Shown here piece by piece: positions 1-64,000 of a stretch of DNA of 64,000 nt. The stretch comes from an uncultured Paracoccaceae bacterium (GTDB lineage Bacteria > Pseudomonadota > Alphaproteobacteria > Rhodobacterales > Rhodobacteraceae). The notes beneath the pieces were generated by a model. The model was given only the letters and a program-made list of their open reading frames with translations, had not been told where the DNA came from and made no database searches. Every line of letters begins with the position of its first letter. The first letter of the stretch is position 1. A program made the translations under genes and the position numbers. Location: the NCBI GenBank assembly GCA_947499635.1, contig CANMPD010000003.1:1-64000 (forward strand), read 5' to 3'.

Positions 1-1
1 T

Positions 2-76
2 TCTGATCAAGGCGCACAATTCACAAGCAGAGAATGGGCTGCGTTCTTGCGCGACCACAATCTGGAACATTCGATG
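2..76 (+). pseudogene. IS3-family transposase (orfB) fragment
   Basis: Frame 2 reads SDQGAQFTSREW followed by AAFLRDHNLEHSM. This is the second-aspartate region of the DDE (rve) integrase core of IS3-family OrfB proteins (usual form HSDQGSQFTS). The similarity stops at about base 77, where the usual SMSRRGN continuation is replaced by unrelated sequence. The upstream part lies outside the window. It is a dead insertion-sequence remnant, and it probably marks the event that removed the left end of the neighbouring degenerate prophage. Confidence 0.75.
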
Positions 77-84
77 AAACGGCG

Positions 85-112
85 ATTCTCGAACTCTTTG
101 TGAAGGGCGTGA
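85..112 (-). pseudogene. Tiny remnant of a GIY-YIG (T5orf172) gene
   Basis: Bases 89-109 are identical over 21 nt to 11191-11211, inside the intact GIY-YIG gene of the prophage. On the minus strand the frame reads ALHKEFENRR, against ALHKEFEDRR in the intact protein. It directly abuts the IS3 scrap. I infer that the deleted left prophage once carried the same gene and that an IS-associated deletion left only this piece. It is too short for certainty, but a chance 21-nt match is unlikely. Confidence 0.5.
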
Positions 113-153
113 AAAATACCTAGAAAAGTCGTGGAAAATATTGCGCGCAGTTA

Positions 154-181
154 TTGACATTCATCCTTAAGTTGATAATTC
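154..181 (+). promoter_or_regulatory. Possible sigma70-type promoter of the lipoprotein gene
   Basis: TTGACA at 154-159 matches the -35 consensus. A GATAAT/TAATTC region at 174-181 could be the -10, with a 14- or 16-base spacer depending on the hexamer chosen. It lies about 30 bases before the lipoprotein start in AT-rich DNA. The spacing is not ideal. Confidence 0.35.
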
Positions 182-208
182 GGCGCTTGATAAATTTTGG
201 GGTATATC

Positions 209-541
209 ATGAAGAAATTAATTCCAGTACTTACGTTCGTATCTATCGTAAGTGCATGCGCTCAAAATCCAGACAAGATTGAGGCCGTTTCCGTTTCAGG
301 AGATCCATATTCTAGGCTTTCGTGTTCACAGCTGGCAGCGGAAAAATTGAAAGTTTCACAAGAACTCGAAAATGCTGCAACGCAACAACGTAAAGCTGCA
401 ACAGGCGACACGATTGGGGTGTTACTTTTAGGGTTACCGGTTTCTACTATAATGGGTGGAGATCAAGAAACACAAATTGCTGTAAACAAGGGACAGATTC
501 AAGAACTTGAAACACAGCAACTTCATAAAAGCTGCACATAA
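209..541 (+). CDS. Small predicted lipoprotein, unknown function
   Basis: This encodes a 110-aa protein starting at ATG 209. An upstream in-frame TTG at 197 would only add four residues before the natural MKKL start. The N-terminus is a short lipoprotein signal: MKKLIPVLTFVSIV followed by the lipobox-like VSAC, so Cys16 would be lipidated. The middle has a charged, probably helical stretch (LAAEKLKVSQELENAATQQR), a glycine/leucine-rich hydrophobic segment (IGVLLLGLPV) and a second helix with Cys near the end. The composition is AT-rich compared with the phage genes downstream. It is not part of the phage gene order and probably belongs to the host or another element. I do not recognise the family. 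Confidence 0.6.
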   Translation: MKKLIPVLTFVSIVSACAQNPDKIEAVSVSGDPYSRLSCSQLAAEKLKVSQELENAATQQRKAATGDTIGVLLLGLPVSTIMGGDQETQIAVNKGQIQELETQQLHKSCT

Positions 542-580
542 TATTTAAGCTTTCTGCTGAGATTTTTTGGCGGGGTTAGG

Positions 581-620
581 GTAGTTCGCTCCACAGCGAC
601 TACCTATTATTTCTTTACTT
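581..620 (+). terminator. Hairpin after the lipoprotein gene
   Basis: GTAGTTCGCT at 581-590 pairs with AGCGACTAC at 595-603 with one bulged T and a four-base loop. A T-rich run (TATTATTTCTTT) follows. It is a plausible but imperfect intrinsic terminator for the lipoprotein gene, just before the phage remnant starts. Confidence 0.35.
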
Positions 621-644
621 GCTTGCGAAATGGCGGTCCTTGGC

Positions 645-1216
645 AATGTGACGATAATCTTGCCGGGGCAGATTTGACGCCACTGGATACAGCGGTGTTT
701 CTGGCAGAGCGTAAGCGGGTTTATGAAAAACTGCATCCTGAGGCGAAGCAGGGTGGTGCACGAGGTAATCAGCATACAGGCGCGTGGCAAACGGACACGA
801 TGTCCTTTTGCCACGCGACAGCCGAAAAATTCGGCGTATCTGAGCGCCATGTGCGCCGGATGGTCAGCGCAGGCGAGATGTTACAAAGCATTGATGCGCA
901 ACGTCTGCGTGCCTCGGACCGTCCCATCACGCTGAATGACCTAACCGAACTCGCCAAGATTGGCGAACGCGACGAGCGGTCGCGCGTTGTGGATTTGCTT
1001 GCTGAGGGCAAAGTCAAAAGCGCCAAGGATGCGCGCCGTACCTACGCCAGCGAGAACAATCGCGGTGTGATGCCCCCGATGAACAACACCGAAAAGACTT
1101 GGACCCGTTTGCTGGATGCTTGGAATCGCACGCCCAAAGCGGCACGCCGCACGTTTTTAGAGGAACGCGGTGATGAGGTTCAGGCGGTTTTGAATGAGAT
1201 GCGGGGCGACGACTGA
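645..1216 (+). pseudogene. ParB-like phage protein, 5'-truncated
   Basis: This corresponds to residues from about 95 to the end of the intact ParB-like protein at 14343-15197 (shared CDDNLAGADLTPLD, then AEKFGVSERHVRRMV, then the NNRGVMPPMNN tail). The ParB nuclease-like domain with the GGHR motif is gone. The open frame continues upstream to 623 through unrelated bases. A short stretch around 755-815 differs from the intact copy (ARGNQHTGAW against DRKSEKFQ and VWSFASS), so it comes from a sister phage. The stop overlaps the start of the next fragment (ATGA), as in the intact copy. Confidence 0.8.
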
Positions 1217-1439
1217 TGATTGAGCCTGCTCAAATCTGGTGGAGTGCTGCGGATATCGCCGATGCGCGGTTGCCGGTTCGGGCGCGCCTAAAGCTGATTG
1301 AACCGCCAAAAGAGATGAAAGCCAAACGCAGCCGTGAGCAGGCATGGGCAGATTACGACCGCCTGACAGCAACAGGGAAATCCAAAGCTGAGATCCATTT
1401 AAAGGCGGTTCAACACGTCTTTGAATGTGAGGAGGCTGG
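1216..1439 (+). pseudogene. Mu transposase A fragment with an in-frame 43-codon deletion
   Basis: The N-terminus matches the intact transposase (MIEPAQIWWSAADIADARLP) and then jumps to VRARLKLIEPPKE. The 129 bp between two copies of GTTGCCGG (15250-15257 and 15379-15386 in the intact gene) are missing, leaving one copy at 1269-1276. This removes the basic winged-helix part of the DNA-binding domain. The coding match ends at 1439, where it is fused to the 3' end of gene G. All three catalytic residues are lost. Confidence 0.85.
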
Positions 1440-1521
1440 GGCAACATTCCAGCGCGTCCGTTTCTGGGTGTCTCAGATGCAGATCACAGCGCTATTGTTG
1501 AAGAAATTGAGGATTGGCTAA
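1437..1521 (+). pseudogene. 3' scrap of gene G (virion morphogenesis)
   Basis: Bases 1437 onward equal 30168 onward in the intact prophage. The join shares only TGG with the transposase side. The composite frame 1216-1521 reads the G DNA in a different frame from the intact gene, so no G peptide is made. The block is the 5' boundary of a 1238-bp perfectly collinear match that continues through the terminator and gene I. Confidence 0.75.
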
Positions 1522-1579
1522 GTGGTATAGATTGACGAGCGTTTAAAGCTTGCTCAAACTCTCTTTAACATCCCTGTAA

Positions 1580-1607
1580 AACGCCCCCACATCGTTTGGG
1601 GCGTTTT
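1580..1607 (+). terminator. Intrinsic terminator between G and I (left copy)
   Basis: AACGCCCC at 1580-1587 pairs with GGGGCGTT at 1598-1605 around a ten-base loop, followed by TTGCATTTT. The same hairpin sits at 30311-30338 in the intact prophage. Confidence 0.65.
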
Positions 1608-1636
1608 GCATTTTGTGGCTCTGCGATAGTGGTCGC

Positions 1637-2782
1637 ATGAGCAAAACAACAGCATATACCGCCATGATGGTCGCGCAGGATTTGCCCGAGGCAAGTGACG
1701 CGGGGCATGTTCCTGAATGGATACATCTTGCGCCCAAAGGAGCCATTGAGACCTTCGATGGGCGTGGTCCTTATGAAATCCAAGATCCGCAGGCGGTGAT
1801 TGAAGCCAGCTTTGCGGCGCGCGGTGAAATCGAAATTGATGTCAACCATGCAAGCTTCACTGCCGCCAAGGCTGGTGGCGAAGCGCCTGCGCGTGGCTGG
1901 ATTACGGAAATGCAATCACGCGATGACGGGATTTGGGGGCGTGTGCGCTGGACAGCCGTTGGCGAAAAGCTTGTTGCGGATCGCGCTTATCGCCGAATTT
2001 CCCCGGTGTTTCAGGTTGCATCCCCCGACAAACCCATCGTGACGGCCATTCTCAATGCTTCACTTGTGAACCGTCAAAACCTGCGCGGCTTGACTGCGCT
2101 TAATCATGAACAGGAGGAACCAATGGGTTTTCTTGGAAAACTCGTGGCCTATTTGGGTCTCGGCGCGGATGCGTCTGAGGACCAGATTATGGCTGCGATA
2201 AAGAAGATGAAAGGCGGGTCGGATACGGCCATTGCCGCGCAGTCTCAGCTTAATGAGGTTGCAACCGTTCTTGGCATTGATGCCGGTGGCGATGTGGTTG
2301 CGGCTGCGAAGACACATTCAGGCGGCGCGGCTGGTGTGGTTGCGATGCAGCAAGCGGTGGCCGAGCTGCAAGGGCTTGTGGCCCAGCAAAGCGAAACCAT
2401 CAACACGCTGACGGGCACGCAATCCAAGACTGCGGCTGCGACTTTTATTGATGGTGAAATCAAGAAAGGCCGAGTGATCCCTGCGGCATTGCGTGACCAT
2501 TACATCACCATGCATCAGGAAGACGCTGCGCGCGTTGAAAAAGAGATTTCCGCGATGCCCATGTTGAACAGCGCTGGCGTGGCCCATCTGACACCACCGT
2601 CTGCATCGTTTGGGGATGGCAGCGTGGCGATGCAGGCCGAGGACACTCAGGCGGCGCGTCTGCTTGGTTTAACCCAAGATGTGCGCGTTGAAGATGAGGT
2701 TGTTGAAGATGCAGCTTTGTTTGGGTTGCACCTCAGTCCTCTCGCGCTCAACCGGCCAGATCATTTGGGAGTTTGGCTCTGA
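1637..2782 (+). pseudogene. Chimera: Mu-like I protease/scaffold fused to tail-chaperone piece
   Basis: Starting at ATG 1637 the first ~345 codons are nearly identical to the intact I/Z gene (30368-31462), including the internal start at 2123 with its AGGAGG. At the hexamer TTAACC (2669-2674) the sequence switches to the downstream half of the tail-assembly chaperone gene (35539 onward). The chimeric frame closes at a TGA (2780-2782) created by a C-to-A change relative to the intact TGC. The protease domain could still be made, with a foreign C-terminal tail of about 36 residues in place of the scaffold's last residues. Confidence 0.75.
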
Positions 2783-2989
2783 AATGAAGCTGCAATGCGG
2801 GCTTTTCTGACAGTTCAAACACAGTGGCGCGCGCTGGCACAAGCTGACGGTAGCCGGTTCTGGGTTGGCTTGGATTACGGCGGCGTTGAACCAGCTTTGC
2901 GGCTGGCTGGGATGTGCCTCACACCGGACGACTGGTTTGGGGTTCAGATGATTGAACAGGCGGCGCGTGCCGCATTGAACGAGAGATAA
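2783..2989 (+). pseudogene. Remaining 3' part of tail-assembly chaperone (GT) gene
   Basis: This continues the chaperone frame after the nonsense codon at 2780-2782. An internal ATG at 2795 would give a 64-residue peptide matching the C-terminus of the 35527-35859 protein (AFLTVQTQWRALAQADGSRF and LTPDDWFGVQMIEQAARAA). It ends two bases before the tape-measure start, as in the intact copy. It is probably not functional. Confidence 0.65.
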
Positions 2990-2991
2990 AA

Positions 2992-5373
2992 ATGACGTTT
3001 ATCGTGAATGGTGAAATCTTGGTGGATGGCTCTGATGCCAAATCTGCGATTACGTCTTTGCGCGCCGAAAACGCCAAACTGGTTCAATCCGTTGACGGTG
3101 TGAACAAATCCACGACCGCGTGGCAACGCGGGGTGACAGAGGTGCGCACGCGTCTGGCCTCCGCGCGCAGCAGTGTGACCAATTGGGTTGCAGGCATAAA
3201 ACAGGTGGATGAAAGTCAAGCGCTTGCGGGCGGTAGCGTTGCTAACCTCACGGCTCAATTCAACGACATTGGTGTGATGTTGGCTGCGGGGCAAAACCCA
3301 CTGCAGTTGGCGATTCAGCAAGGTACGCAAATCACGCAAGTGTTCGGCAATCGCGGCGCGACTGCGGCTCTGGGCGGAATGCGGCAAGCTCTTGTCAGTA
3401 TGGTGTCGCCGCTGAATTTGATCACTATTGGGTCGATTGCAGCAGGTGCGGCAGCGGTGCAGTGGTTTTCACGTAGTTCGGACGAAGCCGAGAACTATGA
3501 GGATGTGCTTGAAGGTGTGGGCAATCAGGTTGAGCGCGTTCGGTCCCTATCCGAATTAAGCACGGCGGATATGGTCAAGCGCTGGGGAGAACTGACGCCA
3601 GAAGTGCGTAAGGTCTATGATGAGCTGAAAGCGTTAGAGCTGGATGCGCTCTTGCGCGATGCTGGGAACGCTGGCGACGAATTGGCCGAAAGCTTGGATA
3701 ATGGTTCGGTCTTAAGGGCGTTTTCGTCGGAATGGCAGCGTGTGCGTGATCATGGCTTTGATCCCGTGTTTGAGAGTATTTCAACGGCGTTGAAGGAAAT
3801 TGGCGATGCGGAGGGCGTCGACGCACAAATTAGAGCCGTGCAAGAGTTGCAGGCGCATCTCACCGACCTATCCGGTGGCGAGATGGATCTGGACCAAAAG
3901 GCAGCATATTCCCAAACCGTATTGCTCTTGGACAAGCTCTTTGAAGTGCGCGCGACTATTGAGGCAACCGGCGAAACAATTCGAGAGCAGTTGGGGGCGC
4001 AACGCGATCAGGCCGATGCAGCGGTTGAAGCCTATCAAACACATTTGAAAGACCTTGAAACCTCAAAGTCGATGCTGGCGCAATTGCAGTCTGAAGGCGA
4101 TATTCGACAGGCTGTTCTCAAATACGGCGAGGACAGCGTGCAGGTCGCAAACCTGCGCCTAACCGCTGCGGTACTGTCTTCGATCAGTGGTGTAAAGGAG
4201 ACGATCTTTAAGGGGGTGTTTCCATCAGGGTCGACAACAGCGCCGGGTATTGGCTTTGAAGAGGATCCCGACACGGGGTTTATGCGTTCTGGTACAAATC
4301 AAATTACCGGTGTGGCAGGTGGTAAGCGATCTATCATTTTTGGAGCGAACGGTTTTGAGCGCATAGGGATTGGCCTGCCTTCCAGTGAAGCCTTGGCGGC
4401 GTTGCACATCTCTGGCGATGATGTGGCCAGCGGTCGTCTGCGGGTTACACGCGATGGTGTTTCGGCAATTTTTGGAGTGACGGGGAATAATGCAGTCATT
4501 GATGCGCTTGGCACGGATGACGGCGACGGCGATGATGGCGGCATGTTGCTCTACACTGGCGGCCGTCTGACTGTAAGTGTGACTGCGGCGGGTGATCTTG
4601 GGATTGGTACGCAATCGTCTCCGTATAACAAGAGTAACCATACAGGAGGGGTATTCTATGATGGCGTTGGCAAATCTCTTAACATCGCCCGCCAAAACGC
4701 GACTCCTGTTTGGATTAATCGCACCGGAAATGATGGCGGCATAATTGGCCTGCAAAGTGCAGGTACCACGCAAGGAACGATCTGGGTTTCTGGATCTACG
4801 GTGAGCTACAACGGCGGACACCTGTCACGCTGGGGACAAACCAGCGACACGGGTATCTTGCGCGGGAGCATCCTGTCATCTCTGGATGAGATGTCACGTT
4901 GGCGATTTCTGTCTTATGAAACTCCCACCGGCCCGCAGCGTATAGAATATTTTGTCGATGCCGACGACGGGACCGAGATTGATATATCGGTTGTGGAAAC
5001 CGTTGATGGTGTCGTGGTTCTAAACAGCTACACAGCAAGTGTCGGCACAGAGGATAACGAACAGCTCACGCGCGTCGCCATGTCTGAAATGGCTGGCGAT
5101 AAGGCTGTGACAGGCGTGTTCGAGCGAATAGATGACAGTGATGAATACGGAGATGTTGTCGTGGCAATGAGCGGCGATTTCATCATTCGTATTCAGGCTG
5201 GGGCCACTGTAGCGCGTGGCGATCTGATCGAAAGTGCAGGGGACGGAACCGGGCGTGCTCAAGCGGACGACCTCGTGCGGTCATCCACCGTCGCCAAAGT
5301 CACCAGTGCTATTCCTTGCAGCACATATGCAGACGGATCTTACACCGTGCCTTGCCTGCTGATGTTGGGGTGA
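2992..5373 (+). CDS. Chimeric ORF: tape-measure N-terminus fused in frame to tail fibre
   Basis: This 793-aa open frame has two parts. Residues 1 to about 392 are tape-measure protein: MTFIVNGEILVDGSDAKSAI, then the coiled segment and a hydrophobic stretch around LNLITIGSIAAGAAAVQWF. After about residue 48 this part diverges from the intact prophage's tape measure. From about residue 393 (VLSSISGVKETIFKG) it is the tail-fibre protein of 43181-44647. The join is at TGCGGT (4167-4172), where both parents share six bases. The frame is preserved and has no stop, so a fusion could be translated if transcribed, but it lacks the rest of the tape measure. It is most likely a dead by-product. Confidence 0.7.
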   Translation: MTFIVNGEILVDGSDAKSAITSLRAENAKLVQSVDGVNKSTTAWQRGVTEVRTRLASARSSVTNWVAGIKQVDESQALAGGSVANLTAQFNDIGVMLAAGQNPLQLAIQQGTQITQVFGNRGATAALGGMRQALVSMVSPLNLITIGSIAAGAAAVQWFSRSSDEAENYEDVLEGVGNQVERVRSLSELSTADMVKRWGELTPEVRKVYDELKALELDALLRDAGNAGDELAESLDNGSVLRAFSSEWQRVRDHGFDPVFESISTALKEIGDAEGVDAQIRAVQELQAHLTDLSGGEMDLDQKAAYSQTVLLLDKLFEVRATIEATGETIREQLGAQRDQADAAVEAYQTHLKDLETSKSMLAQLQSEGDIRQAVLKYGEDSVQVANLRLTAAVLSSISGVKETIFKGVFPSGSTTAPGIGFEEDPDTGFMRSGTNQITGVAGGKRSIIFGANGFERIGIGLPSSEALAALHISGDDVASGRLRVTRDGVSAIFGVTGNNAVIDALGTDDGDGDDGGMLLYTGGRLTVSVTAAGDLGIGTQSSPYNKSNHTGGVFYDGVGKSLNIARQNATPVWINRTGNDGGIIGLQSAGTTQGTIWVSGSTVSYNGGHLSRWGQTSDTGILRGSILSSLDEMSRWRFLSYETPTGPQRIEYFVDADDGTEIDISVVETVDGVVVLNSYTASVGTEDNEQLTRVAMSEMAGDKAVTGVFERIDDSDEYGDVVVAMSGDFIIRIQAGATVARGDLIESAGDGTGRAQADDLVRSSTVAKVTSAIPCSTYADGSYTVPCLLMLG

Positions 5374-5421
5374 GAGAGCGATGAAGTCTTCCAACAACCA
5401 CTCTTCAAATAGGATTTAAAC

Positions 5422-5706
5422 ATGTCTCGATATCAGGAAATCATAACGGTACCGTCTGACAGCTACATTGAGTTGTCTAATGGGGATGTCTTTGGCGCAT
5501 TGGCCTTTGTGCCTTTGGATGGTGCGATTGAGGTGCGGCGCGGCGGGTCCACAGCCCCGAGCCAAGATAGCCGAGGCTGGCCCTATTCTACCAAGTTCGG
5601 CTTTCGCGGCACGCTTGCGGATGTGAGTTCTGACATAAGCGGCAACCGTTTATGGGGCCGCAGCCTGACCAACACAAATCAAGAGGTTTTGGTCGATCAT
5701 GCGTAA
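5422..5706 (+). CDS. Small tail-fibre-associated protein (left copy)
   Basis: This 94-aa protein (MSRYQEIITVPSDSYIELSN...) is nearly identical to the one at 44696-44980. The only visible residue change is a Ser/Pro difference in the GGSTAPSQ region. The coding end overlaps the start of the next gene by eight bases, as in the intact copy. Its position between two fibre genes suggests a fibre connector or tip component. I do not recognise a family. The gene is open, but no phage promoter can be identified upstream in this deleted copy. Confidence 0.65.
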   Translation: MSRYQEIITVPSDSYIELSNGDVFGALAFVPLDGAIEVRRGGSTAPSQDSRGWPYSTKFGFRGTLADVSSDISGNRLWGRSLTNTNQEVLVDHA

Positions 5707-7378
5707 TCCGTTTTTTCAAAATGTCAGTGTTGGATTGTCTGGGGCTGCGATATCGATCACGGCGCAGGCCGATGGTACGACGCGGGTGTATCATACAGAT
5801 CTTGTTGCAGTCCGGTATTCAACAGATGGCGGAGCGACGTGGTCTGACGCTTTGGCCGCGATCAATGGCGAAGCGATTTTACCGACCGCACCGGGGGATA
5901 ATATTCGGATCGATCCGGTGGGGTATCTGTCTTTTGTTGTCCCCAACAGCACATTGCCAATTGCCTTGGTGTTGATCAATTCCAACAGTCACGGCATTGG
6001 CCGCGTGGATGCTGAGGTGGGCGATGCCTTTGTGGAGGGCGCGACACAGTGGACGCAGGCGGCAACTCATGAGGCCATCAGTGGCGCGGTGCTGGATGTG
6101 AATGACACCAGCGGCAATTACGAGAGCACACATTTTAGCCCGATGGTGTCTTTTGCCGAAGCGGTGATGGCATCTGGCAAGTATGGCGGGATCTGCTTTG
6201 TGCCAGATGGCATGGGCGCAACGGGGTTCAGCGACGGTGTGTGGTCTCCTGATCCCGCGGATCATCCGAACCGGCTAACGGGGGCAGTGGAGCGCTGGAA
6301 CGCGGCGTATGCTGCGCTGGTGGCCGATGGCAACACAGTCCATCCGCTTTGTGCAATCTTTCTCAATGCCAATCCTGACGCGAGCCTTATTGGCGAAAGT
6401 GCTGATCCCAGCATTGCGACGATGTTCGCCTATACCAACGCGCAAGATGCATATGTTGACTATGTCCGGTCACATCTGGACGGCGTGGATGCGACATTTC
6501 CGGTTCTTGTGTCCAATGCAATGACCGAAGGGCAGATCGGCAGTAGCGCGTTATTCGAAGCGGCCTCTGCTATGGGAACATCAATCCAGCACCGCGTGGC
6601 GCATGCGCACAGCATATCTGTCATCTATGATCGTGGGGACGGGGAAGCGGAGAACCTGCCGATCACTCGATTTGACTCGTTCCATGCCGACCACGCAGGT
6701 GAATTGACCAAAGGGCGCTTGCTCTATGCGGCGCTGGATCGGGCAATTGCGAATGATGATCCACGCGCACCCTTCACCAGTTTGCCGTTTTATGATGATA
6801 TTGCGCGCCTCTATGATTACCGCAGCGGCTCCCTGCGCAATTGGATCACGAGGGCTGAGGATGATCTGACCGCCATCCAAAAAGCTGTCCTGCTGCGTCA
6901 CGATGAGGGCTTTGGCACAACAGCGCATGTTCGTCCCGCTGGCACAGGGCGGGTGCTCAAGTTCGGGGGGCTTGCTGCGCAATACACCATATCGCTGCGC
7001 TTACGACTGGACAGTGTGACGAAAACCGCAGGCCTTTGCATGAATGTTGGTATTGAACACCGCTTTTTCCTTCACTCATCTGGCAACATCCGTTGCGGTC
7101 ACAGCACGCCGCAGGAAATAGAGGTCGCGGGTGATTTGGTTGCGGGGCAGATCTATCAGCTGACGCTTACCTTTGATGGCACGACGATGACGCTCTACCG
7201 TGACGCGGTCGCGTTGGCCTCAGCTCCCGCCGCGCCGACACCGTCGGGGGAAATCGCAATCGGGGCCGGAGATTTGGTGGGGGCCAACGCGTTCACCGGT
7301 GACATGCAGTCTGTGCTCACTCTAGATCGCGCGCTCACCGCACCCGAAGTCGCAGCACTTGCGGGGCTGGAATATTAA
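5699..7378 (+). CDS. Tail-fibre protein with SGNH-esterase-like and LamG-like domains (left copy)
   Basis: This 559-aa protein is a same-length homologue of 44973-46652. An N-terminal beta region (about 1-95) leads to an esterase-like domain beginning at INSNSHGIG (candidate Ser block). That domain continues through a GGICFVPDGMGATGF segment to FDSFHADHAGE, where DSFH fits the catalytic DxxH of SGNH/sialate O-acetylesterase folds. Residues of about 400-559 form a concanavalin/LamG-like beta-sandwich (YTISLRLRLDSV, then YQLTLTFDGTTM). It differs from the other copy at scattered sites, several near the DxxH motif (TRFDSFHADHAG against NRFDLFHADRAG). It probably binds or trims host surface polysaccharide. 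It is intact and could serve as an alternative fibre. Confidence 0.65.
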   Translation: MRNPFFQNVSVGLSGAAISITAQADGTTRVYHTDLVAVRYSTDGGATWSDALAAINGEAILPTAPGDNIRIDPVGYLSFVVPNSTLPIALVLINSNSHGIGRVDAEVGDAFVEGATQWTQAATHEAISGAVLDVNDTSGNYESTHFSPMVSFAEAVMASGKYGGICFVPDGMGATGFSDGVWSPDPADHPNRLTGAVERWNAAYAALVADGNTVHPLCAIFLNANPDASLIGESADPSIATMFAYTNAQDAYVDYVRSHLDGVDATFPVLVSNAMTEGQIGSSALFEAASAMGTSIQHRVAHAHSISVIYDRGDGEAENLPITRFDSFHADHAGELTKGRLLYAALDRAIANDDPRAPFTSLPFYDDIARLYDYRSGSLRNWITRAEDDLTAIQKAVLLRHDEGFGTTAHVRPAGTGRVLKFGGLAAQYTISLRLRLDSVTKTAGLCMNVGIEHRFFLHSSGNIRCGHSTPQEIEVAGDLVAGQIYQLTLTFDGTTMTLYRDAVALASAPAAPTPSGEIAIGAGDLVGANAFTGDMQSVLTLDRALTAPEVAALAGLEY

Positions 7379-7380
7379 AC

Positions 7381-7398
7381 GCCCCTTTGAAGGGGGGC
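7381..7398 (+). terminator. GC hairpin after last fibre gene (left copy)
   Basis: GCCCC-TTTGAA-GGGG(GG)C is a strong short hairpin a few bases after the stop codon, but it has no clear T-run behind it. It is identical in the intact copy at 46655-46672. It may end the late transcript or protect its 3' end. Confidence 0.4.
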
Positions 7399-7446
7399 TT
7401 AAATACCCCTTTCAAACCCAACAGGCTAAAAACGCGTTGCTGTAAA

Positions 7447-7468
7447 AAAGTCTGTAATTCACTGCAAT
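7447..7468 (+). other. Truncated right phage end: one transposase site left
   Basis: AAAGTCTGT at 7447-7455 and the following bases to GCAAT at 7464-7468 equal 46721-46742 of the intact prophage apart from one base. The next two AAAGTCTGT units and the terminal CCCTACA of the intact end are absent. At 7469 the sequence switches to TGTAGGG, the candidate left end of the intact prophage. With only one of three sites, this end should not support transposition. Confidence 0.65.
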
Positions 7469-7498
7469 TGTAGGGAAACAAACTTATTTACAGTTATG
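7469..7498 (+). other. Candidate left terminal sequence of the intact prophage
   Basis: TGTAGGG is the exact reverse complement of CCCTACA at 46786-46792. It begins precisely where similarity to the phage right end stops. A TTACAG motif follows at 7488-7493, at nearly the same distance from the terminus as the first site inside the right end. Sites matching the full AAAGTCTGT repeat are only weak here (ACAAACTTA, ACAGTTATG), so this is tentative. Confidence 0.45.
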
Positions 7499-8163
7499 CC
7501 GGAAGGTACCTAAAGTTGCTGGAAGATTTCGGAACGTTAATAAAATAAGGGGGTTGGGCGACTGGAAGAGGCCAATAATGCAGCTTATGTTATGTTTTGC
7601 AGTAACGCCGTTAAACAGCTTATTCTGAGCTATTTAACGTAAGTGTGGGGCTTACAGGCCGTTTGGCCCCGGATGCACTAAAACCTCTTTTAAAATAGGC
7701 TTCAAACACATATTTTACCGCTTGTGAGTGCCAAATTTAAAGCTGTTTTTTGTTTCGGAACTGGGACCAAGGCCGTTTAGTTCGATGTTTAAGTCCCAGA
7801 TAGTGGTTCCTTTTTTATTATCATTTACTTAGCGGTTTTTTGTTTGCGGGATGTGTTTTTTAACTGGGACCTAGTTTTTATACTTTTGTTTTGGCGATTG
7901 AGGTCTCGTGCGAAGTTATTACTATACGAAGGGCGGATTCTGGACATTCGCTGCTGGCGCGAGACAGATATTGCGAAACTTCGGGAGCTGACTTCAAGTA
8001 ACGCTGCATATTACTCCTTCTCCGGAGTGCCGCCAATCAGCTGCGAGCCCAGAGTGACCATGCTGAGACAGAGCCGAATGACAGCTAGTTTTGCGGGAAA
8101 GGGATTTTCATGCACTTTCTCCTATTGGATAGGGTGCTGATGCCGGGTACCAGCTGATAAAAT
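7499..8163. other. Gene-free left-end region with inverted and direct repeats
   Basis: About 665 bp carries no convincing gene. A 98-codon open frame at 7844-8140 has no ribosome-binding site, poor composition and no recognisable domain. CTGGGAC at 7761-7767 is inverted as GTCCCAG at 7793-7799, flanked by GGAAC and GGTTCC, and then TTTTTTATTAT. This looks like an intrinsic terminator or the end of a small RNA. TTTTTTGTTT followed by AACTGGGACC occurs twice (around 7745-7768 and 7835-7872). AGGCCGTTT also occurs twice (around 7658 and 7770). It may hold transposase or regulatory sites. Confidence 0.5.
7757..7820 (+). terminator. Terminator-like stem-loop in the left-end region
   Basis: The stem CTGGGAC/GTCCCAG (7761-7767/7793-7799) can extend through GGAAC/GGTTCC. 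A T-tract starts at 7811. A reading out of the upstream remnant into the prophage would end here, or an undescribed short transcript would. Confidence 0.4.
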
Positions 8164-8922
8164 ATGAAGCGAAATTTATTCTCGCCTTTTAGTCGAAAGG
8201 TATACGTCTTGAAAAAAATATTAATGTGCGTCGTTCTCAATCTATCTCTGACGTTTGCCGTGTTTGGCCAAACTACGTTAGATGAGGACGCCGAGCTGCC
8301 GCGTTTGGAAAACCGTGTTAGGTTAACCGAGAACGCTGTTGAGCTACTTAGTCAGGATCTAGGCAAAGTTCGGACGGAATTTCGACAACTTGAACTCGAC
8401 GTTGCACGATTAGATGCTTTGAAAGTTGACGTAGAGGCCATCAAGCGAGAACTGTCGGCGTCGTTGATGGATATTTCGAATGTTCTTGCCGTCGCCGATA
8501 TGAACCTAAATGCAGCCAATACTACTCTCCAAGCCGCAGAGGCGGCAATTTCAAGCTCTCAATTGTACCTAGAAATTTCAGCTATATTGGTAACGATTTT
8601 GGCTTTGACAGCTTCCATTGCAACATGGCGCATGACACAGAATATTGTCAATCGAACAGCCCAGCAGCTCGTGATAAAGCTGAAGTCAAACGGAAAAAAT
8701 GGACAAAACAGTATCATTGAAGAAATAAAAAATTCGGTCCAAAATGAATTATATCAGGATGCCGTTGATAATATATCATTTGTAATGCAAGATGATTCGT
8801 TTCGCGATAAGCTAGGAGAGCTTATCGACAAAGCAGTTGAAAGTAAGTGCCGCGGGTTGGCCGAAAACGAGCAGCCTAAAGGTAACATGGGACCACTGAA
8901 TTTCGACGAGGAAGGACAATAG
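8164..8922 (+). CDS. Coiled-coil membrane protein, unknown function (cargo)
   Basis: This encodes 252 aa from ATG 8164. A hydrophobic segment at about 18-35 (ILMCVVLNLSLTFAVFG) looks like a signal peptide ending near FGQT. TTG 8209 or ATG 8224 are alternative starts that would give a more usual signal. Residues of about 45-130 are a heptad-like coiled coil (LENRVRLTENAVELLSQDL...). Residues 137-157 are one transmembrane helix (LEISAILVTILALTASIATW), and the rest is a charged, probably cytoplasmic tail with no cysteine pair. The gene is 12 bp ahead of an ImmA/IrrE peptidase on the same strand, so the two are likely one operon. AT-richer DNA than the phage core suggests cargo. No family is recognised. 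A sensor or target for the peptidase is an inference only. Confidence 0.6.
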   Translation: MKRNLFSPFSRKVYVLKKILMCVVLNLSLTFAVFGQTTLDEDAELPRLENRVRLTENAVELLSQDLGKVRTEFRQLELDVARLDALKVDVEAIKRELSASLMDISNVLAVADMNLNAANTTLQAAEAAISSSQLYLEISAILVTILALTASIATWRMTQNIVNRTAQQLVIKLKSNGKNGQNSIIEEIKNSVQNELYQDAVDNISFVMQDDSFRDKLGELIDKAVESKCRGLAENEQPKGNMGPLNFDEEGQ

Positions 8923-8934
8923 GAGGGAGCTAAG

Positions 8935-9507
8935 ATGAGGGAAACACTTAAACAATATGCTCACGTTCGCAACGCGAGCGAACTACTTAGTTTGACCGGT
9001 CTCGACATGGCCCCGATCAACCTTACTGAGTTGGTACGCATACTTGACGTTGAAGTATCATACGACTTCGATTTTGACAGGATGGGCTACTCCGGAAGAA
9101 TCTCCTGGACAAAGGCTCGTGATACTGCAGAAATTTGGATCAACCCAATGGACGGTGAAAATCGACAACGTTTCACGCTAAGCCACGAACTCGGCCATTT
9201 GTTTCGGCACATGCTCCCAGATTATGAAGATGCAGAATGGGCCGAGGGATTTAGCGACAAACCTATCCAGTTTAATCGTGACGGAACGGCATCTTCTGTT
9301 GAGACCGAGGCGAACAAGTTTGCCGCACAACTTCTTATGCCAAGTCATTTAATACGGCATCATGCTAGTGAGCTTGCTGGTGAACACCGTAATTCAAACG
9401 GCAAGATTGGTTTATCAAGGGAAACCTTCATAACTCGGATGGCGGGCACTTTTGCTGTATCCAGTAAAGCGATGGAAATCCGCCTTAGAAATCTTAGGGT
9501 TATTTAA
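8935..9507 (+). CDS. ImmA/IrrE-family metallo-endopeptidase
   Basis: This 190-aa protein is close to the usual size of short ImmA-like peptidases. The zinc site is HELGHLFRH at about residues 84-92 (HExxH), with the downstream ETEANKFAAQLLMP segment supplying the third ligand Glu. This arrangement is typical of the family (PF06114). A strong AGGAGGGA precedes the ATG. In ICEBs1, ImmA cleaves the ImmR repressor; IrrE/PprI cleaves DdrO. Here the only repressor nearby is the S24-type one 3 kb away, while the immediate partner is the coiled-coil membrane protein, so the substrate is unknown. It is likely a regulated protease in a cargo or immunity module. Confidence 0.85.
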   Translation: MRETLKQYAHVRNASELLSLTGLDMAPINLTELVRILDVEVSYDFDFDRMGYSGRISWTKARDTAEIWINPMDGENRQRFTLSHELGHLFRHMLPDYEDAEWAEGFSDKPIQFNRDGTASSVETEANKFAAQLLMPSHLIRHHASELAGEHRNSNGKIGLSRETFITRMAGTFAVSSKAMEIRLRNLRVI

Positions 9508-9665
9508 CATCCTCATGGCACTCGCTCCAGCGTGTTCTCCATGAGCTTGGGAAATCAACTTGATCGGGCGAGATGCTGGGGTGCGGATTGCTGATTTGCG
9601 CGGCACTTTACACAAATGTCTGCCATGCGCAGATAGTGGCCCCCTAGGGCGTAACCGGAACGAGG

Positions 9666-10679
9666 TTATCGCGCGGCGGCGTCTCTTATCTGCAATTCGA
9701 CCACCTTCGTTTTAATGCCGGTGTAGGCGTAAAGTGATCGCGCCAACCGCGCTGCTCCTTTGTCACAAGTAATAAAAACTGGGCAGCGTGCGGCGTTCTC
9801 GATGTGAACCCCGTCACGGAACTGCCCTCGAAAATACTGCATCCGGCTTTCGGTATTGCCTTTCTTAACGCGCCGGTCTCTAACCAGCCCACACATAAAT
9901 AGCATGAATGCCAACCCGGCAATTTCGCCAGTCTTGCGTCTCTCTGGGTTACTCCAGAAACCTTGCGGATACTGGCTCTGAACGGCTTCCCTATCTCGAT
10001 CCTCAAGGCAGGAGAGCACGAAGGAAACAGCCTTTTCGTCTGGAACTTCATCCAATTGCGCGTAGTTTGCGGGAAGGCGTTCCTTCAATTTAATCCAAGC
10101 AGTTTCCCATTCGTCGCGGAACTGCTCGAAAGACATGCTCTCTATGAGTGTGCCCATCTCGCCCTCAGCTGCTGACAGTGCATGTTTCGCTTGTCCTCCC
10201 AGTTCCGACCCAAGGACATCCCAATCGACATCACGTTGAATGGTTTCCCAGAAGTTCGCCATCGCGGCCGCCATCTCAGCTTTCAGCTTTTGTGCCTCGG
10301 TCTTACCCAACCATCCGCTGGCGAAATGCACTACGTGGAGCAAATTCTCTATCGACCGTTTTGCGTGATGGGTCGTGTCCTCCGGTTCCAACAACAACTC
10401 CCGCGCCCTCCCCAGTGACAGGGTGGATTGCTGATCGCCGGCATTCTCGAACTCCATCAAATACACAGGCAACTCCTCCATGACCGCAACAAACTGTTCC
10501 GGCTGGGAGGAGGCACGGCATTCATCGACGTGTGTCATGGAGAATACAAAGACAGCGTTCCTCTCTTGCAGCTTACTCAGCACTCCAACCAGTTCTTCTT
10601 TGGCGCTCTTACCTTCGCGTAGGTGGCTAAGGATGTTTTGGTCTATGTAGACGGATGTAGGGTCGTTGGGGGAATTCAT
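9666..10679 (-). CDS. PIN-like nuclease domain protein (cargo)
   Basis: This encodes 337 aa from ATG 10679; the frame stays open further upstream, but MNSPNDPTSVYIDQNIL is the natural start. The N-terminus has hydrophobic strand-Asp (VYIDQNILSHL) and a second acidic motif in MTHVDECRAS. The C-terminus has VFITCDKGAARLARSL, matching the last Asp strand of PIN folds, so an acidic metal site can be built. The middle 200 residues are mostly helical and unlike short VapC toxins. No antitoxin-like partner lies directly beside it. It is read leftward, in the same direction as the repressor and GIY-YIG genes. A PIN-type RNase acting in phage defence or as a toxin is likely but unproven. Confidence 0.6.
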   Translation of the reverse strand: MNSPNDPTSVYIDQNILSHLREGKSAKEELVGVLSKLQERNAVFVFSMTHVDECRASSQPEQFVAVMEELPVYLMEFENAGDQQSTLSLGRARELLLEPEDTTHHAKRSIENLLHVVHFASGWLGKTEAQKLKAEMAAAMANFWETIQRDVDWDVLGSELGGQAKHALSAAEGEMGTLIESMSFEQFRDEWETAWIKLKERLPANYAQLDEVPDEKAVSFVLSCLEDRDREAVQSQYPQGFWSNPERRKTGEIAGLAFMLFMCGLVRDRRVKKGNTESRMQYFRGQFRDGVHIENAARCPVFITCDKGAARLARSLYAYTGIKTKVVELQIRDAAAR

Positions 10680-10982
10680 GTCAGAATCCAACTCAGGATA
10701 AATAATATTCGATGGAATTTGATATACCAGAAGGGCCGACGTTTTGCGGAAAGGAAAATACCAATTAGGGCCGCTGCTTTGGGCTACAAGCGTTCGATTG
10801 ACACGTTTCGCATGCCCTCCGGACAACTAAAATGTTGCACAACGTGTCGAATGGCTGGTTCGATGAAGCTGAAACCAGAATCTGTCCAGTCGCCGAACGG
10901 CAGCTATGGACCGTAGTTGAAAAGTTAGATTTAAATCAACCACTATCGGATTGGATTCTGCATGTGGCGCAAACTATCCAGG
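10680..10982. other. Gene-free spacer with an 8-bp inverted repeat
   Basis: About 300 bp has no supportable gene. GACACGTT at 10800-10807 is perfectly inverted as AACGTGTC at 10841-10848. The promoter of the PIN-like gene is presumably here (AT-rich stretch 10700-10725). No further features are seen. Confidence 0.4.
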
Positions 10983-12470
10983 TCAAATGTCATCGGCGAA
11001 AACAACCTCAGCCCGCTGTAACCTACTTTGAAGCTCTTTGCGTTTTGCGAGGGTTTCAAAGAACTCTTGAGCTTCGATATCAGTGTGAAAATCAGCATTT
11101 GGGGCAAGCCTTCTCACAGCGTCTTCAACTTCTGAAACAGAAGCCGAGAAAAATTCTTTGCGCATATTGGCTGCGTTAACACGCCGATCTTCGAACTCTT
11201 TGTGAAGGGCGCTTTCCAGAGCAGGGGCATCATCGGAGTAGATCATTGCGTGGGTGTCGAAGAGAAACGGTACTGACGCATCGCCCAGTTCTTTTACACG
11301 GTCCATTGGGTCTAGTCGCCGCGTCATGCCAATTTTAACGATGTCCTCACCAAAAGAGCCAATGTTGGAAATAACATAAACGAAACCTGTTTTGGTTTTC
11401 TCTGCTAAGGCTTGAGCGCGCTCAGTACGACTGTGTGCTTGTGCGAGTTGCGTTTCTAGTTCTTCGATCTTGGCGCGGTGTGTCTCTGGGTCATCGGCCC
11501 CAACTTCGGCTCGTGCCTGTGCGAGCATGGCCTCATAGCGTTCTTCCTCTTTCAACGCGGCCACGGCCTCTTTTTGCAAGCGCTTTTCATCTCGTTCTTG
11601 GCGAGCGATTTCAGCGCGCTCATCTCTTTCGGTTTTTAGCCGCTCACGATATTCATGTGTGAGGCGGAGTTCCTTCAACTTTGCCTTAAAGTATTTATCT
11701 GTAATAGAAACCAGTATGCTCTTGTTCAGATTGTCGACGGCTGATCGGGCGCGTTCGATGCGTTTTTCAATCGCAACCACATTGTTCCATTTTACAGATG
11801 CAATAGCGGCATCACACTCGTTGTTGAATGCGCGCAAGGTAAGTTTGATGGCGCGGTTCGCCATGGTTTTCCCTTTGGCAGCGCTCCCGTCGACCGTCCA
11901 GTTTTGTGCGCAAAGGACCGCACTTTCGCCTTTGACGAGTGCTTTTTGATCATTTCGAATTTCCGTAATAGCGGCTTTATAGGCATCACTATCCGCAAAG
12001 TCGAAATGTGGTTCGTATACACCCAGCTCGGCAAGTGCGAGGCGACTGTCGTAGATCGCGACCTCTTTTTTTAACTTGTCTAAAAGTTTCTTTTTTTCGC
12101 GGTATGATGCGCGAGTTTGGGAAACTTTGTCTGTGATTTCAGTAAGTTCATTTTCGCCTTGGGTGATTTTTTGATCAATGTCTTGTATAGGCTTGTAAGG
12201 AGCTAGCACCTTTTCATGATCACGTGTTAGCTGCTCGATTGCATCCACGTGTTCTTTCTTGAGGTCTCGGATTTTCTCATTGAAAGTCTGTTTGTCATCC
12301 AAATAATCTTTTTTTAATAGTTTGTACTGTGTACGCCTAACCAGAAGCGTGAGGAATTGCAAAGTAGCGAGTGCGGTAAGGGCCAACATTATATCAGGTT
12401 CTTGTGGCAGGTTGGGAGCTGCCCATTTGGCAATGCTGATCTCGATATTTTTAATTAATTCTTCGAGCAT
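10983..12470 (-). CDS. DUF4041/GIY-YIG (T5orf172-type) nuclease-family protein
   Basis: This encodes 495 aa. Residues of about 25-45 are hydrophobic (IMLALTALATLQFLTLLV) and may anchor it in the membrane. A long coiled coil runs from about 50 to 145. A DUF4041-like region (GVYEPHFDFADSDAYK, then KALVKGESAV) is followed by another coiled coil rich in RDERAE/QERDEK. The C-terminal domain (GFVYVISN, VKIGMTRR, LHKEFEDRRVN) is a T5orf172-type GIY-YIG fold. The gene starts 31 bp after the repressor stop on the same strand, so it is probably co-transcribed with the repressor and made in lysogens. That suggests a role in superinfection exclusion or defence, which is an inference. Confidence 0.75.
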   Translation of the reverse strand: MLEELIKNIEISIAKWAAPNLPQEPDIMLALTALATLQFLTLLVRRTQYKLLKKDYLDDKQTFNEKIRDLKKEHVDAIEQLTRDHEKVLAPYKPIQDIDQKITQGENELTEITDKVSQTRASYREKKKLLDKLKKEVAIYDSRLALAELGVYEPHFDFADSDAYKAAITEIRNDQKALVKGESAVLCAQNWTVDGSAAKGKTMANRAIKLTLRAFNNECDAAIASVKWNNVVAIEKRIERARSAVDNLNKSILVSITDKYFKAKLKELRLTHEYRERLKTERDERAEIARQERDEKRLQKEAVAALKEEERYEAMLAQARAEVGADDPETHRAKIEELETQLAQAHSRTERAQALAEKTKTGFVYVISNIGSFGEDIVKIGMTRRLDPMDRVKELGDASVPFLFDTHAMIYSDDAPALESALHKEFEDRRVNAANMRKEFFSASVSEVEDAVRRLAPNADFHTDIEAQEFFETLAKRKELQSRLQRAEVVFADDI

Positions 12471-12501
12471 TCTAATCTCCTTACCGGAGAGTCAGCAAAC
12501 G

Positions 12502-13146
12502 CTACCACTCGTGCATTGACGCGACCACGCGGCCGACAACATGGACGCCATCGGCTTCTGGCGTGGTTATTTCAATCGGTGAATATAGCGCGTTGCTGCT
12601 GACGAGTCTGACGGTATCTCCGGGAATATACTGTATGAGTTTCACGAATAGGTTGTTTGAGTACTGTACGGCGTAGATCTTGCCGTCTGCAAGTGTTGTG
12701 TCCGCGCGATCAATCAAAATTAGATCGCCATCGTTGAGATCAGGTTCCATGCTGTCACCGCGCACAGAGATGACCGACAGGTGATTTGGAGCAAGGCCGC
12801 GTTTTGTGAGCCATTTGCGGCTAAACGCGTAGCTTTGGGTTTCACTTTCGCTTTCGACCGCAGTGCCATTTCCAGCGGATGCTTCGACTGCGAGGCGCGG
12901 CACGTTTATGAATTCGTTAGTTGTGTCCGCATTCGAGGGCGGTTTGCTTGTCTCACCGAGTAGCCAATTCATATCAATGGCCAGAGATTGGGATAATATA
13001 GATAGAAACTCGTGATCGGCTCGCTGTGCGCCTATCTCTATTTTCTGTATTTTACTTTCAGCGACCCCCAAAAGTTCTCCAAAAGCACGCCTTGAAAGCC
13101 CTTCTCGTTCGCGAACTTGACCTATTTTTTCTTTAAAATCAGTCAT
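12502..13146 (-). CDS. Phage repressor, XRE HTH plus S24 LexA-like peptidase
   Basis: This 214-aa protein has an N-terminal helix-turn-helix (residues about 8-62: IGQVREREGLSRRAFGELLG, then ESKIQKIE) joined to a C-terminal S24 domain. The catalytic Ser lies in VRGDSMEPDL and the Lys in FVKLIQ. This is the arrangement of CI/LexA-type repressors that self-cleave with RecA, so induction by DNA damage is expected. It is the functional equivalent of Mu c but of a different class. It is divergent from the 13254 gene across a 107-bp operator region, and it leads the leftward unit that includes the GIY-YIG gene. GC content and position fit a lysogeny control gene. Confidence 0.85.
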   Translation of the reverse strand: MTDFKEKIGQVREREGLSRRAFGELLGVAESKIQKIEIGAQRADHEFLSILSQSLAIDMNWLLGETSKPPSNADTTNEFINVPRLAVEASAGNGTAVESESETQSYAFSRKWLTKRGLAPNHLSVISVRGDSMEPDLNDGDLILIDRADTTLADGKIYAVQYSNNLFVKLIQYIPGDTVRLVSSNALYSPIEITTPEADGVHVVGRVVASMHEW

Positions 13147-13253
13147 TAATCAACTCATCTATCTTTTTTAGCTAAAATCAGTTGTCATAACTGGATAATG
13201 TAGCTAAGTTAATATTGTAAGGACACGACGCAAGGCGGCATCGCGAGGTTACC
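13147..13253. promoter_or_regulatory. Divergent repressor/early operator-promoter region
   Basis: There are three dyads in about 45 bp. TTTTAGCTAAAA (13166-13177) is a perfect 12-base palindrome. CAGTT-GTCAT-AACTG (13179-13193) follows. A second TAGCTAA core lies at 13201-13207. TAGCTAA therefore occurs twice, about 32 bp apart, flanking the CAGTT dyad. This is the expected place for repressor binding between the leftward repressor promoter and the rightward early promoter. Confidence 0.6.
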
Positions 13254-13541
13254 ATGCCAAAAAAAACAAAGACGTACCAGCCCGGAGCAATCTTGCACGA
13301 AGTGATTGTGGGGGCGTTTCGGTCTGCGGGCACCAGCTTTGAGGCTTGGTGTAAGGAAAATGACGTTCACCCCAGCACTGCGAGGCAGGCGACCTATGGC
13401 CAATCTGGCGGAGTGCGTGGTGGGTCGCTGCTGCGGCGCATTATTGAATCGGCGGGCGAGGATCTGGTTGCGGCTGGATACGCCAAGCGTGTGGTCGCCG
13501 AAGCCGACCGCGTGTCAGGGCGCGCAGCAGCAACGCAATAG
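13254..13541 (+). CDS. Small early DNA-binding regulator in the ner position
   Basis: This 95-aa basic protein (MPKKTKTYQPGAILHEVIVG...) contains a helix-turn-helix-like stretch (SFEAWCKENDVHPSTARQATYG). It is the first rightward gene opposite the repressor, which is where Mu carries ner. It is therefore likely to repress or switch early transcription. Homology to Ner itself is not evident. An in-frame AAATQ tail precedes the stop, followed by the inverted-repeat leader at 13551. Confidence 0.55.
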   Translation: MPKKTKTYQPGAILHEVIVGAFRSAGTSFEAWCKENDVHPSTARQATYGQSGGVRGGSLLRRIIESAGEDLVAAGYAKRVVAEADRVSGRAAATQ

Positions 13542-13722
13542 CACAAGGTTCCGTTCCTCAACCCGCAGTCACCAGCTCACGGAACTGTAGAGGAACGGCA
13601 AAGGGTCCAGATCACGCGAGCAGAACCCCGGCGGAGGGTTTGATCTGGACCCACATTGAATTGTTGAGGGCGCAGCAGCCGAGCTGAGGGTTGCTTCGCC
13701 GCGGATGTTTAGGAGAAAATAA
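13542..13722 (+). promoter_or_regulatory. Leader with two long perfect inverted repeats
   Basis: CCGTTCCTC (13551-13559) pairs with GAGGAACGG (13590-13598). GGGTCCAGATCA (13603-13614) pairs with TGATCTGGACCC (13641-13652), a perfect 12-bp stem with a 26-base loop. Neither is followed by a T-tract, so simple termination is unlikely. The pair of tandem hairpins sits between the ner-like gene and the ribosome-binding site of the next gene (AGGAGA at about 13711). It may be an attenuator, an RNA-binding target or a structured small RNA. Confidence 0.5.
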
Positions 13723-14082
13723 ATGTCATCTGCAAATGAGTGTTTCGCAGTCACAGATCGGGACCCGGCGGGCGTTTCGCAGTCACTTTTTCAGAACCAG
13801 TTCCCATCGTGCGAATCCAGACCATGGGTAGAGTTTGATAATCCAAAAGATATTCGAGCCTTTGTTTTAAGTGCCACGGCAGAAGAACTGCATGTGTTGG
13901 CAAAACTGGTTCTGGAGGAAGGTGATCTGCCGCCAGATTGGAAAGAGGTCCGAGCACGGATTGCGCCTGTCGTATTCTACGACGAAGTGATGGTGCGAAA
14001 GCTGATGTCATTGCAGGCTGATCACTCCACTCGGAGACAACGGCGACCTCAGCGGGAATGTGGTCAAGGAAGTCATCCATGA
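13723..14082 (+). CDS. Hypothetical early phage protein (overlaps antisense gene)
   Basis: This encodes 119 aa with a good ribosome-binding site (AGGAGA, nine bases before ATG). The middle looks protein-like (WVEFDNPKDIRAFVLSATAEEL, then EEGDLPPDWKEVRARIAP). The last ~20 residues (STRRQRRPQRECGQGSHP) are Arg-rich and look like out-of-frame reading of the convergent gene. The true end may be near 14022, or the 3' end may have been damaged. It overlaps most of the reverse-strand gene at 13751-14263. Function unknown. Confidence 0.45.
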   Translation: MSSANECFAVTDRDPAGVSQSLFQNQFPSCESRPWVEFDNPKDIRAFVLSATAEELHVLAKLVLEEGDLPPDWKEVRARIAPVVFYDEVMVRKLMSLQADHSTRRQRRPQRECGQGSHP

Positions 14083-14263
14083 ATTGGAGCCATTTTCCCA
14101 CATCATCATCTTTGAAATCACGCGGTGTTCGCTTCAATTCTTCTGGGAAAAGCATGTCCTCTAACCTGCACAGTTCGTCATACACTTCGCTGCGCCAAAA
14201 TAGCCTCATGGGCATATCGAAATTGTCAGGGTTGGCATTCGATAAAAGGACCTGCCTAGACAT
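13751..14263 (-). CDS. Hypothetical protein antisense to the early gene
   Basis: This encodes 170 aa from ATG 14263, which has GAGGGA five bases upstream; the frame stays open to 14296. The N-terminal 85 residues look genuine (MSRQVLLSNANPDNFDMPMR, then TPRDFKDDDVGKWLQFMDD). The C-terminal half lies opposite the coding part of the 13723 gene and has low-complexity Pro/Arg/Leu composition. The real gene may therefore end near 14020. It is read against the early transcript, just upstream of the parB-like gene. No family is recognised. It may be a moron or an antisense-controlled pair. Confidence 0.4.
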   Translation of the reverse strand: MSRQVLLSNANPDNFDMPMRLFWRSEVYDELCRLEDMLFPEELKRTPRDFKDDDVGKWLQFMDDFLDHIPAEVAVVSEWSDQPAMTSAFAPSLRRRIRQAQSVLGPLSNLAADHLPPEPVLPTHAVLLPWHLKQRLEYLLDYQTLPMVWIRTMGTGSEKVTAKRPPGPDL

Positions 14264-14342
14264 TGCTTCCCTCGCTTCGTGCCGTAATGCGCGCAATAGT
14301 TGAGAATGGCATTAATCACAGGTATTTTAAGGGGAGTTGCCC

Positions 14343-15197
14343 ATGTCAGCAACGATCATTCAATCCATTACTGAATTGGCGGTAGAGGCCATAGGTTTCG
14401 GCAATCGCTTGCGGCCTGTTTCTGAGGCAGGGGTTGCGGCGATCAAAGCGTCCATTCAGGAACTCGGCGTGATGAAGGACGCGATTCATGTTCGCAAGCT
14501 CAAGAAAACCGGAGACTTCGTTCTGATCGCAGGCGGTCATCGCCTGACCGCAGCGCGTGAACTGGGTTGGGAAACCATCGCAGTGGTCTGTTGGGAGTGT
14601 TCTAACGACTTTGCCAGCTTGATGGAATGTGACGATAATCTTGCCGGGGCAGATTTGACGCCACTGGATACAGCGGTGTTTCTGGCAGAGCGTAAGCGGG
14701 TTTATGAAAAACTGCATCCTGAGGCGAAGCAGGGTGGTGATCGCAAAAGCGAGAAGTTTCAAACGGACACGATGTCCGTTTGGTCTTTTGCAAGTTCGAC
14801 CGCAGAAAAATTCGGCGTATCTGAGCGCCATGTACGACGGATGGTCAGCGCAGGCGAGATGTTACAAAGCATTGATGCGCAACGTCTGCGTGCCTCGGAC
14901 CGTCCGATCACGCTGAATGATCTAACCGAACTCGCCAAGATCGGCGAACACGACGAGCGGTCGCGCGTTGTGGATCTGCTTGCTGAGGGCAAAGTCAAAA
15001 GCGCCAAGGATGCGCGCCGTACTTACGCCAGCGAGAACAATCGCGGCGTGATGCCCCCGATGAACAACACCGAAAAGACTTGGACCCGTTTGCTGGATGC
15101 GTGGGATCGCGCGCCCAAAGCGGCGCGGCGCATATTTTTTGAGGAACGCGGTGATGAAGTTCAGGCGTTTTTGAATGAGATGCGGGGCGACGACTGA
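14343..15197 (+). CDS. ParB-like nuclease-domain protein
   Basis: This encodes 284 aa from ATG 14343, chosen over TTG 14337 because AAGGGGAG ends seven bases before it. The N-terminal ParB/Srx-like domain spans about 10-95 with GGHR at 64-67 (the conserved G-x-x-R box). A helix-turn-helix follows (STAEKFGVSERHVRRM, about 140-156) and then a helical C-terminus. It directly precedes the transposase with an ATGA overlap, so the two are translationally coupled. A ParB-like gene ahead of A is a feature of several alphaproteobacterial Mu-like phages. A role in transposition control or early regulation is inferred; there is no parA. Confidence 0.75.
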   Translation: MSATIIQSITELAVEAIGFGNRLRPVSEAGVAAIKASIQELGVMKDAIHVRKLKKTGDFVLIAGGHRLTAARELGWETIAVVCWECSNDFASLMECDDNLAGADLTPLDTAVFLAERKRVYEKLHPEAKQGGDRKSEKFQTDTMSVWSFASSTAEKFGVSERHVRRMVSAGEMLQSIDAQRLRASDRPITLNDLTELAKIGEHDERSRVVDLLAEGKVKSAKDARRTYASENNRGVMPPMNNTEKTWTRLLDAWDRAPKAARRIFFEERGDEVQAFLNEMRGDD

Positions 15198-17299
15198 TGA
15201 TTGAGCCTGCTCAAATCTGGTGGAGTGCTGCGGATATCGCCGATGCGCGGTTGCCGGATATGCCGACCACTAAACGCAAGGTGAATGAGCGGGCCAAAGC
15301 TGAGGGCTGGGACCGCCAGCCAGATAAAATCCGCCGCCGCAAAGGCAGAGGTGGCGGATTGGAATATCATTATTCTTTGTTGCCGGTTCGGGCGCGGCTC
15401 AAGCTGATTGAGCCCCCTAAAGAGGTGACAGCCAAACGCAGCCGCGAACAGGCATGGGCAGATTACGACCGCCTGACAGCAACAGGGAAATCGAAGGCCG
15501 AGATCCATTTAAAGGCGGTTCAACACGTCTTTGAATGTGTGGGGGCTGGCATGCCACGTTCTGCTGCGGTGGCGGCTGTGTCGATGAAAGTCGGCGTTTC
15601 GCAAAAATCAATTTGGAACTGGTTGACCATGGTGGTTGGAGTCTCAGCTGAGGACTGGCTGGCCTATGTCGCCCCTCGACCAACAGGTGCGCGGGGTAGG
15701 GCCAAGCCCGTTGATCCTGCGTTCTTTGCTTTGGTGCGCGACGATTATTTGCGTCTTGAGCAACCGTCTATGACGTCTTGCTATGATCGGGCAAAGCGGA
15801 TTGCTGCGAAAGAGGGAATTGAGGTTGCGCCTCTGCACCAGTTGCGCCGCCGTTACAAAGAGCTGGTGTCCAAGCCGACTGAGGTATTCATGCGCAAAGG
15901 TGCGCAGGCGTTGCGGCAGTATTATCCGCATCAGGAGCGCGACAAGAGCGCTCTGAGTGCTTTGGAATGTATTTGCGGAGATTACCACAAATTTGACGTG
16001 TTTGTGCGCTGGCCGGGTGAAGAGCAGCCGGTGCGTGTTCAAGGCGTGTTTTTCTCTGATATTTATTCCGGCAAGATCTTGTCTTGGCGCTTATCCCTGA
16101 CCGCAAATAGCCACACGGTTTTGTTGTGTGTTGGCGATCTGATCGAACGGTATGGTATCCCAAAAGCAGTGTTGCTTGATAACGGTCGCGAGTTCGCAGC
16201 CAAGGTGCTGACGGGCGGCGCGAAAACGCGGTTCCGCTATACGATCAAAGATGACGACATTCCGGGCCTGTTCCCGATGTTGGGCGTCAATATCCATTGG
16301 GCGACGCCGTATTCAGGGCAGTCAAAGCCGATTGAACGTGCCTTTCGCGATCTGTGTGATCGTGTCGCCAAACATCCGGCGTTTGAGGGAGCCTATACGG
16401 GGAATAAACCCGATGCCAAGCCTGAGAATTATGGCAATAGCGCGGTGCCTCTTGAGGACTTCATTGCGGTCCTGACCGAAGAAATTGCAGATCACAATGC
16501 CCGCGAAGGTCGCCGTAGCGAGATCGCCTATGGCCGCTCGTTTAATCAGGTCTTTGAAGCTTCGTATAAAACCGCGCGTATTCGTAAAGCGACCGAGGAA
16601 CAGCGCCGCCTGTGGCTCATGAGCGCTGAGGGGCTGACCGCCAGCGCGAAAAACGGTGAACTCAGCGTGCTGGGATCACGGTATTGGGCGGAATGGGGGC
16701 ATCGTATTGCCGGGCAAAAGGTTGTGGGTCGCTTTGACCCGGATAATCTACATGCTGGCCTGCATGTTTATGAATTGGACGGTCAATATGTGGGCCACAT
16801 GCCCTGCGTTAAAAAGGGTGATTTCTTGGGCGTTGGCGATGCGAACGAGCTCGCTCGCAAGAAACGTCAATTCATGCGCACAATCAAAGAACAAGCACGG
16901 GCACAGCGCGAGCTTTCCGCTAGTGAATTGGCGGCACAGCTGCGCGCGACTGGCATGGATACTGAGAATTTGCCTGACGCGGACATCGTTGAACTGGTGC
17001 CACTGCATAAAAATGCACCGAAGCCAGATCAGGTAAAGCGGCCGCAAATTGCGGGGCCGGATGCTGCGACTGAGGAAGAGCTCGAAGCGAAAATTACTAT
17101 TCTCGCCAATCACCGCAGCGCGGAGATTGAAGATGATCCCGAAGAGCGGTTCGACCGTCTGCGGGAGTTGGAAGCGATGGATGCCAATGGCGACCCGCTA
17201 ACCCAAGAACAGCGCAGGTTCATGCGCGAATACCCAAAATCAGCCGAGTATCAGGGTTATTTGCAGATGCAAAAAGCGCTCGGCGGCAGTGACGACTAG
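15197..17299 (+). CDS. Mu-type DDE transposase (A)
   Basis: This encodes 700 aa (MuA is 663). The N-terminal region (1-150) carries the winged-helix and end-binding helices, including a basic stretch KIRRRKGRGGG. The rve/DDE core has Asp262 (CICGDYHKFDVF), Asp328 (AVLLDNGREFA) and Glu380 (GQSKPIERAF), which line up with MuA D269, D336 and E392. The C-terminal Mu-transposase domain and an acidic, Lys/Arg-rich tail follow, the latter for contact with B or ClpX in the known system. It pairs the phage ends and joins them to target DNA. The gene is complete, so the prophage could still transpose. Its expected sites are the AAAGTCTGT repeats at the right end. Confidence 0.92.
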   Translation: MIEPAQIWWSAADIADARLPDMPTTKRKVNERAKAEGWDRQPDKIRRRKGRGGGLEYHYSLLPVRARLKLIEPPKEVTAKRSREQAWADYDRLTATGKSKAEIHLKAVQHVFECVGAGMPRSAAVAAVSMKVGVSQKSIWNWLTMVVGVSAEDWLAYVAPRPTGARGRAKPVDPAFFALVRDDYLRLEQPSMTSCYDRAKRIAAKEGIEVAPLHQLRRRYKELVSKPTEVFMRKGAQALRQYYPHQERDKSALSALECICGDYHKFDVFVRWPGEEQPVRVQGVFFSDIYSGKILSWRLSLTANSHTVLLCVGDLIERYGIPKAVLLDNGREFAAKVLTGGAKTRFRYTIKDDDIPGLFPMLGVNIHWATPYSGQSKPIERAFRDLCDRVAKHPAFEGAYTGNKPDAKPENYGNSAVPLEDFIAVLTEEIADHNAREGRRSEIAYGRSFNQVFEASYKTARIRKATEEQRRLWLMSAEGLTASAKNGELSVLGSRYWAEWGHRIAGQKVVGRFDPDNLHAGLHVYELDGQYVGHMPCVKKGDFLGVGDANELARKKRQFMRTIKEQARAQRELSASELAAQLRATGMDTENLPDADIVELVPLHKNAPKPDQVKRPQIAGPDAATEEELEAKITILANHRSAEIEDDPEERFDRLRELEAMDANGDPLTQEQRRFMREYPKSAEYQGYLQMQKALGGSDD

Positions 17300-17313
17300 G
17301 GAAAGGAGCAGAC

Positions 17314-18093
17314 ATGATCCCGAGTATCGCCCCATTACGCAACGTCGCTCAGTTGTTGGCATTAATTGATCGCGTGCAACATCGCAGTCAAGGCTTGCCC
17401 GGACTGGCGGTGTTTTATGGCCCGTCAGGTTGGGGCAAAACCACCGCCACAACCGTTGCGATGAACCAATACCAAGCCCATTGCGTGCAGGTCAAATCGT
17501 GTTGGACACCGACATTCTTTTTGCAAGCGATCATGGATGAGATTGGTTTGAAAAAGGTCAAAGGTGGCGTGCCGGGTATGGTGCATGCCGTAGGTACGCA
17601 GCTCGCAATCACCGACCGCCCGCTCATCATTGATGACGCGCAGTATTTAGAACAGCGCAAAATGATCCAGCTTGTGCGCGACATTCACGAGACCAGCCAT
17701 TCACCAGTGATTTTGGTGGGTGAAGAGCAGTTGCCGCAAACGCTGACCAAGTGGGAAAACATTCACAATCGCGCCCTTGAACACAAGCCAGCGCTACCGT
17801 GCAATATTAAGGATGCGGAAAAACTTGCCGAAATCTACAGCCCGGATGTGAAGATTGCGCGGGACTTGTTGGTCGCAATCGTTGAGGCGTCTTCTGGGTC
17901 GATCCGCCGTGTTGCGACAAATATCGATACGGCCCGTGAATTGGCCAAAACATCTGGCCGCACTGATGCAGATCTTGGGGTTTGGGGCGAACGGCCTTTC
18001 GTAACAGGCGAAGCGCCTGCCGTGCGTAAGCCGGTTCAACTCAAAACCAAGCCAGCGCTTGCAAAGATCTCTAAGATTGGAGGGGCGGCGTAA
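17314..18093 (+). CDS. Mu B-type AAA+ ATPase, transposition target selector
   Basis: This encodes 259 aa. Walker A is GPSGWGKTT (36-44) and Walker B is LIIDDAQ (103-109). A conserved Arg-rich sensor region (GSIRRVATNI) and a short basic C-terminus follow. Family members bind DNA as an ATP-dependent filament, bring target DNA to the transposase and give target immunity. A good AAAGGAG precedes the ATG 14 bp after the transposase stop. The stop overlaps the start of the next gene. Confidence 0.88.
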   Translation: MIPSIAPLRNVAQLLALIDRVQHRSQGLPGLAVFYGPSGWGKTTATTVAMNQYQAHCVQVKSCWTPTFFLQAIMDEIGLKKVKGGVPGMVHAVGTQLAITDRPLIIDDAQYLEQRKMIQLVRDIHETSHSPVILVGEEQLPQTLTKWENIHNRALEHKPALPCNIKDAEKLAEIYSPDVKIARDLLVAIVEASSGSIRRVATNIDTARELAKTSGRTDADLGVWGERPFVTGEAPAVRKPVQLKTKPALAKISKIGGAA

Positions 18094-18635
18094 TGCCTGA
18101 ATTCCGGTCTCCTATGGAACGTGGCGTCTGGAAATTGGCGCAAAGGCTGACGCGTGTTCATTGGTCAGACCTTTTACAATTTGACGTGGCCGCGTCCACA
18201 GCCAAGAAATTTGTACAGCGCTGGGAACAGCAAGGGGTGTTGGCACGCATAGATACAGATGATGGTCGTAAAGTGTTTCGTTGGACGGATGCGCCGCTCG
18301 AAGAACCTGCCGCACCTGTTTATGACAGCTCGCCAGAGGGAAATATGTGGCGCGCAATGCGGATGCTGAAAAGCTTTTCAGCGACCGATATTGCGGCGCA
18401 TGCGAATACGGATGACGTCACGGTCAGCGAACAAAAGGCAACAGTTTACTGCAAGGTTTTGGTCAAATCCGGCCACCTAAAAGTACGCGCCAGCCGTATC
18501 AGAGGACAGCGTGCAGCCACTTATATGATGGTGAATTATACCGGCCCTGTCGCTCCAAAATCGCGCACGGTGAAGGGCATTCATGATGCCAACACGGATG
18601 AGTTCGTCTCGATTGATCGCGAGGTGTCCCTGTGA
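18093..18635 (+). CDS. Early phage protein with winged-helix-like N-terminus
   Basis: This encodes 180 aa, with GGAGGGG before the ATG and one-base overlap (TAATG) with the B gene. Residues of about 12-60 (GVWKLAQRLTRVHWSDLLQFDV, then AKKFVQRWEQQGVLARI) and about 80-140 (WRAMRMLKSFSATDIAAH, then VYCKVLVKSGHLK) look like two winged-helix units. A DNA-binding role in early replication or regulation is likely. The exact function is unknown. Confidence 0.6.
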   Translation: MPEFRSPMERGVWKLAQRLTRVHWSDLLQFDVAASTAKKFVQRWEQQGVLARIDTDDGRKVFRWTDAPLEEPAAPVYDSSPEGNMWRAMRMLKSFSATDIAAHANTDDVTVSEQKATVYCKVLVKSGHLKVRASRIRGQRAATYMMVNYTGPVAPKSRTVKGIHDANTDEFVSIDREVSL

Positions 18636-19006
18636 CCGAGGGGCTGATGGCGCAAGGCAAGATCGCGGCGGCTTGGGGAGATGAGGCTCCTGAATGGGTG
18701 ATGGCGTTGGCATTGGCATGTGATGACACCAGCCAATCGCGAGTTGCCCGTTTGGTGGGTTACTCCGCTGGGGCGATCAATTCGGTCCTCGCAAATAAAT
18801 ACAACGCATCGATGGATGGCATCGAACGCGCCGTACGCGCGACCGTCATGGCCGAGGTGGTGACATGTCCGGTGCTAGGTGAATTGCCGATGGAAGACTG
18901 CGGCAAATGGCAGGGGCGGGTTGAAAACTTTGTGGGCGTGAACAGCCTGCATGTCCGCATGTTTCGCAGTTGTCCCAAATGCCCGCATTTTCGAGGGGTG
19001 AAATGA
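18632..19006 (+). CDS. Early HTH protein with C-terminal Cys cluster
   Basis: This 124-aa protein starts at GTG 18632, overlapping the previous stop (GTGA). Residues of about 32-55 (SQSRVARLVGYSAGAINSVLAN) form a helix-turn-helix like those of XRE-type regulators. The C-terminal half has four cysteines (VTCPVLGE, EDCGKW, RSCPKCPHF), which suggests a metal-binding finger. It is found in the same place in related Mu-like phages. Probably a regulator. Confidence 0.55.
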   Translation: MTEGLMAQGKIAAAWGDEAPEWVMALALACDDTSQSRVARLVGYSAGAINSVLANKYNASMDGIERAVRATVMAEVVTCPVLGELPMEDCGKWQGRVENFVGVNSLHVRMFRSCPKCPHFRGVK

Positions 19007-19221
19007 ACGATTACCACGAGCGTTATTACTCCAAGGGGCGGTCGGTGTTCGGCATGATTTTCGATGCGGGCATCAAACATCCCAATTCAGCAGAGGGCAT
19101 CAAATTAGCCACGGTTGAGGTGGATATTTGGGCGGCTGAGGCGACGGCGGTGCAGATCGCGACAGCGTTGAACTTTCAAGAGCAAGTTTTGGCAAGGAAG
19201 AAGGAAATCAAAAATGATTAA
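19003..19221 (+). CDS. Small hypothetical early protein
   Basis: This 72-aa protein (MNDYHERYYSKGRSVFGMIF...) starts at ATG 19003, overlapping the previous stop, with GAGGGG upstream. It has helical, Ala-rich sequence without transmembrane segments. The stop overlaps the next start by eight bases. No family is recognised. Confidence 0.6.
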   Translation: MNDYHERYYSKGRSVFGMIFDAGIKHPNSAEGIKLATVEVDIWAAEATAVQIATALNFQEQVLARKKEIKND

Positions 19222-19882
19222 AGCAGATATGAATGCTGAGGGCAGTATGCCGACGGTGCCCGATGGGGTGGAGACCATAGGCGGTAAAGACTACATGCGC
19301 GATGGGCGAGGGAGCCTGACGCCGGTTGAGCTGGTTCGGCCACAAGACAAGCTGCAAGACGATGTTGTGCGCAAAATCCTTGGGTACGCTATTGATCTGA
19401 GCGGTCAGGTGCGTCGCTTTAAAGTACATACTTTTGATGACATCAGCGCCTTTGAAGCAATTTTAGCTGAACACTATGATGCAAAGCTTGGTGGTGCAAA
19501 AGGCAACAAGACGTTGATGAGCTTTGATGGGCTGTTCAAAATTACAGTGCAGGTCGCGGATCAGTTTGACTTTGGGCCAGAGCTGCAAGTTGCCAAAGAC
19601 CTGACGGATGAATGCTTGAATGAATGGGCAGCGGATGCGCGTCCTGAAATCCGGTCAATTGTCACCCGCGCCTTTAATACTGACAAACAAGGTCAGATCA
19701 ATCGCGCCGAGATTTATCGCCTGTTGCGTCTGGAAATTGGCGACGCGCGTTGGTTGCGCGCGATGGAAGCGATCAAGGATGCGATGCGTGTCATCGGTAC
19801 CTCAACCTATGTGCGTTGTTATCGCCGCGATTGCATCGAAAGCAAATGGGAGCACGTCCAGATCGATTTAGCGAAGGTGTAG
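19214..19882 (+). CDS. DUF3164 family phage protein
   Basis: This 222-aa protein matches the DUF3164 pattern (opening with VETIGGKDYMRDGRGSLTPV; then DECLNEWAADARPEIRSIV and QGQINRAEIYRLLRLEIGD). Members are widespread in the early region of Mu-like phages between B and gemA. Their function is unknown. The protein is soluble and mixed alpha/beta, with no catalytic motif evident. Confidence 0.75.
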   Translation: MIKADMNAEGSMPTVPDGVETIGGKDYMRDGRGSLTPVELVRPQDKLQDDVVRKILGYAIDLSGQVRRFKVHTFDDISAFEAILAEHYDAKLGGAKGNKTLMSFDGLFKITVQVADQFDFGPELQVAKDLTDECLNEWAADARPEIRSIVTRAFNTDKQGQINRAEIYRLLRLEIGDARWLRAMEAIKDAMRVIGTSTYVRCYRRDCIESKWEHVQIDLAKV

Positions 19883-19889
19883 GTGCAGC

Positions 19890-20171
19890 ATGGTTATGAT
19901 CCTAGATCGCCAAATGCCGACTTATGTGGACCGCGATGACGCGCCGATTTCTGGTGGGGTGCAAAAGGTCTTGGGTCGGGGTTATGCGGCGCAACTTGCT
20001 GGCCTGAATATCGACGCGGATTTGATGGGGGCGTCACCCGAGCGAATCCGGGAAATTTCCCAACATTATGACATTCCAGTGGGGATCGTTGAACGCCGCG
20101 CACGAGCGTTAGATGGCTACGTGAAATATCTGATTTCTAAAGATCGGAGAGCATCCAATGGCAATGACTAA
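19890..20171 (+). CDS. Hypothetical early protein
   Basis: This 93-aa protein (MVMILDRQMPTYVDRDDAPI...) ends in a helical segment (PERIREISQHYDIPVGIVERR) that could be a helix-turn-helix. It starts seven bases after the DUF3164 stop, and its end overlaps the next start. Function unknown. Confidence 0.55.
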   Translation: MVMILDRQMPTYVDRDDAPISGGVQKVLGRGYAAQLAGLNIDADLMGASPERIREISQHYDIPVGIVERRARALDGYVKYLISKDRRASNGND

Positions 20172-20622
20172 GGCAGAAATCCAACATGAGATGTCGCGTG
20201 TCATGTCGACTTATGCGACCAAAAAACGCCGTTCTGAACTGGTATTGTCGAACGCTTTGGCGGTGCTGGGCAAACAAGCGAAACTGGCGCGTTTGTCTGA
20301 GGGTGAATTCGATCAAATCGTGCGCGCGGAGGCAGATGTTGCGCTGTCGAGGATTGCCAGAGATGCGACCTCATTGCAGCCGGTTGTGTTTTTGGACGCT
20401 GCGGCATCGCGAGACAATGAAATCCTGACCGCACCCGTGTTTGCAAAGCGCGCAGCGGTTGTCGTGGATGGGTTAAACACTGAGGGCGACAAGTGGACGG
20501 ATGCGTTAAATACGCTGCTGTCGCAAGCGCTGCGTTCTGGGTTGGATATGGAGACCTGCTTTCAGGTGATTGGATCACCATCGGCGTTAGGACGCTGTGA
20601 TCAATCAGGAGAGACGTCATGA
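20158..20622 (+). CDS. Hypothetical early protein
   Basis: This 154-aa protein has a helical N-terminus (AEIQHEMSRVMSTYATKKRR) and a mixed C-terminus. It overlaps its neighbours at both ends, so it sits in one tightly coupled early operon. It has no motif I can assign. Confidence 0.55.
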   Translation: MAMTKAEIQHEMSRVMSTYATKKRRSELVLSNALAVLGKQAKLARLSEGEFDQIVRAEADVALSRIARDATSLQPVVFLDAAASRDNEILTAPVFAKRAAVVVDGLNTEGDKWTDALNTLLSQALRSGLDMETCFQVIGSPSALGRCDQSGETS

Positions 20623-21071
20623 TCCGCGCGCTGCAACAGAAAATCCATATTGGGTGTCGCAGCTTGGGTTTGGACGCGGAACAACGCCGTGAATTGCAGC
20701 TTGTGGTGACCGGTAAGGCGTCCATGAAAGACATGAATGAAGGGGATTTGAAAGCCGTTTTAAAGCGCCTTCAAAACGATGGCTTTAAGACAGCGCCCAA
20801 GCGATCCGGCTTTAAGCCTGCGCCGCGCGCGGATCTGCGTCTTGTCCATAAGCTTTGGAGCGAGCTTGGTAAAGCTGACCAACTCAAGGATAAAAGTCGC
20901 AAGGGGTTGAACACATTTATTCGGGCGCAGTTCGAAGGGGTTTGGGGATCGGTTCCGGCGGATGTTGATATACTAAGGGATCACCGTCAAATTGACGCGG
21001 TGATCCAAGCACTGAAAGCGTGGGGGCAGCGGGCGGATATCGACTTTGCTTGGTGGGAGCATCAGCGATGA
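20619..21071 (+). CDS. gemA: gp16/GemA family regulator (DUF1018)
   Basis: This 150-aa protein has the family signature pattern: an N-terminal helix (IRALQQKIHIGCRSLGLDAEQ), a middle segment with TGKASMKDMNEGDLKAVLKRL and a C-terminal WWEH-type ending. Mu GemA/gp16 modulates host gene expression and early-to-middle transition. In Mu-like phages it directly precedes mor, and the same holds here. Start and stop overlap both neighbours. Confidence 0.75.
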   Translation: MIRALQQKIHIGCRSLGLDAEQRRELQLVVTGKASMKDMNEGDLKAVLKRLQNDGFKTAPKRSGFKPAPRADLRLVHKLWSELGKADQLKDKSRKGLNTFIRAQFEGVWGSVPADVDILRDHRQIDAVIQALKAWGQRADIDFAWWEHQR

Positions 21072-21466
21072 TTGGACACAATAGCGGTGCCAAGCTGCCG
21101 TTGTCTCACCCCAAACCCACGGCACAGGTACAGCGTTATTATAACGCTCTTGGGCTTGAGGATACGTTGGTGTTTCTGGACGCCTTTGGTGGCGCAGAAA
21201 TCTACATAGCAATTGACCCGAAATCACGTTCATCTGTTGCGGATGTTGTGGGCTATCCCAAAGCAAAGGCGCTGGCATCAATCGCACACGAATTGCCTCG
21301 GCGGGTACCACTTGCTAAGCCATGGCGTGCGCAGGTCTATGCGTCACTGGGATTGTCAAAAGCTGCGATAGCGCGCAAGCTTAAGTCCAGCGAGACCAGT
21401 GTTCGACGATGGTTAAAAGATATTGCTCCGCCACCGGACCCACAGCAACCAGATCTATTCAGATAA
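21068..21466 (+). CDS. Mor-like middle transcription regulator
   Basis: This 132-aa protein from ATG 21068 (MIGHNSGAK...) has a C-terminal helix-turn-helix (LGLSKAAIARKLKSSETSVRRWLKD). Size and position after gemA match Mu Mor (129 aa), which activates middle transcription. Direct similarity to Mor outside the HTH is not obvious to me. A strong terminator begins at its stop codon and closes the early operon. Confidence 0.55.
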   Translation: MIGHNSGAKLPLSHPKPTAQVQRYYNALGLEDTLVFLDAFGGAEIYIAIDPKSRSSVADVVGYPKAKALASIAHELPRRVPLAKPWRAQVYASLGLSKAAIARKLKSSETSVRRWLKDIAPPPDPQQPDLFR

Positions 21467-21500
21467 CGCCCCCACATCCTTGGGGGCGTTTTTGTTTTTG
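21465..21500 (+). terminator. Early-operon intrinsic terminator
   Basis: AACGCCCCC (21465-21473) pairs with GGGGGCGTT (21482-21490) around an eight-base loop, followed by TTTTGTTTTT. It is a strong hairpin and overlaps the stop codon of the Mor-like gene. Confidence 0.85.
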
Positions 21501-21553
21501 GCGCTCTGGCATTTTGAACTCAAGCAACGGGGGTTTGATGAAAGGCGCGTCCT

Positions 21554-22450
21554 ATGGCGATCAAAAATGGTATATTGAACGACGTAACGTTTCGCGAGGC
21601 GCGGCACATTGGTGAGCGTATCGTGCCTGAACTCGTGGTGGTTCATGACACGGCCAGTCGTATTGAAAACGGCAAAGCTGCGGATTATTTGCGCGACAAT
21701 GCCGCAAAGGTTTCAGTTCATTTCGTTATTGAAATGGATGGCACGATTGAACAGCAGGTTCCGGTGGATCGGCGGGCGAACCATGCGGGAAAATCCCATT
21801 ATCATGGGCGTTCCGGCTGCAATCATTTTAGCATTGGGATTGAGCTGGTAAATCCGGGGAAGCTGCAGGCCTACGGCAATAGCGATCAGGGGGTTGCGTG
21901 GTGGGGTGAGCGGTTCCCGGCTGCAAGTGGCTTGATTGATGCTGAGACCCAAGAGCACGGGGCAGGACGTTGGATGCAATATCCGTCTGCGCAAATTGCG
22001 GCGTTGATTGAATTGCTGCAAACTTTGTTCGCGCAGGTTCCGTCTCTCAAGGATATTCGCACGCATTGGTATATCTCGCCGGGGCGTAAGATCGATACAA
22101 ACCCCTTGTTCCCATTGAGCCATATTCGCAGCTTGATCCTTGGCCGAGATGATCCCGATGACATGGCTGACGCATTAAGCGACGAGGTCAGCCCCGGAGA
22201 AACGGTCGTTATCAATACCCATGGCGACACCCTGAATATGCGCCGCTGGCCAAGCTTTAACCCTAACGTTGTCGGCAAGATCCCAGATGAAACCATTTTG
22301 CCTGTTCTGCGCCGGGGGCGCTTCGGGCATCGCGATTGGTTGCTTGTGGTCTACGGCGGGCAGGAGGGCTGGATTGTCGCGGCATATGCTGACCCGGTTG
22401 AGGAGAATGCGGCGGGGTTTGCAATGGGTGTACCAGAGGTCCAATTATGA
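21554..22450 (+). CDS. Endolysin: N-acetylmuramoyl-L-alanine amidase with SH3-like domain
   Basis: This encodes 298 aa. The amidase_2 fold is shown by LVVVHDTASRIENG (first zinc His), SVHFVIEMDG, RANHAGKSHYHGRSGCNHFSIGIELVN and RTHWYISPGRKIDTNPLFP (His and the catalytic Lys/Asp region). Residues of about 225-290 (VVINTHGDTLNMRRWPSFN, then GWIVAAYADPV) form an SH3_3-type wall-binding domain. There is no signal peptide, so export depends on the holin, whose gene overlaps the 3' end. First gene of the late region after the terminator. Confidence 0.85.
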   Translation: MAIKNGILNDVTFREARHIGERIVPELVVVHDTASRIENGKAADYLRDNAAKVSVHFVIEMDGTIEQQVPVDRRANHAGKSHYHGRSGCNHFSIGIELVNPGKLQAYGNSDQGVAWWGERFPAASGLIDAETQEHGAGRWMQYPSAQIAALIELLQTLFAQVPSLKDIRTHWYISPGRKIDTNPLFPLSHIRSLILGRDDPDDMADALSDEVSPGETVVINTHGDTLNMRRWPSFNPNVVGKIPDETILPVLRRGRFGHRDWLLVVYGGQEGWIVAAYADPVEENAAGFAMGVPEVQL

Positions 22451-22980
22451 GCAGCAAACAAATTATAAATGTATTGGGCAGCATTGCGCCCACAATTGCG
22501 ACAGCTTTGGGCGGACCATTGGCGGGCGTCGCAACCAAGGCTTTGGCGGCACAATTACTTGGTACGACAGATGCAACCGTAGAGCAGGTTGAGGCTGCAA
22601 TTCGAGGTGCTGTACCTGCGGATCTGCAAAAAATCCAAGCGGCTGAGATTGAGCTGGAACGGGTGCTGGCCGATGCCAATATCAGCCTTGAGCAGATTGC
22701 GGCGACGGATCGCGCCAGTGCCCGCAATCGACAGGTTGAGACCCAAGACAAGGCTCCGGCAGTTTTGGCTGCGGTTGTTCTGATCGGATTCTTTGCGGTG
22801 TTGGCTTATGTGATCCTTTACGGTCTGCCGGAAAACGGGGGCGAGGTGATTATGCTGCTGATCGGTGCTGTGGCATCTTTCCCCGGCCAAGTGCTGAACT
22901 TCTATTTTGGAAGCTCTGTCGGGTCCAAAAACAAAGACAGCATGATTGAGCGCCTCAAGGCCACGGGCGGAGTGAAATGA
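22447..22980 (+). CDS. Holin of the 3TM (GTA_holin-like) type
   Basis: This encodes 177 aa. The N-terminus has a weakly hydrophobic Gly/Ala-rich segment (IAPTIATALGGPLAGVATKAL). The C-terminal third has two clear membrane helices (PAVLAAVVLIGFFAVLAYVILYG split at about 117-138, and EVIMLLIGAVASFPGQVLNFYF). A central amphipathic helix lies between. This layout matches the holins with three membrane segments found in Rhodobacterales GTAs and phages. It forms the inner-membrane hole that releases the endolysin encoded just upstream. Confidence 0.75.
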   Translation: MSSKQIINVLGSIAPTIATALGGPLAGVATKALAAQLLGTTDATVEQVEAAIRGAVPADLQKIQAAEIELERVLADANISLEQIAATDRASARNRQVETQDKAPAVLAAVVLIGFFAVLAYVILYGLPENGGEVIMLLIGAVASFPGQVLNFYFGSSVGSKNKDSMIERLKATGGVK

Positions 22981-23327
22981 TCTTTGACCCGACCATAACG
23001 ATTAATGGCACTATTTCTGCGGTATCCTTTTTGTTTTCTGTTGGCGCTGTGGTTTACGCGTGGATTGCAACACGGCGCACCAATGTTGAAGAGCGTTTTA
23101 AAGCTGGGTCTGATCGCATGGACCGACACGAAACCCGGATCAACAGTCTGGAACAATCTGTCAAAGCTCTGCCGACCAAAGAAGACATGCACCAGATCGA
23201 ATTGGGGTTGGCCCGCTTAAATGGCGCAATGGGCCGCATGGAGGCGGTGCTTGAGGGCAACCAGAAAATCATGGGACGCCTCGAAACCGTTGTTGTGCGT
23301 CACGAAGATCACCTTTTGAACAAGTAG
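22977..23327 (+). CDS. DUF2730-like (Mu gp25 type) membrane protein
   Basis: This 116-aa protein has one N-terminal membrane helix (ISAVSFLFSVGAVVYAWI) and a following coiled coil (RMDRHETRINSLEQSVKAL, RMEAVLEGNQKIMGRLE). It overlaps the holin stop. In Mu-like phages this gene lies between lysis and terminase genes. A spanin-like role has been considered but is not shown. Confidence 0.65.
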   Translation: MIFDPTITINGTISAVSFLFSVGAVVYAWIATRRTNVEERFKAGSDRMDRHETRINSLEQSVKALPTKEDMHQIELGLARLNGAMGRMEAVLEGNQKIMGRLETVVVRHEDHLLNK

Positions 23328-23334
23328 GATTGTC

Positions 23335-23631
23335 ATGAGCTACGCTGATGAATTGCGCAAACATGCGCGTATTGCTGTTTTACGCTTCCTGAAAGACGCG
23401 CCAAAATACACCTCTAATGCGTCGATGCTGTCGACGCAGTTGCCGCTTGTCGGGATCAATTACACCCGTGATCAGGTTTCGACCGAGGTGCATTGGCTGC
23501 GTGATCAGGGGTTTGTTACGCTTGAAATCCATGCTGATTTTATTGTGGTTGAGGCCACTCAGCGCGGCGTTGAAATCGCGGATGGTATTGCCGTTCACCC
23601 TGAGATCCAGCGCCCACGTCCGGGGGCGTAA
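23335..23631 (+). CDS. Mu gp26-like wHTH protein (VpaChn25_0724 type)
   Basis: This 98-aa protein (MSYADELRKHARIAVLRFLKDAP...) has a winged-helix layout: HARIAVLRFLKDAPKYTSNA, then YTRDQVSTEVHWLRDQGFV, then a beta wing FIVVEATQRGVEIADG. It is found next to the gp27 gene in Mu-like phages. Likely DNA-binding; exact role unknown. Confidence 0.7.
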   Translation: MSYADELRKHARIAVLRFLKDAPKYTSNASMLSTQLPLVGINYTRDQVSTEVHWLRDQGFVTLEIHADFIVVEATQRGVEIADGIAVHPEIQRPRPGA

Positions 23632-23633
23632 GC

Positions 23634-24188
23634 ATGCCACCTCCAAAGAAACTGGACCTCATCCCGCTTGAGTTTAAACAGCGCCTTGCCAGCCTGCTGC
23701 AAGAGCGCGGCTTTGCGGATATCATTGATGTCACGGAAGAGCTGAATTTCTGGCTGGACGACGCGGGTTTAGAGCTGCGGATCGGCAAGTCTGCTGTTGG
23801 CGCATATTCCAAGTTGCTCAAAGATCAGCGCGAGGCCTTTTCCATGGCTGAAACGCTTTTAGGTGATCTGAATATTGAGCAGGAAAGCACTATGCATAAG
23901 GTGCTGATGCAGATGATTGCGACGGCTGCGTTTCAGATGATGAATGCAGTTTCAGAGCAGGGCGGCGATTGGGATCCGAAAAGTCTGGCGCATTTGTCGC
24001 GCATGCTCAAAGACCTTATGCAATCGGCTGGCATGCGTGAGCGTTTGCGCGAAGAGGAAGAACGGCGAGTTGCACGCAAAGAGCGAGAACGCCTTGCGGG
24101 TGAAATCGAACAAAAGGCCCATCAACTCGGCATGACGCGCGACACGGTTCAGATCATCAAAGCTGATATCTTGGGAGTGGATGCATGA
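23634..24188 (+). CDS. DUF3486 family protein, small terminase-like (Mu gp27)
   Basis: This 184-aa protein begins PPPKKLDLIPLEFKQRL and has a helical DNA-binding-like N-terminus followed by a long helical/charged region (LREEEERRVARKERERLAGEI). Mu gp27 is thought to be the small terminase subunit that recognises phage DNA for packaging. It overlaps the large terminase start. Confidence 0.75.
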   Translation: MPPPKKLDLIPLEFKQRLASLLQERGFADIIDVTEELNFWLDDAGLELRIGKSAVGAYSKLLKDQREAFSMAETLLGDLNIEQESTMHKVLMQMIATAAFQMMNAVSEQGGDWDPKSLAHLSRMLKDLMQSAGMRERLREEEERRVARKERERLAGEIEQKAHQLGMTRDTVQIIKADILGVDA

Positions 24189-25870
24189 TTTCCGACGCGC
24201 AATGGGAGGAGCAGCGGGCTGCTGATCGCCAGAGCTTACCGGATATCCTAGAGGATCGCCTTGATTTGCCGCATGTGTTGTTATCGTATCAACAGCACCT
24301 TTTAAAGACGACCGCAGTCTATCAATTTGTCGTCTGCGAAAAGTCGCGCCGGATTGGGATGACTTGGGCGGTTGGCGCTGATGCTGTTCTCACGTCTGGC
24401 CTTGCGCGTTCCGAGGGCGGCATGGACACGCTTTATATCGGGTTTAATCTCGATATGGCGCGCGAATTTATCGACACATGCGCAATGTGGGCCAAGTCGT
24501 TCATGCCCGCCGCGTCATCGGTGCAAGAATTCCTGTTTAAAGATCAGGATGAGGGCAAAGAGGATCGCGACATTCAGGCGTTTCGTATTCGTTTCGCTTC
24601 GGGTTTTGAGATTGTCGCATTGTCGTCGAAACCGCGCTCGTTGCGGGGGCGTCAAGGCTATGTGATCTTTGACGAGGCGGCATTCCATGATGAGCTGGAC
24701 GAAATGCTCAAGGCGGCCAATGCGCTGCTTATGTGGGGCGGCAAGGTCTTGGTGATCTCCACGCATGACGGCGACGCCAATGCGTTCAACATTCTGGTGC
24801 GTCAAGTTAATGAAGGCGAAAAAGGCGACACGGCCAAAGTGCTCCGCGTGACCTTTAATGATGCGGTTGATGCAGGTCTTTATGAACGCATTGCGATGAT
24901 CCAAAAGGCTCAAGGTCGTGAGCCGATGGGGCGGCAAAAATGGATTGATAGCACGCACGCTGTTTATGGCGATGATGCCGACGAAGAATTGCACTGTATC
25001 CCCAAGGCGGGCACCGGCGCGTGGTTGTCAGCGCCGCTTATTGAGAGCCGGATGCGGGACGGCGTACCATGTCTCGAACTGGAATTGCCTGCGGATTATT
25101 TGCAGCGTTCTGGGTTGGATCAGAAGGCGCTTATGCGTCCGTTTCTTGAACAATTAGAAGAGGTGCTAAGCAGCTTGCCGCTGGATGTGCTTTATGCGCT
25201 TGGGTTTGATTTCGCGCGCGTGGCGGATCTATCGGTTCTGGCGCTCTTGGCGATTGAAAAGAACATGCACCGGCGTGAGGCGCTTTCAATTGAGATGCGC
25301 AATGTGCCCGGAAATGAGCAAAAGCTTATTGTTGCGATGGTGATGGAAAAGATCCGCACGCGCTGTGTGGGCGCGGCTTTTGATGCTGTGGGCATGGGCT
25401 GGACCGTTGCTGAGGATATCGGGCGCAAATTTGGCTTACGCGAAGGTGATGACAGCCCCGGTTTGGTTTGGGCAATCAAGTTTAGCCAGGACTGGTACCG
25501 CCTGCATATGCCGCCTTTGAAAACCGCTTTTGAAGAGGCAACGATCTCTATTGGCCGGTGGGATGCACATATGGGCGATCTGCGTTCGGTCAAAAAAGTG
25601 CGGGGTATTCCGCGTGTACCTGAGGTGCGCGAGGCGGATGCCAAAGGAAAGAGGCGCCACGGCGACTACGCGATTGCATTGGCGTTGGCACATTTTGCGT
25701 CGCGCATGCGGTGGGTGGAAATCGACTACACGCCCGTGCCCGATACGCGCCTTGATCCACGCGCGCATGGGCACATGGGCGAAACAGCACAAGAGGCGGA
25801 CGAAATCGGCGCAATGGACCGATCTTGGTGGAATTCTCCACTGGGCACGGATCTGCGTGGCGGCATTTGA
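24185..25870 (+). CDS. Terminase large subunit (Mu gp28 type)
   Basis: This encodes 561 aa. The ATPase has an adenine/Walker A region VVCEKSRRIGMTWA (about 50-62), a coupling CTSSK-like segment (LSSKPRSLRGRQGYV) and Walker B VIFDEAAFH (about 160-168). The nuclease half begins with LGFDFARVADLSVL (about 340; metal Asp) and ends with RRHGDYAIALALAHF (last metal Asp). It packages DNA by headful and cuts it, together with the portal encoded next. Confidence 0.88.
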   Translation: MISDAQWEEQRAADRQSLPDILEDRLDLPHVLLSYQQHLLKTTAVYQFVVCEKSRRIGMTWAVGADAVLTSGLARSEGGMDTLYIGFNLDMAREFIDTCAMWAKSFMPAASSVQEFLFKDQDEGKEDRDIQAFRIRFASGFEIVALSSKPRSLRGRQGYVIFDEAAFHDELDEMLKAANALLMWGGKVLVISTHDGDANAFNILVRQVNEGEKGDTAKVLRVTFNDAVDAGLYERIAMIQKAQGREPMGRQKWIDSTHAVYGDDADEELHCIPKAGTGAWLSAPLIESRMRDGVPCLELELPADYLQRSGLDQKALMRPFLEQLEEVLSSLPLDVLYALGFDFARVADLSVLALLAIEKNMHRREALSIEMRNVPGNEQKLIVAMVMEKIRTRCVGAAFDAVGMGWTVAEDIGRKFGLREGDDSPGLVWAIKFSQDWYRLHMPPLKTAFEEATISIGRWDAHMGDLRSVKKVRGIPRVPEVREADAKGKRRHGDYAIALALAHFASRMRWVEIDYTPVPDTRLDPRAHGHMGETAQEADEIGAMDRSWWNSPLGTDLRGGI

Positions 25871-25879
25871 GGACCAAAC

Positions 25880-27544
25880 ATGACAAAGAAGCTTATCCTC
25901 ACCGACCGTTGGGGCAATACGGTTGAACGATCTGAGCTGCGTCTTGATGAAGACAAAGCTTCGCACGTAGGCGGCGTACGCAGCCCCTTAACAGGGTATC
26001 CCGGTGACGGGTTAAACCCTGATCGTTTGGGGGCAATTTTACGCGAGGCGGATGCAGGGGACCCCATTCGGTATCTGGAACTGGCCGAAGCTATCGAAGA
26101 GCGTGATCCGCATTATATGGGGGTTTTAGGAACGCGTCGCCGTTCTGTGGCGCAGCTTGATATTACTGTAGAGCCCGGTGACGAGACGCCGCAAGGGGAA
26201 GAAATCGCGGCGCGTGTGCGTAATTGGCTCAAACGCGATGAATTGACTGATGAGCTGTTTGATATCCTAGATGCTTTGGGCAAGGGGTTTTCGTTCACAC
26301 AGATCAAGTGGGATACGTCAGAGGGTCAATATGAGCCGGGGAGCTTGGAATATTGTGATCCGCGTTGGTTCCGGTTTGACAGTCGCGACCTGAAAACACC
26401 GCGCATGTTAAATCCTGAAACCGGTGCCGAGGAAATATTGCCGCCGTTTCAGTATATCTATGCGCCGATGAAAGCCAAATCAGGCTTGCCGTTGCGATCT
26501 GGTTTGGCGCGTGTTGCGATGTGGCCGTGGTTATTCAAAGCGTTTACGCAGCGGGATTGGGCGATATTCACGCAGACTTACGGTCAGCCGTTGCGGCTTG
26601 GCAAATATGGGCCGGGCACGTCAGAGAAAGATCGCAAGACCTTGTTTCAGGCGGTGGCGAATATTGCGGGTGATTGTGCTGCGATCATTCCCGAGAGTAT
26701 GCAAATCGAGTTTCAGCAGGCGGGCAATGTCAGCGCATCCGTAGATCTGTATGAGCGTCGCAGTGACTGGCACGATAAACAAACTTCAAAACTGGTGTTG
26801 GGGCAAACCGGGACTACGGATGCGGAAACGGGCGGTTTGGGATCTGGCAAGGAGCACCGGCAGGTGCAAGAGGATATTGAACGCGCAGATGCCAAGCAGC
26901 TTGGCGCGATTATTACGCGCGATCTAATCAAACCTTTTGTGCAGCTTGAGTATGGTCCTGATGTGCCCGTACCGCGTCTGAAAATCGGACGTCCTGAAGA
27001 AGACGATCTGGCGGAGTTTTCAAAAGCACTGTCGCCGATGCTGGGGGCAGGGTTGCAGGTGAAGCAGTCTGAGGTTTTGGCCAAGTTTGGATTGTCGGAA
27101 CCTAAAGCTGGGGATGCGGTGATTGGCGGAAACCTGACCAAAACACCTCAAACGCCGCCGCCAGTGCAGGAAAATGATGACGCAGTTGCCACCAATGCAC
27201 CTGAGAGCAAAATTGAATACCGTTTGAATGCCCATCTCGGCTCTTTACAGGGCAATGTGGCCGTGCAGCAAGAAGGGCCTGCTACGGGCCTCTCCGCGCC
27301 TCTTTCGCCAGAGGCGGTTTTGGCTGAGAAATTGGGAACGACGGCAGGCGACGAGATGGGGCGCATACTTGAGACGATTGAGGCCAAGTTAAACGCCGCT
27401 GGCAGCTTTGAAGAGTTCCGGGAAATGCTGTTGGCAGGGGGTGCGGATATTGATGCCAGTGGGCTGGAAGACCTGCTTGCCCAAGCCATGATTGCGGCTG
27501 GTGCGGGTGGTCGTGCCATGGTGGATGATGAAGCCAATGACTGA
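25880..27544 (+). CDS. Portal protein, DUF935 family (Mu gp29)
   Basis: This 554-aa protein has the typical opening (NPDRLGAILREADAGDP, then RYLELAEAIEERDPHYMGVL), the conserved SGLPLRSGLARVAMWPW and GQPLRLGKYGPG segments, and a GTTDAETGGLGSGKEHRQV loop. It forms the dodecameric head vertex through which DNA passes. Its stop overlaps the start of gene F. Confidence 0.88.
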   Translation: MTKKLILTDRWGNTVERSELRLDEDKASHVGGVRSPLTGYPGDGLNPDRLGAILREADAGDPIRYLELAEAIEERDPHYMGVLGTRRRSVAQLDITVEPGDETPQGEEIAARVRNWLKRDELTDELFDILDALGKGFSFTQIKWDTSEGQYEPGSLEYCDPRWFRFDSRDLKTPRMLNPETGAEEILPPFQYIYAPMKAKSGLPLRSGLARVAMWPWLFKAFTQRDWAIFTQTYGQPLRLGKYGPGTSEKDRKTLFQAVANIAGDCAAIIPESMQIEFQQAGNVSASVDLYERRSDWHDKQTSKLVLGQTGTTDAETGGLGSGKEHRQVQEDIERADAKQLGAIITRDLIKPFVQLEYGPDVPVPRLKIGRPEEDDLAEFSKALSPMLGAGLQVKQSEVLAKFGLSEPKAGDAVIGGNLTKTPQTPPPVQENDDAVATNAPESKIEYRLNAHLGSLQGNVAVQQEGPATGLSAPLSPEAVLAEKLGTTAGDEMGRILETIEAKLNAAGSFEEFREMLLAGGADIDASGLEDLLAQAMIAAGAGGRAMVDDEAND

Positions 27545-28709
27545 ACTGGCGGCAACGTTTCGAAAACCGTTCAAAGAACAGGTCGCGGCGTTTCGGTTGC
27601 GACTTTCTGATAAAGTGGCAACTGCGCGGTGGGATGATATCCAGAAAAGCGGCCATGATCGCTCTTTCATGGTAGCGGGTGCCGTGAAAGCAGAACTGCT
27701 GGATGACTTAGGCGAGGCGGTGCGTAAAGCGGTTGAGGAAGGCACCGGCTTTGAGGCGTTCAAAAAAGATTTCCGCGAGATTGTGACCAAACAGGGATGG
27801 CACGGCTGGACTGGTGAGGGAACGCCGGGGGGTGAGGCGTGGCGGATGCGTGTGATCTATCGCACCAACATGCGAGTGTCTTATCAAGCGGGGCGTTTTG
27901 CGCAGCTTCGCGAGGGTGGGTTTAAGTATTGGGTTTATCGTCATGGTGGATCGCATGACCCACGCCCGGAACATCTGGCCTTGGATGGCCTTATTCTACC
28001 TTCGGATCATCCGTTCTGGGCGATTTGGTTTCCGCCCAATGGCTGGGGCTGTTCTTGTCGGGTGTTTGGCGCACATACGCTGCGGGGCGCAATCCGGCGC
28101 GGCGGCAATTCAAATGTCAAATTGCCGTCAGGATGGGATCGACCAGATCCACGCACAGGTGCGCCTGTGGGTATCGACAAGGGGTGGGATTATGCGCCCG
28201 GTGCCAGTGTTGCAGACACGGTGCTGGCCTATCGCGACAAACTGGAAAAGTTGAGCGATGCGTCATCACAAACAGTTATTCAAGACTGGCTTGAAGGCCC
28301 TTTTAAAGACTGGTTCGAAAACCCGCGCGGTGCGTGGCCGTTGGCGCGTCTCAGTGATGCAGATGCGCAGCGCATTGGATCACAGCGCCGCGTGGCTGAG
28401 CTTTCTGCTGAAACCATGGAGAAACAACGCCGTCAGCATCCTGAATTGACCTTTGAGGATTATGCGCAGGCGCAGGCGACGATCAACCTTGCCACAGACC
28501 GTATTCAAGATGGTGACACCAGTCTGATTTTTGTTCGCGCCGATCCGAGCACCGCTGGCCATGTGCTGGTGGTGAAAGCCACGCGCACGGGGCAGGGGCT
28601 GTTTGTCACCAGCTTTAGACGTTTGAGCCGGGACGCAGTGAAACGTGACCTTGAGCTCCAGAGATTGCTCAAAAAGGGCAATGTGCCTCCTGACGGGGGT
28701 AATGGGTGA
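27528..28709 (+). CDS. Mu F-like head morphogenesis protein with C-terminal extension
   Basis: This encodes 393 aa from ATG 27528 (ATG 27537 is also possible), overlapping the portal gene. The MuF domain covers about 15-210, with the signature HDPRPEHLALDGL...HPFWAIWFPPNGWGC. The C-terminal ~130 residues (FEDYAQAQATINLATDRI, GDTSLIFVRADPS, LFVTSFRRLSRDAVKRDL) resemble the small RNase-toxin-like domains often attached to MuF proteins (PBECR class). The MuF part sits inside the head near the portal. Injection of the C-terminal domain with the DNA is a possibility, not shown. Confidence 0.75.
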   Translation: MKPMTELAATFRKPFKEQVAAFRLRLSDKVATARWDDIQKSGHDRSFMVAGAVKAELLDDLGEAVRKAVEEGTGFEAFKKDFREIVTKQGWHGWTGEGTPGGEAWRMRVIYRTNMRVSYQAGRFAQLREGGFKYWVYRHGGSHDPRPEHLALDGLILPSDHPFWAIWFPPNGWGCSCRVFGAHTLRGAIRRGGNSNVKLPSGWDRPDPRTGAPVGIDKGWDYAPGASVADTVLAYRDKLEKLSDASSQTVIQDWLEGPFKDWFENPRGAWPLARLSDADAQRIGSQRRVAELSAETMEKQRRQHPELTFEDYAQAQATINLATDRIQDGDTSLIFVRADPSTAGHVLVVKATRTGQGLFVTSFRRLSRDAVKRDLELQRLLKKGNVPPDGGNG

Positions 28710-28820
28710 ACGAACACCCATCACCATGCGGCAAAGTTTGGCGACCACGCCGCACCGACACAGCCAAGTTTCGTGCCGCCCGGCTCTGCAGAGCAAGCGG
28801 TGCATATTCGGGAATCAGAA

Positions 28821-29621
28821 ATGAATTCAATGGAGAAAATCGCTGCGGCAGCACCTGTTGCGCCATGGGTTGGAGGCAAGAGAGTGTTGAGCAAGAAAAT
28901 CATCGCGAAAATCGAAGGCGTAGACCATAAAACCTACGCGGAACCATTTGTGGGGATGGGCGGCGTATTCTTGCGACGCAGTTGGAAACCGACGCTTGAG
29001 GTTGCCAATGATCTGAGTGGTGACGTTACAAATCTGTTTCGGATTTTGCAGCGCCATTATCCGCAACTGATGGATGTCATGCGGTTTGGTATCGGCTCGC
29101 GCCGCGAATTTGAGCGACTGCGCAAAGTTGATCCTGACACGTTAACGGATTTGGAGCGTGCCGCGCGGTTCCTATACCTGCAACGACAAACCTTTGGTGG
29201 AAAGCCGGATGGTACTTTTGGCGTCTCTAGTGATCGAGCACCGAGGTTCAGCCTTGCGCGATTAGAACCACTTTTGGAGGCGGCGCATGAACGCTTGGGA
29301 AATGTGGTTCTGGAGAATTTGGACTGGGCGGATCTTATTCGTCGCTATGATGGGCGCTCGACGCTCTTTTATCTTGATCCCCCTTATTGGGGTGGCGAGA
29401 GCGATTACGGCAAAGGCATGTTTGGTCGGGACCAGTTTGCAACAATGGCTGACTTACTCGGATCAATAAAAGGCAAGTTCATCTTATCGATTAACGACCG
29501 ACCTGAAATCCGAGAGCTGTTTGTCGCCTTTAATTTTGAAGAAGTCAGCTTGAAATATTCCGTCTCCAAGACGGGGTCAAAAGATGCAAACGAGCTGTTC
29601 ATTACAAACTATGTGGAGTGA
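28821..29621 (+). CDS. DNA adenine methylase, D12 class (Dam-like)
   Basis: This encodes 266 aa from ATG 28821; ATG 28830 is also possible. The SAM-binding motif is PVAPWVGGKRVLSKKI near the N-terminus, followed by the FVGMGGVF loop. The catalytic motif is FYLDPPYWGG at about 185. Class D12 enzymes methylate adenine N6, typically at GATC. The gene lies between F and G, where Mu has none, so it is an inserted moron. About 110 bp before it (28710-28820) is non-coding or a gene remnant. It may protect phage DNA or alter GATC-dependent regulation, in function like Mu's Mom but of unrelated chemistry. Confidence 0.82.
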   Translation: MNSMEKIAAAAPVAPWVGGKRVLSKKIIAKIEGVDHKTYAEPFVGMGGVFLRRSWKPTLEVANDLSGDVTNLFRILQRHYPQLMDVMRFGIGSRREFERLRKVDPDTLTDLERAARFLYLQRQTFGGKPDGTFGVSSDRAPRFSLARLEPLLEAAHERLGNVVLENLDWADLIRRYDGRSTLFYLDPPYWGGESDYGKGMFGRDQFATMADLLGSIKGKFILSINDRPEIRELFVAFNFEEVSLKYSVSKTGSKDANELFITNYVE

Positions 29622-29628
29622 TCGTTTC

Positions 29629-29757
29629 ATGTGCAAAAAACAGGCGGTGGGGCCTCCCGATCCAGTCAAGCTGGCAACCCCACATAGCGCTCCGATCCAA
29701 AAGACCGTGCTACGGCCGGGAGAATATCACCGCGTCACGCCTGTAGGTGGAGTATAG
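29629..29757 (+). CDS. Very small ORF between methylase and gene G
   Basis: ATG 29629 opens a 42-codon frame (MCKKQAVGPPDPVKLATPHS...) ending at TAG, two bases before the G start. It is rich in Pro and Val, with no hydrophobic segment. Tight spacing to G supports translation coupling, but no independent evidence exists. Confidence 0.4.
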   Translation: MCKKQAVGPPDPVKLATPHSAPIQKTVLRPGEYHRVTPVGGV

Positions 29758-29759
29758 CC

Positions 29760-30266
29760 ATGTATAGGCTGAATTTCAATGAAGACGGAATTGATCTGCG
29801 CCTCAAGCAGCTTGATAGCCAATTGGATGATCTGTCGCCGGTTATGGCTGGTATTGGCGAGATTTTGGTGCAGTCTACCCAAGATCGAATGTTGAAGGGT
29901 GAGCAGCCAGACGGGCAGAAATTCGCGCCGCGATCACCGACCACGCTGCAAGTCTATGCAGCGCGGGGGTTTCGGTACGGGGCGCAACCGTTGAACAAGA
30001 GTGGAGAAATGCGCCAGCAACTCCATTATGACGCTTCCGCGCGTGGGGTCACGTGGGGCAGTAACGCTATTCAAGCGGCGGTGATGCAGTTTGGCGCTGA
30101 AAAAGGCGCATTTGGCAGCTATGAGGGCAAAGGATTTGGTGGCAGCAAGACGACACTCTCAACCCCGTGGGGCAACATTCCAGCGCGTCCGTTTCTGGGT
30201 GTCTCAGATGCAGATCGCAGCGCTATTGTTGAAGAAATTGAGGATTGGCTAAGTGGTATAGATTGA
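29760..30266 (+). CDS. Virion morphogenesis protein (Mu G type)
   Basis: This 168-aa protein has family features: LKQLDSQLDDLSPVMAGIGE, a STQDRMLKGEQPDGQKFAPR segment and the end WGNIPARPFLGVSDADRSAI. This phage_tail_S/G family acts in head completion or head-tail joining. A terminator follows 45 bp after the stop. The last 99 bp, from 30168, are repeated at 1437 in the degenerate copy. Confidence 0.82.
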   Translation: MYRLNFNEDGIDLRLKQLDSQLDDLSPVMAGIGEILVQSTQDRMLKGEQPDGQKFAPRSPTTLQVYAARGFRYGAQPLNKSGEMRQQLHYDASARGVTWGSNAIQAAVMQFGAEKGAFGSYEGKGFGGSKTTLSTPWGNIPARPFLGVSDADRSAIVEEIEDWLSGID

Positions 30267-30310
30267 CGAGCGTTTAAAGCTTGCTCAAACTCTCTTTAAC
30301 ATCCCTGTAA

Positions 30311-30338
30311 AACGCCCCCACATCGTTTGGGGCGTTTT
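30311..30338 (+). terminator. Intrinsic terminator between G and I
   Basis: AACGCCCC and GGGGCGTT form an eight-bp stem with a ten-base loop, followed by TTGCATTTT. It separates the morphogenesis genes from the capsid set, so I may start from its own promoter. Confidence 0.7.
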
Positions 30339-30367
30339 GCATTTTGTGGCTCTGCGATAGTGGTCGC

Positions 30368-31462
30368 ATGAGCAAAACAACAGCATATACCGCCATGATG
30401 GTCGCGCAGGATTTGCCCGAGGCAAGTGACGCGGGGCATGTTCCTGAATGGATACATCTTGCGCCCAAAGGAGCCATTGAGACCTTCGATGGGCGTGGTC
30501 CTTATGAAATCCAAGATCCGCAGGCGGTGATTGAAGCCAGCTTTGCGGCGCGCGGTGAAATCGAAATTGATGTCAACCATGCAAGCTTCACTGCCGCCAA
30601 GACTGGTGGCGAAGCGCCTGCGCGTGGCTGGATTACGGAAATGCAATCACGCGATGACGGGATTTGGGGGCGTGTGCGCTGGACAGCCGTTGGCGAAAAG
30701 CTTGTTGCGGATCGCGCTTATCGCCGAATTTCCCCGGTGTTTCAGGTTGCATCCCCCGACAAACCCATCGTGACGGCCATTCTCAATGCTTCACTTGTGA
30801 ACCGTCAAAACCTGCGCGGCTTGACTGCGCTTAATCATGAACAGGAGGAACCAATGGGTTTTCTTGGAAAACTCGCGGCCTATTTGGGTCTCGGCGCGGA
30901 TGCGTCTGAGGACCAGATTATGGCTGCGATAAAGAAGATGAAAGGCGGGTCGGATACGGCCATCGCCGCGCAGTCTCAGCTTAATGAGGTTGCAACCGTT
31001 CTTGGCATTGATGCCGGTGGCGATGTGGTTGCGGCTGCGAAGACACGTTCAGGCGGCGCGGCTGGTGTGGTTGCGATGCAGCAAGCGGTGGCCGAGCTGC
31101 AAGGGCTTGTGGCCCAGCAAAGCGAAACCATCAACACGCTGACGGGCACGCAATCCAAGACTGCGGCTGCGACTTTTATTGATGGTGAAATCAAGAAAGG
31201 CCGAGTGATCCCTGCGGCACTGCGTGATCATTACATCACCATGCATCAGGAAGACGCTGCGCGCGTTGAAAAAGAGATTTCCGCGATGCCCATGTTGAAC
31301 AGCGCTGGCGTGGCCCATCTGACACCACCGTCTGCATCGTCTGGGGATGGCAGCGTGGCGATGCAGGCCGAGGACACTCAGGCGGCGCGTCTGCTTGGTT
31401 TAACCGCCGAGGATATGCAGGCCGTTCGCAAGGAAGAGCAAAATTTACAGGGAGACGTGTAA
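30368..31462 (+). CDS. Mu-like prohead protease (I), with scaffold in the 3' part
   Basis: This 364-aa protein starts at ATG 30368; the frame extends to 30344 without a better site. The N-terminal protease domain (about 1-160) shows HVPEWIHLAPKGAIETFDG, IEIDVNHASFTAAK and the ISPVFQVASPDKP region of Mu I-like proteins. The C-terminal 200 residues are helical (VVAMQQAVAELQGLVAQQSE) and act as scaffold. An in-frame internal start at 30854 would make that part separately. Known family role: cleaving scaffold and capsid during head maturation. Confidence 0.82.
   Translation: MSKTTAYTAMMVAQDLPEASDAGHVPEWIHLAPKGAIETFDGRGPYEIQDPQAVIEASFAARGEIEIDVNHASFTAAKTGGEAPARGWITEMQSRDDGIWGRVRWTAVGEKLVADRAYRRISPVFQVASPDKPIVTAILNASLVNRQNLRGLTALNHEQEEPMGFLGKLAAYLGLGADASEDQIMAAIKKMKGGSDTAIAAQSQLNEVATVLGIDAGGDVVAAAKTRSGGAAGVVAMQQAVAELQGLVAQQSETINTLTGTQSKTAAATFIDGEIKKGRVIPAALRDHYITMHQEDAARVEKEISAMPMLNSAGVAHLTPPSASSGDGSVAMQAEDTQAARLLGLTAEDMQAVRKEEQNLQGDV
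30854..31462 (+). CDS. Internal-start scaffold protein (Mu Z analogue)
   Basis: A textbook ribosome-binding site, AGGAGG at 30843-30848, lies five bases before an in-frame ATG at 30854 inside gene I. Translation from it gives a 202-aa protein starting MGFLGKLAAYLGLGADASED, the helical scaffold half. Mu makes its scaffold Z in exactly this nested way from I. The preserved site also occurs in the degenerate copy (2112-2117, ATG 2123). Confidence 0.75.
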   Translation: MGFLGKLAAYLGLGADASEDQIMAAIKKMKGGSDTAIAAQSQLNEVATVLGIDAGGDVVAAAKTRSGGAAGVVAMQQAVAELQGLVAQQSETINTLTGTQSKTAAATFIDGEIKKGRVIPAALRDHYITMHQEDAARVEKEISAMPMLNSAGVAHLTPPSASSGDGSVAMQAEDTQAARLLGLTAEDMQAVRKEEQNLQGDV

Positions 31463-31894
31463 ATGCCGGTATTAACTCAAGATCGCAATACGCCACGATT
31501 GGCTGGCGATATGCGTGAAGGTGATGTTGCTGCAGATGCGCTCATCCATGCCGGTGCTATTGTTGTTCGCGGTGCGGATGGTTTTCTGCGCGAAGGCCAG
31601 GAGGGGGCAGGTCTGGTTGGTGTTGGCTGCGCTCAGGAGCGCGTTGACAATCGCGGTGGCGTCGATGGTGACAAGCAATTGAGCTATCGTTCAGGCATTT
31701 ATCGTTACGCGAACTCAGCCGGTGGCGATGAAATTACGAGCGCTGATATCGGCCAAAAAGCTTATTTGGTGGACGATCAAACGGTTGCAAAAACCAATGG
31801 TACAGGCGCGCGTTCACCTGCGGGTTTTGTGGACGGTCTGGACGCCGATGGTGTCTGGGTACGTTTCGATGAAGCCTTGATCAATATTTCCTGA
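31463..31894 (+). CDS. Head decoration/capsid cement protein
   Basis: This 143-aa beta-rich protein (MPVLTQDRNTPRLAGDMREG..., then ITSADIGQKAYLVDDQTVAK, then GFVDGLDADGVWVRF) sits directly between I and the major capsid gene. Position and pattern match the capsid cement proteins of Mu-like siphophages. It starts right after the I stop. Confidence 0.7.
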   Translation: MPVLTQDRNTPRLAGDMREGDVAADALIHAGAIVVRGADGFLREGQEGAGLVGVGCAQERVDNRGGVDGDKQLSYRSGIYRYANSAGGDEITSADIGQKAYLVDDQTVAKTNGTGARSPAGFVDGLDADGVWVRFDEALINIS

Positions 31895-31905
31895 AAGGAC
31901 TGATT

Positions 31906-32799
31906 ATGCTCGTTAACGCAGCAAATCTTGATGCACTTCGCGTCGGTTTCAAAAAGCATTTTCAAAACGGTTTGGGCCAAGCCTCATCCGATTGGAAGAA
32001 TGTCGCAACCGAAATTCCAGCGATGACCAAAGAACAGAAATATGGTTGGCTTGGTAAGCTGCCGAATGTGCGCGAATGGATTGGGCCACGGGCCATTCAA
32101 AATCTGTCGCAGCATGATTATTCGATTTCAGAAAAGCCGTGGGAACTGACCATTGGTGTGGATCGCGATGATATTGAAACGGATAATTTGGGCATTTATG
32201 CTCCGATGTTCCAAGAGATGGGCGCATCTACAGGGGCTAAGAAAGACACGCTGGTCTTCACCGATACGCTCACTAAGGGCTTTGATCTGCCGTGTTACGA
32301 TGAGCAGCCCTTCTTTGACACGGATCACCCGGTTCTGGATGCGAGTGGCAAAATTACGTCTGTTGCGAACACGGATGGTGGCACCGAAGCCCCATGGTTC
32401 TTGATTGATGACACCCGCGCGCTCAAGCCGATCATTTTGCAGCGTCGCAAGGATTTTGTGTTCACTCATATGGATAAGCTGACGGATCAGAATGTCTTTA
32501 TGAACAACGAATTCATTTACGGTGCAGATGCCCGGTTCAATGCTGGCTTTGGATTTTGGCAGATGTCGTGGGGATCAAAGCAGCCTTTGACGGCCGCGAA
32601 CTACGCTAAGGCGCGTGCGAACCTGATGGGTATGAAAGGCGATCATGGTCGCCCGCTTGGTATCCGCCCTAAGTTGTTGGTGGTGGGCGCAAGCAATGAA
32701 AGCGCGGCTCTGAAGATCCTCAACAATGAAATGGCCGCTGGTGGTGAAACCAATGAGTGGAAAGGCACTGCCCGCCTGCTCGTGACACCTTGGCTATAG
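31906..32799 (+). CDS. Major capsid protein (Mu T type)
   Basis: This 297-aa protein shows Mu major-head-subunit features: MLVNAANLDALRVGFKKHFQ, KYGWLGKLPNVREWIGPRAI, LTIGVDRDDIETDNLGIY, and PKLLVVGASNESAALKILN near the end. It forms the HK97-fold shell. The ribosome-binding site AAAGGA precedes the ATG. Confidence 0.9.
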   Translation: MLVNAANLDALRVGFKKHFQNGLGQASSDWKNVATEIPAMTKEQKYGWLGKLPNVREWIGPRAIQNLSQHDYSISEKPWELTIGVDRDDIETDNLGIYAPMFQEMGASTGAKKDTLVFTDTLTKGFDLPCYDEQPFFDTDHPVLDASGKITSVANTDGGTEAPWFLIDDTRALKPIILQRRKDFVFTHMDKLTDQNVFMNNEFIYGADARFNAGFGFWQMSWGSKQPLTAANYAKARANLMGMKGDHGRPLGIRPKLLVVGASNESAALKILNNEMAAGGETNEWKGTARLLVTPWL

Positions 32800-32810
32800 G
32801 GGGGCGGACC

Positions 32811-33110
32811 GTGACAAAGAGAGATGATTTGAAGGCTCGCGCGAATGAGCTGGGGCTTGAATACCCCGGCAACGCGTCGAACGATCACTTGGCCGATTTG
32901 ATCGCAAAGGCCGAGCAGTCTACGCCAGTTGCGCAGGTCTCTTATGAGGTTTTACGCGTGGTTGGTCCTGCCAAAGGGTTCCGCCGTGCCGGTCGCGCCT
33001 TTGGTGCCAAAGCGGTTGATATCGCGATTGCGGATCTGAGTGCGGATGAGCTGGCTTTGCTGGAACGCGAACCCCGTCTGATCACACAGCGGATCAGTCT
33101 TCCCGAATAA
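32811..33110 (+). CDS. HI1506-like/FluMu N-domain head-tail protein
   Basis: This 99-aa protein starts at GTG 32811, eleven bases after the capsid gene, with AGGGGGGCGG before it. The N-terminus (DDLKARANELGLEYPGNASNDHL) is a SAP/HeH-like helix pair, and the C-terminus (AKGFRRAGRAFGAKAVDIAI) is small and beta-like. Proteins of this form follow the major capsid gene in Mu-like phages. Role unknown. Confidence 0.7.
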   Translation: MTKRDDLKARANELGLEYPGNASNDHLADLIAKAEQSTPVAQVSYEVLRVVGPAKGFRRAGRAFGAKAVDIAIADLSADELALLEREPRLITQRISLPE

Positions 33111-33145
33111 ACAGCGCTGTTGCCATGGCAGGCTGTTTCCTTGGC

Positions 33146-33180
33146 CCGGCGGCGTCTGCTCTGTCGCCGGGTTCTTTTCC
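33146..33180 (+). terminator. Terminator-like hairpin inside the late operon
   Basis: CCCGGCG (33146-33152) pairs with CGCCGGG (33166-33172), followed by TTCTTTT. It lies in a 109-bp gap between the capsid group and the gp36 group and may reduce tail-gene expression relative to capsid. Confidence 0.6.
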
Positions 33181-33219
33181 CATGTTTCGTTCCATGTCTT
33201 ATCTTTGGAGGGCCTTGCG

Positions 33220-33648
33220 ATGGCTTACACCAGCCTTGATCAGCTTAAATCCCGCTATGGCGAAGGGCTCCTGATTTCTTTGACAGATCGAGGCGACGCG
33301 CCGACTGGCGCAATCGATGCAGAGGCGGTGGAGCAGGCGATTGCCGATACTGACGCGATGATTGATGGCTATTTAAAGGGCCGTTACGTACTGCCTTTGG
33401 CTGACGTTCCAGCGCTTGTATCCAGCCTGAGCCGCGCGATCAGCCTCTACAATCTGCATATCTATGACGCGCCAGAAAAGATTACCGCCGATTATGAAAA
33501 AGCCCTCCGCCAGCTCAAAGAGATTGCACAGGGGGTGATCACTCTCGATGTCGCGGGCGTCGAGCCGGATACCAGCGACACGCAAGGTGTGCTGACCACA
33601 GATCGCGACCGCCCCATGACGGCGCAAAGCCTCAAAGGGTTCATCTGA
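33220..33648 (+). CDS. DUF1320 protein (gp36-like head-tail connector)
   Basis: This 142-aa protein from ATG 33220 with TGGAGGG upstream. It opens MAYTSLDQLKSRYGEGLLIS and has the family pattern DTDAMIDGYLKGRYVLPL and YDAPEKITADYEKALRQLKEIA. These are head-tail adaptor proteins. Its stop overlaps the next start. Confidence 0.8.
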   Translation: MAYTSLDQLKSRYGEGLLISLTDRGDAPTGAIDAEAVEQAIADTDAMIDGYLKGRYVLPLADVPALVSSLSRAISLYNLHIYDAPEKITADYEKALRQLKEIAQGVITLDVAGVEPDTSDTQGVLTTDRDRPMTAQSLKGFI

Positions 33649-34076
33649 TGTTGGATGAGGTCAAAGCACGCCTTGAAACTTTTGTGCCGGATGCGGGGCG
33701 CATTGAGACGGCGGTGGATCTAACGCGTCTGCTGAAGGATCGCGGCTTACCGCAAACCTCAACCGCTTTTGTTGTGCCTCTTGGATTGCAGGGCAAACGT
33801 GCGGGGGATGCGACCGGAGTATTCACGCAAGAATATGCGGTGACTGTCGGTGTTTTGCTGGTGGCACGGTCGCATGATCAGACCGGATCAAAGGCGCTTG
33901 ATGCGCTGTGGCCGGTCATCTTGCAGGTGATGAACGCGTTGGGTGGTTGGTCGCCGGGAACGGAGTTTGGGGTGTTCGAGCTGCGGCGCGGCGACATTGC
34001 CGGAATGTCCGGCGGGGCGCTGCTGTTCATGCTTGAATTTTCCATAAACGACCAACTGAGGATCACGGTGCAATGA
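33648..34076 (+). CDS. gp37-like tail terminator/completion protein
   Basis: This 142-aa alpha/beta protein (MLDEVKARLETFVPDAGRIE..., then EYAVTVGVLLVARSHDQTG, then ALGGWSPGTEFGVFEL) matches the DUF1834/gp37 type that caps the tail tube at the head end. It overlaps the small gene that follows. Confidence 0.75.
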   Translation: MLDEVKARLETFVPDAGRIETAVDLTRLLKDRGLPQTSTAFVVPLGLQGKRAGDATGVFTQEYAVTVGVLLVARSHDQTGSKALDALWPVILQVMNALGGWSPGTEFGVFELRRGDIAGMSGGALLFMLEFSINDQLRITVQ

Positions 34077-34231
34077 CCAAATCCAAACCAACGAAAAATG
34101 CCCCTTCGAAGCCTGTCTTGCCGTCATCTGGCGGCAGCTATGTGGCCGACGATAGCGGCGATCTGGAACGGATCGCCAGAACTGAAAACACCCGCAAGCC
34201 AGCGGTGAAACCTGCCCCAAAGGAGGCCTAG
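34073..34231 (+). CDS. Small DUF2635-like phage protein
   Basis: ATG 34073 opens 52 codons: MTKSKPTKNAPSKPVLPSSG, then GSYVADDSGDLERIARTEN, then a Lys/Pro-rich end. The gene overlaps gp37 by four bases (ATGA) and stops one base before the tail-tube start. Length, position and the V-x-P-x-x-G-G core fit DUF2635-type proteins, which in Mu-like phages lie just before the main tail gene. Role unknown. Confidence 0.6.
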   Translation: MTKSKPTKNAPSKPVLPSSGGSYVADDSGDLERIARTENTRKPAVKPAPKEA

Positions 34232-35164
34232 ATGTCCCTGAATTGGAAACAAAAGGTTTTGATGGTCAAAACCGAAACCACATATGGCATTGATGCGGTG
34301 CCGACAGGAATTGCAAACGCAGTTCTTGCCCAGGATGTGCAGCTTAAACCGATGGAAGGCACGGATGTGTCTCGCGATCTTGAGCGGCCGTATTTTGGGG
34401 CGGATGCCACGATCCCAACCGAGTTGATGAGCGAAATCACCTTTGATGTCGAACTTGCACCATCGGGCACAGCGGGTCTTGCGCCTGCTTGGGGAAACCT
34501 GTTGCGGGCCTGTGGTCTGGCAGAAACCGTGAGTGCAGGCACATCGGTGATTTACAATCCGATTACCAGCGACCCGGAAAGTGCCACGATCCATTTGTTT
34601 ATTGATGGAACGCGCTACGCGATGACCGGCGCGCGCGGTGAGCTGACCTTGGATACGCAAGCGCAGGCGGTTCCAAAGCTGCGGTTCATGTTCAAGGGCT
34701 TGTTCGTCAAGCCGAGTGATCAAGTGCAGCCGTCTGCCGATCTGACTGCGTGGACCAATCCGCAGATTGTCAGCCATGCCAACACACCAACGTTCCAAAT
34801 CGACGGGGCGGATCTGGTGATGCGGTCGTTTAAGCTGGCGCTTGGCAATCAACTTGAAGGTCGGTTCTTGGTTGGCAAGGAGCAGATCATCATTGGTGAC
34901 CGTCAAAGCAGTGTTGAAACCACGGTCGAGGCCTTGCCGTTGACGCAGTTTGATCCGTTTCAACGCGCCTTGGATCAAAGCGCGACGGCCTTGACCCTTG
35001 TGCATGGAACCGAAGCTGGCAAGACGGCCACGCTTGAAATGGTGTCTGCGCAAATGCAGCGACCGCAAGGTTTGTCGAATGCGCAAAACATCAAGGAATG
35101 GCCATTGCGCATGGTGCCTTTGCCGATCACCGGCAGCGACGAATTTACCCTCACACTGACATAA
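34232..35164 (+). CDS. Major tail tube protein (siphovirus type)
   Basis: This encodes 310 aa. It opens MSLNWKQKVLMVKTETTYGI, has the beta-rich pattern of lambda-V-like tube proteins (EITFDVELAPSGTAGLAPAW, GELTLDTQAQAVPKLRFMFKG) and ends in SDEFTLTLT. No tail sheath gene is present, so the tail is non-contractile, unlike Mu itself. Confidence 0.82.
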   Translation: MSLNWKQKVLMVKTETTYGIDAVPTGIANAVLAQDVQLKPMEGTDVSRDLERPYFGADATIPTELMSEITFDVELAPSGTAGLAPAWGNLLRACGLAETVSAGTSVIYNPITSDPESATIHLFIDGTRYAMTGARGELTLDTQAQAVPKLRFMFKGLFVKPSDQVQPSADLTAWTNPQIVSHANTPTFQIDGADLVMRSFKLALGNQLEGRFLVGKEQIIIGDRQSSVETTVEALPLTQFDPFQRALDQSATALTLVHGTEAGKTATLEMVSAQMQRPQGLSNAQNIKEWPLRMVPLPITGSDEFTLTLT

Positions 35165-35176
35165 AGCGAGACTTCG

Positions 35177-35506
35177 ATGTTTGATATTGATGCAAGCCCC
35201 GTATTCACACGCACAGTTACGGTCTTTGTTCCGTCAGGGGATAGCTATGTGGAGCAGACCTTAAAGGCGACGTTTAATGTCTTGGCTGATGACGCGGTTG
35301 AAGGTGTTGCACTACACGAGACAGTTCGTGTCAAAACGGCGCTGCGTGCGATGGTGGTGAGACTTGATGATCTTGCTAATGCGCAAGGCGAGACCGTTGC
35401 TTATAGCGAGTCGGTTCTCGAGCAGGTTTTAAGTCTTCCTTATGTGCGTATTGCGCTTTTGAAAGCGTATTTTGAGGGCGTCGTGGTGGAACGCTTGGGA
35501 AACTGA
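35177..35506 (+). CDS. Tail assembly chaperone (G), with -1 frameshift signal
   Basis: This 109-aa protein (MFDIDASPVFTRTVTVFVPS...) lies between tube and tape-measure genes. Its last codons are TTG GGA AAC TGA, so the heptamer GGGAAAC ends directly at the stop. A -1 slip continues in the frame of the next gene and gives a G-GT fusion of about 227 aa. This is the lambda-type arrangement for producing two chaperones from one start. Confidence 0.8.
   Translation: MFDIDASPVFTRTVTVFVPSGDSYVEQTLKATFNVLADDAVEGVALHETVRVKTALRAMVVRLDDLANAQGETVAYSESVLEQVLSLPYVRIALLKAYFEGVVVERLGN
35497..35503 (+). promoter_or_regulatory. Programmed -1 ribosomal frameshift site GGGAAAC
   Basis: The site is X-XXY-YYZ in the zero frame of the chaperone gene (TTG GGA AAC), with the stop TGA immediately after. 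After a -1 slip reading continues CTG ACA TGG GCC and enters the 35527-35859 frame without interruption. Lambda uses GGGAAAG in the same gene pair. Confidence 0.8.
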
Positions 35507-35526
35507 CATGGGCCGGTCGCGCGTGG

Positions 35527-35859
35527 GTGGCTGGCACATTAACCCAAGATGTGCGCGTTGAAGATGAGGTTGTTGAAGATGCAGCTTTGTTTGGGTTGCA
35601 CCTCAGTCCTCTCGCGCTCAACCGGCCAGATCATTTGGGAGTTTGGCCCTGCAATGAAGCTGCAATGCGGGCTTTTCTGACAGTTCAAACACAGTGGCGC
35701 GCGCTGGCACAAGCTGACGGGAGCCGGTTCTGGGTTGGCTTGGATTACGGCGGCGTTGAACCAGCTTTGCGGCTGGCTGGGATGTGCCTCACACCGGACG
35801 ACTGGTTTGGGGTTCAGATGATTGAACAGGCGGCGCGTGCCGCATTGAACGAGAGATAA
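35527..35859 (+). CDS. Tail assembly chaperone downstream part (GT extension)
   Basis: This 110-aa frame (MAGTLTQDVRVEDEVVEDAA...) has only a GTG start with no ribosome-binding site, consistent with being reached by frameshift from 35497-35503. The real product then starts at 35177. The C-terminal segment (LTPDDWFGVQMIEQAARAAL) is typical of chaperone T domains, which bind the tape measure. The 35539-35859 part is repeated at 2669-2989. Confidence 0.75.
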   Translation: MAGTLTQDVRVEDEVVEDAALFGLHLSPLALNRPDHLGVWPCNEAAMRAFLTVQTQWRALAQADGSRFWVGLDYGGVEPALRLAGMCLTPDDWFGVQMIEQAARAALNER

Positions 35860-35861
35860 AA

Positions 35862-38231
35862 ATGACGTTTATCGTGAATGGTGAAATCTTGGTGGATGGC
35901 TCTGATGCCAAATCTGCGATTACGTCTTTGCGCGCCGAAAACGCCAAACTGGTTCAATCCGTTGACGGTGTGAACAAATCCACGACCGCGTGGCAACGCG
36001 GGGTGACAGGGGTGCGCACGCGTCTGGCCTCTACGCGCAGCAGTGTGTCCAACTGGATTGGAGGCATGAAGCAGATCGATGAAAGTCAAACGCTTGCAGG
36101 CGGTAGCGTTGCCAACCTTGCAGCTCAATTTAACGATGTGGCGGTGACGATCGCGGCTGGACAAGACCCTCGCCAGATCGCTTTGCAACAAGGGACGCAG
36201 ATAGCTCAAGTCTATGGAAACCGAGGGGTGGCTGCGGCTTTAGGTGCCACGCGGCAAGCTTTGGTGAGTATGCTTTCTCCGCTGAACTTGATTACCATCG
36301 GTTCGATTGCGGCAGGCGCAGCGGCGGTGCAATGGTTGAGTAGCTCTGAGGAGGATGGGCGCAGCTTCGAAGAACGTCTTGAATCGATGAGCAACGCCGT
36401 TGAGGTGTTTGGCCAGAAACAGAAAGAAGCGTTTCAAAGTTCAGAGAATTTGATTGAGCAGTTTGGCTCTGCATCACCAGCTTTGCGGTCGGTGCTTGCT
36501 GATCTCGCATTATTCGCCAAACGTGATGCGCAAAAAGAGATCGATGGCATTGCTGCAAGTGTGCGTGATCTTGTACTTGAGCTGTCATTTTTTGATGATC
36601 GTACATCACAATCGGCGGCGCAGGATTTTCTAGGTTTAAGTTCAATTAGCCGATCTGCGCGACAAGCGGGTGCAGAATTTGCAAATAATTTAGAGCTTCT
36701 TGAAAAGTCGCAAGACCCTGCGGAGAAACTGCGGATTGCGGTTGATATCCGTGAGACTTTATTGGACGCGGCAGGAGGACTGGACAACCTCAATACACAA
36801 CAAGAAGAGTTCTACTTTGGGCTTGCCAAGCTGATCAGCCAACTTGAAGTGTTTGGCGCGCGCATTCGCGAACCTTGGGATGATCTGAAAAAGACGGCGA
36901 ACGAATTTTGGACTGAGACCAGCGCACACTTGCAAGAGTATCTGCAAGATCGCCTTGAGATTGATGCATCGGCACGGGCAACGATTGCGCAACTTGAGCT
37001 TGAAGCTGAAATCTACGACGCGATCAAACAGCATGGCGAGGAAAGCGTTGAGGTTGCGGCTTTGCGGCTTGAGGGCGAACGTCGGGTCTTTCAGCAGCGC
37101 GTTGAAGAGTTGGAAATCACTGAGCTGTTCAAAAAGGAAATGGTGGCTGCGTGGGATGCGGCTAATGGTGTGGCGAGTGTTGATATCCACGGTAATATCT
37201 CCTTGGCGGCGGATGAGGCGCATCGCCTGAAACAAAATCTATTGCAGGCCAAAGGGGCGGCGCTTGTAGAGCGGATCGACGCAAACCCTGGTTTCTACGA
37301 CCCGCGTGGCGAAAGCCAAGGGGCTGGCAGGACTGATTTTACATATCAGGATCAAAGTTTGCCCCCAGTGACTTTGCCGCCGAACCCCACGAACCGGTCA
37401 ACGAGCGGATCAGCTAGAGGTGTGTCTGAGCTTAAACGCGAGAAAGAGGCGATTGAGGATCTGTTGCAAAGCCAGCGCTTGCAACTTGAAGTTTTGCGCG
37501 AAACCGATCCTGTTTTGCAGGAGATGTTGGGGCACAGGAACGTTTTAGCAAGTGCCACAGACACGCAGCGTTCCGCGCTTGAAGCACTCATTCGAGAACG
37601 TATCAATGAACAATCTGCCCTCGATCAAACGGCCGAAAAGTCAGAGTTTCTCAAAGACACGATGGGCGATGTTGCGGGCGCATTGATCGCAGGCGGAGAT
37701 GGCGCGGCGGACGCGTGGCGCAATGTTGCGGCTTCGATTGCTGAGGCGGTGCTACAGGCGGCTTTGCTTGGGGAAGGGCCTTTGACGGGGCTGTTTGGTG
37801 GCTCAAGCGATGGTGGATTTTTAAGTGCTTTGTTCCCAACGCAAGCCCGCGCGGATGGTGGGATCATTACGGGTATGGGCGGCGACCGCAGCGATCAAGA
37901 GATTGTCCTGGCAAGTCCCGGCGAATTCTTCGTCAATGCCAAAGCTACGCGCAAACACCGTCACTTGTTGGAAGCAATCAATGCGGGGGCGGTGCCTGCC
38001 TTTGCCGATGGCGGGTCTTTGTCTGGATCGGTTGCGCCGGTTGCGTCTGCTTCTGCAACGGGTGGCGCCAATAGCATGAACACTTTGCGCATTGAGCCAA
38101 GTGACATGTTCAAAGTGCGCATGATTGAGGTGTCGCAGGATATGGCTGTTGAAGTGGTCAAATCTTATGACCAGCAGCATTTGGGCGCGTCGATTGATCG
38201 CAATGTAAATGATCCTCGGAGTGTTGGTTGA
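35862..38231 (+). CDS. Tail tape-measure protein
   Basis: This encodes 789 aa. It opens MTFIVNGEILVDGSDAKSAI, then a coiled N-terminal part and a hydrophobic patch LNLITIGSIAAGAAAVQWL. Long helices follow (AQLELEAEIYDAIKQHGEES; LKREKEAIEDLLQSQRLQLE), with a Gly/Ala-rich C-terminal zone (FLKDTMGDVAGALIAGGDGA; ADGGIITGMGGDRSDQEIVL). It sets tail length and acts in DNA entry. Only the first ~48 codons are nearly identical to the degenerate copy; the rest diverges. Confidence 0.85.
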   Translation: MTFIVNGEILVDGSDAKSAITSLRAENAKLVQSVDGVNKSTTAWQRGVTGVRTRLASTRSSVSNWIGGMKQIDESQTLAGGSVANLAAQFNDVAVTIAAGQDPRQIALQQGTQIAQVYGNRGVAAALGATRQALVSMLSPLNLITIGSIAAGAAAVQWLSSSEEDGRSFEERLESMSNAVEVFGQKQKEAFQSSENLIEQFGSASPALRSVLADLALFAKRDAQKEIDGIAASVRDLVLELSFFDDRTSQSAAQDFLGLSSISRSARQAGAEFANNLELLEKSQDPAEKLRIAVDIRETLLDAAGGLDNLNTQQEEFYFGLAKLISQLEVFGARIREPWDDLKKTANEFWTETSAHLQEYLQDRLEIDASARATIAQLELEAEIYDAIKQHGEESVEVAALRLEGERRVFQQRVEELEITELFKKEMVAAWDAANGVASVDIHGNISLAADEAHRLKQNLLQAKGAALVERIDANPGFYDPRGESQGAGRTDFTYQDQSLPPVTLPPNPTNRSTSGSARGVSELKREKEAIEDLLQSQRLQLEVLRETDPVLQEMLGHRNVLASATDTQRSALEALIRERINEQSALDQTAEKSEFLKDTMGDVAGALIAGGDGAADAWRNVAASIAEAVLQAALLGEGPLTGLFGGSSDGGFLSALFPTQARADGGIITGMGGDRSDQEIVLASPGEFFVNAKATRKHRHLLEAINAGAVPAFADGGSLSGSVAPVASASATGGANSMNTLRIEPSDMFKVRMIEVSQDMAVEVVKSYDQQHLGASIDRNVNDPRSVG

Positions 38232-38881
38232 TGGCATTATCCTTTCCTCTTTCTGTTGATGATTTCTTTGCCGGTTTGCCGGTCAAGAAAATCACCTGTT
38301 TTTTGGGTCGGTCGGAAACCACATCAGAAACCGGCGGTGGGGAGTTGATTGCTCATGGCACCGGCACGCGTTTGTGGCAGGGGCAAATTGTTCTCGATAA
38401 AGAAAGCCATGCCTATTGGGCGGGGGTTGAGGCGCGGCTTGCATTGTTGGAGCAGCCGGGCGCATCGCTGCTTTTGTATGACACGCGGGTGCAGGGCACG
38501 ATTTTAGATCCTGACTTGTCGGTCTTGGGAACGGCCACGCCACAGATTGCGGGTCTGTCTGCGAACAATCGCGAATTTGATCTGGATGGCTTGCCCGCGC
38601 ATTACCAGCTTTCAATAGGGGATTTGCTTGGCTTTACCTATGGCAGTGACCCGGTGCGCTATGCCTATCACCGTGTTGTGACGGGGGGCAGGGCCAACAT
38701 CGCGGGTGAATTGAGCGACATTGAAGTGATCCCTTATATCCGCCCCGGCGCGTTCGTTGGCGCGGTTGTGACCCTTGGAATTCCGGTTCTTAAGGCACGC
38801 ATTCCCAGTGCCGAATATGGCGCTAGTACATCCACTTTGAGCGAGGGGGGGTCTTTTAACTGGACCCAAACACTGAGGTAG
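38231..38881 (+). CDS. Distal tail protein-like
   Basis: This 216-aa protein from ATG 38231 overlaps the tape-measure stop (TGATG). It is beta-rich (LSFPLSVDDFFAGLPVKKIT; WQGQIVLDKESHAYWAGVEA) and lies directly after the tape measure, where siphophages encode the distal tail (Dit) ring. Assignment rests mainly on position and fold pattern. Confidence 0.6.
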   Translation: MALSFPLSVDDFFAGLPVKKITCFLGRSETTSETGGGELIAHGTGTRLWQGQIVLDKESHAYWAGVEARLALLEQPGASLLLYDTRVQGTILDPDLSVLGTATPQIAGLSANNREFDLDGLPAHYQLSIGDLLGFTYGSDPVRYAYHRVVTGGRANIAGELSDIEVIPYIRPGAFVGAVVTLGIPVLKARIPSAEYGASTSTLSEGGSFNWTQTLR

Positions 38882-38883
38882 CC

Positions 38884-39474
38884 ATGGCATATGATGCAGT
38901 CACACAGGCGCAACTAGAAGAACGGCGCGGCACGGATGCGCGTATTCTGCTTTGGGTGCGGGCCAAAAACCGCGAGACCGGTGGCATGGAGGTCATTGGA
39001 TTTTGGTCGGGGGATGATCATCAGGAGTTTCTGATTGATGGGGAGGTTCGCACCTATTTTGGCGCGGGCAATGTGATCAGCGTGGCTCCGCTGATTGTAT
39101 CGCCGGGGTTTTCTGTGCGCAATTTACGGGTCAAGCTGCCGCCCTTCACAGATGAGGTGAAGACACTTTTGCAAACGTATGAGCCGCGTTTGGCCGAAGT
39201 GGAACTTCATTCCTGCCCTCTGGATATCGATACCGGTGCACCTTTGGGCCAGCCTTTAAGGCGCTTTAAAGGGTTCTTAAATCAAGCCCCCGAAGAGCGC
39301 CAAGGCAAGAGAGGCAGCGCCTATACCGAATTGGTGATGGTGTCGTCGGCACGTGTCTTGACGTTCACGCTGCCCCTTAAGCGTAGCAATGCGGAGCTGC
39401 AGCGGCGCAACGCCAATGACCGTGGCCGTGAATATATCGACACAACAGCGCAGTGGGCAGTGACATGGGGTTAA
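38884..39474 (+). CDS. Tail hub/baseplate-type protein
   Basis: This 196-aa protein (MAYDAVTQAQLEERRGTDAR; FTDEVKTLLQTYEPRLAEVE; GKRGSAYTELVMVSSARVLT) sits between distal-tail and peptidase-like genes. That is the order of Rhodobacterales GTA gp13-gp14 and related siphophages. It is probably part of the tail tip. No catalytic motif is evident. Confidence 0.55.
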   Translation: MAYDAVTQAQLEERRGTDARILLWVRAKNRETGGMEVIGFWSGDDHQEFLIDGEVRTYFGAGNVISVAPLIVSPGFSVRNLRVKLPPFTDEVKTLLQTYEPRLAEVELHSCPLDIDTGAPLGQPLRRFKGFLNQAPEERQGKRGSAYTELVMVSSARVLTFTLPLKRSNAELQRRNANDRGREYIDTTAQWAVTWG

Positions 39475-39911
39475 GCATGGGGACTGGCCTGAATACAGGC
39501 ACGGAATTAGCTGCGATGCGTGGCCCATTGTTGCTTGCGTATTTGCGCGATGTGCGGGTGCGGTGGACGGGGTTTGCGCCAGGACAAATGGACTGTGCAA
39601 ACTTTGCGCATGGCTGGTTTTTGACCCTTGGTGGGGCGGATGTTCGGGCGCGTCTGAGCTTTGAATATAGCAGCCTTGGCGAGGGCAAAAGGCTGCTTGC
39701 ACAGCGCGGGTTTGCCTGCCTTGGTGATCTTGCCGCCAGTGTTATGCCTGAGATTGCGGTGGCGGATGCTGTGTTGGGCGATATTGCTTTGGTCGAGGTG
39801 GATGGCGATCTGGCACTTGGCATCTTGAGCGGGTCGCAGGTGCATGTGTTGACGTTGAACGGGCTGGGTGCGATCTCTGCGTCATATGCGCGGCGGGGGT
39901 TTAGACCATGA
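39465..39911 (+). CDS. NlpC/P60- or DUF6950-like tail protein
   Basis: This 148-aa protein from ATG 39465 (ATG 39477 is also possible; both overlap or abut the previous stop). The N-terminal part has GQMDCANFAHGWFLTLGGAD, where Cys could be the catalytic residue of a papain-like fold. A His follows late in the sequence (GSQVHVLTLNGLG), as in NlpC/P60-type tail peptidases. It may open the peptidoglycan during infection. The stop overlaps the next start. Confidence 0.6.
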   Translation: MGLSMGTGLNTGTELAAMRGPLLLAYLRDVRVRWTGFAPGQMDCANFAHGWFLTLGGADVRARLSFEYSSLGEGKRLLAQRGFACLGDLAASVMPEIAVADAVLGDIALVEVDGDLALGILSGSQVHVLTLNGLGAISASYARRGFRP

Positions 39912-42900
39912 TCCGCACATTGTTTAGAACCCTATTCTTTGTTGTCAGTGTCGTGATTACCAGTGCCGTGCCTGTGCAGGCCGATCCGATTACTGCGATT
40001 GCGGCGACGATCACGACCTTTTTCGGTGGTAGCGCAGCTTTTGCCGCCTTTACGGCTACGGTGCTGCAAAACATTGTGCGGGTTGGTGTCTCGCTTTTAA
40101 TTGCCAAGTTACGCCGGAAAGATCAGCCGCAGGCAGGGGTGCAATCCAACCAAACGACCAGTGGTGGAACGCAGCCGCAGGCCACGGTTTTGGGCCGTTT
40201 CGCAACCAAAGGGCACCTTGTTTATCACAACAGCCATGGCAAGAATAACCGGTGGCTGGTGCATGTGATTGAGATGGGGGACATACCCGGTGCATCCCTG
40301 CGCCGCCTGATTATTGATGGGGAATATACCGATCTGGGCGAGGACAACGGGTTTGAAGGTCGACCTATGTCCACAAAAACCGATGGTGATACGGTGTATG
40401 GCTATATCTCGTTTTTCGATGGCCGACAAACATCGGCGTCTTCTTATTTGGTAGATAAGTTTGGAGAAGACGAGGGCTACCCTTGGACAGCGGATCATAT
40501 TCTGTCGGGCACATGTTACGCGGTGTTGTCGTTTCGTCGCTCTGACGAGATATATTCGGCAGGGGTTCCCAGCTACACATTCGAATTGGATGGTCCGCCG
40601 CTTTATGACCCGCGCCGTGATGGCACCGCTGGCGGTTTAGGGTCTCAGCGTCTTGATGACAGTTCCACATGGGCACACAGCGCCAATCCGTTGGTGATCG
40701 CCTATAATGTATTGCTGGGCCTTAGGTTGCCGGATGGCAGTGTTTGGGGCGGTGGTTTTGAGCAGGAGGCCTTGCCTTATACGCAATGGGCGGCTGCGAT
40801 GAATGCCTGTGATGTGCCGGTGGCGTCCGAGACAGGGACACGCAGCCAATTTACAGCGGGTTTTGAGGTTGGTTTTGACGAAATCCCTGCGGATTTTCTG
40901 GATGAGTTGCTGGCGACGGCCAATGCACAGGTCGTGGAAACGGGTGGCTATTGGTATCCAGTGGTTGGGGTTGAAAGTAGTGTCTCAGCGCAGGTTTTTG
41001 ATGACGATGTTCTGGTTTCCGAAGGGTGGAAATATGCGCCGTTTCCCGGTCTTGAAGATACGTTTAATGCGGTAACGGTTAGCTATTCCAGCCCGTCTTC
41101 TTTGTGGGAGGCCTCAACGCTTGAGACTATTATCATGGAGGATTGGGTTGCGGCGGACGGGCGGCAAAAGCTTTACGAGCTGACCTTGCCTATGACGTAT
41201 GACGCGGCGCAGGGGCGGCAACTGGCGCAAGCCCTGCTGTCTGAGAACCGGCGCTTTAGAACGCATGAACTGCCGCTGCCGGGGGAATATGCCCATCTGC
41301 GCCCGCTGCAAAATATCTTTCTGACACTGGCAGATTACGGGTATTCACAGAAAGCATTCCGGGTGACTGAGGTCGCCTATGATCTGCAAACGCTGAATGT
41401 GTCCGTGTCTTTGCGCGAAATGGACCCGTCTGATTTTGAACCTGATCTGACTTTGGAATTGCCTGAAACACCGCGCGTGACGGGGCCGGTTGTGGGATCT
41501 GATGCGGGTGTCACAGGGTTTGCGATTGCGGGGGAAACTTTAACGAACGGGGCGGGCAGGGCGGTTGCGCCCGCGATCCGTGTCGTTTGGGATAGTGATC
41601 TTTCTGAGACGCGCGTGGGGGTCTCAATTGAGGTGCGGTTGCAGGGTCAAGAGGCATCGGCAACGGTCAGCACATCAGATGTCGCGGCGGGCAGTTATCT
41701 CTATCAACCGGTGCAAGCGGCGCAGACGTATGAGGTGCGCGCGCGAACGATTACGCCAGAGCGAAACACAGTTTGGAGTGTTTGGCTCACTGTAACAACA
41801 CCCGACGTTAGGCTTTCTCCTGATGTCCTCAGTGATGAGGTGTGGGAGGCTATTGCGGATACTGGTGCAGCGGCTGTTGCCCCGTTGTTTGATGATATCA
41901 CAGGCGAAATTGATGCCGGGCTTGGCCATATCGCGCGTGACTTAGAGCTTGCCAGCCTTGATAGCCTTGAGGGCGATTTGATCGCGCAGGATTTGGTTGA
42001 TGGCGTGTCGCGGCGTTTGGCTTATGCCACGCAGGATTTACACGCACGCGTGGATGATGGCGTTGAGGCGGTTGCGGGCCTTACAGTAAAAATCGGTGTG
42101 CAGTTCGATGATGCGGTTGCACTGATCCAGCAAGAGGCTACAGCGCGTGCGACGGCAGATGAGGCGAGTGCTGCGGTGGCGTCCGCGCTTCAGGCAAGTC
42201 TTGAAGACACAGACACTGGCCTTGCGGCGACAGCCAGCAGCTTGTCTGGGGTGATTTCGCGCGTCACGTCTGTCGAGGGGAGTGTTGAGGCGCTTTCAGA
42301 GAGTATAGCCAGTGTCGAAACGACGGTGGCGGGCAATACGGCGCAGGTTGCTGAGGCAATGACTGCGGTGAACGGGTTGCAAGCGGAATATGTGTTGCGC
42401 GTCTCGGCGGGTGGTGAAGTCGCTGGGATGGTAATCGCGGCGGATGCAGGTGACGCAAACGCAACCGTGACCTCTGTCGCTTTTGCGGCGGATGCGTTTT
42501 CAATTTCGTCTGGTGATGCCAGCGTGACGCCATTTGCGGTCTATACCCGTGAGCGTACGATTAACGGCATTGTCTATCCGCCCGGTGTTTACATGGAAAA
42601 CATCTATGTGGGTGCGGGGTACCTGGGCGAAATCCAGACGGGTGTGATTAAAAGCTCTAATTTTGAAGAAGAGGGCGGGGTTGCAGTTTCGGGTGCAAAA
42701 ATTGATCTGGCGTCGGGCAAAGCTTGGTTTTCGGATGTTGTTATGTCTCGCAGTCTCATTCTTGCGCAGGGAAGCTTTACGCATTCAGGCACTGTCTCAG
42801 ATGATTGGGTTTGGAACCGTGTCAACACGGGTATCCGCATTGACAACAATGCCTCGTGGAACCTGACACAGGCCCCGTTGATTGCATTTGCGTCTTTGGG

Positions 42901-43171
42901 CAGCGCCGCGAATTCTAGCGGTAGTAACTTCACCGGAAATGAAGCGTGGGCGTATTTTAACTGTCAGGTTTTGTGGGGCTGGCGCTGGACCGGGTTCCCC
43001 GGCACGGCCGAACCCAATGATCCTGTGACCCGCGACCCGACCACATTGGTGAATCTGCCGGGCGAGACGGGAGGCAGTCAACGGATCATGTTGAGAATTC
43101 AACTGTATTTGGATGGCGACATTTTCCTAAACAATCCGACCATCAGATGGATCGTCTTTCAACCAACATGA
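39908..43171 (+). CDS. Central tail fibre/host-specificity protein (J-like)
   Basis: This encodes 1087 aa. The N-terminus is hydrophobic (MIRTLFRTLFFVVSVVITSA) followed by an Ala/Gly-rich segment, as in many J-like tip proteins. The core (HLVYHNSHGKNNRWLVHVIE; TYTFELDGPPLYDPRRDG-like) is the phage-tail domain. A fibronectin-like segment (PAIRVVWDSDLSETRVGVSI) and a coiled shaft (about 740-830: ATADEASAAVASALQASLED) follow, then a beta-rich tip. It probably makes first contact with the host surface together with the fibres downstream. Confidence 0.78.
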   Translation: MIRTLFRTLFFVVSVVITSAVPVQADPITAIAATITTFFGGSAAFAAFTATVLQNIVRVGVSLLIAKLRRKDQPQAGVQSNQTTSGGTQPQATVLGRFATKGHLVYHNSHGKNNRWLVHVIEMGDIPGASLRRLIIDGEYTDLGEDNGFEGRPMSTKTDGDTVYGYISFFDGRQTSASSYLVDKFGEDEGYPWTADHILSGTCYAVLSFRRSDEIYSAGVPSYTFELDGPPLYDPRRDGTAGGLGSQRLDDSSTWAHSANPLVIAYNVLLGLRLPDGSVWGGGFEQEALPYTQWAAAMNACDVPVASETGTRSQFTAGFEVGFDEIPADFLDELLATANAQVVETGGYWYPVVGVESSVSAQVFDDDVLVSEGWKYAPFPGLEDTFNAVTVSYSSPSSLWEASTLETIIMEDWVAADGRQKLYELTLPMTYDAAQGRQLAQALLSENRRFRTHELPLPGEYAHLRPLQNIFLTLADYGYSQKAFRVTEVAYDLQTLNVSVSLREMDPSDFEPDLTLELPETPRVTGPVVGSDAGVTGFAIAGETLTNGAGRAVAPAIRVVWDSDLSETRVGVSIEVRLQGQEASATVSTSDVAAGSYLYQPVQAAQTYEVRARTITPERNTVWSVWLTVTTPDVRLSPDVLSDEVWEAIADTGAAAVAPLFDDITGEIDAGLGHIARDLELASLDSLEGDLIAQDLVDGVSRRLAYATQDLHARVDDGVEAVAGLTVKIGVQFDDAVALIQQEATARATADEASAAVASALQASLEDTDTGLAATASSLSGVISRVTSVEGSVEALSESIASVETTVAGNTAQVAEAMTAVNGLQAEYVLRVSAGGEVAGMVIAADAGDANATVTSVAFAADAFSISSGDASVTPFAVYTRERTINGIVYPPGVYMENIYVGAGYLGEIQTGVIKSSNFEEEGGVAVSGAKIDLASGKAWFSDVVMSRSLILAQGSFTHSGTVSDDWVWNRVNTGIRIDNNASWNLTQAPLIAFASLGSAANSSGSNFTGNEAWAYFNCQVLWGWRWTGFPGTAEPNDPVTRDPTTLVNLPGETGGSQRIMLRIQLYLDGDIFLNNPTIRWIVFQPT

Positions 43172-43180
43172 GGGCTTAAT

Positions 43181-44647
43181 ATGAGCTGGTACAAGAGCGG
43201 CACGATAGCCTTGGAAAGTGGCAGTGTTACCGTCACAGGCAGCGGCACGCGTTTTAACAGTGGTGTCAACAGTGGCGATGTTCTGTGGGTCGACGGCATT
43301 GCCGTTGGTGAAATCGCTACAGTTGTGAGCAACACAGAACTTGAGCTGGCCAACGGCTACGCCGGTATCACAGCCTCGGGCGTGTCCTATTCTGTCCAGC
43401 CAACAGTTGGCGTTGCGGTCACGTTGAAGGAGGCCGTGCTTGCGGTGCTGTCTTCGATCAGTGGTGTAAAGGAGACGATCTTTAAGGGGGTGTTTCCATC
43501 AGGGTCGACAACAGCGCCCGGTATTGGCTTTGAAGAGGACCCTGACACGGGGTTTATGCGTTCTGGTACAAATCAAATGACCGGTGTGGCAGGTGGTAAG
43601 CGATCCATCATTTTTGGAGCGAACGGTTTTGAGCGCATAGGGATTGGCCTGCCTTCAAGTGAAGCCTTGGCGGCGTTGCACATCTCTGGCGATGATGTGG
43701 CCAGCGGTCGTCTGCGGGTTACACGCGATGGTGTTTCGGCAATTTTTGGAGTGACGGGGAATAATGCAGTCATTGATGCGCTTGGCACGGATGGCGGCGA
43801 CGGCACAGATGGCGGCATGTTGCTCTACACTGGCGGCCGTCTGACTGTAAGTGTGACGGCGGCGGGTGATCTTGGGATTGGTACGCAATCGTCTCCGTAT
43901 AGTAAGAGTAACCATACAGGAGGGGTGTTCTATGATGGCGTTGGCAAATCTCTTAATATCGCCCGCCAAAACGCGACTCCTGTTTGGATTAATCGCACCG
44001 GAAATGATGGCGGCATAATTGGCCTTCAAAGCGCGGGTACCACGCAAGGAACGATCTCGGTTTCTGGATCTACGGTGAGTTATAACGGCGGGCATTTGTC
44101 GCGTTGGGCACAAACGAGCGATAGCGGCATTTTACGTGGCAGCATTTTGTCATCCTTGGATGAGATGTCACGTTGGCGATTTCTGTCTTATGAAACTCCC
44201 ACCGGCCCGCAGCGTATAGAATATTTTGGCGATGCCGACGACGGGACCGAGATTGATATATCGGTTGTGGAAACCGTTGATGATGTCGTGGTTCTAAACA
44301 CCTACACAGCAAGTGTCGGCACAGAGGATAACGAACAGCTCACGCGCGTCGCCATGTCTGAAGTGGCTGGCGATAAGGCTGTGACAGGTGTGTTCGAGCG
44401 AATAGATGACAGTGACGAATACGGGGATGTTGTCGTGGCAATGAGCGGCGATTTCATCATTCGTATTCAGGCTGGGGCCACTGTCGCGCGTGGCGATCTG
44501 ATCGAAAGTGCAGGGGACGGAACCGGGCGCGCTCAAGCGGACGACCTCGTGCGGTCATCCACCGTCGCCAAAGTCACCAGTGCTATTCCTTGCAGCACAT
44601 ATGCAGACGGATCTTACACCGTGCCTTGCCTGCTGATGTTGGGGTGA
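43181..44647 (+). CDS. Tail fibre protein
   Basis: This encodes 488 aa. The first ~85 residues (MSWYKSGTIALESGSVTVTG...) are an attachment domain seen in fibre bases. The rest (VLSSISGVKETIFKGVFPSG, then GIGFEEDPDTGFMRSGTNQ) is a repetitive beta shaft with GAN and GDLGIGT motifs, ending CSTYADGSYTVPCLLMLG. From 43441 the DNA is repeated at 4167 in the degenerate copy, where it is fused to the tape measure. Confidence 0.75.
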   Translation: MSWYKSGTIALESGSVTVTGSGTRFNSGVNSGDVLWVDGIAVGEIATVVSNTELELANGYAGITASGVSYSVQPTVGVAVTLKEAVLAVLSSISGVKETIFKGVFPSGSTTAPGIGFEEDPDTGFMRSGTNQMTGVAGGKRSIIFGANGFERIGIGLPSSEALAALHISGDDVASGRLRVTRDGVSAIFGVTGNNAVIDALGTDGGDGTDGGMLLYTGGRLTVSVTAAGDLGIGTQSSPYSKSNHTGGVFYDGVGKSLNIARQNATPVWINRTGNDGGIIGLQSAGTTQGTISVSGSTVSYNGGHLSRWAQTSDSGILRGSILSSLDEMSRWRFLSYETPTGPQRIEYFGDADDGTEIDISVVETVDDVVVLNTYTASVGTEDNEQLTRVAMSEVAGDKAVTGVFERIDDSDEYGDVVVAMSGDFIIRIQAGATVARGDLIESAGDGTGRAQADDLVRSSTVAKVTSAIPCSTYADGSYTVPCLLMLG

Positions 44648-44695
44648 GAGAGCGATGAAGTCTTCCAACAACCACTCTTCAAATAGGATTTAAAC

Positions 44696-44980
44696 ATGTC
44701 TCGATATCAGGAAATCATAACGGTACCGTCTGACAGCTACATTGAGTTGTCCAATGGGGATGTCTTTGGCGCATTGGCCTTTGTGCCTTTGGATGGCGCG
44801 ATTGAGGTGCGACGCGGCGGGCCCACAGCCCCGAGCCAAGATAGCCGAGGCTGGCCCTATTCTACCAAGTTCGGCTTTCGCGGCACGCTTGCGGATGTGA
44901 GTTCTGACATAAGCGGCAACCGTTTATGGGGCCGCAGCCTGACCAACACAAATCAAGAGGTTTTGGTCGATCATGCGTAA
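44696..44980 (+). CDS. Small tail-fibre-associated protein
   Basis: This 94-aa protein (MSRYQEIITVPSDSYIELSN; FRGTLADVSSDISGNRLWGR) lies between two fibre genes and overlaps the next by eight bases. It is a near-identical duplicate of 5422-5706. A beta-rich connector or chaperone is possible. Family not recognised. Confidence 0.65.
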   Translation: MSRYQEIITVPSDSYIELSNGDVFGALAFVPLDGAIEVRRGGPTAPSQDSRGWPYSTKFGFRGTLADVSSDISGNRLWGRSLTNTNQEVLVDHA

Positions 44981-46652
44981 TCCGTTTTTTCAAAATGTCA
45001 GTGTTGGATTGTCTGGGGCTGCGATATCGATCACGGCGCAGGCCGATGGTACGACGCGGGTGTATCATACAGATCTTGTTGCAGTCCGGTATTCAACAGA
45101 TGGCGGAGCGACGTGGTCTGACGTTTTGGCCGCGATCAATGGCGAAGCGATTTTACCGACCGCACCGGGGGATAATATTCGGATCGATCCGGTGGGGTAT
45201 CTGTCTTTTGTTGTCCCCAACAGTAGCTTGCCAATTGCCTTGGTGTTGATCAATTCCAACAGTCACGGCATTGGCCGCGCGAATGCTGAGGTGGGCGATG
45301 CCTTTGTGGAGGGTGCGACGCAGTGGACGCAGGCGGCAACTCATGAGGCCATCAGTGGCGCGGTTCTGGATGTGAATGACACCAGCGGCAATTACGAGAG
45401 CACACATTTTAGCCCGATGGTGTCTTTTGCCGAAGCGGTGATGGCGTCTGGCAAGTACGGCGGGATCTGCTTTGTGCCAGATGGCATGGGCGCAACGGGG
45501 TTCAGCGACGGCGTGTGGTCTCCTGATCCCGCGGATCATCCGAACCGGCTAACGGGGGCAGTGGAGCGCTGGAACGCGGCGTATGCTGCGCTGGTAGCCG
45601 GTGGCAACACAGTCCATCCGCTTTGTGCAATCTTTCTCAATGCCAATCCTGACGCGAGCCTTATTGGCGAAAGTGCTGATCCCAGCATTGCGACGATGTT
45701 CGCCTATACCAACGCGCAAGACGCATATGTTGACTACGTCCGGTCACATCTGGACGGCGTGGATGCGACATTTCCGGTTCTTGTGTCCAATGCAATGACC
45801 GAAGGGCAGATCGGAAGTAGAGCGTTATTCGCAGCGGCCTCTGCTATGGGAACATCAATCCAGCACCGCGTGGCACATGCGCACAGCATATCTGTCATCT
45901 ATGATCGTGGGGACGGGGAGGCGGATAACCTGCCGATCAACCGGTTTGACTTGTTCCATGCCGACCGCGCAGGTGAATTGACCAAAGGGCGCTTGCTCTA
46001 TGCGGCGCTGGATAGGGCGATTGCGAATGATGATCCACGCGCACCCTTCACCAGTTTGCCGTTCTACAATGAGATTGCGCGCCTCTATGATTACCGCAGT
46101 GGCTCATTGCGCAATTGGATCACGAGGGCTGAGGATGATCTGACCGCCATCGGCCTCGCGGTCTTGCTGCGTCACGACGCGGGCTTTGGCACAACAGCGC
46201 ATGTTCGTCCCGCTGGCACAGGGCGGGTGCTCAAGTTCGGGGGGCTTGCTGCGCAATACACCATATCGCTGCGCTTACGACTGGACAGTGTGACGGCAAC
46301 CGCAGGCCTCTGCATGAATGTTGGTATTGAACACCGCTTTTTCCTTCATTCATCCGGCAACATCCGTTGCGGTCACAGCACGCCGCAGGAAATAGAGGTC
46401 GCGGGTGATTTGGTTGCGGGGCAGATCTATCAGCTGACGCTTACCTTTGATGGCACGACCATGATGCTTTATCGTGATGCGGTCGCGCTGGCCTCGGCCC
46501 CCGCTGCGCCGACACCGTCGGGGGAAATCGCAATCGGGGCTGGGGATTTGGTGGGGGCCAACGCGTTCACCGGTGACATGCAGTCTGTGCTGACCCTAGA
46601 CCGCGCGCTCACCGCACCCGAAGTCGCAGCACTTGCGGGGCTGGAATATTAA
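44973..46652 (+). CDS. Tail-fibre protein with SGNH-esterase-like and LamG-like domains
   Basis: This 559-aa protein starts MRNPFFQNVSVGLSGAAISI with a beta base domain. The esterase-like domain starts at LINSNSHGIGRANAEV, a likely Ser-containing block I. It ends with NRFDLFHADRAGELTKG, where DLFH supplies Asp and His of the SGNH triad. The C-terminal LamG/concanavalin-like sandwich (YTISLRLRLDSV; YQLTLTFDGTTMMLYRDA) should bind glycans. Such depolymerase or deacetylase fibres trim O-antigen or capsule. Last gene of the phage. Confidence 0.7.
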   Translation: MRNPFFQNVSVGLSGAAISITAQADGTTRVYHTDLVAVRYSTDGGATWSDVLAAINGEAILPTAPGDNIRIDPVGYLSFVVPNSSLPIALVLINSNSHGIGRANAEVGDAFVEGATQWTQAATHEAISGAVLDVNDTSGNYESTHFSPMVSFAEAVMASGKYGGICFVPDGMGATGFSDGVWSPDPADHPNRLTGAVERWNAAYAALVAGGNTVHPLCAIFLNANPDASLIGESADPSIATMFAYTNAQDAYVDYVRSHLDGVDATFPVLVSNAMTEGQIGSRALFAAASAMGTSIQHRVAHAHSISVIYDRGDGEADNLPINRFDLFHADRAGELTKGRLLYAALDRAIANDDPRAPFTSLPFYNEIARLYDYRSGSLRNWITRAEDDLTAIGLAVLLRHDAGFGTTAHVRPAGTGRVLKFGGLAAQYTISLRLRLDSVTATAGLCMNVGIEHRFFLHSSGNIRCGHSTPQEIEVAGDLVAGQIYQLTLTFDGTTMMLYRDAVALASAPAAPTPSGEIAIGAGDLVGANAFTGDMQSVLTLDRALTAPEVAALAGLEY

Positions 46653-46654
46653 AC

Positions 46655-46672
46655 GCCCCTTTGAAGGGGGGC
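46655..46672 (+). terminator. GC hairpin after the last phage gene
   Basis: GCCCC-TTTGAA-GGGG(GG)C directly follows the stop. A weak T context makes it an uncertain intrinsic terminator, but its place ahead of the phage end fits closing the late transcript before the host dcw cluster. Confidence 0.45.
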
Positions 46673-46720
46673 TTAAATACCCCTTTCAAACCCAACAGGC
46701 CAAAAACGCGTTGCTGTAAA

Positions 46721-46792
46721 AAAGTCTGTAATTCTCTGCAATAAAGTCTGTCACGCTACAGCAATAAAGTCTGTAACGCTACAAACCCTACA
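46721..46792 (+). other. Right phage end with three transposase sites
   Basis: AAAGTCTGT occurs at 46721-46729, 46743-46751 and 46766-46774, spaced 22 and 23 bp. The bases between are similar (GTAACGCTACA, GTCACGCTACA). The terminus is CCCTACA at 46786-46792, inverted relative to TGTAGGG at 7469. MuA sites are also about 22 bp, and the Mu right end likewise carries three. A further TCTGTCAC at 46795-46802 lies just outside. Confidence 0.7.
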
Positions 46793-47451
46793 AATCTGTC
46801 ACACTGTAACCACACTCATGGGAAAACATGGGTCATATGGGAAAGCATGGTCTATTTCAGGGTCTCAAGAAAATTCGAATCACTGTAGGACGTATTTCTT
46901 ACAAAATCTCAGTTGTTGAACTGTATTTTGATCGAGAGAATTGCTTGAAGACCGTGGATGTATTGGAAGTATAGGCGGAATTGTTCAGTTCATTTCAAAG
47001 TATGGGAAATTGTGGGTCGGTTCTGTGATGCTTTTGAATGTCTATATATCGTATTAACTGGATATATTTTTCTATATATCACCGATATGTTGATTTTTAT
47101 TCACTTCACTGACCATGCTCGTGCCTCAGGTCGAATCCTGTGTGGTTAAATATTCCTTGCTATACCATTATTTCCCATAGTATCCCTTACTCATCGGATG
47201 AGAACGGAGAGCTGGGGCGTTAAAAAGACCCCGACCATAATAATAAGCAGGTTTCATACAGGCCTTCGATTTCATCAATGAAGAGATCCGGCGCGCGGGC
47301 GAGCAGACATCCCCCCAGGTGGCGCGCGCAGTCGGACACCCCGCTTAGCGGGCCAAGGTGGCGGGTTGATCAGTGGCAGCGGATCAATTCGCCCCTTTTG
47401 ATTTTAGGCTCTGAAATGGGCCGCACGGGACGGTAGAGAAGGGACGGCACA
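46793..47451. other. Gene-free region upstream of mraZ
   Basis: This 659-bp stretch has no convincing gene; a 63-codon frame at 46958-47149 is Ile/Tyr-rich and lacks a ribosome-binding site. It contains TGGG repeats (listed separately). It also holds an AT-rich island with TCTATATATC at 47041-47050 and again at 47071-47080, and a small CCGC-TTA-GCGG hairpin near 47341. The dcw promoter must lie here or in the phage end. Confidence 0.55.
46819..46850 (+). promoter_or_regulatory. Candidate MraZ boxes
   Basis: TGGG starts at 46819, 46829 and 46838, with TGG(T) at 46848: periods of 10, 9 and 10 bp. A second pair lies at 47003 and 47013 (period 10). MraZ binds direct TGGG repeats with 10-bp period upstream of its own gene. 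The distance to mraZ (about 435-600 bp) is longer than usual, and promoter elements between are not certain. Confidence 0.5.
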
Positions 47452-47949
47452 GTGGGCCGCAGGTTTAGAGGCGAGAGCCAGCACAAAGTCGATGGTAAGG
47501 GGCGGGTGTCTATCCCAGCCTCTTTTCGGCGTGTGTTGGAAGCATCTGATCCTAATTGGCAGTCCGGTGATGCCCCTGAATTGGTGATTGTCTACGGTGA
47601 CGCCCGTCGCAATTATCTGGAATGTTACACTATGGAAGCCATCGAAGAAGTTGATGCGAAAATCGCGGCTTTGCCTCGTGGATCCCTCGCGCGAAAAGCG
47701 CTTGAGCGGATGTTCAATGGTCAATCCTTGCCAACGACGGTAGACGAGACCGGTCGTTTGGTTCTGCCTGCAAAGTTGCGCAACAAGATTGGTCTCAAGG
47801 GCGAGGCTTTCTTTATTGCTGCGGGGGATACGTTTCAAATATGGAAGCCTGAGACTTTTGACGATGTTCAAGAGATGGAAGCTGCTAAGCTCATGGATGA
47901 ATTGCCCGAAGGTATGGATCCGTTGGCGCTGTTGGATGGAGGGCTTTAG
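47452..47949 (+). CDS. mraZ: Transcriptional regulator MraZ
   Basis: This encodes 165 aa from GTG 47452 with AAGGGA upstream. Two AbrB-like halves are visible: HKVDGKGRVSIPASFRRVLE near the N-terminus and TTVDETGRLVLPAKLRNKIG in the middle, plus a C-terminal helix. MraZ forms a ring and represses the dcw cluster it heads. Candidate boxes lie upstream at 46819 and 47003. Start of the host operon after the prophage. Confidence 0.93.
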   Translation: MGRRFRGESQHKVDGKGRVSIPASFRRVLEASDPNWQSGDAPELVIVYGDARRNYLECYTMEAIEEVDAKIAALPRGSLARKALERMFNGQSLPTTVDETGRLVLPAKLRNKIGLKGEAFFIAAGDTFQIWKPETFDDVQEMEAAKLMDELPEGMDPLALLDGGL

Positions 47950-47952
47950 GTT

Positions 47953-48942
47953 ATGATGGACCGTACTGCTGCTTCCTCCGGTCCGCATGTTCCTGTCTTG
48001 CTTAACCCGCTTTTGGCGGCTGTTGCCCCGGTGTCGGGCCGATGGTTGGATGGTACGTTTGGCGCTGGTGGTTATACGAAGGGGTTGTTGGCTGCCGGGG
48101 CCGATCATGTCGTCGGCGTGGATCGTGATCCGTTGGCATTTGAGTTGGCCAAGCCATGGCTAGAGGATTTCAAGGGTCGTATCACACTGCAGCAAGGTGT
48201 GTTTTCCCGTATGGATGAATACGCGCAGGATCTGGACGGTGTCGTGCTGGACCTGGGCGTGTCCTCGATGCAATTAGATCTGGCCGAACGCGGTTTTTCT
48301 TTTATGAGAGACGGTCCATTAGATATGCGCATGTCGCAAAATGGACCATCCGCTGCGGATTTGGTTGCGGAGTTGAGCGAAGTGCAACTCGCAGATATCC
48401 TGTTCCACTTTGGTGAAGAACGCGCGAGCCGGCGGATTGCGAAAGCAATCGTCAAAGCACGCACAGAGGCCGCAATCACCACGACATTGCAACTGGCTTC
48501 GTTGGTCGAGGGGTGTTTGCCGCGACCAAAGCCGGGTCAATCGCATCCTGCGACCCGCAGTTTTCAAGCGTTACGTATTGCGGTGAATACTGAATATGAA
48601 GAGCTTTACTCGGGGCTTTTGGCCGCAGAACGCGCATTGAAGCCGGGTGGCCTGCTGGCTGTCGTGACATTTCATTCGGTCGAAGACCGTATGGTAAAGC
48701 GATTTTTCCAGCACCGTGCAGGAAAAACAGGTCGTGCGAACCGTTGGGCGCCAGAAGTCGAAGAACTGCCATCGCAGTTTGAGCTGGTCACGCGTAAACC
48801 CGTTGGTGCTGATGAAGACGAACTGGCGCAAAACCCGCGTTCGCGCTCTGCATTGTTGCGTGTCGGGCGCCGCACTGAGGCTTCGCCGGTCGATATTTCT
48901 GCTAAAGAGCTTGGTATGCCACAACTAAAAGAGGCGCGTTGA
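47953..48942 (+). CDS. rsmH: 16S rRNA (cytosine-1402-N4)-methyltransferase
   Basis: This 329-aa protein has the SAM motif [19 protein letters not shown], followed by [29 protein letters not shown], and the MraW-specific [21 protein letters not shown] and [15 protein letters not shown]. It acts on C1402 of 16S rRNA. It starts four bases after mraZ and overlaps ftsL (TGATG). Confidence 0.95.
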
Positions 48943-49307
48943 TGCGGACACTCCTTTATATATGTACTGTTTTGTCTGTTTTTGGCTTGGCATTTTGGGC
49001 ATATCAGGAAAACTACGCGACACAGCAAGTCCTAAAAGAAACGCGTAAATTACGATCTGAAATTGCAAGTTCTCAGGTTAAGCTCAGCGTGCTTCGCGCG
49101 GAGTGGGCGTATCTAAATCGCCCGGACCGGTTACGAGATCTGGCGGAAATCAATTTTGAACGTCTTGGCCTGCTGCCTTTGCGTCCACAGCATTTTGGTC
49201 GCGTGGATGAGGTTGCTTACCCAGTGGTTGAACAGGACATTCTCCTTGAAGACGGTGTGCTTGTGTCGTCTCTTGGCGTAGAGCCTGAACAGGGAGACGC
49301 TCAATGA
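48942..49307 (+). CDS. ftsL: Cell division protein FtsL
   Basis: This encodes 121 aa from ATG 48942, with a single N-terminal membrane helix (LLYICTVLSVFGLAFWAY) and a periplasmic leucine-zipper-like coiled coil (VLKETRKLRSEIASSQVKLSV). Size, topology and position between rsmH and ftsI identify it, although FtsL sequence is poorly conserved. It works in the FtsQLB complex activating FtsWI. Confidence 0.85.
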   Translation: MRTLLYICTVLSVFGLAFWAYQENYATQQVLKETRKLRSEIASSQVKLSVLRAEWAYLNRPDRLRDLAEINFERLGLLPLRPQHFGRVDEVAYPVVEQDILLEDGVLVSSLGVEPEQGDAQ

Positions 49308-51091
49308 TACGTAAGCCGTTACGCCCTTTGGCGCGCGTTTTACAGGCACGCGCACGCGGGGAAAACCCCGACTTGATTGAGCGGGAAAACATTGCTCAAC
49401 GTCATAGTGATATGGAGACGCAATCACGCTCGCGAGCTGAGGGGCGATTGCTGGTTCTCGCGGCGTTTTTTGTGTGTGCTTATGCGACGATTGGTGTGCG
49501 TATGTCGACGATGGCGACAGCCGAGGTGCAAGAACCGACCGCCTCTGCACGCGGTAGTGTGATTGCAAATCAACGTGCAGATATCGTGGACCGTCATGGT
49601 CGTATTTTGGCGACGAATTTCGAAACACACTCGTTGTATGCGCAACCGCCGCAGATGGTGGATCCAATCGAAGCTGCCGATAAATTAGTGGCGATTTTTT
49701 CGGATTTGGACCGGGAGCGCCTTGTCAAAGATTTCACCGGAAAGCGTAAGTTCCTCTGGGTGAAAAAGAAAATTTCACCAGAACAGATGCAAGCTGTTCA
49801 CGATATTGGGGATCCGGGGTTATTGTTTGGCCCGCGTGAGATGCGTCTCTACCCGAATGGAAAGCTTGCTGCCCATATCCTTGGCGGAGCCTCTTTTGGG
49901 AAAGAGGGGGTCAATGCCGCTGAAGTCATCGGTGTTGCGGGTGTTGAAAAGCAGTTTGATGATTATTTGCGCGATCCTGCCAATGCTGGGAAACCGTTGG
50001 AACTGTCGTTGGATATGACCGTGCAAGATGCCTCGGAGCAGGTTCTTTATGGCGGAATGAAATTGATGAACGCCAAAGGGGCAAGTTCCATCTTGATGGA
50101 TGTCCACACCGGTGAAGTTCTGTCGGTTGTCTCGCTGCCGGATTTTGATCCCAATGACCGCCCGCGTCCCCCCACGTCAGGGTTTGATCCGTCACAAAGC
50201 CCATTGTTCAACCGTGCTGTGCAGGGTGTGTATGAACTTGGTTCGACCTTTAAGATTTTTACAGCTGCGCAGGCGATGGAGCTTGGGATTGCAGGTCCTG
50301 ATACGGTGATCGACACACGGGGCCCTTTGCGTTGGGGCAAATTCCGTATTCGCGATTTTCGCAATTACGGCAATGAGATGTCTGTGACCAAGATCATTGT
50401 TAAATCATCTAATATTGGCACAGCGCGTCTGGCTCAGGAAATTGGTGTTGAGCGCCAACAGGATTTCTTGCGCCGTTTGGGCATGCTGGATCCAACACCG
50501 GTTGAGATCGTCGAAGCAAAAGGCGGTCAACCCCTGTTGCCCAAACATTGGTCTGAACTGTCAGCCATGACAATTTCCTATGGTCATGGTTTATCGACGA
50601 CCGCGATGCATTTGGCATCTGGTTACGCAACGCTGGCAAATGGGGGGCGTTACGTCACGCCCACCATTTTAAAGCAAGACGGTCCGAAATATGGCCTGCG
50701 GGTTGTCAGTTCGGATGTTGCCCATGAATCTCTGAAAATGTTACGCAAAGTTGTGTCTGAGGGTACGGCCTCTTTTGCTGAGGTCGAAGGTTACGCGGTG
50801 GGCGGCAAAACGGGTACCGCAGATAAGCCCAAGCCTCGCGGCGGATATTACGAAGACAAAGTCATCGCGACCTTTGCCAGTGTGTTTCCTGTCAACAATC
50901 CCCGTTATGTGTTGATTGTCACTTTGGATGAACCCGAGGTCGTCGCCTACGGAGAACCGCGCCGCACTGCGGGTTGGACTGCGGCCCCGGTTGCCGCTGA
51001 AATGATCGGCAGGTTGGCGCCATTGCTGGGATTGCGCCCAGAGATTGAACCTAAGCTGCTTAGTGATGTAACGCTCACCTCGAACGAATAA
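49304..51091 (+). CDS. ftsI: Septal peptidoglycan transpeptidase FtsI (PBP3)
   Basis: This encodes 595 aa. A membrane anchor lies at about 47-63 (RLLVLAAFFVCAYATIG). The pedestal region (GSVIANQRADIVDRHGRILA) is followed by the transpeptidase with S314-TFK (YELGSTFKIF), SSN at 368-370 and KTGT at 502-505. It crosslinks septal peptidoglycan together with FtsW. The start overlaps ftsL. Confidence 0.95.
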   Translation: MIRKPLRPLARVLQARARGENPDLIERENIAQRHSDMETQSRSRAEGRLLVLAAFFVCAYATIGVRMSTMATAEVQEPTASARGSVIANQRADIVDRHGRILATNFETHSLYAQPPQMVDPIEAADKLVAIFSDLDRERLVKDFTGKRKFLWVKKKISPEQMQAVHDIGDPGLLFGPREMRLYPNGKLAAHILGGASFGKEGVNAAEVIGVAGVEKQFDDYLRDPANAGKPLELSLDMTVQDASEQVLYGGMKLMNAKGASSILMDVHTGEVLSVVSLPDFDPNDRPRPPTSGFDPSQSPLFNRAVQGVYELGSTFKIFTAAQAMELGIAGPDTVIDTRGPLRWGKFRIRDFRNYGNEMSVTKIIVKSSNIGTARLAQEIGVERQQDFLRRLGMLDPTPVEIVEAKGGQPLLPKHWSELSAMTISYGHGLSTTAMHLASGYATLANGGRYVTPTILKQDGPKYGLRVVSSDVAHESLKMLRKVVSEGTASFAEVEGYAVGGKTGTADKPKPRGGYYEDKVIATFASVFPVNNPRYVLIVTLDEPEVVAYGEPRRTAGWTAAPVAAEMIGRLAPLLGLRPEIEPKLLSDVTLTSNE

Positions 51092-51109
51092 CGAGGCTCC
51101 GAGGATCTT

Positions 51110-52609
51110 ATGACAACACAGCCTGATATGCCGTCGCGTGCGCTTCCGCTTAGTGAACTTGGCCTGACCGCGCGTGGTGGCGTTGATCCTATCATTCGTG
51201 ACATATGTGTCGACAGCCGTATGGTGCGACAGGGCGCTTTGTTTGCTGCATTGCCTGGGTTAAAAATACATGGGGCCAGTTATGTGGATCAAGTGATCGA
51301 CAGCGAGGCCGTGGCGGTTTTGACCGATGCGCAAGGGGCTGATTTGGCTGGGGCCGCAATTGTGGCGGCGAATGTTGCGTTGATTGTAGTCGAAGACCCA
51401 CGCCAAGCGCTTTCCGGTGCTGCAGCACTATGGTTTGGGGCGCAACCTGCGGTGATGGCAGCTGTGACAGGAACCAATGGGAAAACATCTGTTACAACTT
51501 TCTTGCGCCAAATCTGGAGCGAACTTGGCCACAGTGCGGTAAACCTTGGGACAACTGGCGTGGAAGGGGCGTGGACTCATCCGCTTGCCCACACAACGCC
51601 GGAACCGATAACATTACATCGCGCTCTTGCGGCGGCAGCACAGGCTGGCGTCACCCACGCGGCGATGGAGGCCTCTTCTCATGGGTTGGATCAACGTCGT
51701 CTTGATGCGGTTCAACTTGGTGCAGCGGGATTTACAAACTTCACCCAAGACCATTTGGATTATCACGAAACCTTCGAGGCATATTTTGCGGCTAAGGCTG
51801 GATTGTTTCGCCGTGTTTTACCCGACGAAGGCGTCGCGGTGATTAACATGGATGATCCGCGTGGCGCAGAGATGCGCGCGATAGCGACCGCACGCGGCCA
51901 AGAGGTCATCACTTTGGGGCGAGGCTTGGGTGATCTGAGCCTTACAGCTTTGCGGGTAGATGCCAGTGGGCAAGAGATCCGGTTCACTTGGCATGACCGC
52001 CCTTTTGTGGCGCGGATCGAGTTGATTGGTGGTTTCCAAGCCGAGAATATCCTGATGGCAGCGGCCTTGGCCATTGCTTGCGGTGACGTGCCCGAACGTG
52101 TGTTTGAAACCTTGTCGCATTTGACATCTGTCAAAGGTCGAATGGAATTGGCGGCGACACGCGGCTCTGGGGCAACAGTATTTGTCGATTTTGCACATAC
52201 CCCGGATGCGGTTGCGACAGCGATCAAAGCCTTGCGACCGCATGTTTTGGGTAAGCTGGTGACGATTATCGGCGCAGGCGGTGATCGCGATGCCGGTAAG
52301 CGTCCCTTGATGGGGCAGGCGGCGCAAGAACATGCGGATGTGGTGATTGTCACTGATGACAATCCGCGCAGCGAAGATCCGGCGGCGATTCGTGCAGCGG
52401 TTAAGGCTGGTGCGTCCGCTGCACACGAAATCGGCGACCGTGCAGAAGCTATTTTGCGCGGCGTGAATATGCTCGAAGCCGGCGATGCCTTGCTGATTTG
52501 CGGGAAAGGGCACGAGACAGGTCAAACCATTGGTGACCTTGTGGTGCCGTTTAACGATGTCGAACAAGCGAGCATGGCGGTGGCCGTGTTAGATGGGAAG
52601 GGTGTGTGA
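51110..52609 (+). CDS. murE: UDP-MurNAc-tripeptide synthetase MurE
   Basis: This encodes 499 aa. The ATP loop is TGTNGKTS at 120-127. Typical Mur motifs follow (HTTPEPITLHRAL, AAMEASSHGLDQRR, FTNFTQDHLDYHETFE). The DDNPRSEDP motif indicates meso-diaminopimelate as the third amino acid. A cytoplasmic step of peptidoglycan precursor synthesis. It overlaps murF. Confidence 0.95.
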   Translation: MTTQPDMPSRALPLSELGLTARGGVDPIIRDICVDSRMVRQGALFAALPGLKIHGASYVDQVIDSEAVAVLTDAQGADLAGAAIVAANVALIVVEDPRQALSGAAALWFGAQPAVMAAVTGTNGKTSVTTFLRQIWSELGHSAVNLGTTGVEGAWTHPLAHTTPEPITLHRALAAAAQAGVTHAAMEASSHGLDQRRLDAVQLGAAGFTNFTQDHLDYHETFEAYFAAKAGLFRRVLPDEGVAVINMDDPRGAEMRAIATARGQEVITLGRGLGDLSLTALRVDASGQEIRFTWHDRPFVARIELIGGFQAENILMAAALAIACGDVPERVFETLSHLTSVKGRMELAATRGSGATVFVDFAHTPDAVATAIKALRPHVLGKLVTIIGAGGDRDAGKRPLMGQAAQEHADVVIVTDDNPRSEDPAAIRAAVKAGASAAHEIGDRAEAILRGVNMLEAGDALLICGKGHETGQTIGDLVVPFNDVEQASMAVAVLDGKGV

Positions 52610-54003
52610 TGGCACTTTGGACTGCGACGGAGGCTGCTGCTGCAACAGACGGCAGAGTCATGGGGAATTGGCAAGAGGTTCAGGGGATCTCTATTGATAC
52701 GCGCAGTCTGCAATCAGGGGATCTTTTCGTGGCACTAAAGGCCGCACGTGATGGGCATGACTTTGTTGCGCAAGCCTTGGAGCAGGGTGCAAGCGCGGCG
52801 TTGGTCTCGTATGTGCCGGACGGACTGCCAGATAATGCACCTTTGTTGATGGTTAAAGATGTTCAGGCCGCCTTGGAGGCTCTGGGCCGCGCAGCGCGGG
52901 CGCGTACATCTGCCAAGGTGATTGCTGTTACTGGATCGGTTGGAAAGACGTCAACCAAAGAAATGCTGGCTGTCATGTTGGCAGATCAAGGGCATACCCA
53001 TGCAGCGGTGGCGAGTTTTAACAATCACTGGGGCGTGCCTTTGACCTTGGCGCGGATGCCCGTAGATACCGAATTCGCGGTGATTGAAATTGGTATGAAC
53101 CATCCTGGTGAGATTGCGCCGCTTGCGCGCCAAGCTTGTCCAAATGTCGCGATGATAACAACAGTTGCCGCAGTCCATCTCGAAGCATTTGAAGACGTTG
53201 CTGCCATCGCAGTGGAAAAAGCTGCGATCATGGAGGGGCTCACGCCGGATGGTCTGGCGGTTTTGAATGCTGACGTGTCTGAAAGCCCGATCTTAAAAGC
53301 GGAGGCCGAGCGTCTGGGCGCCAAAGCACAGTGGTTCGGCAAAACCGCAGATTGGGCAAAGCTCTTACATGTTGAGGCGAGCGCTGATGGTATTTGCGCG
53401 ACAGTTCAGATCGATGACACGTCACATAAACTTGTGATCCAATCATTGGGGGTGCATTTTGCAATGAACGCTCTTGGTGCGCTGGTGGCTGTGCAGGCTG
53501 CGGGCGGAGATCTGGAGCGTGCTATTGCAAGTCTGAGAAAATGGTCGCCGGTTAAAGGGCGCGGGCAGACGCTTAGCCTTGTCCATCCCGATGGTGCGAT
53601 AACGGTATTGGACGACAGTTATAATGCGAACCCGACCTCAGTCAGGGCTGCGCTGGCGGTATTAGGGGCTACTCAAAGTGCAGGGAAACGTCTGGCCTGT
53701 CTTGGAGATATGGGCGAATTAGGATCCGAAAGCATGTCTCTGCATGCCAGTCTGGCCAAGGATCGTTCGCTTGCCAACATCGACCGCCTTTACTGTGTAG
53801 GGCCCCTAATGCGCGCGCTTTATGATGCACTGCCCGCTGAAAAGCAGGGCGGATGGTTTGAAACATCTGATCAAGCGGCTGCTGTGATTGAGGCAGATGT
53901 TGCAGGGGGCGACACGCTACTGGTGAAGGGATCGCTTTACATGAAAATGGTTAAGGTTGTTGACGCGCTGCGGGAAATCGGCCAAGTCGGCGCCTCAATA
54001 TAA
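52609..54003 (+). CDS. murF: UDP-MurNAc-pentapeptide synthetase MurF
   Basis: This 464-aa protein from ATG 52609 overlaps the murE stop. The ATP loop is VTGSVGKTS (107-115), with NNHWGVPLTLARMP, EIGMNHPGEIAPL and DSYNANPTSVRAAL as family motifs. It adds D-Ala-D-Ala to the tripeptide precursor. Confidence 0.95.
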   Translation: MALWTATEAAAATDGRVMGNWQEVQGISIDTRSLQSGDLFVALKAARDGHDFVAQALEQGASAALVSYVPDGLPDNAPLLMVKDVQAALEALGRAARARTSAKVIAVTGSVGKTSTKEMLAVMLADQGHTHAAVASFNNHWGVPLTLARMPVDTEFAVIEIGMNHPGEIAPLARQACPNVAMITTVAAVHLEAFEDVAAIAVEKAAIMEGLTPDGLAVLNADVSESPILKAEAERLGAKAQWFGKTADWAKLLHVEASADGICATVQIDDTSHKLVIQSLGVHFAMNALGALVAVQAAGGDLERAIASLRKWSPVKGRGQTLSLVHPDGAITVLDDSYNANPTSVRAALAVLGATQSAGKRLACLGDMGELGSESMSLHASLAKDRSLANIDRLYCVGPLMRALYDALPAEKQGGWFETSDQAAAVIEADVAGGDTLLVKGSLYMKMVKVVDALREIGQVGASI

Positions 54004-54092
54004 GACCTCGACCCTCCACTTCGATTTCATACCACACAAGAGATGTGTGATCTCGGGGTTATAGAAACACATGCCACAGGACCTGTTCAGCA

Positions 54093-55175
54093 ATGCTCTA
54101 TTGGTTAGCCACACTTTCAGATGGCGGGGATTTCTTTAATCTCTTCCGGTATATCACCTTCCGCGCAGGTGGAGCCTTTATGACGGCACTGATTTTTGGT
54201 TTTGTGTTTGGCAAGCCGCTGATCAACGTGCTGCGTCGCAAGCAAGGCAAAGGGCAGCCAATTCGTGATGATGGACCTGAGGGGCATTTTGTCAAAGCGG
54301 GCACGCCCACGATGGGGGGATTGCTGATTGTTGGCGCGGTCCTTACGGCAACATTGTTGTGGGCGCGATGGGATAATCCGTTTGTCTGGATGGTCATGTT
54401 CGTGACCTTGGCCTTTGCGGTCATTGGGTTCGTGGATGACTACGCAAAGGTGTCTAAGCAGAATACCGCTGGCGTACCTGGTAAAGTCCGGTTGGGCTTG
54501 GGGGTTGCAATTGCTATTGCCGCAGCAATTTGGGCGTCATGGCACCATCCCGAAGCCTTGCAAAACCGGCTGGCGCTACCGATCTTTAAAGATGTTTTGC
54601 TGAACCTTGGTGTGTTCTACGTGCCGTTCTCGATTATCGTTATTGTTGGCGCAGCCAATGCAGTGAATTTGACAGATGGTTTGGATGGTCTGGCGATTAT
54701 GCCAGTGATGATTGCCTCGGGCACTTTGGGGATTATCGCCTATGCGGTTGGGCGTGTGGATTTTACCGAATATCTGGACGTGCATTATGTACCGGGAACA
54801 GGGGAAATCCTGATATTCTGTGCTGCGCTGTTTGGGGGCGGGCTGGGCTTTTTGTGGTACAATGCGCCTCCGGCAGCGGTGTTCATGGGCGATACCGGTT
54901 CCTTGGCATTAGGTGGTGCGCTTGGGGCCATTGCTGTGGCGACAAAGCACGAATTGGTTTTGGCCATCGTGGGCGGCTTGTTTGTGGTTGAGGCCCTGTC
55001 AGTGATCATTCAGGTGCTTTATTTCAAGAGAACGGGGCGTCGGGTGTTTTTAATGGCGCCGATCCATCATCACTACGAGAAAAAAGGCTGGGCAGAGCCA
55101 ACAATTGTGATCCGGTTTTGGATCATCTCGTTGATCCTTGCGATGATTGGCCTTGCGACTTTGAAAGTGCGGTAA
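54093..55175 (+). CDS. mraY: Phospho-MurNAc-pentapeptide transferase MraY
   Basis: This 360-aa protein has about ten membrane helices. Catalytic motifs: [47 protein letters not shown] and the [15 protein letters not shown] loop. It makes lipid I at the inner membrane from UDP-MurNAc-pentapeptide and undecaprenyl phosphate. A 89-bp gap separates it from murF. Confidence 0.96.
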
Positions 55176-55200
55176 CAGGGAACGAGGGGCTCCCGCGCCT

Positions 55201-55263
55201 TACCGGCCGAGCAAAGCCCGGCCGGTACAAGCCTTGGGCCTAGCGCGCGCCTTGCGGCGCGCG
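55201..55263. repeat. Two perfect tandem hairpins between mraY and murD
   Basis: TACCGGCC (55201-55208) pairs with GGCCGGTA (55220-55227), extendable by one G-C pair. CGCGCGCC (55244-55251) pairs with GGCGCGCG (55256-55263) around the loop TTGC. There is no T-tract, so they look less like terminators than like processing or stability structures, or a REP-type element. The 184-bp spacer otherwise seems empty. Confidence 0.6.
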
Positions 55264-55359
55264 ATCCCGCTCCGAAACATATGTTTCGTGCGATCTTGAT
55301 CTTTGAACACAGCTCTGTGCAATGTCGCGATAACAACGTAGATTTGGATGAGGTGAGCA

Positions 55360-56760
55360 ATGATCCCTGTCACAGGTTATAAAGGCGCACAGGTTGCGGT
55401 TTTGGGACTAGGACGATCCGGTTTGGCAACCGCGCGCGCACTCGCTGCCGGTGGTGCTGTGCCTGTTTGTTGGGATGACAACCCTGCCGCGCGTGATATT
55501 GCCGAAGGTGAAGGCTTCCAGTGTCGTGACTTAAGCCGCGCTGGTGCTTTTGACGGCATTTACACACTCATCGTGTCGCCTGGGATCGCCCATTTGTACC
55601 CCAAGCCGAACCCTGTGGTCGCGGCTGCACTGCGGGCAGGAGTTCCTGTCGACAACGATATTGGTTTGTTCTTTCGGTCGGTTGCTACGCCGGCGTGGGA
55701 TAATTTTGAACATATGCCCCGTATCGTTGCGGTGACCGGGTCAAATGGAAAATCCACCACAGTCGCCTTGTTGCATCATATCTTACAGGAAGCTGGGCGC
55801 GACAGCCAACTTGCGGGCAATATTGGCCGCGGCGTGTTGGACATAGACCCACCGGGCGATGGCGGCATTGTGGTGCTTGAGCTGTCGTCTTATCAAACCG
55901 AGCTTGCACGCGCATTGACGCCGGATATTGCGGTGTTCACCAATTTATCGCCAGATCATCTGGATCGTCACGGCGGGATGGGGGGCTATTTCGCAGCCAA
56001 GCGCCGCTTGTTTGCCGAAGGCGGCCCTGATCGGGCGATCGTAGGGATTGATGAAGCCGAAGGGTTATTTCTTGCTGGCCAAATGAGTGAGGGCATCGGT
56101 GACGACCGGGTGATCCGCATTTCAACCCAGCACAAGCTTGCGGATTCAGGGTGGAATGTCTTTGCGAAGAAGGGCTTTTTGGCCGAGTATCGTAAAGGCC
56201 GTCAGGCAGGGTCTATCGATTTGCGCCCAATCAAGGGCCTGCCGGGGGCACATAATCATCAAAACGCGTGCGCGGCATATGCGGCAGCGCGGGCTTTGGG
56301 GCTTGCGCCGCGCTTGATTGAAGACGCGTTGGCGAGCTACCCAGGTTTGCCGCATCGTAGTCAAGTTGTGGCAACGATGAACAACATCACCTTTGTGAAC
56401 GACAGCAAAGCGACAAATGTTGATAGCGCCGTCAAGGCGTTGGGTGCATTTAAGAATATTCGTTGGATTTGCGGAGGCTTGCAAAAAGAAGGTGGGCTGG
56501 AACCGTTGAACGCTGTGGCGAGTTCCGTATCCAAGGCCTATGTGATTGGGCGCGAAGCCGCGGAATTTTCTATGCAGTTAAGCGTTGATGCAGAAGTTTG
56601 TACAACGATGGAAGCGGCTGTTGCTATGGCGGTTCGTGACGCACAGGCAGGAGATACCATTCTTTTGGCCCCAGCCGCCGCAAGCTTTGATCAATACGAT
56701 AGTTTTGAAAAGCGCGGTGATGATTTCATTGCACAGGTTCAAGCTTGCACAAAGATCTGA
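55360..56760 (+). CDS. murD: UDP-MurNAc-L-alanine:D-glutamate ligase MurD
   Basis: This 466-aa protein has a Rossmann-like N-domain ([20 protein letters not shown]), ATP loop VTGSNGKST at 125-133, [14 protein letters not shown], and the C-terminal [17 protein letters not shown] and [14 protein letters not shown]. It adds D-Glu to UDP-MurNAc-L-Ala. It is followed by a reverse-strand gene that interrupts the cluster. Confidence 0.95.
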
Positions 56761-56790
56761 ACATTTAATTCAGAGGGCTTATCAAGGAGC

Positions 56791-57999
56791 CTAACTGCCT
56801 TTGGTAGCGATAGCGCGCCCGGCCGCCACAGCTGAGGACCAGGCCCACTGAAAGTTATACCCGCCAAGCCAACCTGTCACATCCATGGCTTCTCCTATCA
56901 CAAACAGGCCGGGGCAGGTTTTTGCCTCCATGGTTTTGGATGATAAGGCATTTGTATCAATGCCACCTAATGTGACCTCTGCCGTACGATAGCCTTCGCT
57001 CCCGGAGGGGGTCAGAGGCCAATGTTTTAGCTTTTGGCACAACGCTTCCAACGCAGCATCTGATTGATCTGCAAGGCGTCCGGATAGATCCCAGATTCCT
57101 GCAAGGTACTCGACCAGCCTACCGGGAAAATGTTTCGCCAACTCCGTGGTGAGCGCCTTGCGACCAGCTTCTTGTCGTTGCGCGCGCAACGCGTTAAAAA
57201 GTGTATCGTCGGGGATTAGGTTTACATTGACCTCTTGACCTTCACGCCAATAGTTGGAGATCTGTAAAACTGCAGGACCTGACAATCCGCGGTGAGTAAA
57301 GAGCAGTGCTTCATCAAACTGTGCATCCTTGTTTGACAGACGCGCAGGCAGCGCGATACCCGCGAGAGGTTTGAAACGCTCTTCGGAAAACGTAAAAGGC
57401 ACGAGGCCCGGACGGGTCTCAATCAACGGTAGCTCGAACTGTTGCGCGATGTCATAAGCAAACCCGGTTGCACCCATCTTGGGAATGGATTTGCCTCCTG
57501 TCGCTAAGACGAGGTTTTTACAACTGATCTGCTTGTCAGCGCCATTGTGGTGCACGCACAGATCAAATCCATGGCTGGTACGTGTGACAGCGGTGATTGA
57601 TGCTTGTAACCACATCTGCGCGCCTGCCTGCTCCAGTTCGGCGATTAACATGGCGACGATCTGTTTGGCAGATCCATCGCAAAACAGTTGACCTAACGTT
57701 TTCTCGTGCCAAGCAATGCCGTGGTGACCCACCAGCTCAATGAAATCCCACTGTGTGTAGCGTGCAAGTGCCGATTTGCAGAAATGCGGATTTTGCGACA
57801 GATAGTTTTCGGGACTGGCATATAGGTTGGTAAAGTTACAACGTCCGCCACCAGAAATACGAATTTTTTCACCAGCGGCTTTGGCATGGTCCAATACCAG
57901 CGTCTTGCCGCCAGCTGCAGCATAGGGTGCGCACATGAGCCCAGCAGCGCCAGCGCCTAGAATAACTGTATCCAGAATCGTTTTTTCCATAACCTGCAC
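56791..57999 (-). CDS. HI0933/BaiN-like flavoprotein, reverse within the dcw cluster
   Basis: This 402-aa protein (GTG 57999 or ATG 57990 as start) has the FAD Rossmann motif VILGAGAAGLMCAPYAAAGG, the family signature ISGGGRCNFTNL and the C-terminal LFVIGEAMDVTGWLGGYNFQWAWSS. Members are FAD/NAD(P)-dependent oxidoreductases; BaiN reduces bile-acid-type enoyl substrates, but most members lack a known substrate. It faces murD tail-to-tail and splits the cell-wall genes from ftsW. The following 180 bp (58000-58179) show nothing beyond a likely ftsW promoter. Confidence 0.85.
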   Translation of the reverse strand: MQVMEKTILDTVILGAGAAGLMCAPYAAAGGKTLVLDHAKAAGEKIRISGGGRCNFTNLYASPENYLSQNPHFCKSALARYTQWDFIELVGHHGIAWHEKTLGQLFCDGSAKQIVAMLIAELEQAGAQMWLQASITAVTRTSHGFDLCVHHNGADKQISCKNLVLATGGKSIPKMGATGFAYDIAQQFELPLIETRPGLVPFTFSEERFKPLAGIALPARLSNKDAQFDEALLFTHRGLSGPAVLQISNYWREGQEVNVNLIPDDTLFNALRAQRQEAGRKALTTELAKHFPGRLVEYLAGIWDLSGRLADQSDAALEALCQKLKHWPLTPSGSEGYRTAEVTLGGIDTNALSSKTMEAKTCPGLFVIGEAMDVTGWLGGYNFQWAWSSAVAAGRAIATKGS

Positions 58000-58179
58000 G
58001 GACCATTATTTGCGTGCCTGTGCAAGTGTTTGCGAAAACCTGCTTATTTGGTCGACAAGAGGCTGGCCAGAAACTCAAATTCGAGTTAAACTTGGCTTAA
58101 TTAAGTCCGAAAACGGGCAGGTGCTGTAAAATATGGCATCACATTCAGGCAAATACAAAGCAGAAATGGCAGTATTACC

Positions 58180-59349
58180 ATGACTGAAATGGTCTATGGC
58201 GCGCTCCCCGCGCAGCAGGGGGAGCCTATCCTCCCGAAATGGTGGCGCACACTTGATAAGTGGACGATGGCCTTTATATTCGGACTGTTTTTGATCGGTT
58301 TGCTATTGGGGCTTGCAGCCTCGGTGCCGCTGGCGGCTCGTAATGGATTTGACAATTTCCACTACGTTGAAAAACAAGCTATCTTTGGTGGCGCGGCGCT
58401 AATTGCGATGTTGATTACGTCGATGATGTCGCCGACGATGGTACGCCGTCTTGCAACCATTGGATTTATCTTAGCTTTTGTCGCTTTGATGCTGTTACCG
58501 GTTTTTGGCACTGACTTCGGAAAAGGTGCGGTGCGATGGTACAGTTTGGGGTTTGCTTCTTTGCAGCCGTCCGAATTTCTCAAGCCTGGATTTATTGTTG
58601 TGGCAGCGTGGATGATTGCTGGCAGTCAACAGATTTATGGCCCGCCGGGTACAGTGTTGTCCTTTGGGCTTTGTATTGTGATCGTATGCTTTTTGGTGCT
58701 TCAGCCTGATTTTGGTCAGTCCTGTTTGATTTTGTTTGGCTGGGGCGTGATGTATTTCGTTGCTGGCGCACCTATGCTGTTGCTGGTTGGAATGGCCAGT
58801 GCTGTGGTTCTTGGCGGCGCATTTGCTTACTCGAGCTCTGAACACTTTGCGCGCCGTATCGATGGGTTCCTTAGTCCAGACTTGGATCCGACGACACAGC
58901 TTGGCTATGCCACCAATGCCATCCGCGAAGGCGGGCTGTTCGGCGTTGGTGTGGGGGAAGGCCAAGTGAAATGGTCGCTGCCTGATGCGCATACTGATTT
59001 TATTATCGCAGTCGCAGCCGAGGAATATGGTCTTATTCTGGTCTGTATTATCCTGTCCCTTTATATGGCCATTGTCGTCCGTAGTCTGTTCCGCCTGATG
59101 AAAGAACGTGACACATTTGTACGTCTGGCAGGCACGGGATTGGTTTGTATTTTTGGTGTGCAGGCAATGATTAATATGGGCGTTGCTGTCCGTTTGTTAC
59201 CCGCCAAAGGCATGACGCTGCCATTCATCAGTTATGGCGGCTCATCCCTTATTGCGGGTGGTATTGCGCTGGGCATGGTATTGGCCTTTACCCGTTCACG
59301 GCCTCAGGGTGAAATTGCGGATTACCTGCGTGGCCGCGGACGCGGTTAA
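58180..59349 (+). CDS. ftsW: Septal peptidoglycan glycosyltransferase FtsW
   Basis: This 389-aa SEDS protein with about ten membrane helices. Typical motifs: KGAVRWYSLGFASLQPSEFLK, LQPDFGQSCLI, the EGGLFGVGVGEGQVKW loop, PDAHTDFIIAVAAEEYG and LPFISYGGSSLI. It polymerises lipid II at the septum with FtsI. The start of a second rightward unit after the reverse gene. Confidence 0.95.
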   Translation: MTEMVYGALPAQQGEPILPKWWRTLDKWTMAFIFGLFLIGLLLGLAASVPLAARNGFDNFHYVEKQAIFGGAALIAMLITSMMSPTMVRRLATIGFILAFVALMLLPVFGTDFGKGAVRWYSLGFASLQPSEFLKPGFIVVAAWMIAGSQQIYGPPGTVLSFGLCIVIVCFLVLQPDFGQSCLILFGWGVMYFVAGAPMLLLVGMASAVVLGGAFAYSSSEHFARRIDGFLSPDLDPTTQLGYATNAIREGGLFGVGVGEGQVKWSLPDAHTDFIIAVAAEEYGLILVCIILSLYMAIVVRSLFRLMKERDTFVRLAGTGLVCIFGVQAMINMGVAVRLLPAKGMTLPFISYGGSSLIAGGIALGMVLAFTRSRPQGEIADYLRGRGRG

Positions 59350-59389
59350 GCCTTTTGTTTTCGAAATGTGACGAGGGCGTAAACCACCC

Positions 59390-60484
59390 ATGAGACAGAA
59401 AATACTCCTGATGGCGGCGGGTGGAACCGGTGGGCATATGTTCCCTGCACAAGCTTTGGCAGAGGCCATGTTGCGCAAAGGATGGCGGGTCAAGCTGTCG
59501 ACGGATGCACGCGGTGCGCGTTATACGGGCGGCTTCCCACATTCGACTGAAATATCTCAGGTTTCTTCTGCGACATTCGCGCGTGGCGGCATTGCAGCCA
59601 AGGCGATGGTGGGCCCCAAAATTTTGGGCGGTGTCGTCTCTATGGCGTTGCAAATGCGCCGTGAACGCCCTGATGTCGTGATTGGCTTTGGCGGTTATCC
59701 TTCCATCCCCGCCCTTGGCGCGGCGACTGTGTTGGGCTTGCCGCGAATGATCCATGAACAAAATGGCGTCTTGGGGCGTGTGAACCAGATTTTTGCCAAA
59801 CGTGTGGGGCAGGTTGCTTGTGGGGTTTGGCCCACGCCATTACCCGAGGGGGCGACTGGTGTTCATATCGGCAACCCTGTGCGTGCTGCTGTGTTGGAAC
59901 GTGCCGGAGCGCCTTACATTGCGCCCGGGGATTACCCGATGTCGATCCTTGTGATCGGTGGTAGTCAAGGCGCGCGTATCTTGTCGGATATGGTCCCTGC
60001 TGCGATTGCCGCCCTGCCTGTAGAGATACGTAACAATTTACGGATCGCGCATCAGGCCCGTGGCGAGGACGAAGGTCGCGTACGGGACTTTTATGAGGAA
60101 CACGGTATCAATGCCGAGGTTCAGCCTTTCTTTGATGACGTCCCTTCACGTGCGTCAGAGGCGCAGTTGGTTATTTCACGCTCGGGCGCGTCTTCGGTTG
60201 CGGATATTTCTGTGATCGGGCGGCCCGCGATCTTGATCCCTTTTGCGGCGGCTACCGGGGATCATCAAACCGCCAATGCACGTGCGCTTGTCGATGCAGG
60301 TGGTGCGATTTTGATCCCCGAAAGTGCGCTTGACGCAACCACGTTGTCAGCGCAAATCCATATGGTCTTGTCAAATCCACAGGGCGCAACACAAATGGCC
60401 CAAGCTGCCCTTAGCACCGGTATCCCCGACGCCACCGCGCGTCTGGTTGAACAGGTCACGCAGTTGGCACAGGAAGGACACTAA
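59390..60484 (+). CDS. murG: UDP-GlcNAc transferase MurG
   Basis: This 364-aa protein has GGTGGH at 11-16, [40 protein letters not shown] and a C-terminal donor site ([21 protein letters not shown], then [10 protein letters not shown]). It makes lipid II from lipid I on the inner side of the membrane. One base separates it from murC. Confidence 0.96.
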
Positions 60485-60485
60485 A

Positions 60486-61883
60486 ATGACCCCAGCGACA
60501 AAACTCCCCGGTGACGTAGGTCCGATCCACTTTGTGGGCATCGGCGGCATTGGCATGTCCGGTATCGCCGAGGTTTTGCTGAATTTGGGATACGTGGTGC
60601 AGGGCTCTGATCTTAAGGCGTCTAAAATCACTAAGCGTCTCGAAAAACATGGTGCCACGATTTTTGAAGGCCAGCGCGCCGAAAATCTCGAAAACGCTGC
60701 TGTTGTTGTGATCTCGTCTGCAATCAAAACCGGCAACCCCGAGCTGGACGAAGCCCGCCTGCGTGGGCTGCCTGTTGTACGCCGCGCCGAGATGCTGGCT
60801 GAACTGATGCGCCTTAAATCCAATATCGCCATCGCTGGCACGCATGGGAAAACCACGACCACCACTATGATGGCTGAACTGATGGTTCACGGTAAATTCG
60901 ACCCCACCGTGGTCAACGGGGGGATCATTCATGCCTATGGCTCGAATGCGCGAATGGGGCAGGGTGAATGGATGGTGGTTGAGGCCGACGAGTCCGACGG
61001 CACATTCAACCGCCTGCCAGCGACCATTGCCATTGTCACCAACATCGACCCAGAACATATGGAACACTGGGGCAGCATCGAAAACCTGCGCCAAGGGTTT
61101 TACGATTTCGTCTCAAATATCCCGTTTTACGGAATTGCCGTCTGCTGTACCGACCACCCCGAAGTCCAAGCACTGGTGGGCCGCATCTCTGATCGTCGTG
61201 TCGTGACCTATGGCTTTAACGCGCAGGCGGATGTGCGCGCGACCAACTTGACCTACAAAGGCGGGGTCGCCCATTTTGACGTTCACCTACAAGCCGAAGA
61301 TCGCGTGATCGAAGGCTGCACCTTGCCGATGCCCGGTGATCACAACGTGTCAAATGCGTTGTCGGCTGTGGCTGTGGCCTGTCATCTCGGCATGAAAAGC
61401 ATCGAAATCCGCGAGGCTCTGGCCGCATTCGGGGGGGTCAACCGCCGCTTTACCAAGGTGGGCGAGGTCGACGGTGTCACGATTATCGACGATTACGGCC
61501 ACCATCCGGTTGAGATTTCAGCCGTTCTCAAAGCCGCCCGTCAAGCCAGCGAAGGCCGCGTGATCGCGGTCCACCAACCCCACCGCTACTCGCGCCTGTC
61601 AACTCTGTTCGATGATTTCTGCGCCTGTTTTAACGAGGCCGATGTCGTCGCAATCGCCGAGGTCTTTGCCGCAGGCGAAGATCCGATCGACGGCGCAGGC
61701 CGTGATGATCTGGTTGCAGGTCTCATCCGCCACGGCCACCGCCATGCCCGCGCGATCCTGTCCGAGGAAGACCTCGAACGGCTTGTCCGCGAACAGGCCC
61801 GTCCGGGCGACATGGTTGTCTGCCTCGGGGCTGGTACGATTTCCGCATGGGCCAACGCATTGCCTGCGCGGTTGCAAGGCTAA
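60486..61883 (+). CDS. murC: UDP-MurNAc:L-alanine ligase MurC
   Basis: This 465-aa protein from ATG 60486 just after murG; the frame extends upstream into murG without a proper start. It has a dinucleotide-like N-domain ([19 protein letters not shown]), ATP loop GTHGKTTT (118-125), [25 protein letters not shown] and [14 protein letters not shown]. It adds L-Ala to UDP-MurNAc. Confidence 0.96.
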
Positions 61884-61886
61884 CCC

Positions 61887-62126
61887 GTGCCACTGTCACT
61901 GATCCTTGCCTGCCTTTGGGTGATCACGGCCAATGTGCTGGCGATGCTGCCCACCCGCGACCGCCACTGGACGCGGGCCTATTGGCTGATCGGCCTCGGC
62001 ATTCCACTGCTGGGCTATGTCACCTACGAGAACGGCCCATGGTGGGGGCTGGGCCTGCTGCTCGCGGGTATGTCTATGCTGCGTTGGCCGTTGATGTTGT
62101 TATGGCAATGGTTTTTCCGCCCTTGA
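61887..62126 (+). CDS. DUF2484 family small membrane protein
   Basis: This 79-aa protein from GTG 61887 has three hydrophobic helices (LSLILACLWVITANVLAML; AYWLIGLGIPLLGYVTY; WWGLGLLLAGMSMLRWP). The family lies between murC and murB in Rhodobacterales, which helps place the organism. Function unknown; a link to cell-wall synthesis is inferred from position. Confidence 0.8.
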   Translation: MPLSLILACLWVITANVLAMLPTRDRHWTRAYWLIGLGIPLLGYVTYENGPWWGLGLLLAGMSMLRWPLMLLWQWFFRP

Positions 62127-62150
62127 AGGGCCTAGATTGGGCTGAATAAC

Positions 62151-62837
62151 CTAAGCCGCAACGGAAAGTTCGGGAAGTTCATAATCGAAGTCACCGAAGA
62201 TTTTAGAAAACCGTTGAGCTGCGCCTATAGCTTTTTGTGTGTCAAAATGCATTGCATTACTTTTTTTCAGCTCAGATTTCTTATTAACGGGGTGATACTC
62301 GTTATGAAATGATATCTCGAGGAATCCTTCTAACGCCTCACGCTCTGGCGTCGAACCTGATATGAGATCCTCTAGCTTTACTCTCATGTAAGGATATTTG
62401 CTCATCTCTAAGCGTGATTGAATGAAGCTGTTCCATTCATAGTAATGCTGTACTGCGGAAAATAAACGGTCTTGCGTCATAGGGTGTATTGCAGTGTGCA
62501 TATACACTAGTTGGTTAAGAGGTATGGTAAAGCGTCGCTCTGCTGAAAAGAAATTCAGATCATAAAACGATTTAATTACCTTCATTGGTGCGCGTGTTAG
62601 ATGAACGATCTTTGTTCGTGGGCCAATGAAATCTGTGCCAATGAAGGCGGCAGCAGGCCACGCAGCTTCTGCGCGCTTAGTGTTATTTGATAAAAAACTT
62701 TGAACAACACGTGGGTCCCAATGCATAAAAACGCCTTCATGACCGCATGTGATGCCGGATGAGCTAAGGGCTTCGCTCATAAAGCCGGTTCCGCAACGTC
62801 CCGTGCCGACGATTAAGATTTCAATTTCTTGGGTCAT
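62151..62837 (-). CDS. Sulfotransferase-like P-loop protein
   Basis: This 228-aa protein has a PAPS-binding-type loop at the N-terminus (ILIVGTGRCGTGFMSEAL) and the downstream HLTRAPMKVIKSFYDLNFF strand-helix, as in sulfotransferases. The C-terminus is PDYRVKLED-like (YPYMRVKLEDLISG). It is AT-rich and reversed between DUF2484 and murB, so it is probably an acquired gene. The substrate is unknown; surface glycans are a guess. Confidence 0.7.
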   Translation of the reverse strand: MTQEIEILIVGTGRCGTGFMSEALSSSGITCGHEGVFMHWDPRVVQSFLSNNTKRAEAAWPAAAFIGTDFIGPRTKIVHLTRAPMKVIKSFYDLNFFSAERRFTIPLNQLVYMHTAIHPMTQDRLFSAVQHYYEWNSFIQSRLEMSKYPYMRVKLEDLISGSTPEREALEGFLEISFHNEYHPVNKKSELKKSNAMHFDTQKAIGAAQRFSKIFGDFDYELPELSVAA

Positions 62838-63386
62838 TCATGCGTACCTTTTCTTGACAAGTGCGGGTGGCCGCACAATGAGAGTGTCAAAATTTTCTAA
62901 CGTCAGTCTGAAGTATTTCAGTTAAGGATTTGCTATTTGAGGTGAATCTAATCAAAAATGTAGACTTGCGATATTTTTTATCCACGCTGATCCATCTTCC
63001 TTGTGCATGATTGAAATTGCAGAGATTAGGAAGTGTAAGATGTTAAGGTATGGTTAAGAGCAATGGATTGACAGGCGCGAGAGGCGCTTGATATTGGCGG
63101 CCTTTATAATATGCAGTCTACGAATTACTCTGGAAAAAACGCGGATATAAAAGGAGGGGGTTGGGATGCAACAATTACCACGAACCGATTGTTGGAGGTA
63201 CCGTCATTCGGTGCAGTTGCCTCTATGTGTATCGCCTCGTAAAAAAAGCAGGGGATATTCGCCCCCAAAGCGATACGCATTTGATTAGGATGAGTGTGGG
63301 CCTGTGGCTGGTGCCACGGGTGAATTGCACTTTTCTCTTTTACTCGCTTCGCCTAAACCCTTTGCAAACTAGCAGAGGTGTTTTCC
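62838..63386. other. Gene-free region before murB
   Basis: This 549-bp AT-rich stretch lies between the reverse sulfotransferase-like gene and murB. A 77-codon frame at 63161-63394 overlaps the murB start, lacks a good ribosome-binding site and has no domain. Promoters for both flanking genes are expected here, but I cannot fix them. No terminator or repeat is seen. Confidence 0.5.
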
Positions 63387-64000
63387 ATGGTTGAACTGCC
63401 ACAAGTGCGGGGTAAGTTGACGCAGAGGCGAGATTTGTCTGCGCTGACGTGGTTGCGTGTCGGTGGGCCGGCTGAGGTGTTTTTTCAGCCTGCGGATATT
63501 GCGGATTTACAAGATTTCCTACGCGAATTGCCCGCTGATGTGCCTGTGTTCCCCATGGGGGTGGGCTCAAACTTGATCGTGCGCGATGGCGGGTTATCCG
63601 GCGTGGTGATCCGTTTGGGGCGTGGGTTTAACGATATTGAGATCGGTGGTGACACGGTCACTGTCGGCGCGGCGGCCTTGGATGCGCAGGTGGCGCGTAA
63701 AGCGGCGGATGCAGGGGTGGACCTGACGTTTCTGCGTACCATACCAGGATCCATTGGCGGCGGTGTTCGTATGAACGCGGGCTGTTATGGCAGCTACGTC
63801 GCGGATGTTTTTGTTTCCGCCACTATTGTCACGCGCGAAGGTGAATTGCGCAACCTCAACGCGGATGATCTGCAGTTTGCCTACCGCCAAACCACTCTAC
63901 CCAAGGGTGCAGTGCTGGTTTCGGCGACATTGCGCGGCCCCAAGGGTGACCCCGAGGTGCTGCACGCGCGCATGGCGGATCAGCTTGCTAAACGCGACGC
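63387..64000 (+). CDS. murB: UDP-N-acetylenolpyruvoylglucosamine reductase MurB (partial, runs off window)
   Basis: ATG 63387 opens a frame that continues past the window end (204 codons visible). It shows the FAD-binding motifs [40 protein letters not shown] and [20 protein letters not shown]. It reduces UDP-GlcNAc-enolpyruvate to UDP-MurNAc. The C-terminal substrate domain lies outside. The preceding AGAGG at about 63374 can serve as ribosome-binding site. Confidence 0.93.

Follow-up and report, generated by a model that had tools for sequence, protein, structure and literature searches.

A probable accessory gene slot between the left end and the repressor of a Mu-like prophage, carrying a homologue of the SNIPE nuclease

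The four genes lying between the left end and the repressor of a Mu-like prophage very probably occupy the accessory (lysogenic-conversion) slot of a Mu-like phage family of one alphaproteobacterial family, a slot with interchangeable and often anti-phage genes. In this reading, gene D is a SNIPE-type nuclease that probably acts in the lysogen, and genes A and B together, and gene C, are separate units. The prophage lies in a window of 64,000 nucleotides, the whole stretch of DNA analyzed, from an uncultured Paracoccaceae bacterium. Its relevant features are as follows.

641 to 7468, plus strand: internally deleted remainder of a related Mu-like prophage; five pieces match the prophage at 90 to 99%
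7469 to 46760, plus strand: Mu-like prophage, TGTAGGG...GCTACA, 39,292 bp; flanking GCAAT repeats and a repeat breakpoint at 7468
7469 to 8163, no strand: phage left end and a stretch without an assigned gene; 7469 to 7700 compared with six relatives by blastn
8164 to 8922, plus strand: gene A, 252 amino acids; signal-peptide-like start, coiled coil (judged by eye), transmembrane (TM) segment, helical tail
8935 to 9507, plus strand: gene B, 190 amino acids; stand-alone M78 (ImmA/IrrE) peptidase with HELGH motif (PF06114, E = 2.2e-13)
9666 to 10679, minus strand: gene C, 337 amino acids; likely PIN-like protein, acidic positions kept in homologues
10983 to 12470, minus strand: gene D, 495 amino acids; SNIPE/PD-lambda-1 homologue (TM, DUF4041, GIY-YIG)
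12502 to 13146, minus strand: repressor c, HTH plus S24 (Pfam Peptidase_S24, E = 5.4e-22); right border of the slot
13254 to 13541, plus strand: Ner-like gene, so named from its position; 63 to 81% identity in L356, L033, L055, L056, L057, L061, and L064
15197 to 17299, plus strand: MuA-type transposase (PF02914, E = 1.4e-48)

The prophage and its slot

The original prediction had placed four open reading frames (ORFs) between a candidate left end and the repressor, and all four, A, B (HELGH), C, and D, were present there (ORF list, Pfam). Its remark that Mu itself has no such block before c agrees with the available text of PMC5977238. The candidate left end was borne out as well. A 3.3-kb stretch at 4167 to 7468 is repeated with 96% identity at 43441 to 46742, on the right side of the prophage, and the likeness breaks exactly at 7468. 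The 5-bp repeat GCAAT stands at 7464 to 7468 and again at 46761 to 46765, the second copy adjoining GCTACA, with which the prophage ends at 46760. Because the shared stretch breaks at 7468 and GCAAT is found on both sides, 7469 is taken as the correct left end. With its MuA-type transposase and 5-bp target duplication, the element is a Mu-like transposable phage, and its target was the right end of the related, deleted prophage at 641 to 7468. All seven of the left ends that were located (7/7) abut a right end of the same family.

Roughly the first 140 bp of the left end are partly common to L356, L357, L033, L055, L056, and L057. Within the block, c and D are 31 bp apart, D and C are 303 bp apart, and A and B are 12 bp apart. 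Counts of promoter-like (8 versus 6.1, standard deviation 2.3) and terminator-like (12 versus 8.1, standard deviation 3.1) sequences were near the shuffled expectation.

The borders of the slot, namely, the left end and c, are common to the window and five relatives, and the contents differ. Nucleotide homology starts at 12495 to 12504 in seven of the nine loci compared (all but L357 and L084), and L357 has no match to c or ner. None of genes A to D was present in any of the nine relatives, or in 33 Mu-like loci. Among the six slots with a resolved left end, three hold near-full-length named defence systems, one holds an FRG candidate (E = 8.2e-24), and two, those of L055 and L056, gave no specific defence match, as judged by comparing 22 proteins with PADLOC in a scan of larger ORFs that also took in 6 from L061, L064, and L084 and left aside small ORFs, such as lipoprotein-like genes, and the slot of L357 (G686). 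The three named cases are SNIPE in the window (gene D), PD-Lambda-4_A in L033 (E = 0), and bSEFIR (E = 1.3e-99) together with PifA (E = 2.5e-259) in L356. No second PD-lambda-4 gene was recognized among the three L033 proteins scanned, and three proteins from more distant loci (two from L034, one from L041) had no PADLOC match. As a control, 29 ORFs chosen from the backbone of the prophage in the window matched no such system except DNA methyltransferase families (best E = 7.4e-65; the set holds a methyltransferase, and PADLOC counts methyltransferases among defence families) and, more weakly, PD-Lambda-5_B (1.3e-16), TnsC (1.2e-4), and LeoBC (1.5e-4).

The slot has the traits expected of a defence hotspot in prophages, since its borders stay fixed while its contents vary and half of the scanned slots contain named systems. 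Defence as the role of the cargo is supported because these systems are near full length in three of six slots. The original prediction that the genes protect the host or exclude related phages thus appears likely, with D a SNIPE homologue and other named defence systems in the same slot of some relatives. The GC content of the block, lower than that of the phage backbone to its right (0.45 to 0.54 versus about 0.52 to 0.57), and the metabolic genes of some slots (L055, which carries regulatory genes as well) would also suit neutral host DNA trapped by the phage and devoid of a phage-related role, but the near-full-length defence systems speak against this and make it improbable.

The block had further been proposed to form one new module, and that proposal failed. 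Its genes stand on different strands, the relatives of C are solitary, D belongs to a system already known, and none of 289 fetched loci has relatives of two or more of the four genes (tblastn, 1e-5; flanks mostly 4 to 10 kb). The block is a set of several units.

Gene D, a homologue of SNIPE

By its sequence, D is a homologue of the known system SNIPE, formerly PD-lambda-1, and hence not new. The PADLOC PD-Lambda-1 profile (PDLC03977) matches it with E = 9.6e-161, well outside the range of chance, over residues 29 to 485 of 495. The predicted DUF4041/GIY-YIG composition proved correct, with DUF4041 (PF13250, E = 5.3e-19) at residues 209 to 264 and a GIY-YIG domain of the T5orf172 type (PF10544, E = 4.1e-18). 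The earlier screen to which the SNIPE paper refers is reportedly Vassallo 2022. An N-terminal TM segment is indicated by hydropathy only (1.91 at residue 26). The catalytic glutamate, E419, is invariant in six alignment rows and aligns with E414 of a phage PhiR26_1 protein annotated as PD-lambda-1, which carries the residues named in the SNIPE paper (PMC13190303) at E414 and eight other positions (9 of 9 checked). That paper, which cites the earlier screen and gives the former name, describes SNIPE as a membrane nuclease that cuts lambda DNA during injection and leaves an induced prophage unaffected, and reports an N-terminal transmembrane segment in 59% of SNIPE homologues.

Gene D is on the same strand as repressor c and 31 bp downstream of it and is therefore probably expressed in the lysogen. 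In Fc02, a Mu-like phage of Pseudomonas, the repressor transcript made by the lysogen also covers an accessory gene downstream (PMC9936078), and phage phiS10 has a DUF4041 gene after its repressor, with one small gene between. The layout is not typical of SNIPE, because among the best 80 loci in viral contigs (80 SNIPE ORFs, collapsed to 60 distinct) a codirectional XRE-like ORF lies within 2.5 kb upstream in only 13 of 60, as called with a crude model of nine seed sequences, and a MuA-like match occurs in 0 of 80. D alone as a query found no relative in viral contigs.

We propose that D would be read out together with the repressor in the lysogen and that its N-terminal TM segment would anchor it in the inner membrane. 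There, DUF4041 may attach to the injection machinery and to phage DNA as it arrives, and the GIY-YIG domain may cut this DNA during entry. D would exclude other tailed phages, siphoviruses first, and would be harmless to the resident prophage on induction. Among cultured relatives, vB_ThpS-P1 and vB_PeaS-P1 bear tails like those of siphoviruses (PMC5488378). Beside D, A would probably be a membrane protein under the control of B, the stand-alone M78 peptidase, in a pair of an abortive or exclusion type, and C a single PIN-like nuclease.

Genes A, B, and C

Protein A has hydropathy maxima at residues 15 and 134, with its TM segment near 134. One marginal match (E = 9.9e-4) was found in 294 other genomes of the same family, and none was found in plasmids (1e-5) or phages (0.01). 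Identification as the Thoeris inhibitor Tad5 or as DruC was rejected (E = 0.065 and 0.04). The ImmA/IrrE label of B is confirmed by its Peptidase_M78 match, and its active site is intact, with H84, E85, H88, and E123 (HExxH plus distal Glu) invariant in the five rows of alignment A1. Neither A nor B has an HTH profile match, and the gene directly upstream of B is A; with no fused or adjacent HTH found, B as the ImmA of an ImmR-ImmA pair was dismissed. With B alone as the query, 384 other genomes of the class yielded 7 with a match at 1e-10; the protein encoded upstream was of the TM kind in three of them and an HTH protein in three, and none was seen in one.

Among 152 non-redundant M78 loci (160 collapsed; another count dropped 2 of the 160 that had no ORF), a TM protein stands directly upstream in 52 and an XRE protein in 43, with neither in 41 and no upstream ORF in 16; these classes were assigned by hydropathy and regular expression, and the TM share is biased upward because all five peptidases in the search seed, A1, were of the TM type, two of them with Beta. 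A P4 Beta-family gene directly follows 20 of the 52 TM-M78 pairs versus none of the 43 XRE (HTH)-M78 pairs. The 10 loci nearest B comprise 7 of the TM type, 1 XRE, and 2 others. A and B fit this layout by their spacing and the position of the TM segment, and they resemble the TM protein plus M78 peptidase pair, for which no name was found in the open-licence PMC literature. A is tied to the TM partners by architecture only. A profile of ten partners gave E = 1.2 against A, with 3 of 300 shuffled copies of A scoring better, and phmmer of A against all 52 found no match; A as their sequence homologue was thus rejected. None of the four proteins of the block matches Beta.

One reading of A and B is a toxin-antitoxin-like abortive pair, in which a membrane effector, A, would be checked or released by B, as P4 Gop is by Beta. 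The recurrent TM-M78 layout, its prevalence around B, the Beta association, and the short A-B gap favor it, as does the P4 case, in which the gop product is hydrophobic, short, and polar in its tail; gop is toxic without beta, and gop-beta-cII protects against lambda and P1 (PMC9122126). PD-lambda-2, moreover, comprises an Xre-peptidase fusion, toxic alone, and a relative of a P4 antitoxin (PMC9519451). The lack of a Beta gene beside A and B, the failure of the partner searches to detect A, the seed bias, and the manner of class assignment count against it, and we regard the pair as possible but clearly short of an even chance. B might instead be a lysogeny regulator that cleaves c or a related regulator in the style of ImmA-ImmR, with A as a transmembrane sensor of envelope stress or phage adsorption that signals B to induce or keep the prophage. 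The frequency of HTH-partnered M78 peptidases, the kept zinc ligands of B, and the signal-peptide-like start, coiled coil, and TM segment of A are compatible with such a role, but c has its own S24 autoprotease domain, B neither has nor adjoins an HTH, and relatives whose c is 56 to 69% identical are without A and B, so that we consider it unlikely.

The start of C is likely the Met at 10679, because the first three near-full-length homologues align only from residue 57 to 59 of the 386-amino-acid ORF. On sequence grounds, its PIN assignment is likely, and we put C as a solitary PIN-type nuclease, either a single-gene defence or a leftover toxin, at slightly under even chances. For it speak the acidic residues, since all 6 rows of alignment A3 that cover them retain the Asp of Y-x-D and the Glu after it, and 7 of 7 rows retain Asp289 and Asp306, and the occurrence of relatives in 8 of 294 other genomes of the same family, in no case next to a relative of A, B, or D. 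Against it, the Pfam PIN profile matched only one of seven members of the group (E = 0.031) and not C itself, leaving the predicted PIN-like label with conserved acidic positions and no significant profile match, and PDB sequence searches gave only chance-level matches. C also had no match in phages (0.01), plasmids (1e-5), or viral contigs (C alone; alignment A4); for its homologue L075, the one plasmid match was a weak one in Alteromonas (22.7%, 2e-5). A class-wide search with the C alignment recovered its own genome only (1/289).

The eight relatives of C, in ORF maps judged by eye, sit singly among housekeeping-looking genes. The original prediction had named homologues scattered in non-phage metabolic contexts as evidence against itself, and the surroundings of C's relatives are therefore, in part, such evidence.

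Implications and comparison with known systems

The Mu-like phage family gains a defence hotspot with defined borders, the left end and the repressor, and thereby a place to seek new systems. As a natural SNIPE that is probably active in a lysogen, D makes a prophage-carried, injection-stage nuclease that spares its own phage a testable idea, and the TM-M78-Beta association likewise opens to testing what stand-alone ImmA/IrrE peptidases do in prophages. A broader view, which we consider doubtful, joins these points: the stretch from left end to repressor would be a rotating defence cassette, the phages would line up head to tail, each at the right end of another, and A and B would be an outlying member of a widespread system that has no name, in which a stand-alone ImmA/IrrE peptidase controls a membrane effector carrying a sensor part on the outside, with a layout related to that of P4 Gop-Beta. 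If true, head-to-tail stacking could let neighboring phages trade cassettes by recombination.

The defence hotspots of P2 and P4 (PMC9122126, PMC9519451) likewise exchange defence genes at one fixed place in a phage family; here, in transposable phages, that place is bounded by the transposition left end and the repressor. Neither "Mu-like" nor "transposable" appears in the main text of PMC9122126, and the available text of PMC9519451 uses Mu-like a single time, for one sort of carrier prophage. Pseudomonas Mu-like phages with long flexible tails also carry accessory genes, in regions of genomic plasticity (PMC4378225), and e4 of Fc02, an accessory gene that lies after the repressor, is transcribed in the lysogen (PMC9936078), but the ORFs in the Pseudomonas phages are short, whereas the slot described here spans 5 to 8 kb, with large or multigene named defence systems in some members. 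In P4 gop-beta-cII and PD-lambda-2, a membrane protein or peptidase is joined to a Beta-family partner, and the TM-M78-Beta relatives of A and B combine such parts; A and B themselves have no Beta gene, and A is likened to Gop by layout, not sequence. B shares its M78 peptidase with ImmR-ImmA, but its partner is a membrane protein and not an HTH regulator. D resembles SNIPE in its TM segment, DUF4041, GIY-YIG domain, catalytic Glu, and profile match along most of the protein, and it is 43% identical to the PhiR26_1 protein; it differs in its Mu-like phage carrier, its place directly downstream of the repressor, and its N-terminal region.

Prophage boundaries and the cargo slot

The Mu-like prophage lies at 7469-46760 within the first 64 kb of contig C3, beginning with TGTAGGG at 7469 and ending with GCTACA at 46760, with GCAAT on either side. 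Self-comparison revealed the internally deleted remnant of a related prophage at 641-7468, in five pieces of 90 to 99% identity, and the right-side sequence common to remnant and prophage ends precisely at 7468. The left end named in the original prediction was therefore correct, as judged by the repeat breakpoint, the terminal motif, and the flanking repeat. We take the older copy's right end to be the insertion target of the present prophage. To the left of the remnant's matched pieces, 21 bp of D recur exactly (89-109 = 11191-11211), as if the older copy had once carried a SNIPE-like gene too. Shortly to the right of the prophage, the mraZ/dcw cell-division cluster apparently begins (47404-60000), judged solely by the names of its genes and the starts of the proteins. 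Four cargo genes fill the slot between the left end and the repressor.

Genes of the slot and the repressor in the window
A: 8164-8922, rightward; protein with hydrophobic segments at residues 15 and 134
B: 8935-9507, rightward; M78 peptidase; A-B gap, 12 bp
C: 9666-10679, leftward; PIN-like protein; D-C gap, 303 bp
D: 10983-12470, leftward; DUF4041 and GIY-YIG protein; c-D gap, 31 bp
c: 12502-13146, leftward; repressor

Defence cargo in the slot

Residues 29-485 of D match the PADLOC family PD-Lambda-1, the former name of SNIPE, at 9.6e-161. A 500-aa protein labeled PD-lambda-1 in the phage record PV340555 carries the residue given in the SNIPE paper at nine named positions, including E414, which aligns with E419 of D, a residue invariant across six aligned DUF4041 proteins. 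By sequence, D is a SNIPE homologue. According to the SNIPE study, the protein is located at the inner membrane, requires both DUF4041 and the nuclease glutamate, cuts lambda DNA during injection, and targets diverse siphoviruses; an induced lambda prophage is unaffected (Saxton et al., PMC13190303). The same genome encodes a second SNIPE homologue of about 58% identity on contig C21 (L053:7997-9343), where the neighbors are transporter-like genes.

Relatives with a MuA 70 to 73% identical were found at 10 loci in viral contigs and in 4 of 17 other genomes of the genus, with L057 and G684:C207, and likewise L059 and G293:C71, probably being the same contigs counted twice, to judge from their lengths. 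The left end was located in the window and in six relatives, and nucleotide homology restarts at the repressor in five of these six, the exception being L357. Six slots bounded by left end and repressor measure 5 to 8 kb each and all differ in contents; A, B, C, and D are absent from all nine relatives compared and from all 33 Mu-like loci compared. PADLOC was run on the larger proteins of six of the seven located slots: those of the window, L033, L055, L056, L057, and L356. The L033 slot (G293) encodes a 1,288-aa PD-Lambda-4_A protein (E = 0 over 7-1288) and the L356 slot (G680) bSEFIR (1.3e-99) and PifA (2.5e-259). In the L057 slot (G684), an FRG protein matches PDC-S15, a family whose label marks it as a candidate. 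The L055 and L056 slots gave no specific match, a metallo-hydrolase in L055 giving two weak ones (about 2e-4). Named systems thus occur in three of the six scanned slots, the window included, a candidate in one, and none in two. There is experimental support for bSEFIR, PifA, and PD-lambda-4 as systems of this kind. A control set of 29 ORFs chosen from the backbone of the window prophage matched methyltransferase families (best, 7.4e-65), PD-Lambda-5_B (1.3e-16), TnsC (1.2e-4), and LeoBC (1.5e-4), each of these in a single ORF of the set. Six proteins of L061, L064, and L084 (the cultured phage vB_ThpS-P1), loci whose left border is not in the sequence or not matched, had no PADLOC match. The spellings pd-lambda-4 and pd-lambda-1 were not found in the main text of PMC9519451.

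Named systems in three of six scanned slots, the SNIPE homologue of the window among them, uphold the proposal that this block is defence cargo. Confidence is high for D, and the slot as a place of such cargo is well supported. The further proposal of a new module fails for D, which is of a known type, and survives for A-B and C as candidates for possible new defence units.

Some small genes looked lipoprotein-like by eye, close to the repressor in L033:7551-7928 and L056:6593-7045 and near the remnant's left at window 209-541; they are possible exclusion lipoproteins. In three Mu-like prophages that are more distantly related (L034:4818-6081, L035, and L049), a recurring gene pair (about 206 and 200 aa) adjoins the regulatory region, and its L034 copies had no PADLOC match.

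Genes A, B, and C

B matches the M78 peptidases (2.2e-13), retains the zinc ligands, and is without an HTH. A has no clear homologue among 294 other genomes of the family, where its one marginal match (9.9e-4) sits in an apparent membrane-fusion protein. By analogy of layout, A-B might be an abortive pair, a reading suggested by neighborhoods of a membrane (TM) protein, an M78 peptidase, and a Beta-family protein, and by P4 Gop, a short membrane protein described as toxic without Beta (PMC9122126). At the 10 loci nearest B, the gene directly upstream encodes a small membrane protein in seven, an XRE protein in one, and another protein in two. Among 152 non-redundant M78 loci, classified by hydropathy and regular expression, 52 were of TM type, 43 XRE, 41 other, and 16 none, the TM share being biased because the seed was all TM type, with Beta in two of its five members. 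A Beta-family gene came next in 20 of the 52 TM-type loci versus 0 of the 43 XRE-type loci. With B alone as query, seven matches in 384 other genomes of the class comprised three TM, three HTH, and one with none seen. A profile built from ten TM partners did not recognize A, so the abortive-pair reading stays an analogy of layout. The trios themselves (L099:399-2406, L100:1118-3021, L163, L168, L171, and L184; Beta called by PADLOC in L099 and L100 and by similarity elsewhere) appear to form an unnamed unit of the defence or toxin kind.

C shows the acidic positions expected of PIN nucleases, but no PIN profile matched it significantly. Homologues occur in 8 of the 294 family genomes. All eight neighborhoods that were mapped, including two at contig ends, show C solitary amid housekeeping-looking genes identified by eye, as in one example inside an apparent ribosomal protein cluster.

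Stacking and repressor linkage compared with known phages

All seven prophages whose left end was located have, 0 to 28 bp upstream of it, the right end of a related copy in the same orientation, i.e., the prophages are stacked head to tail on right ends.

Stacking sites
Window: 7387-7500 and 46661-46800
L356: 4051-4190
L357 (reverse): 1191-1280
L033: 3-60
L055: 205-345
L056: 351-465
L057: 1115-1210

The window and L057 share the position at which the older right end is cut, and we read L055 as bearing a trace of an earlier event there. Matching 5-bp repeats (ACAAA) flank the G680 prophage; those of G686 do not match (CATAC, AACAG), and no right end was found in the G293 and G684 stretches examined (L361 and L362). 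Directly before the right end in L356, a C5-methyltransferase-like ORF (3123-4043, by eye) occupies the place of Mu's DNA modification gene mom. For phage Ab30, 0.4% of insertions were found in copies of the phage itself; the left end received almost none, and the right end is called unclear by the authors owing to an artefact (PMC5977238); the contrast with right-end stacking here is accordingly only partial.

The repressor c and D lie on one strand, 31 bp apart. Among 60 distinct SNIPE ORFs drawn from the best 80 loci listed in viral contigs, a crude model placed an XRE-like gene of the same direction within 2.5 kb of only 13, and none of those 80 loci had a MuA match; both results count against a c-D coexpression layout. 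Fc02, a Mu-like phage of Pseudomonas, has an accessory gene, e4, downstream of the repressor and in the same lysogen-transcribed region (PMC9936078). PLE3, whose metalloprotease was not matched by B at 1e-5, has the order regulator, metalloprotease, two genes, and DUF4041, then towards integrase, and phiS10 has repressor, small gene, DUF4041, and integrase.
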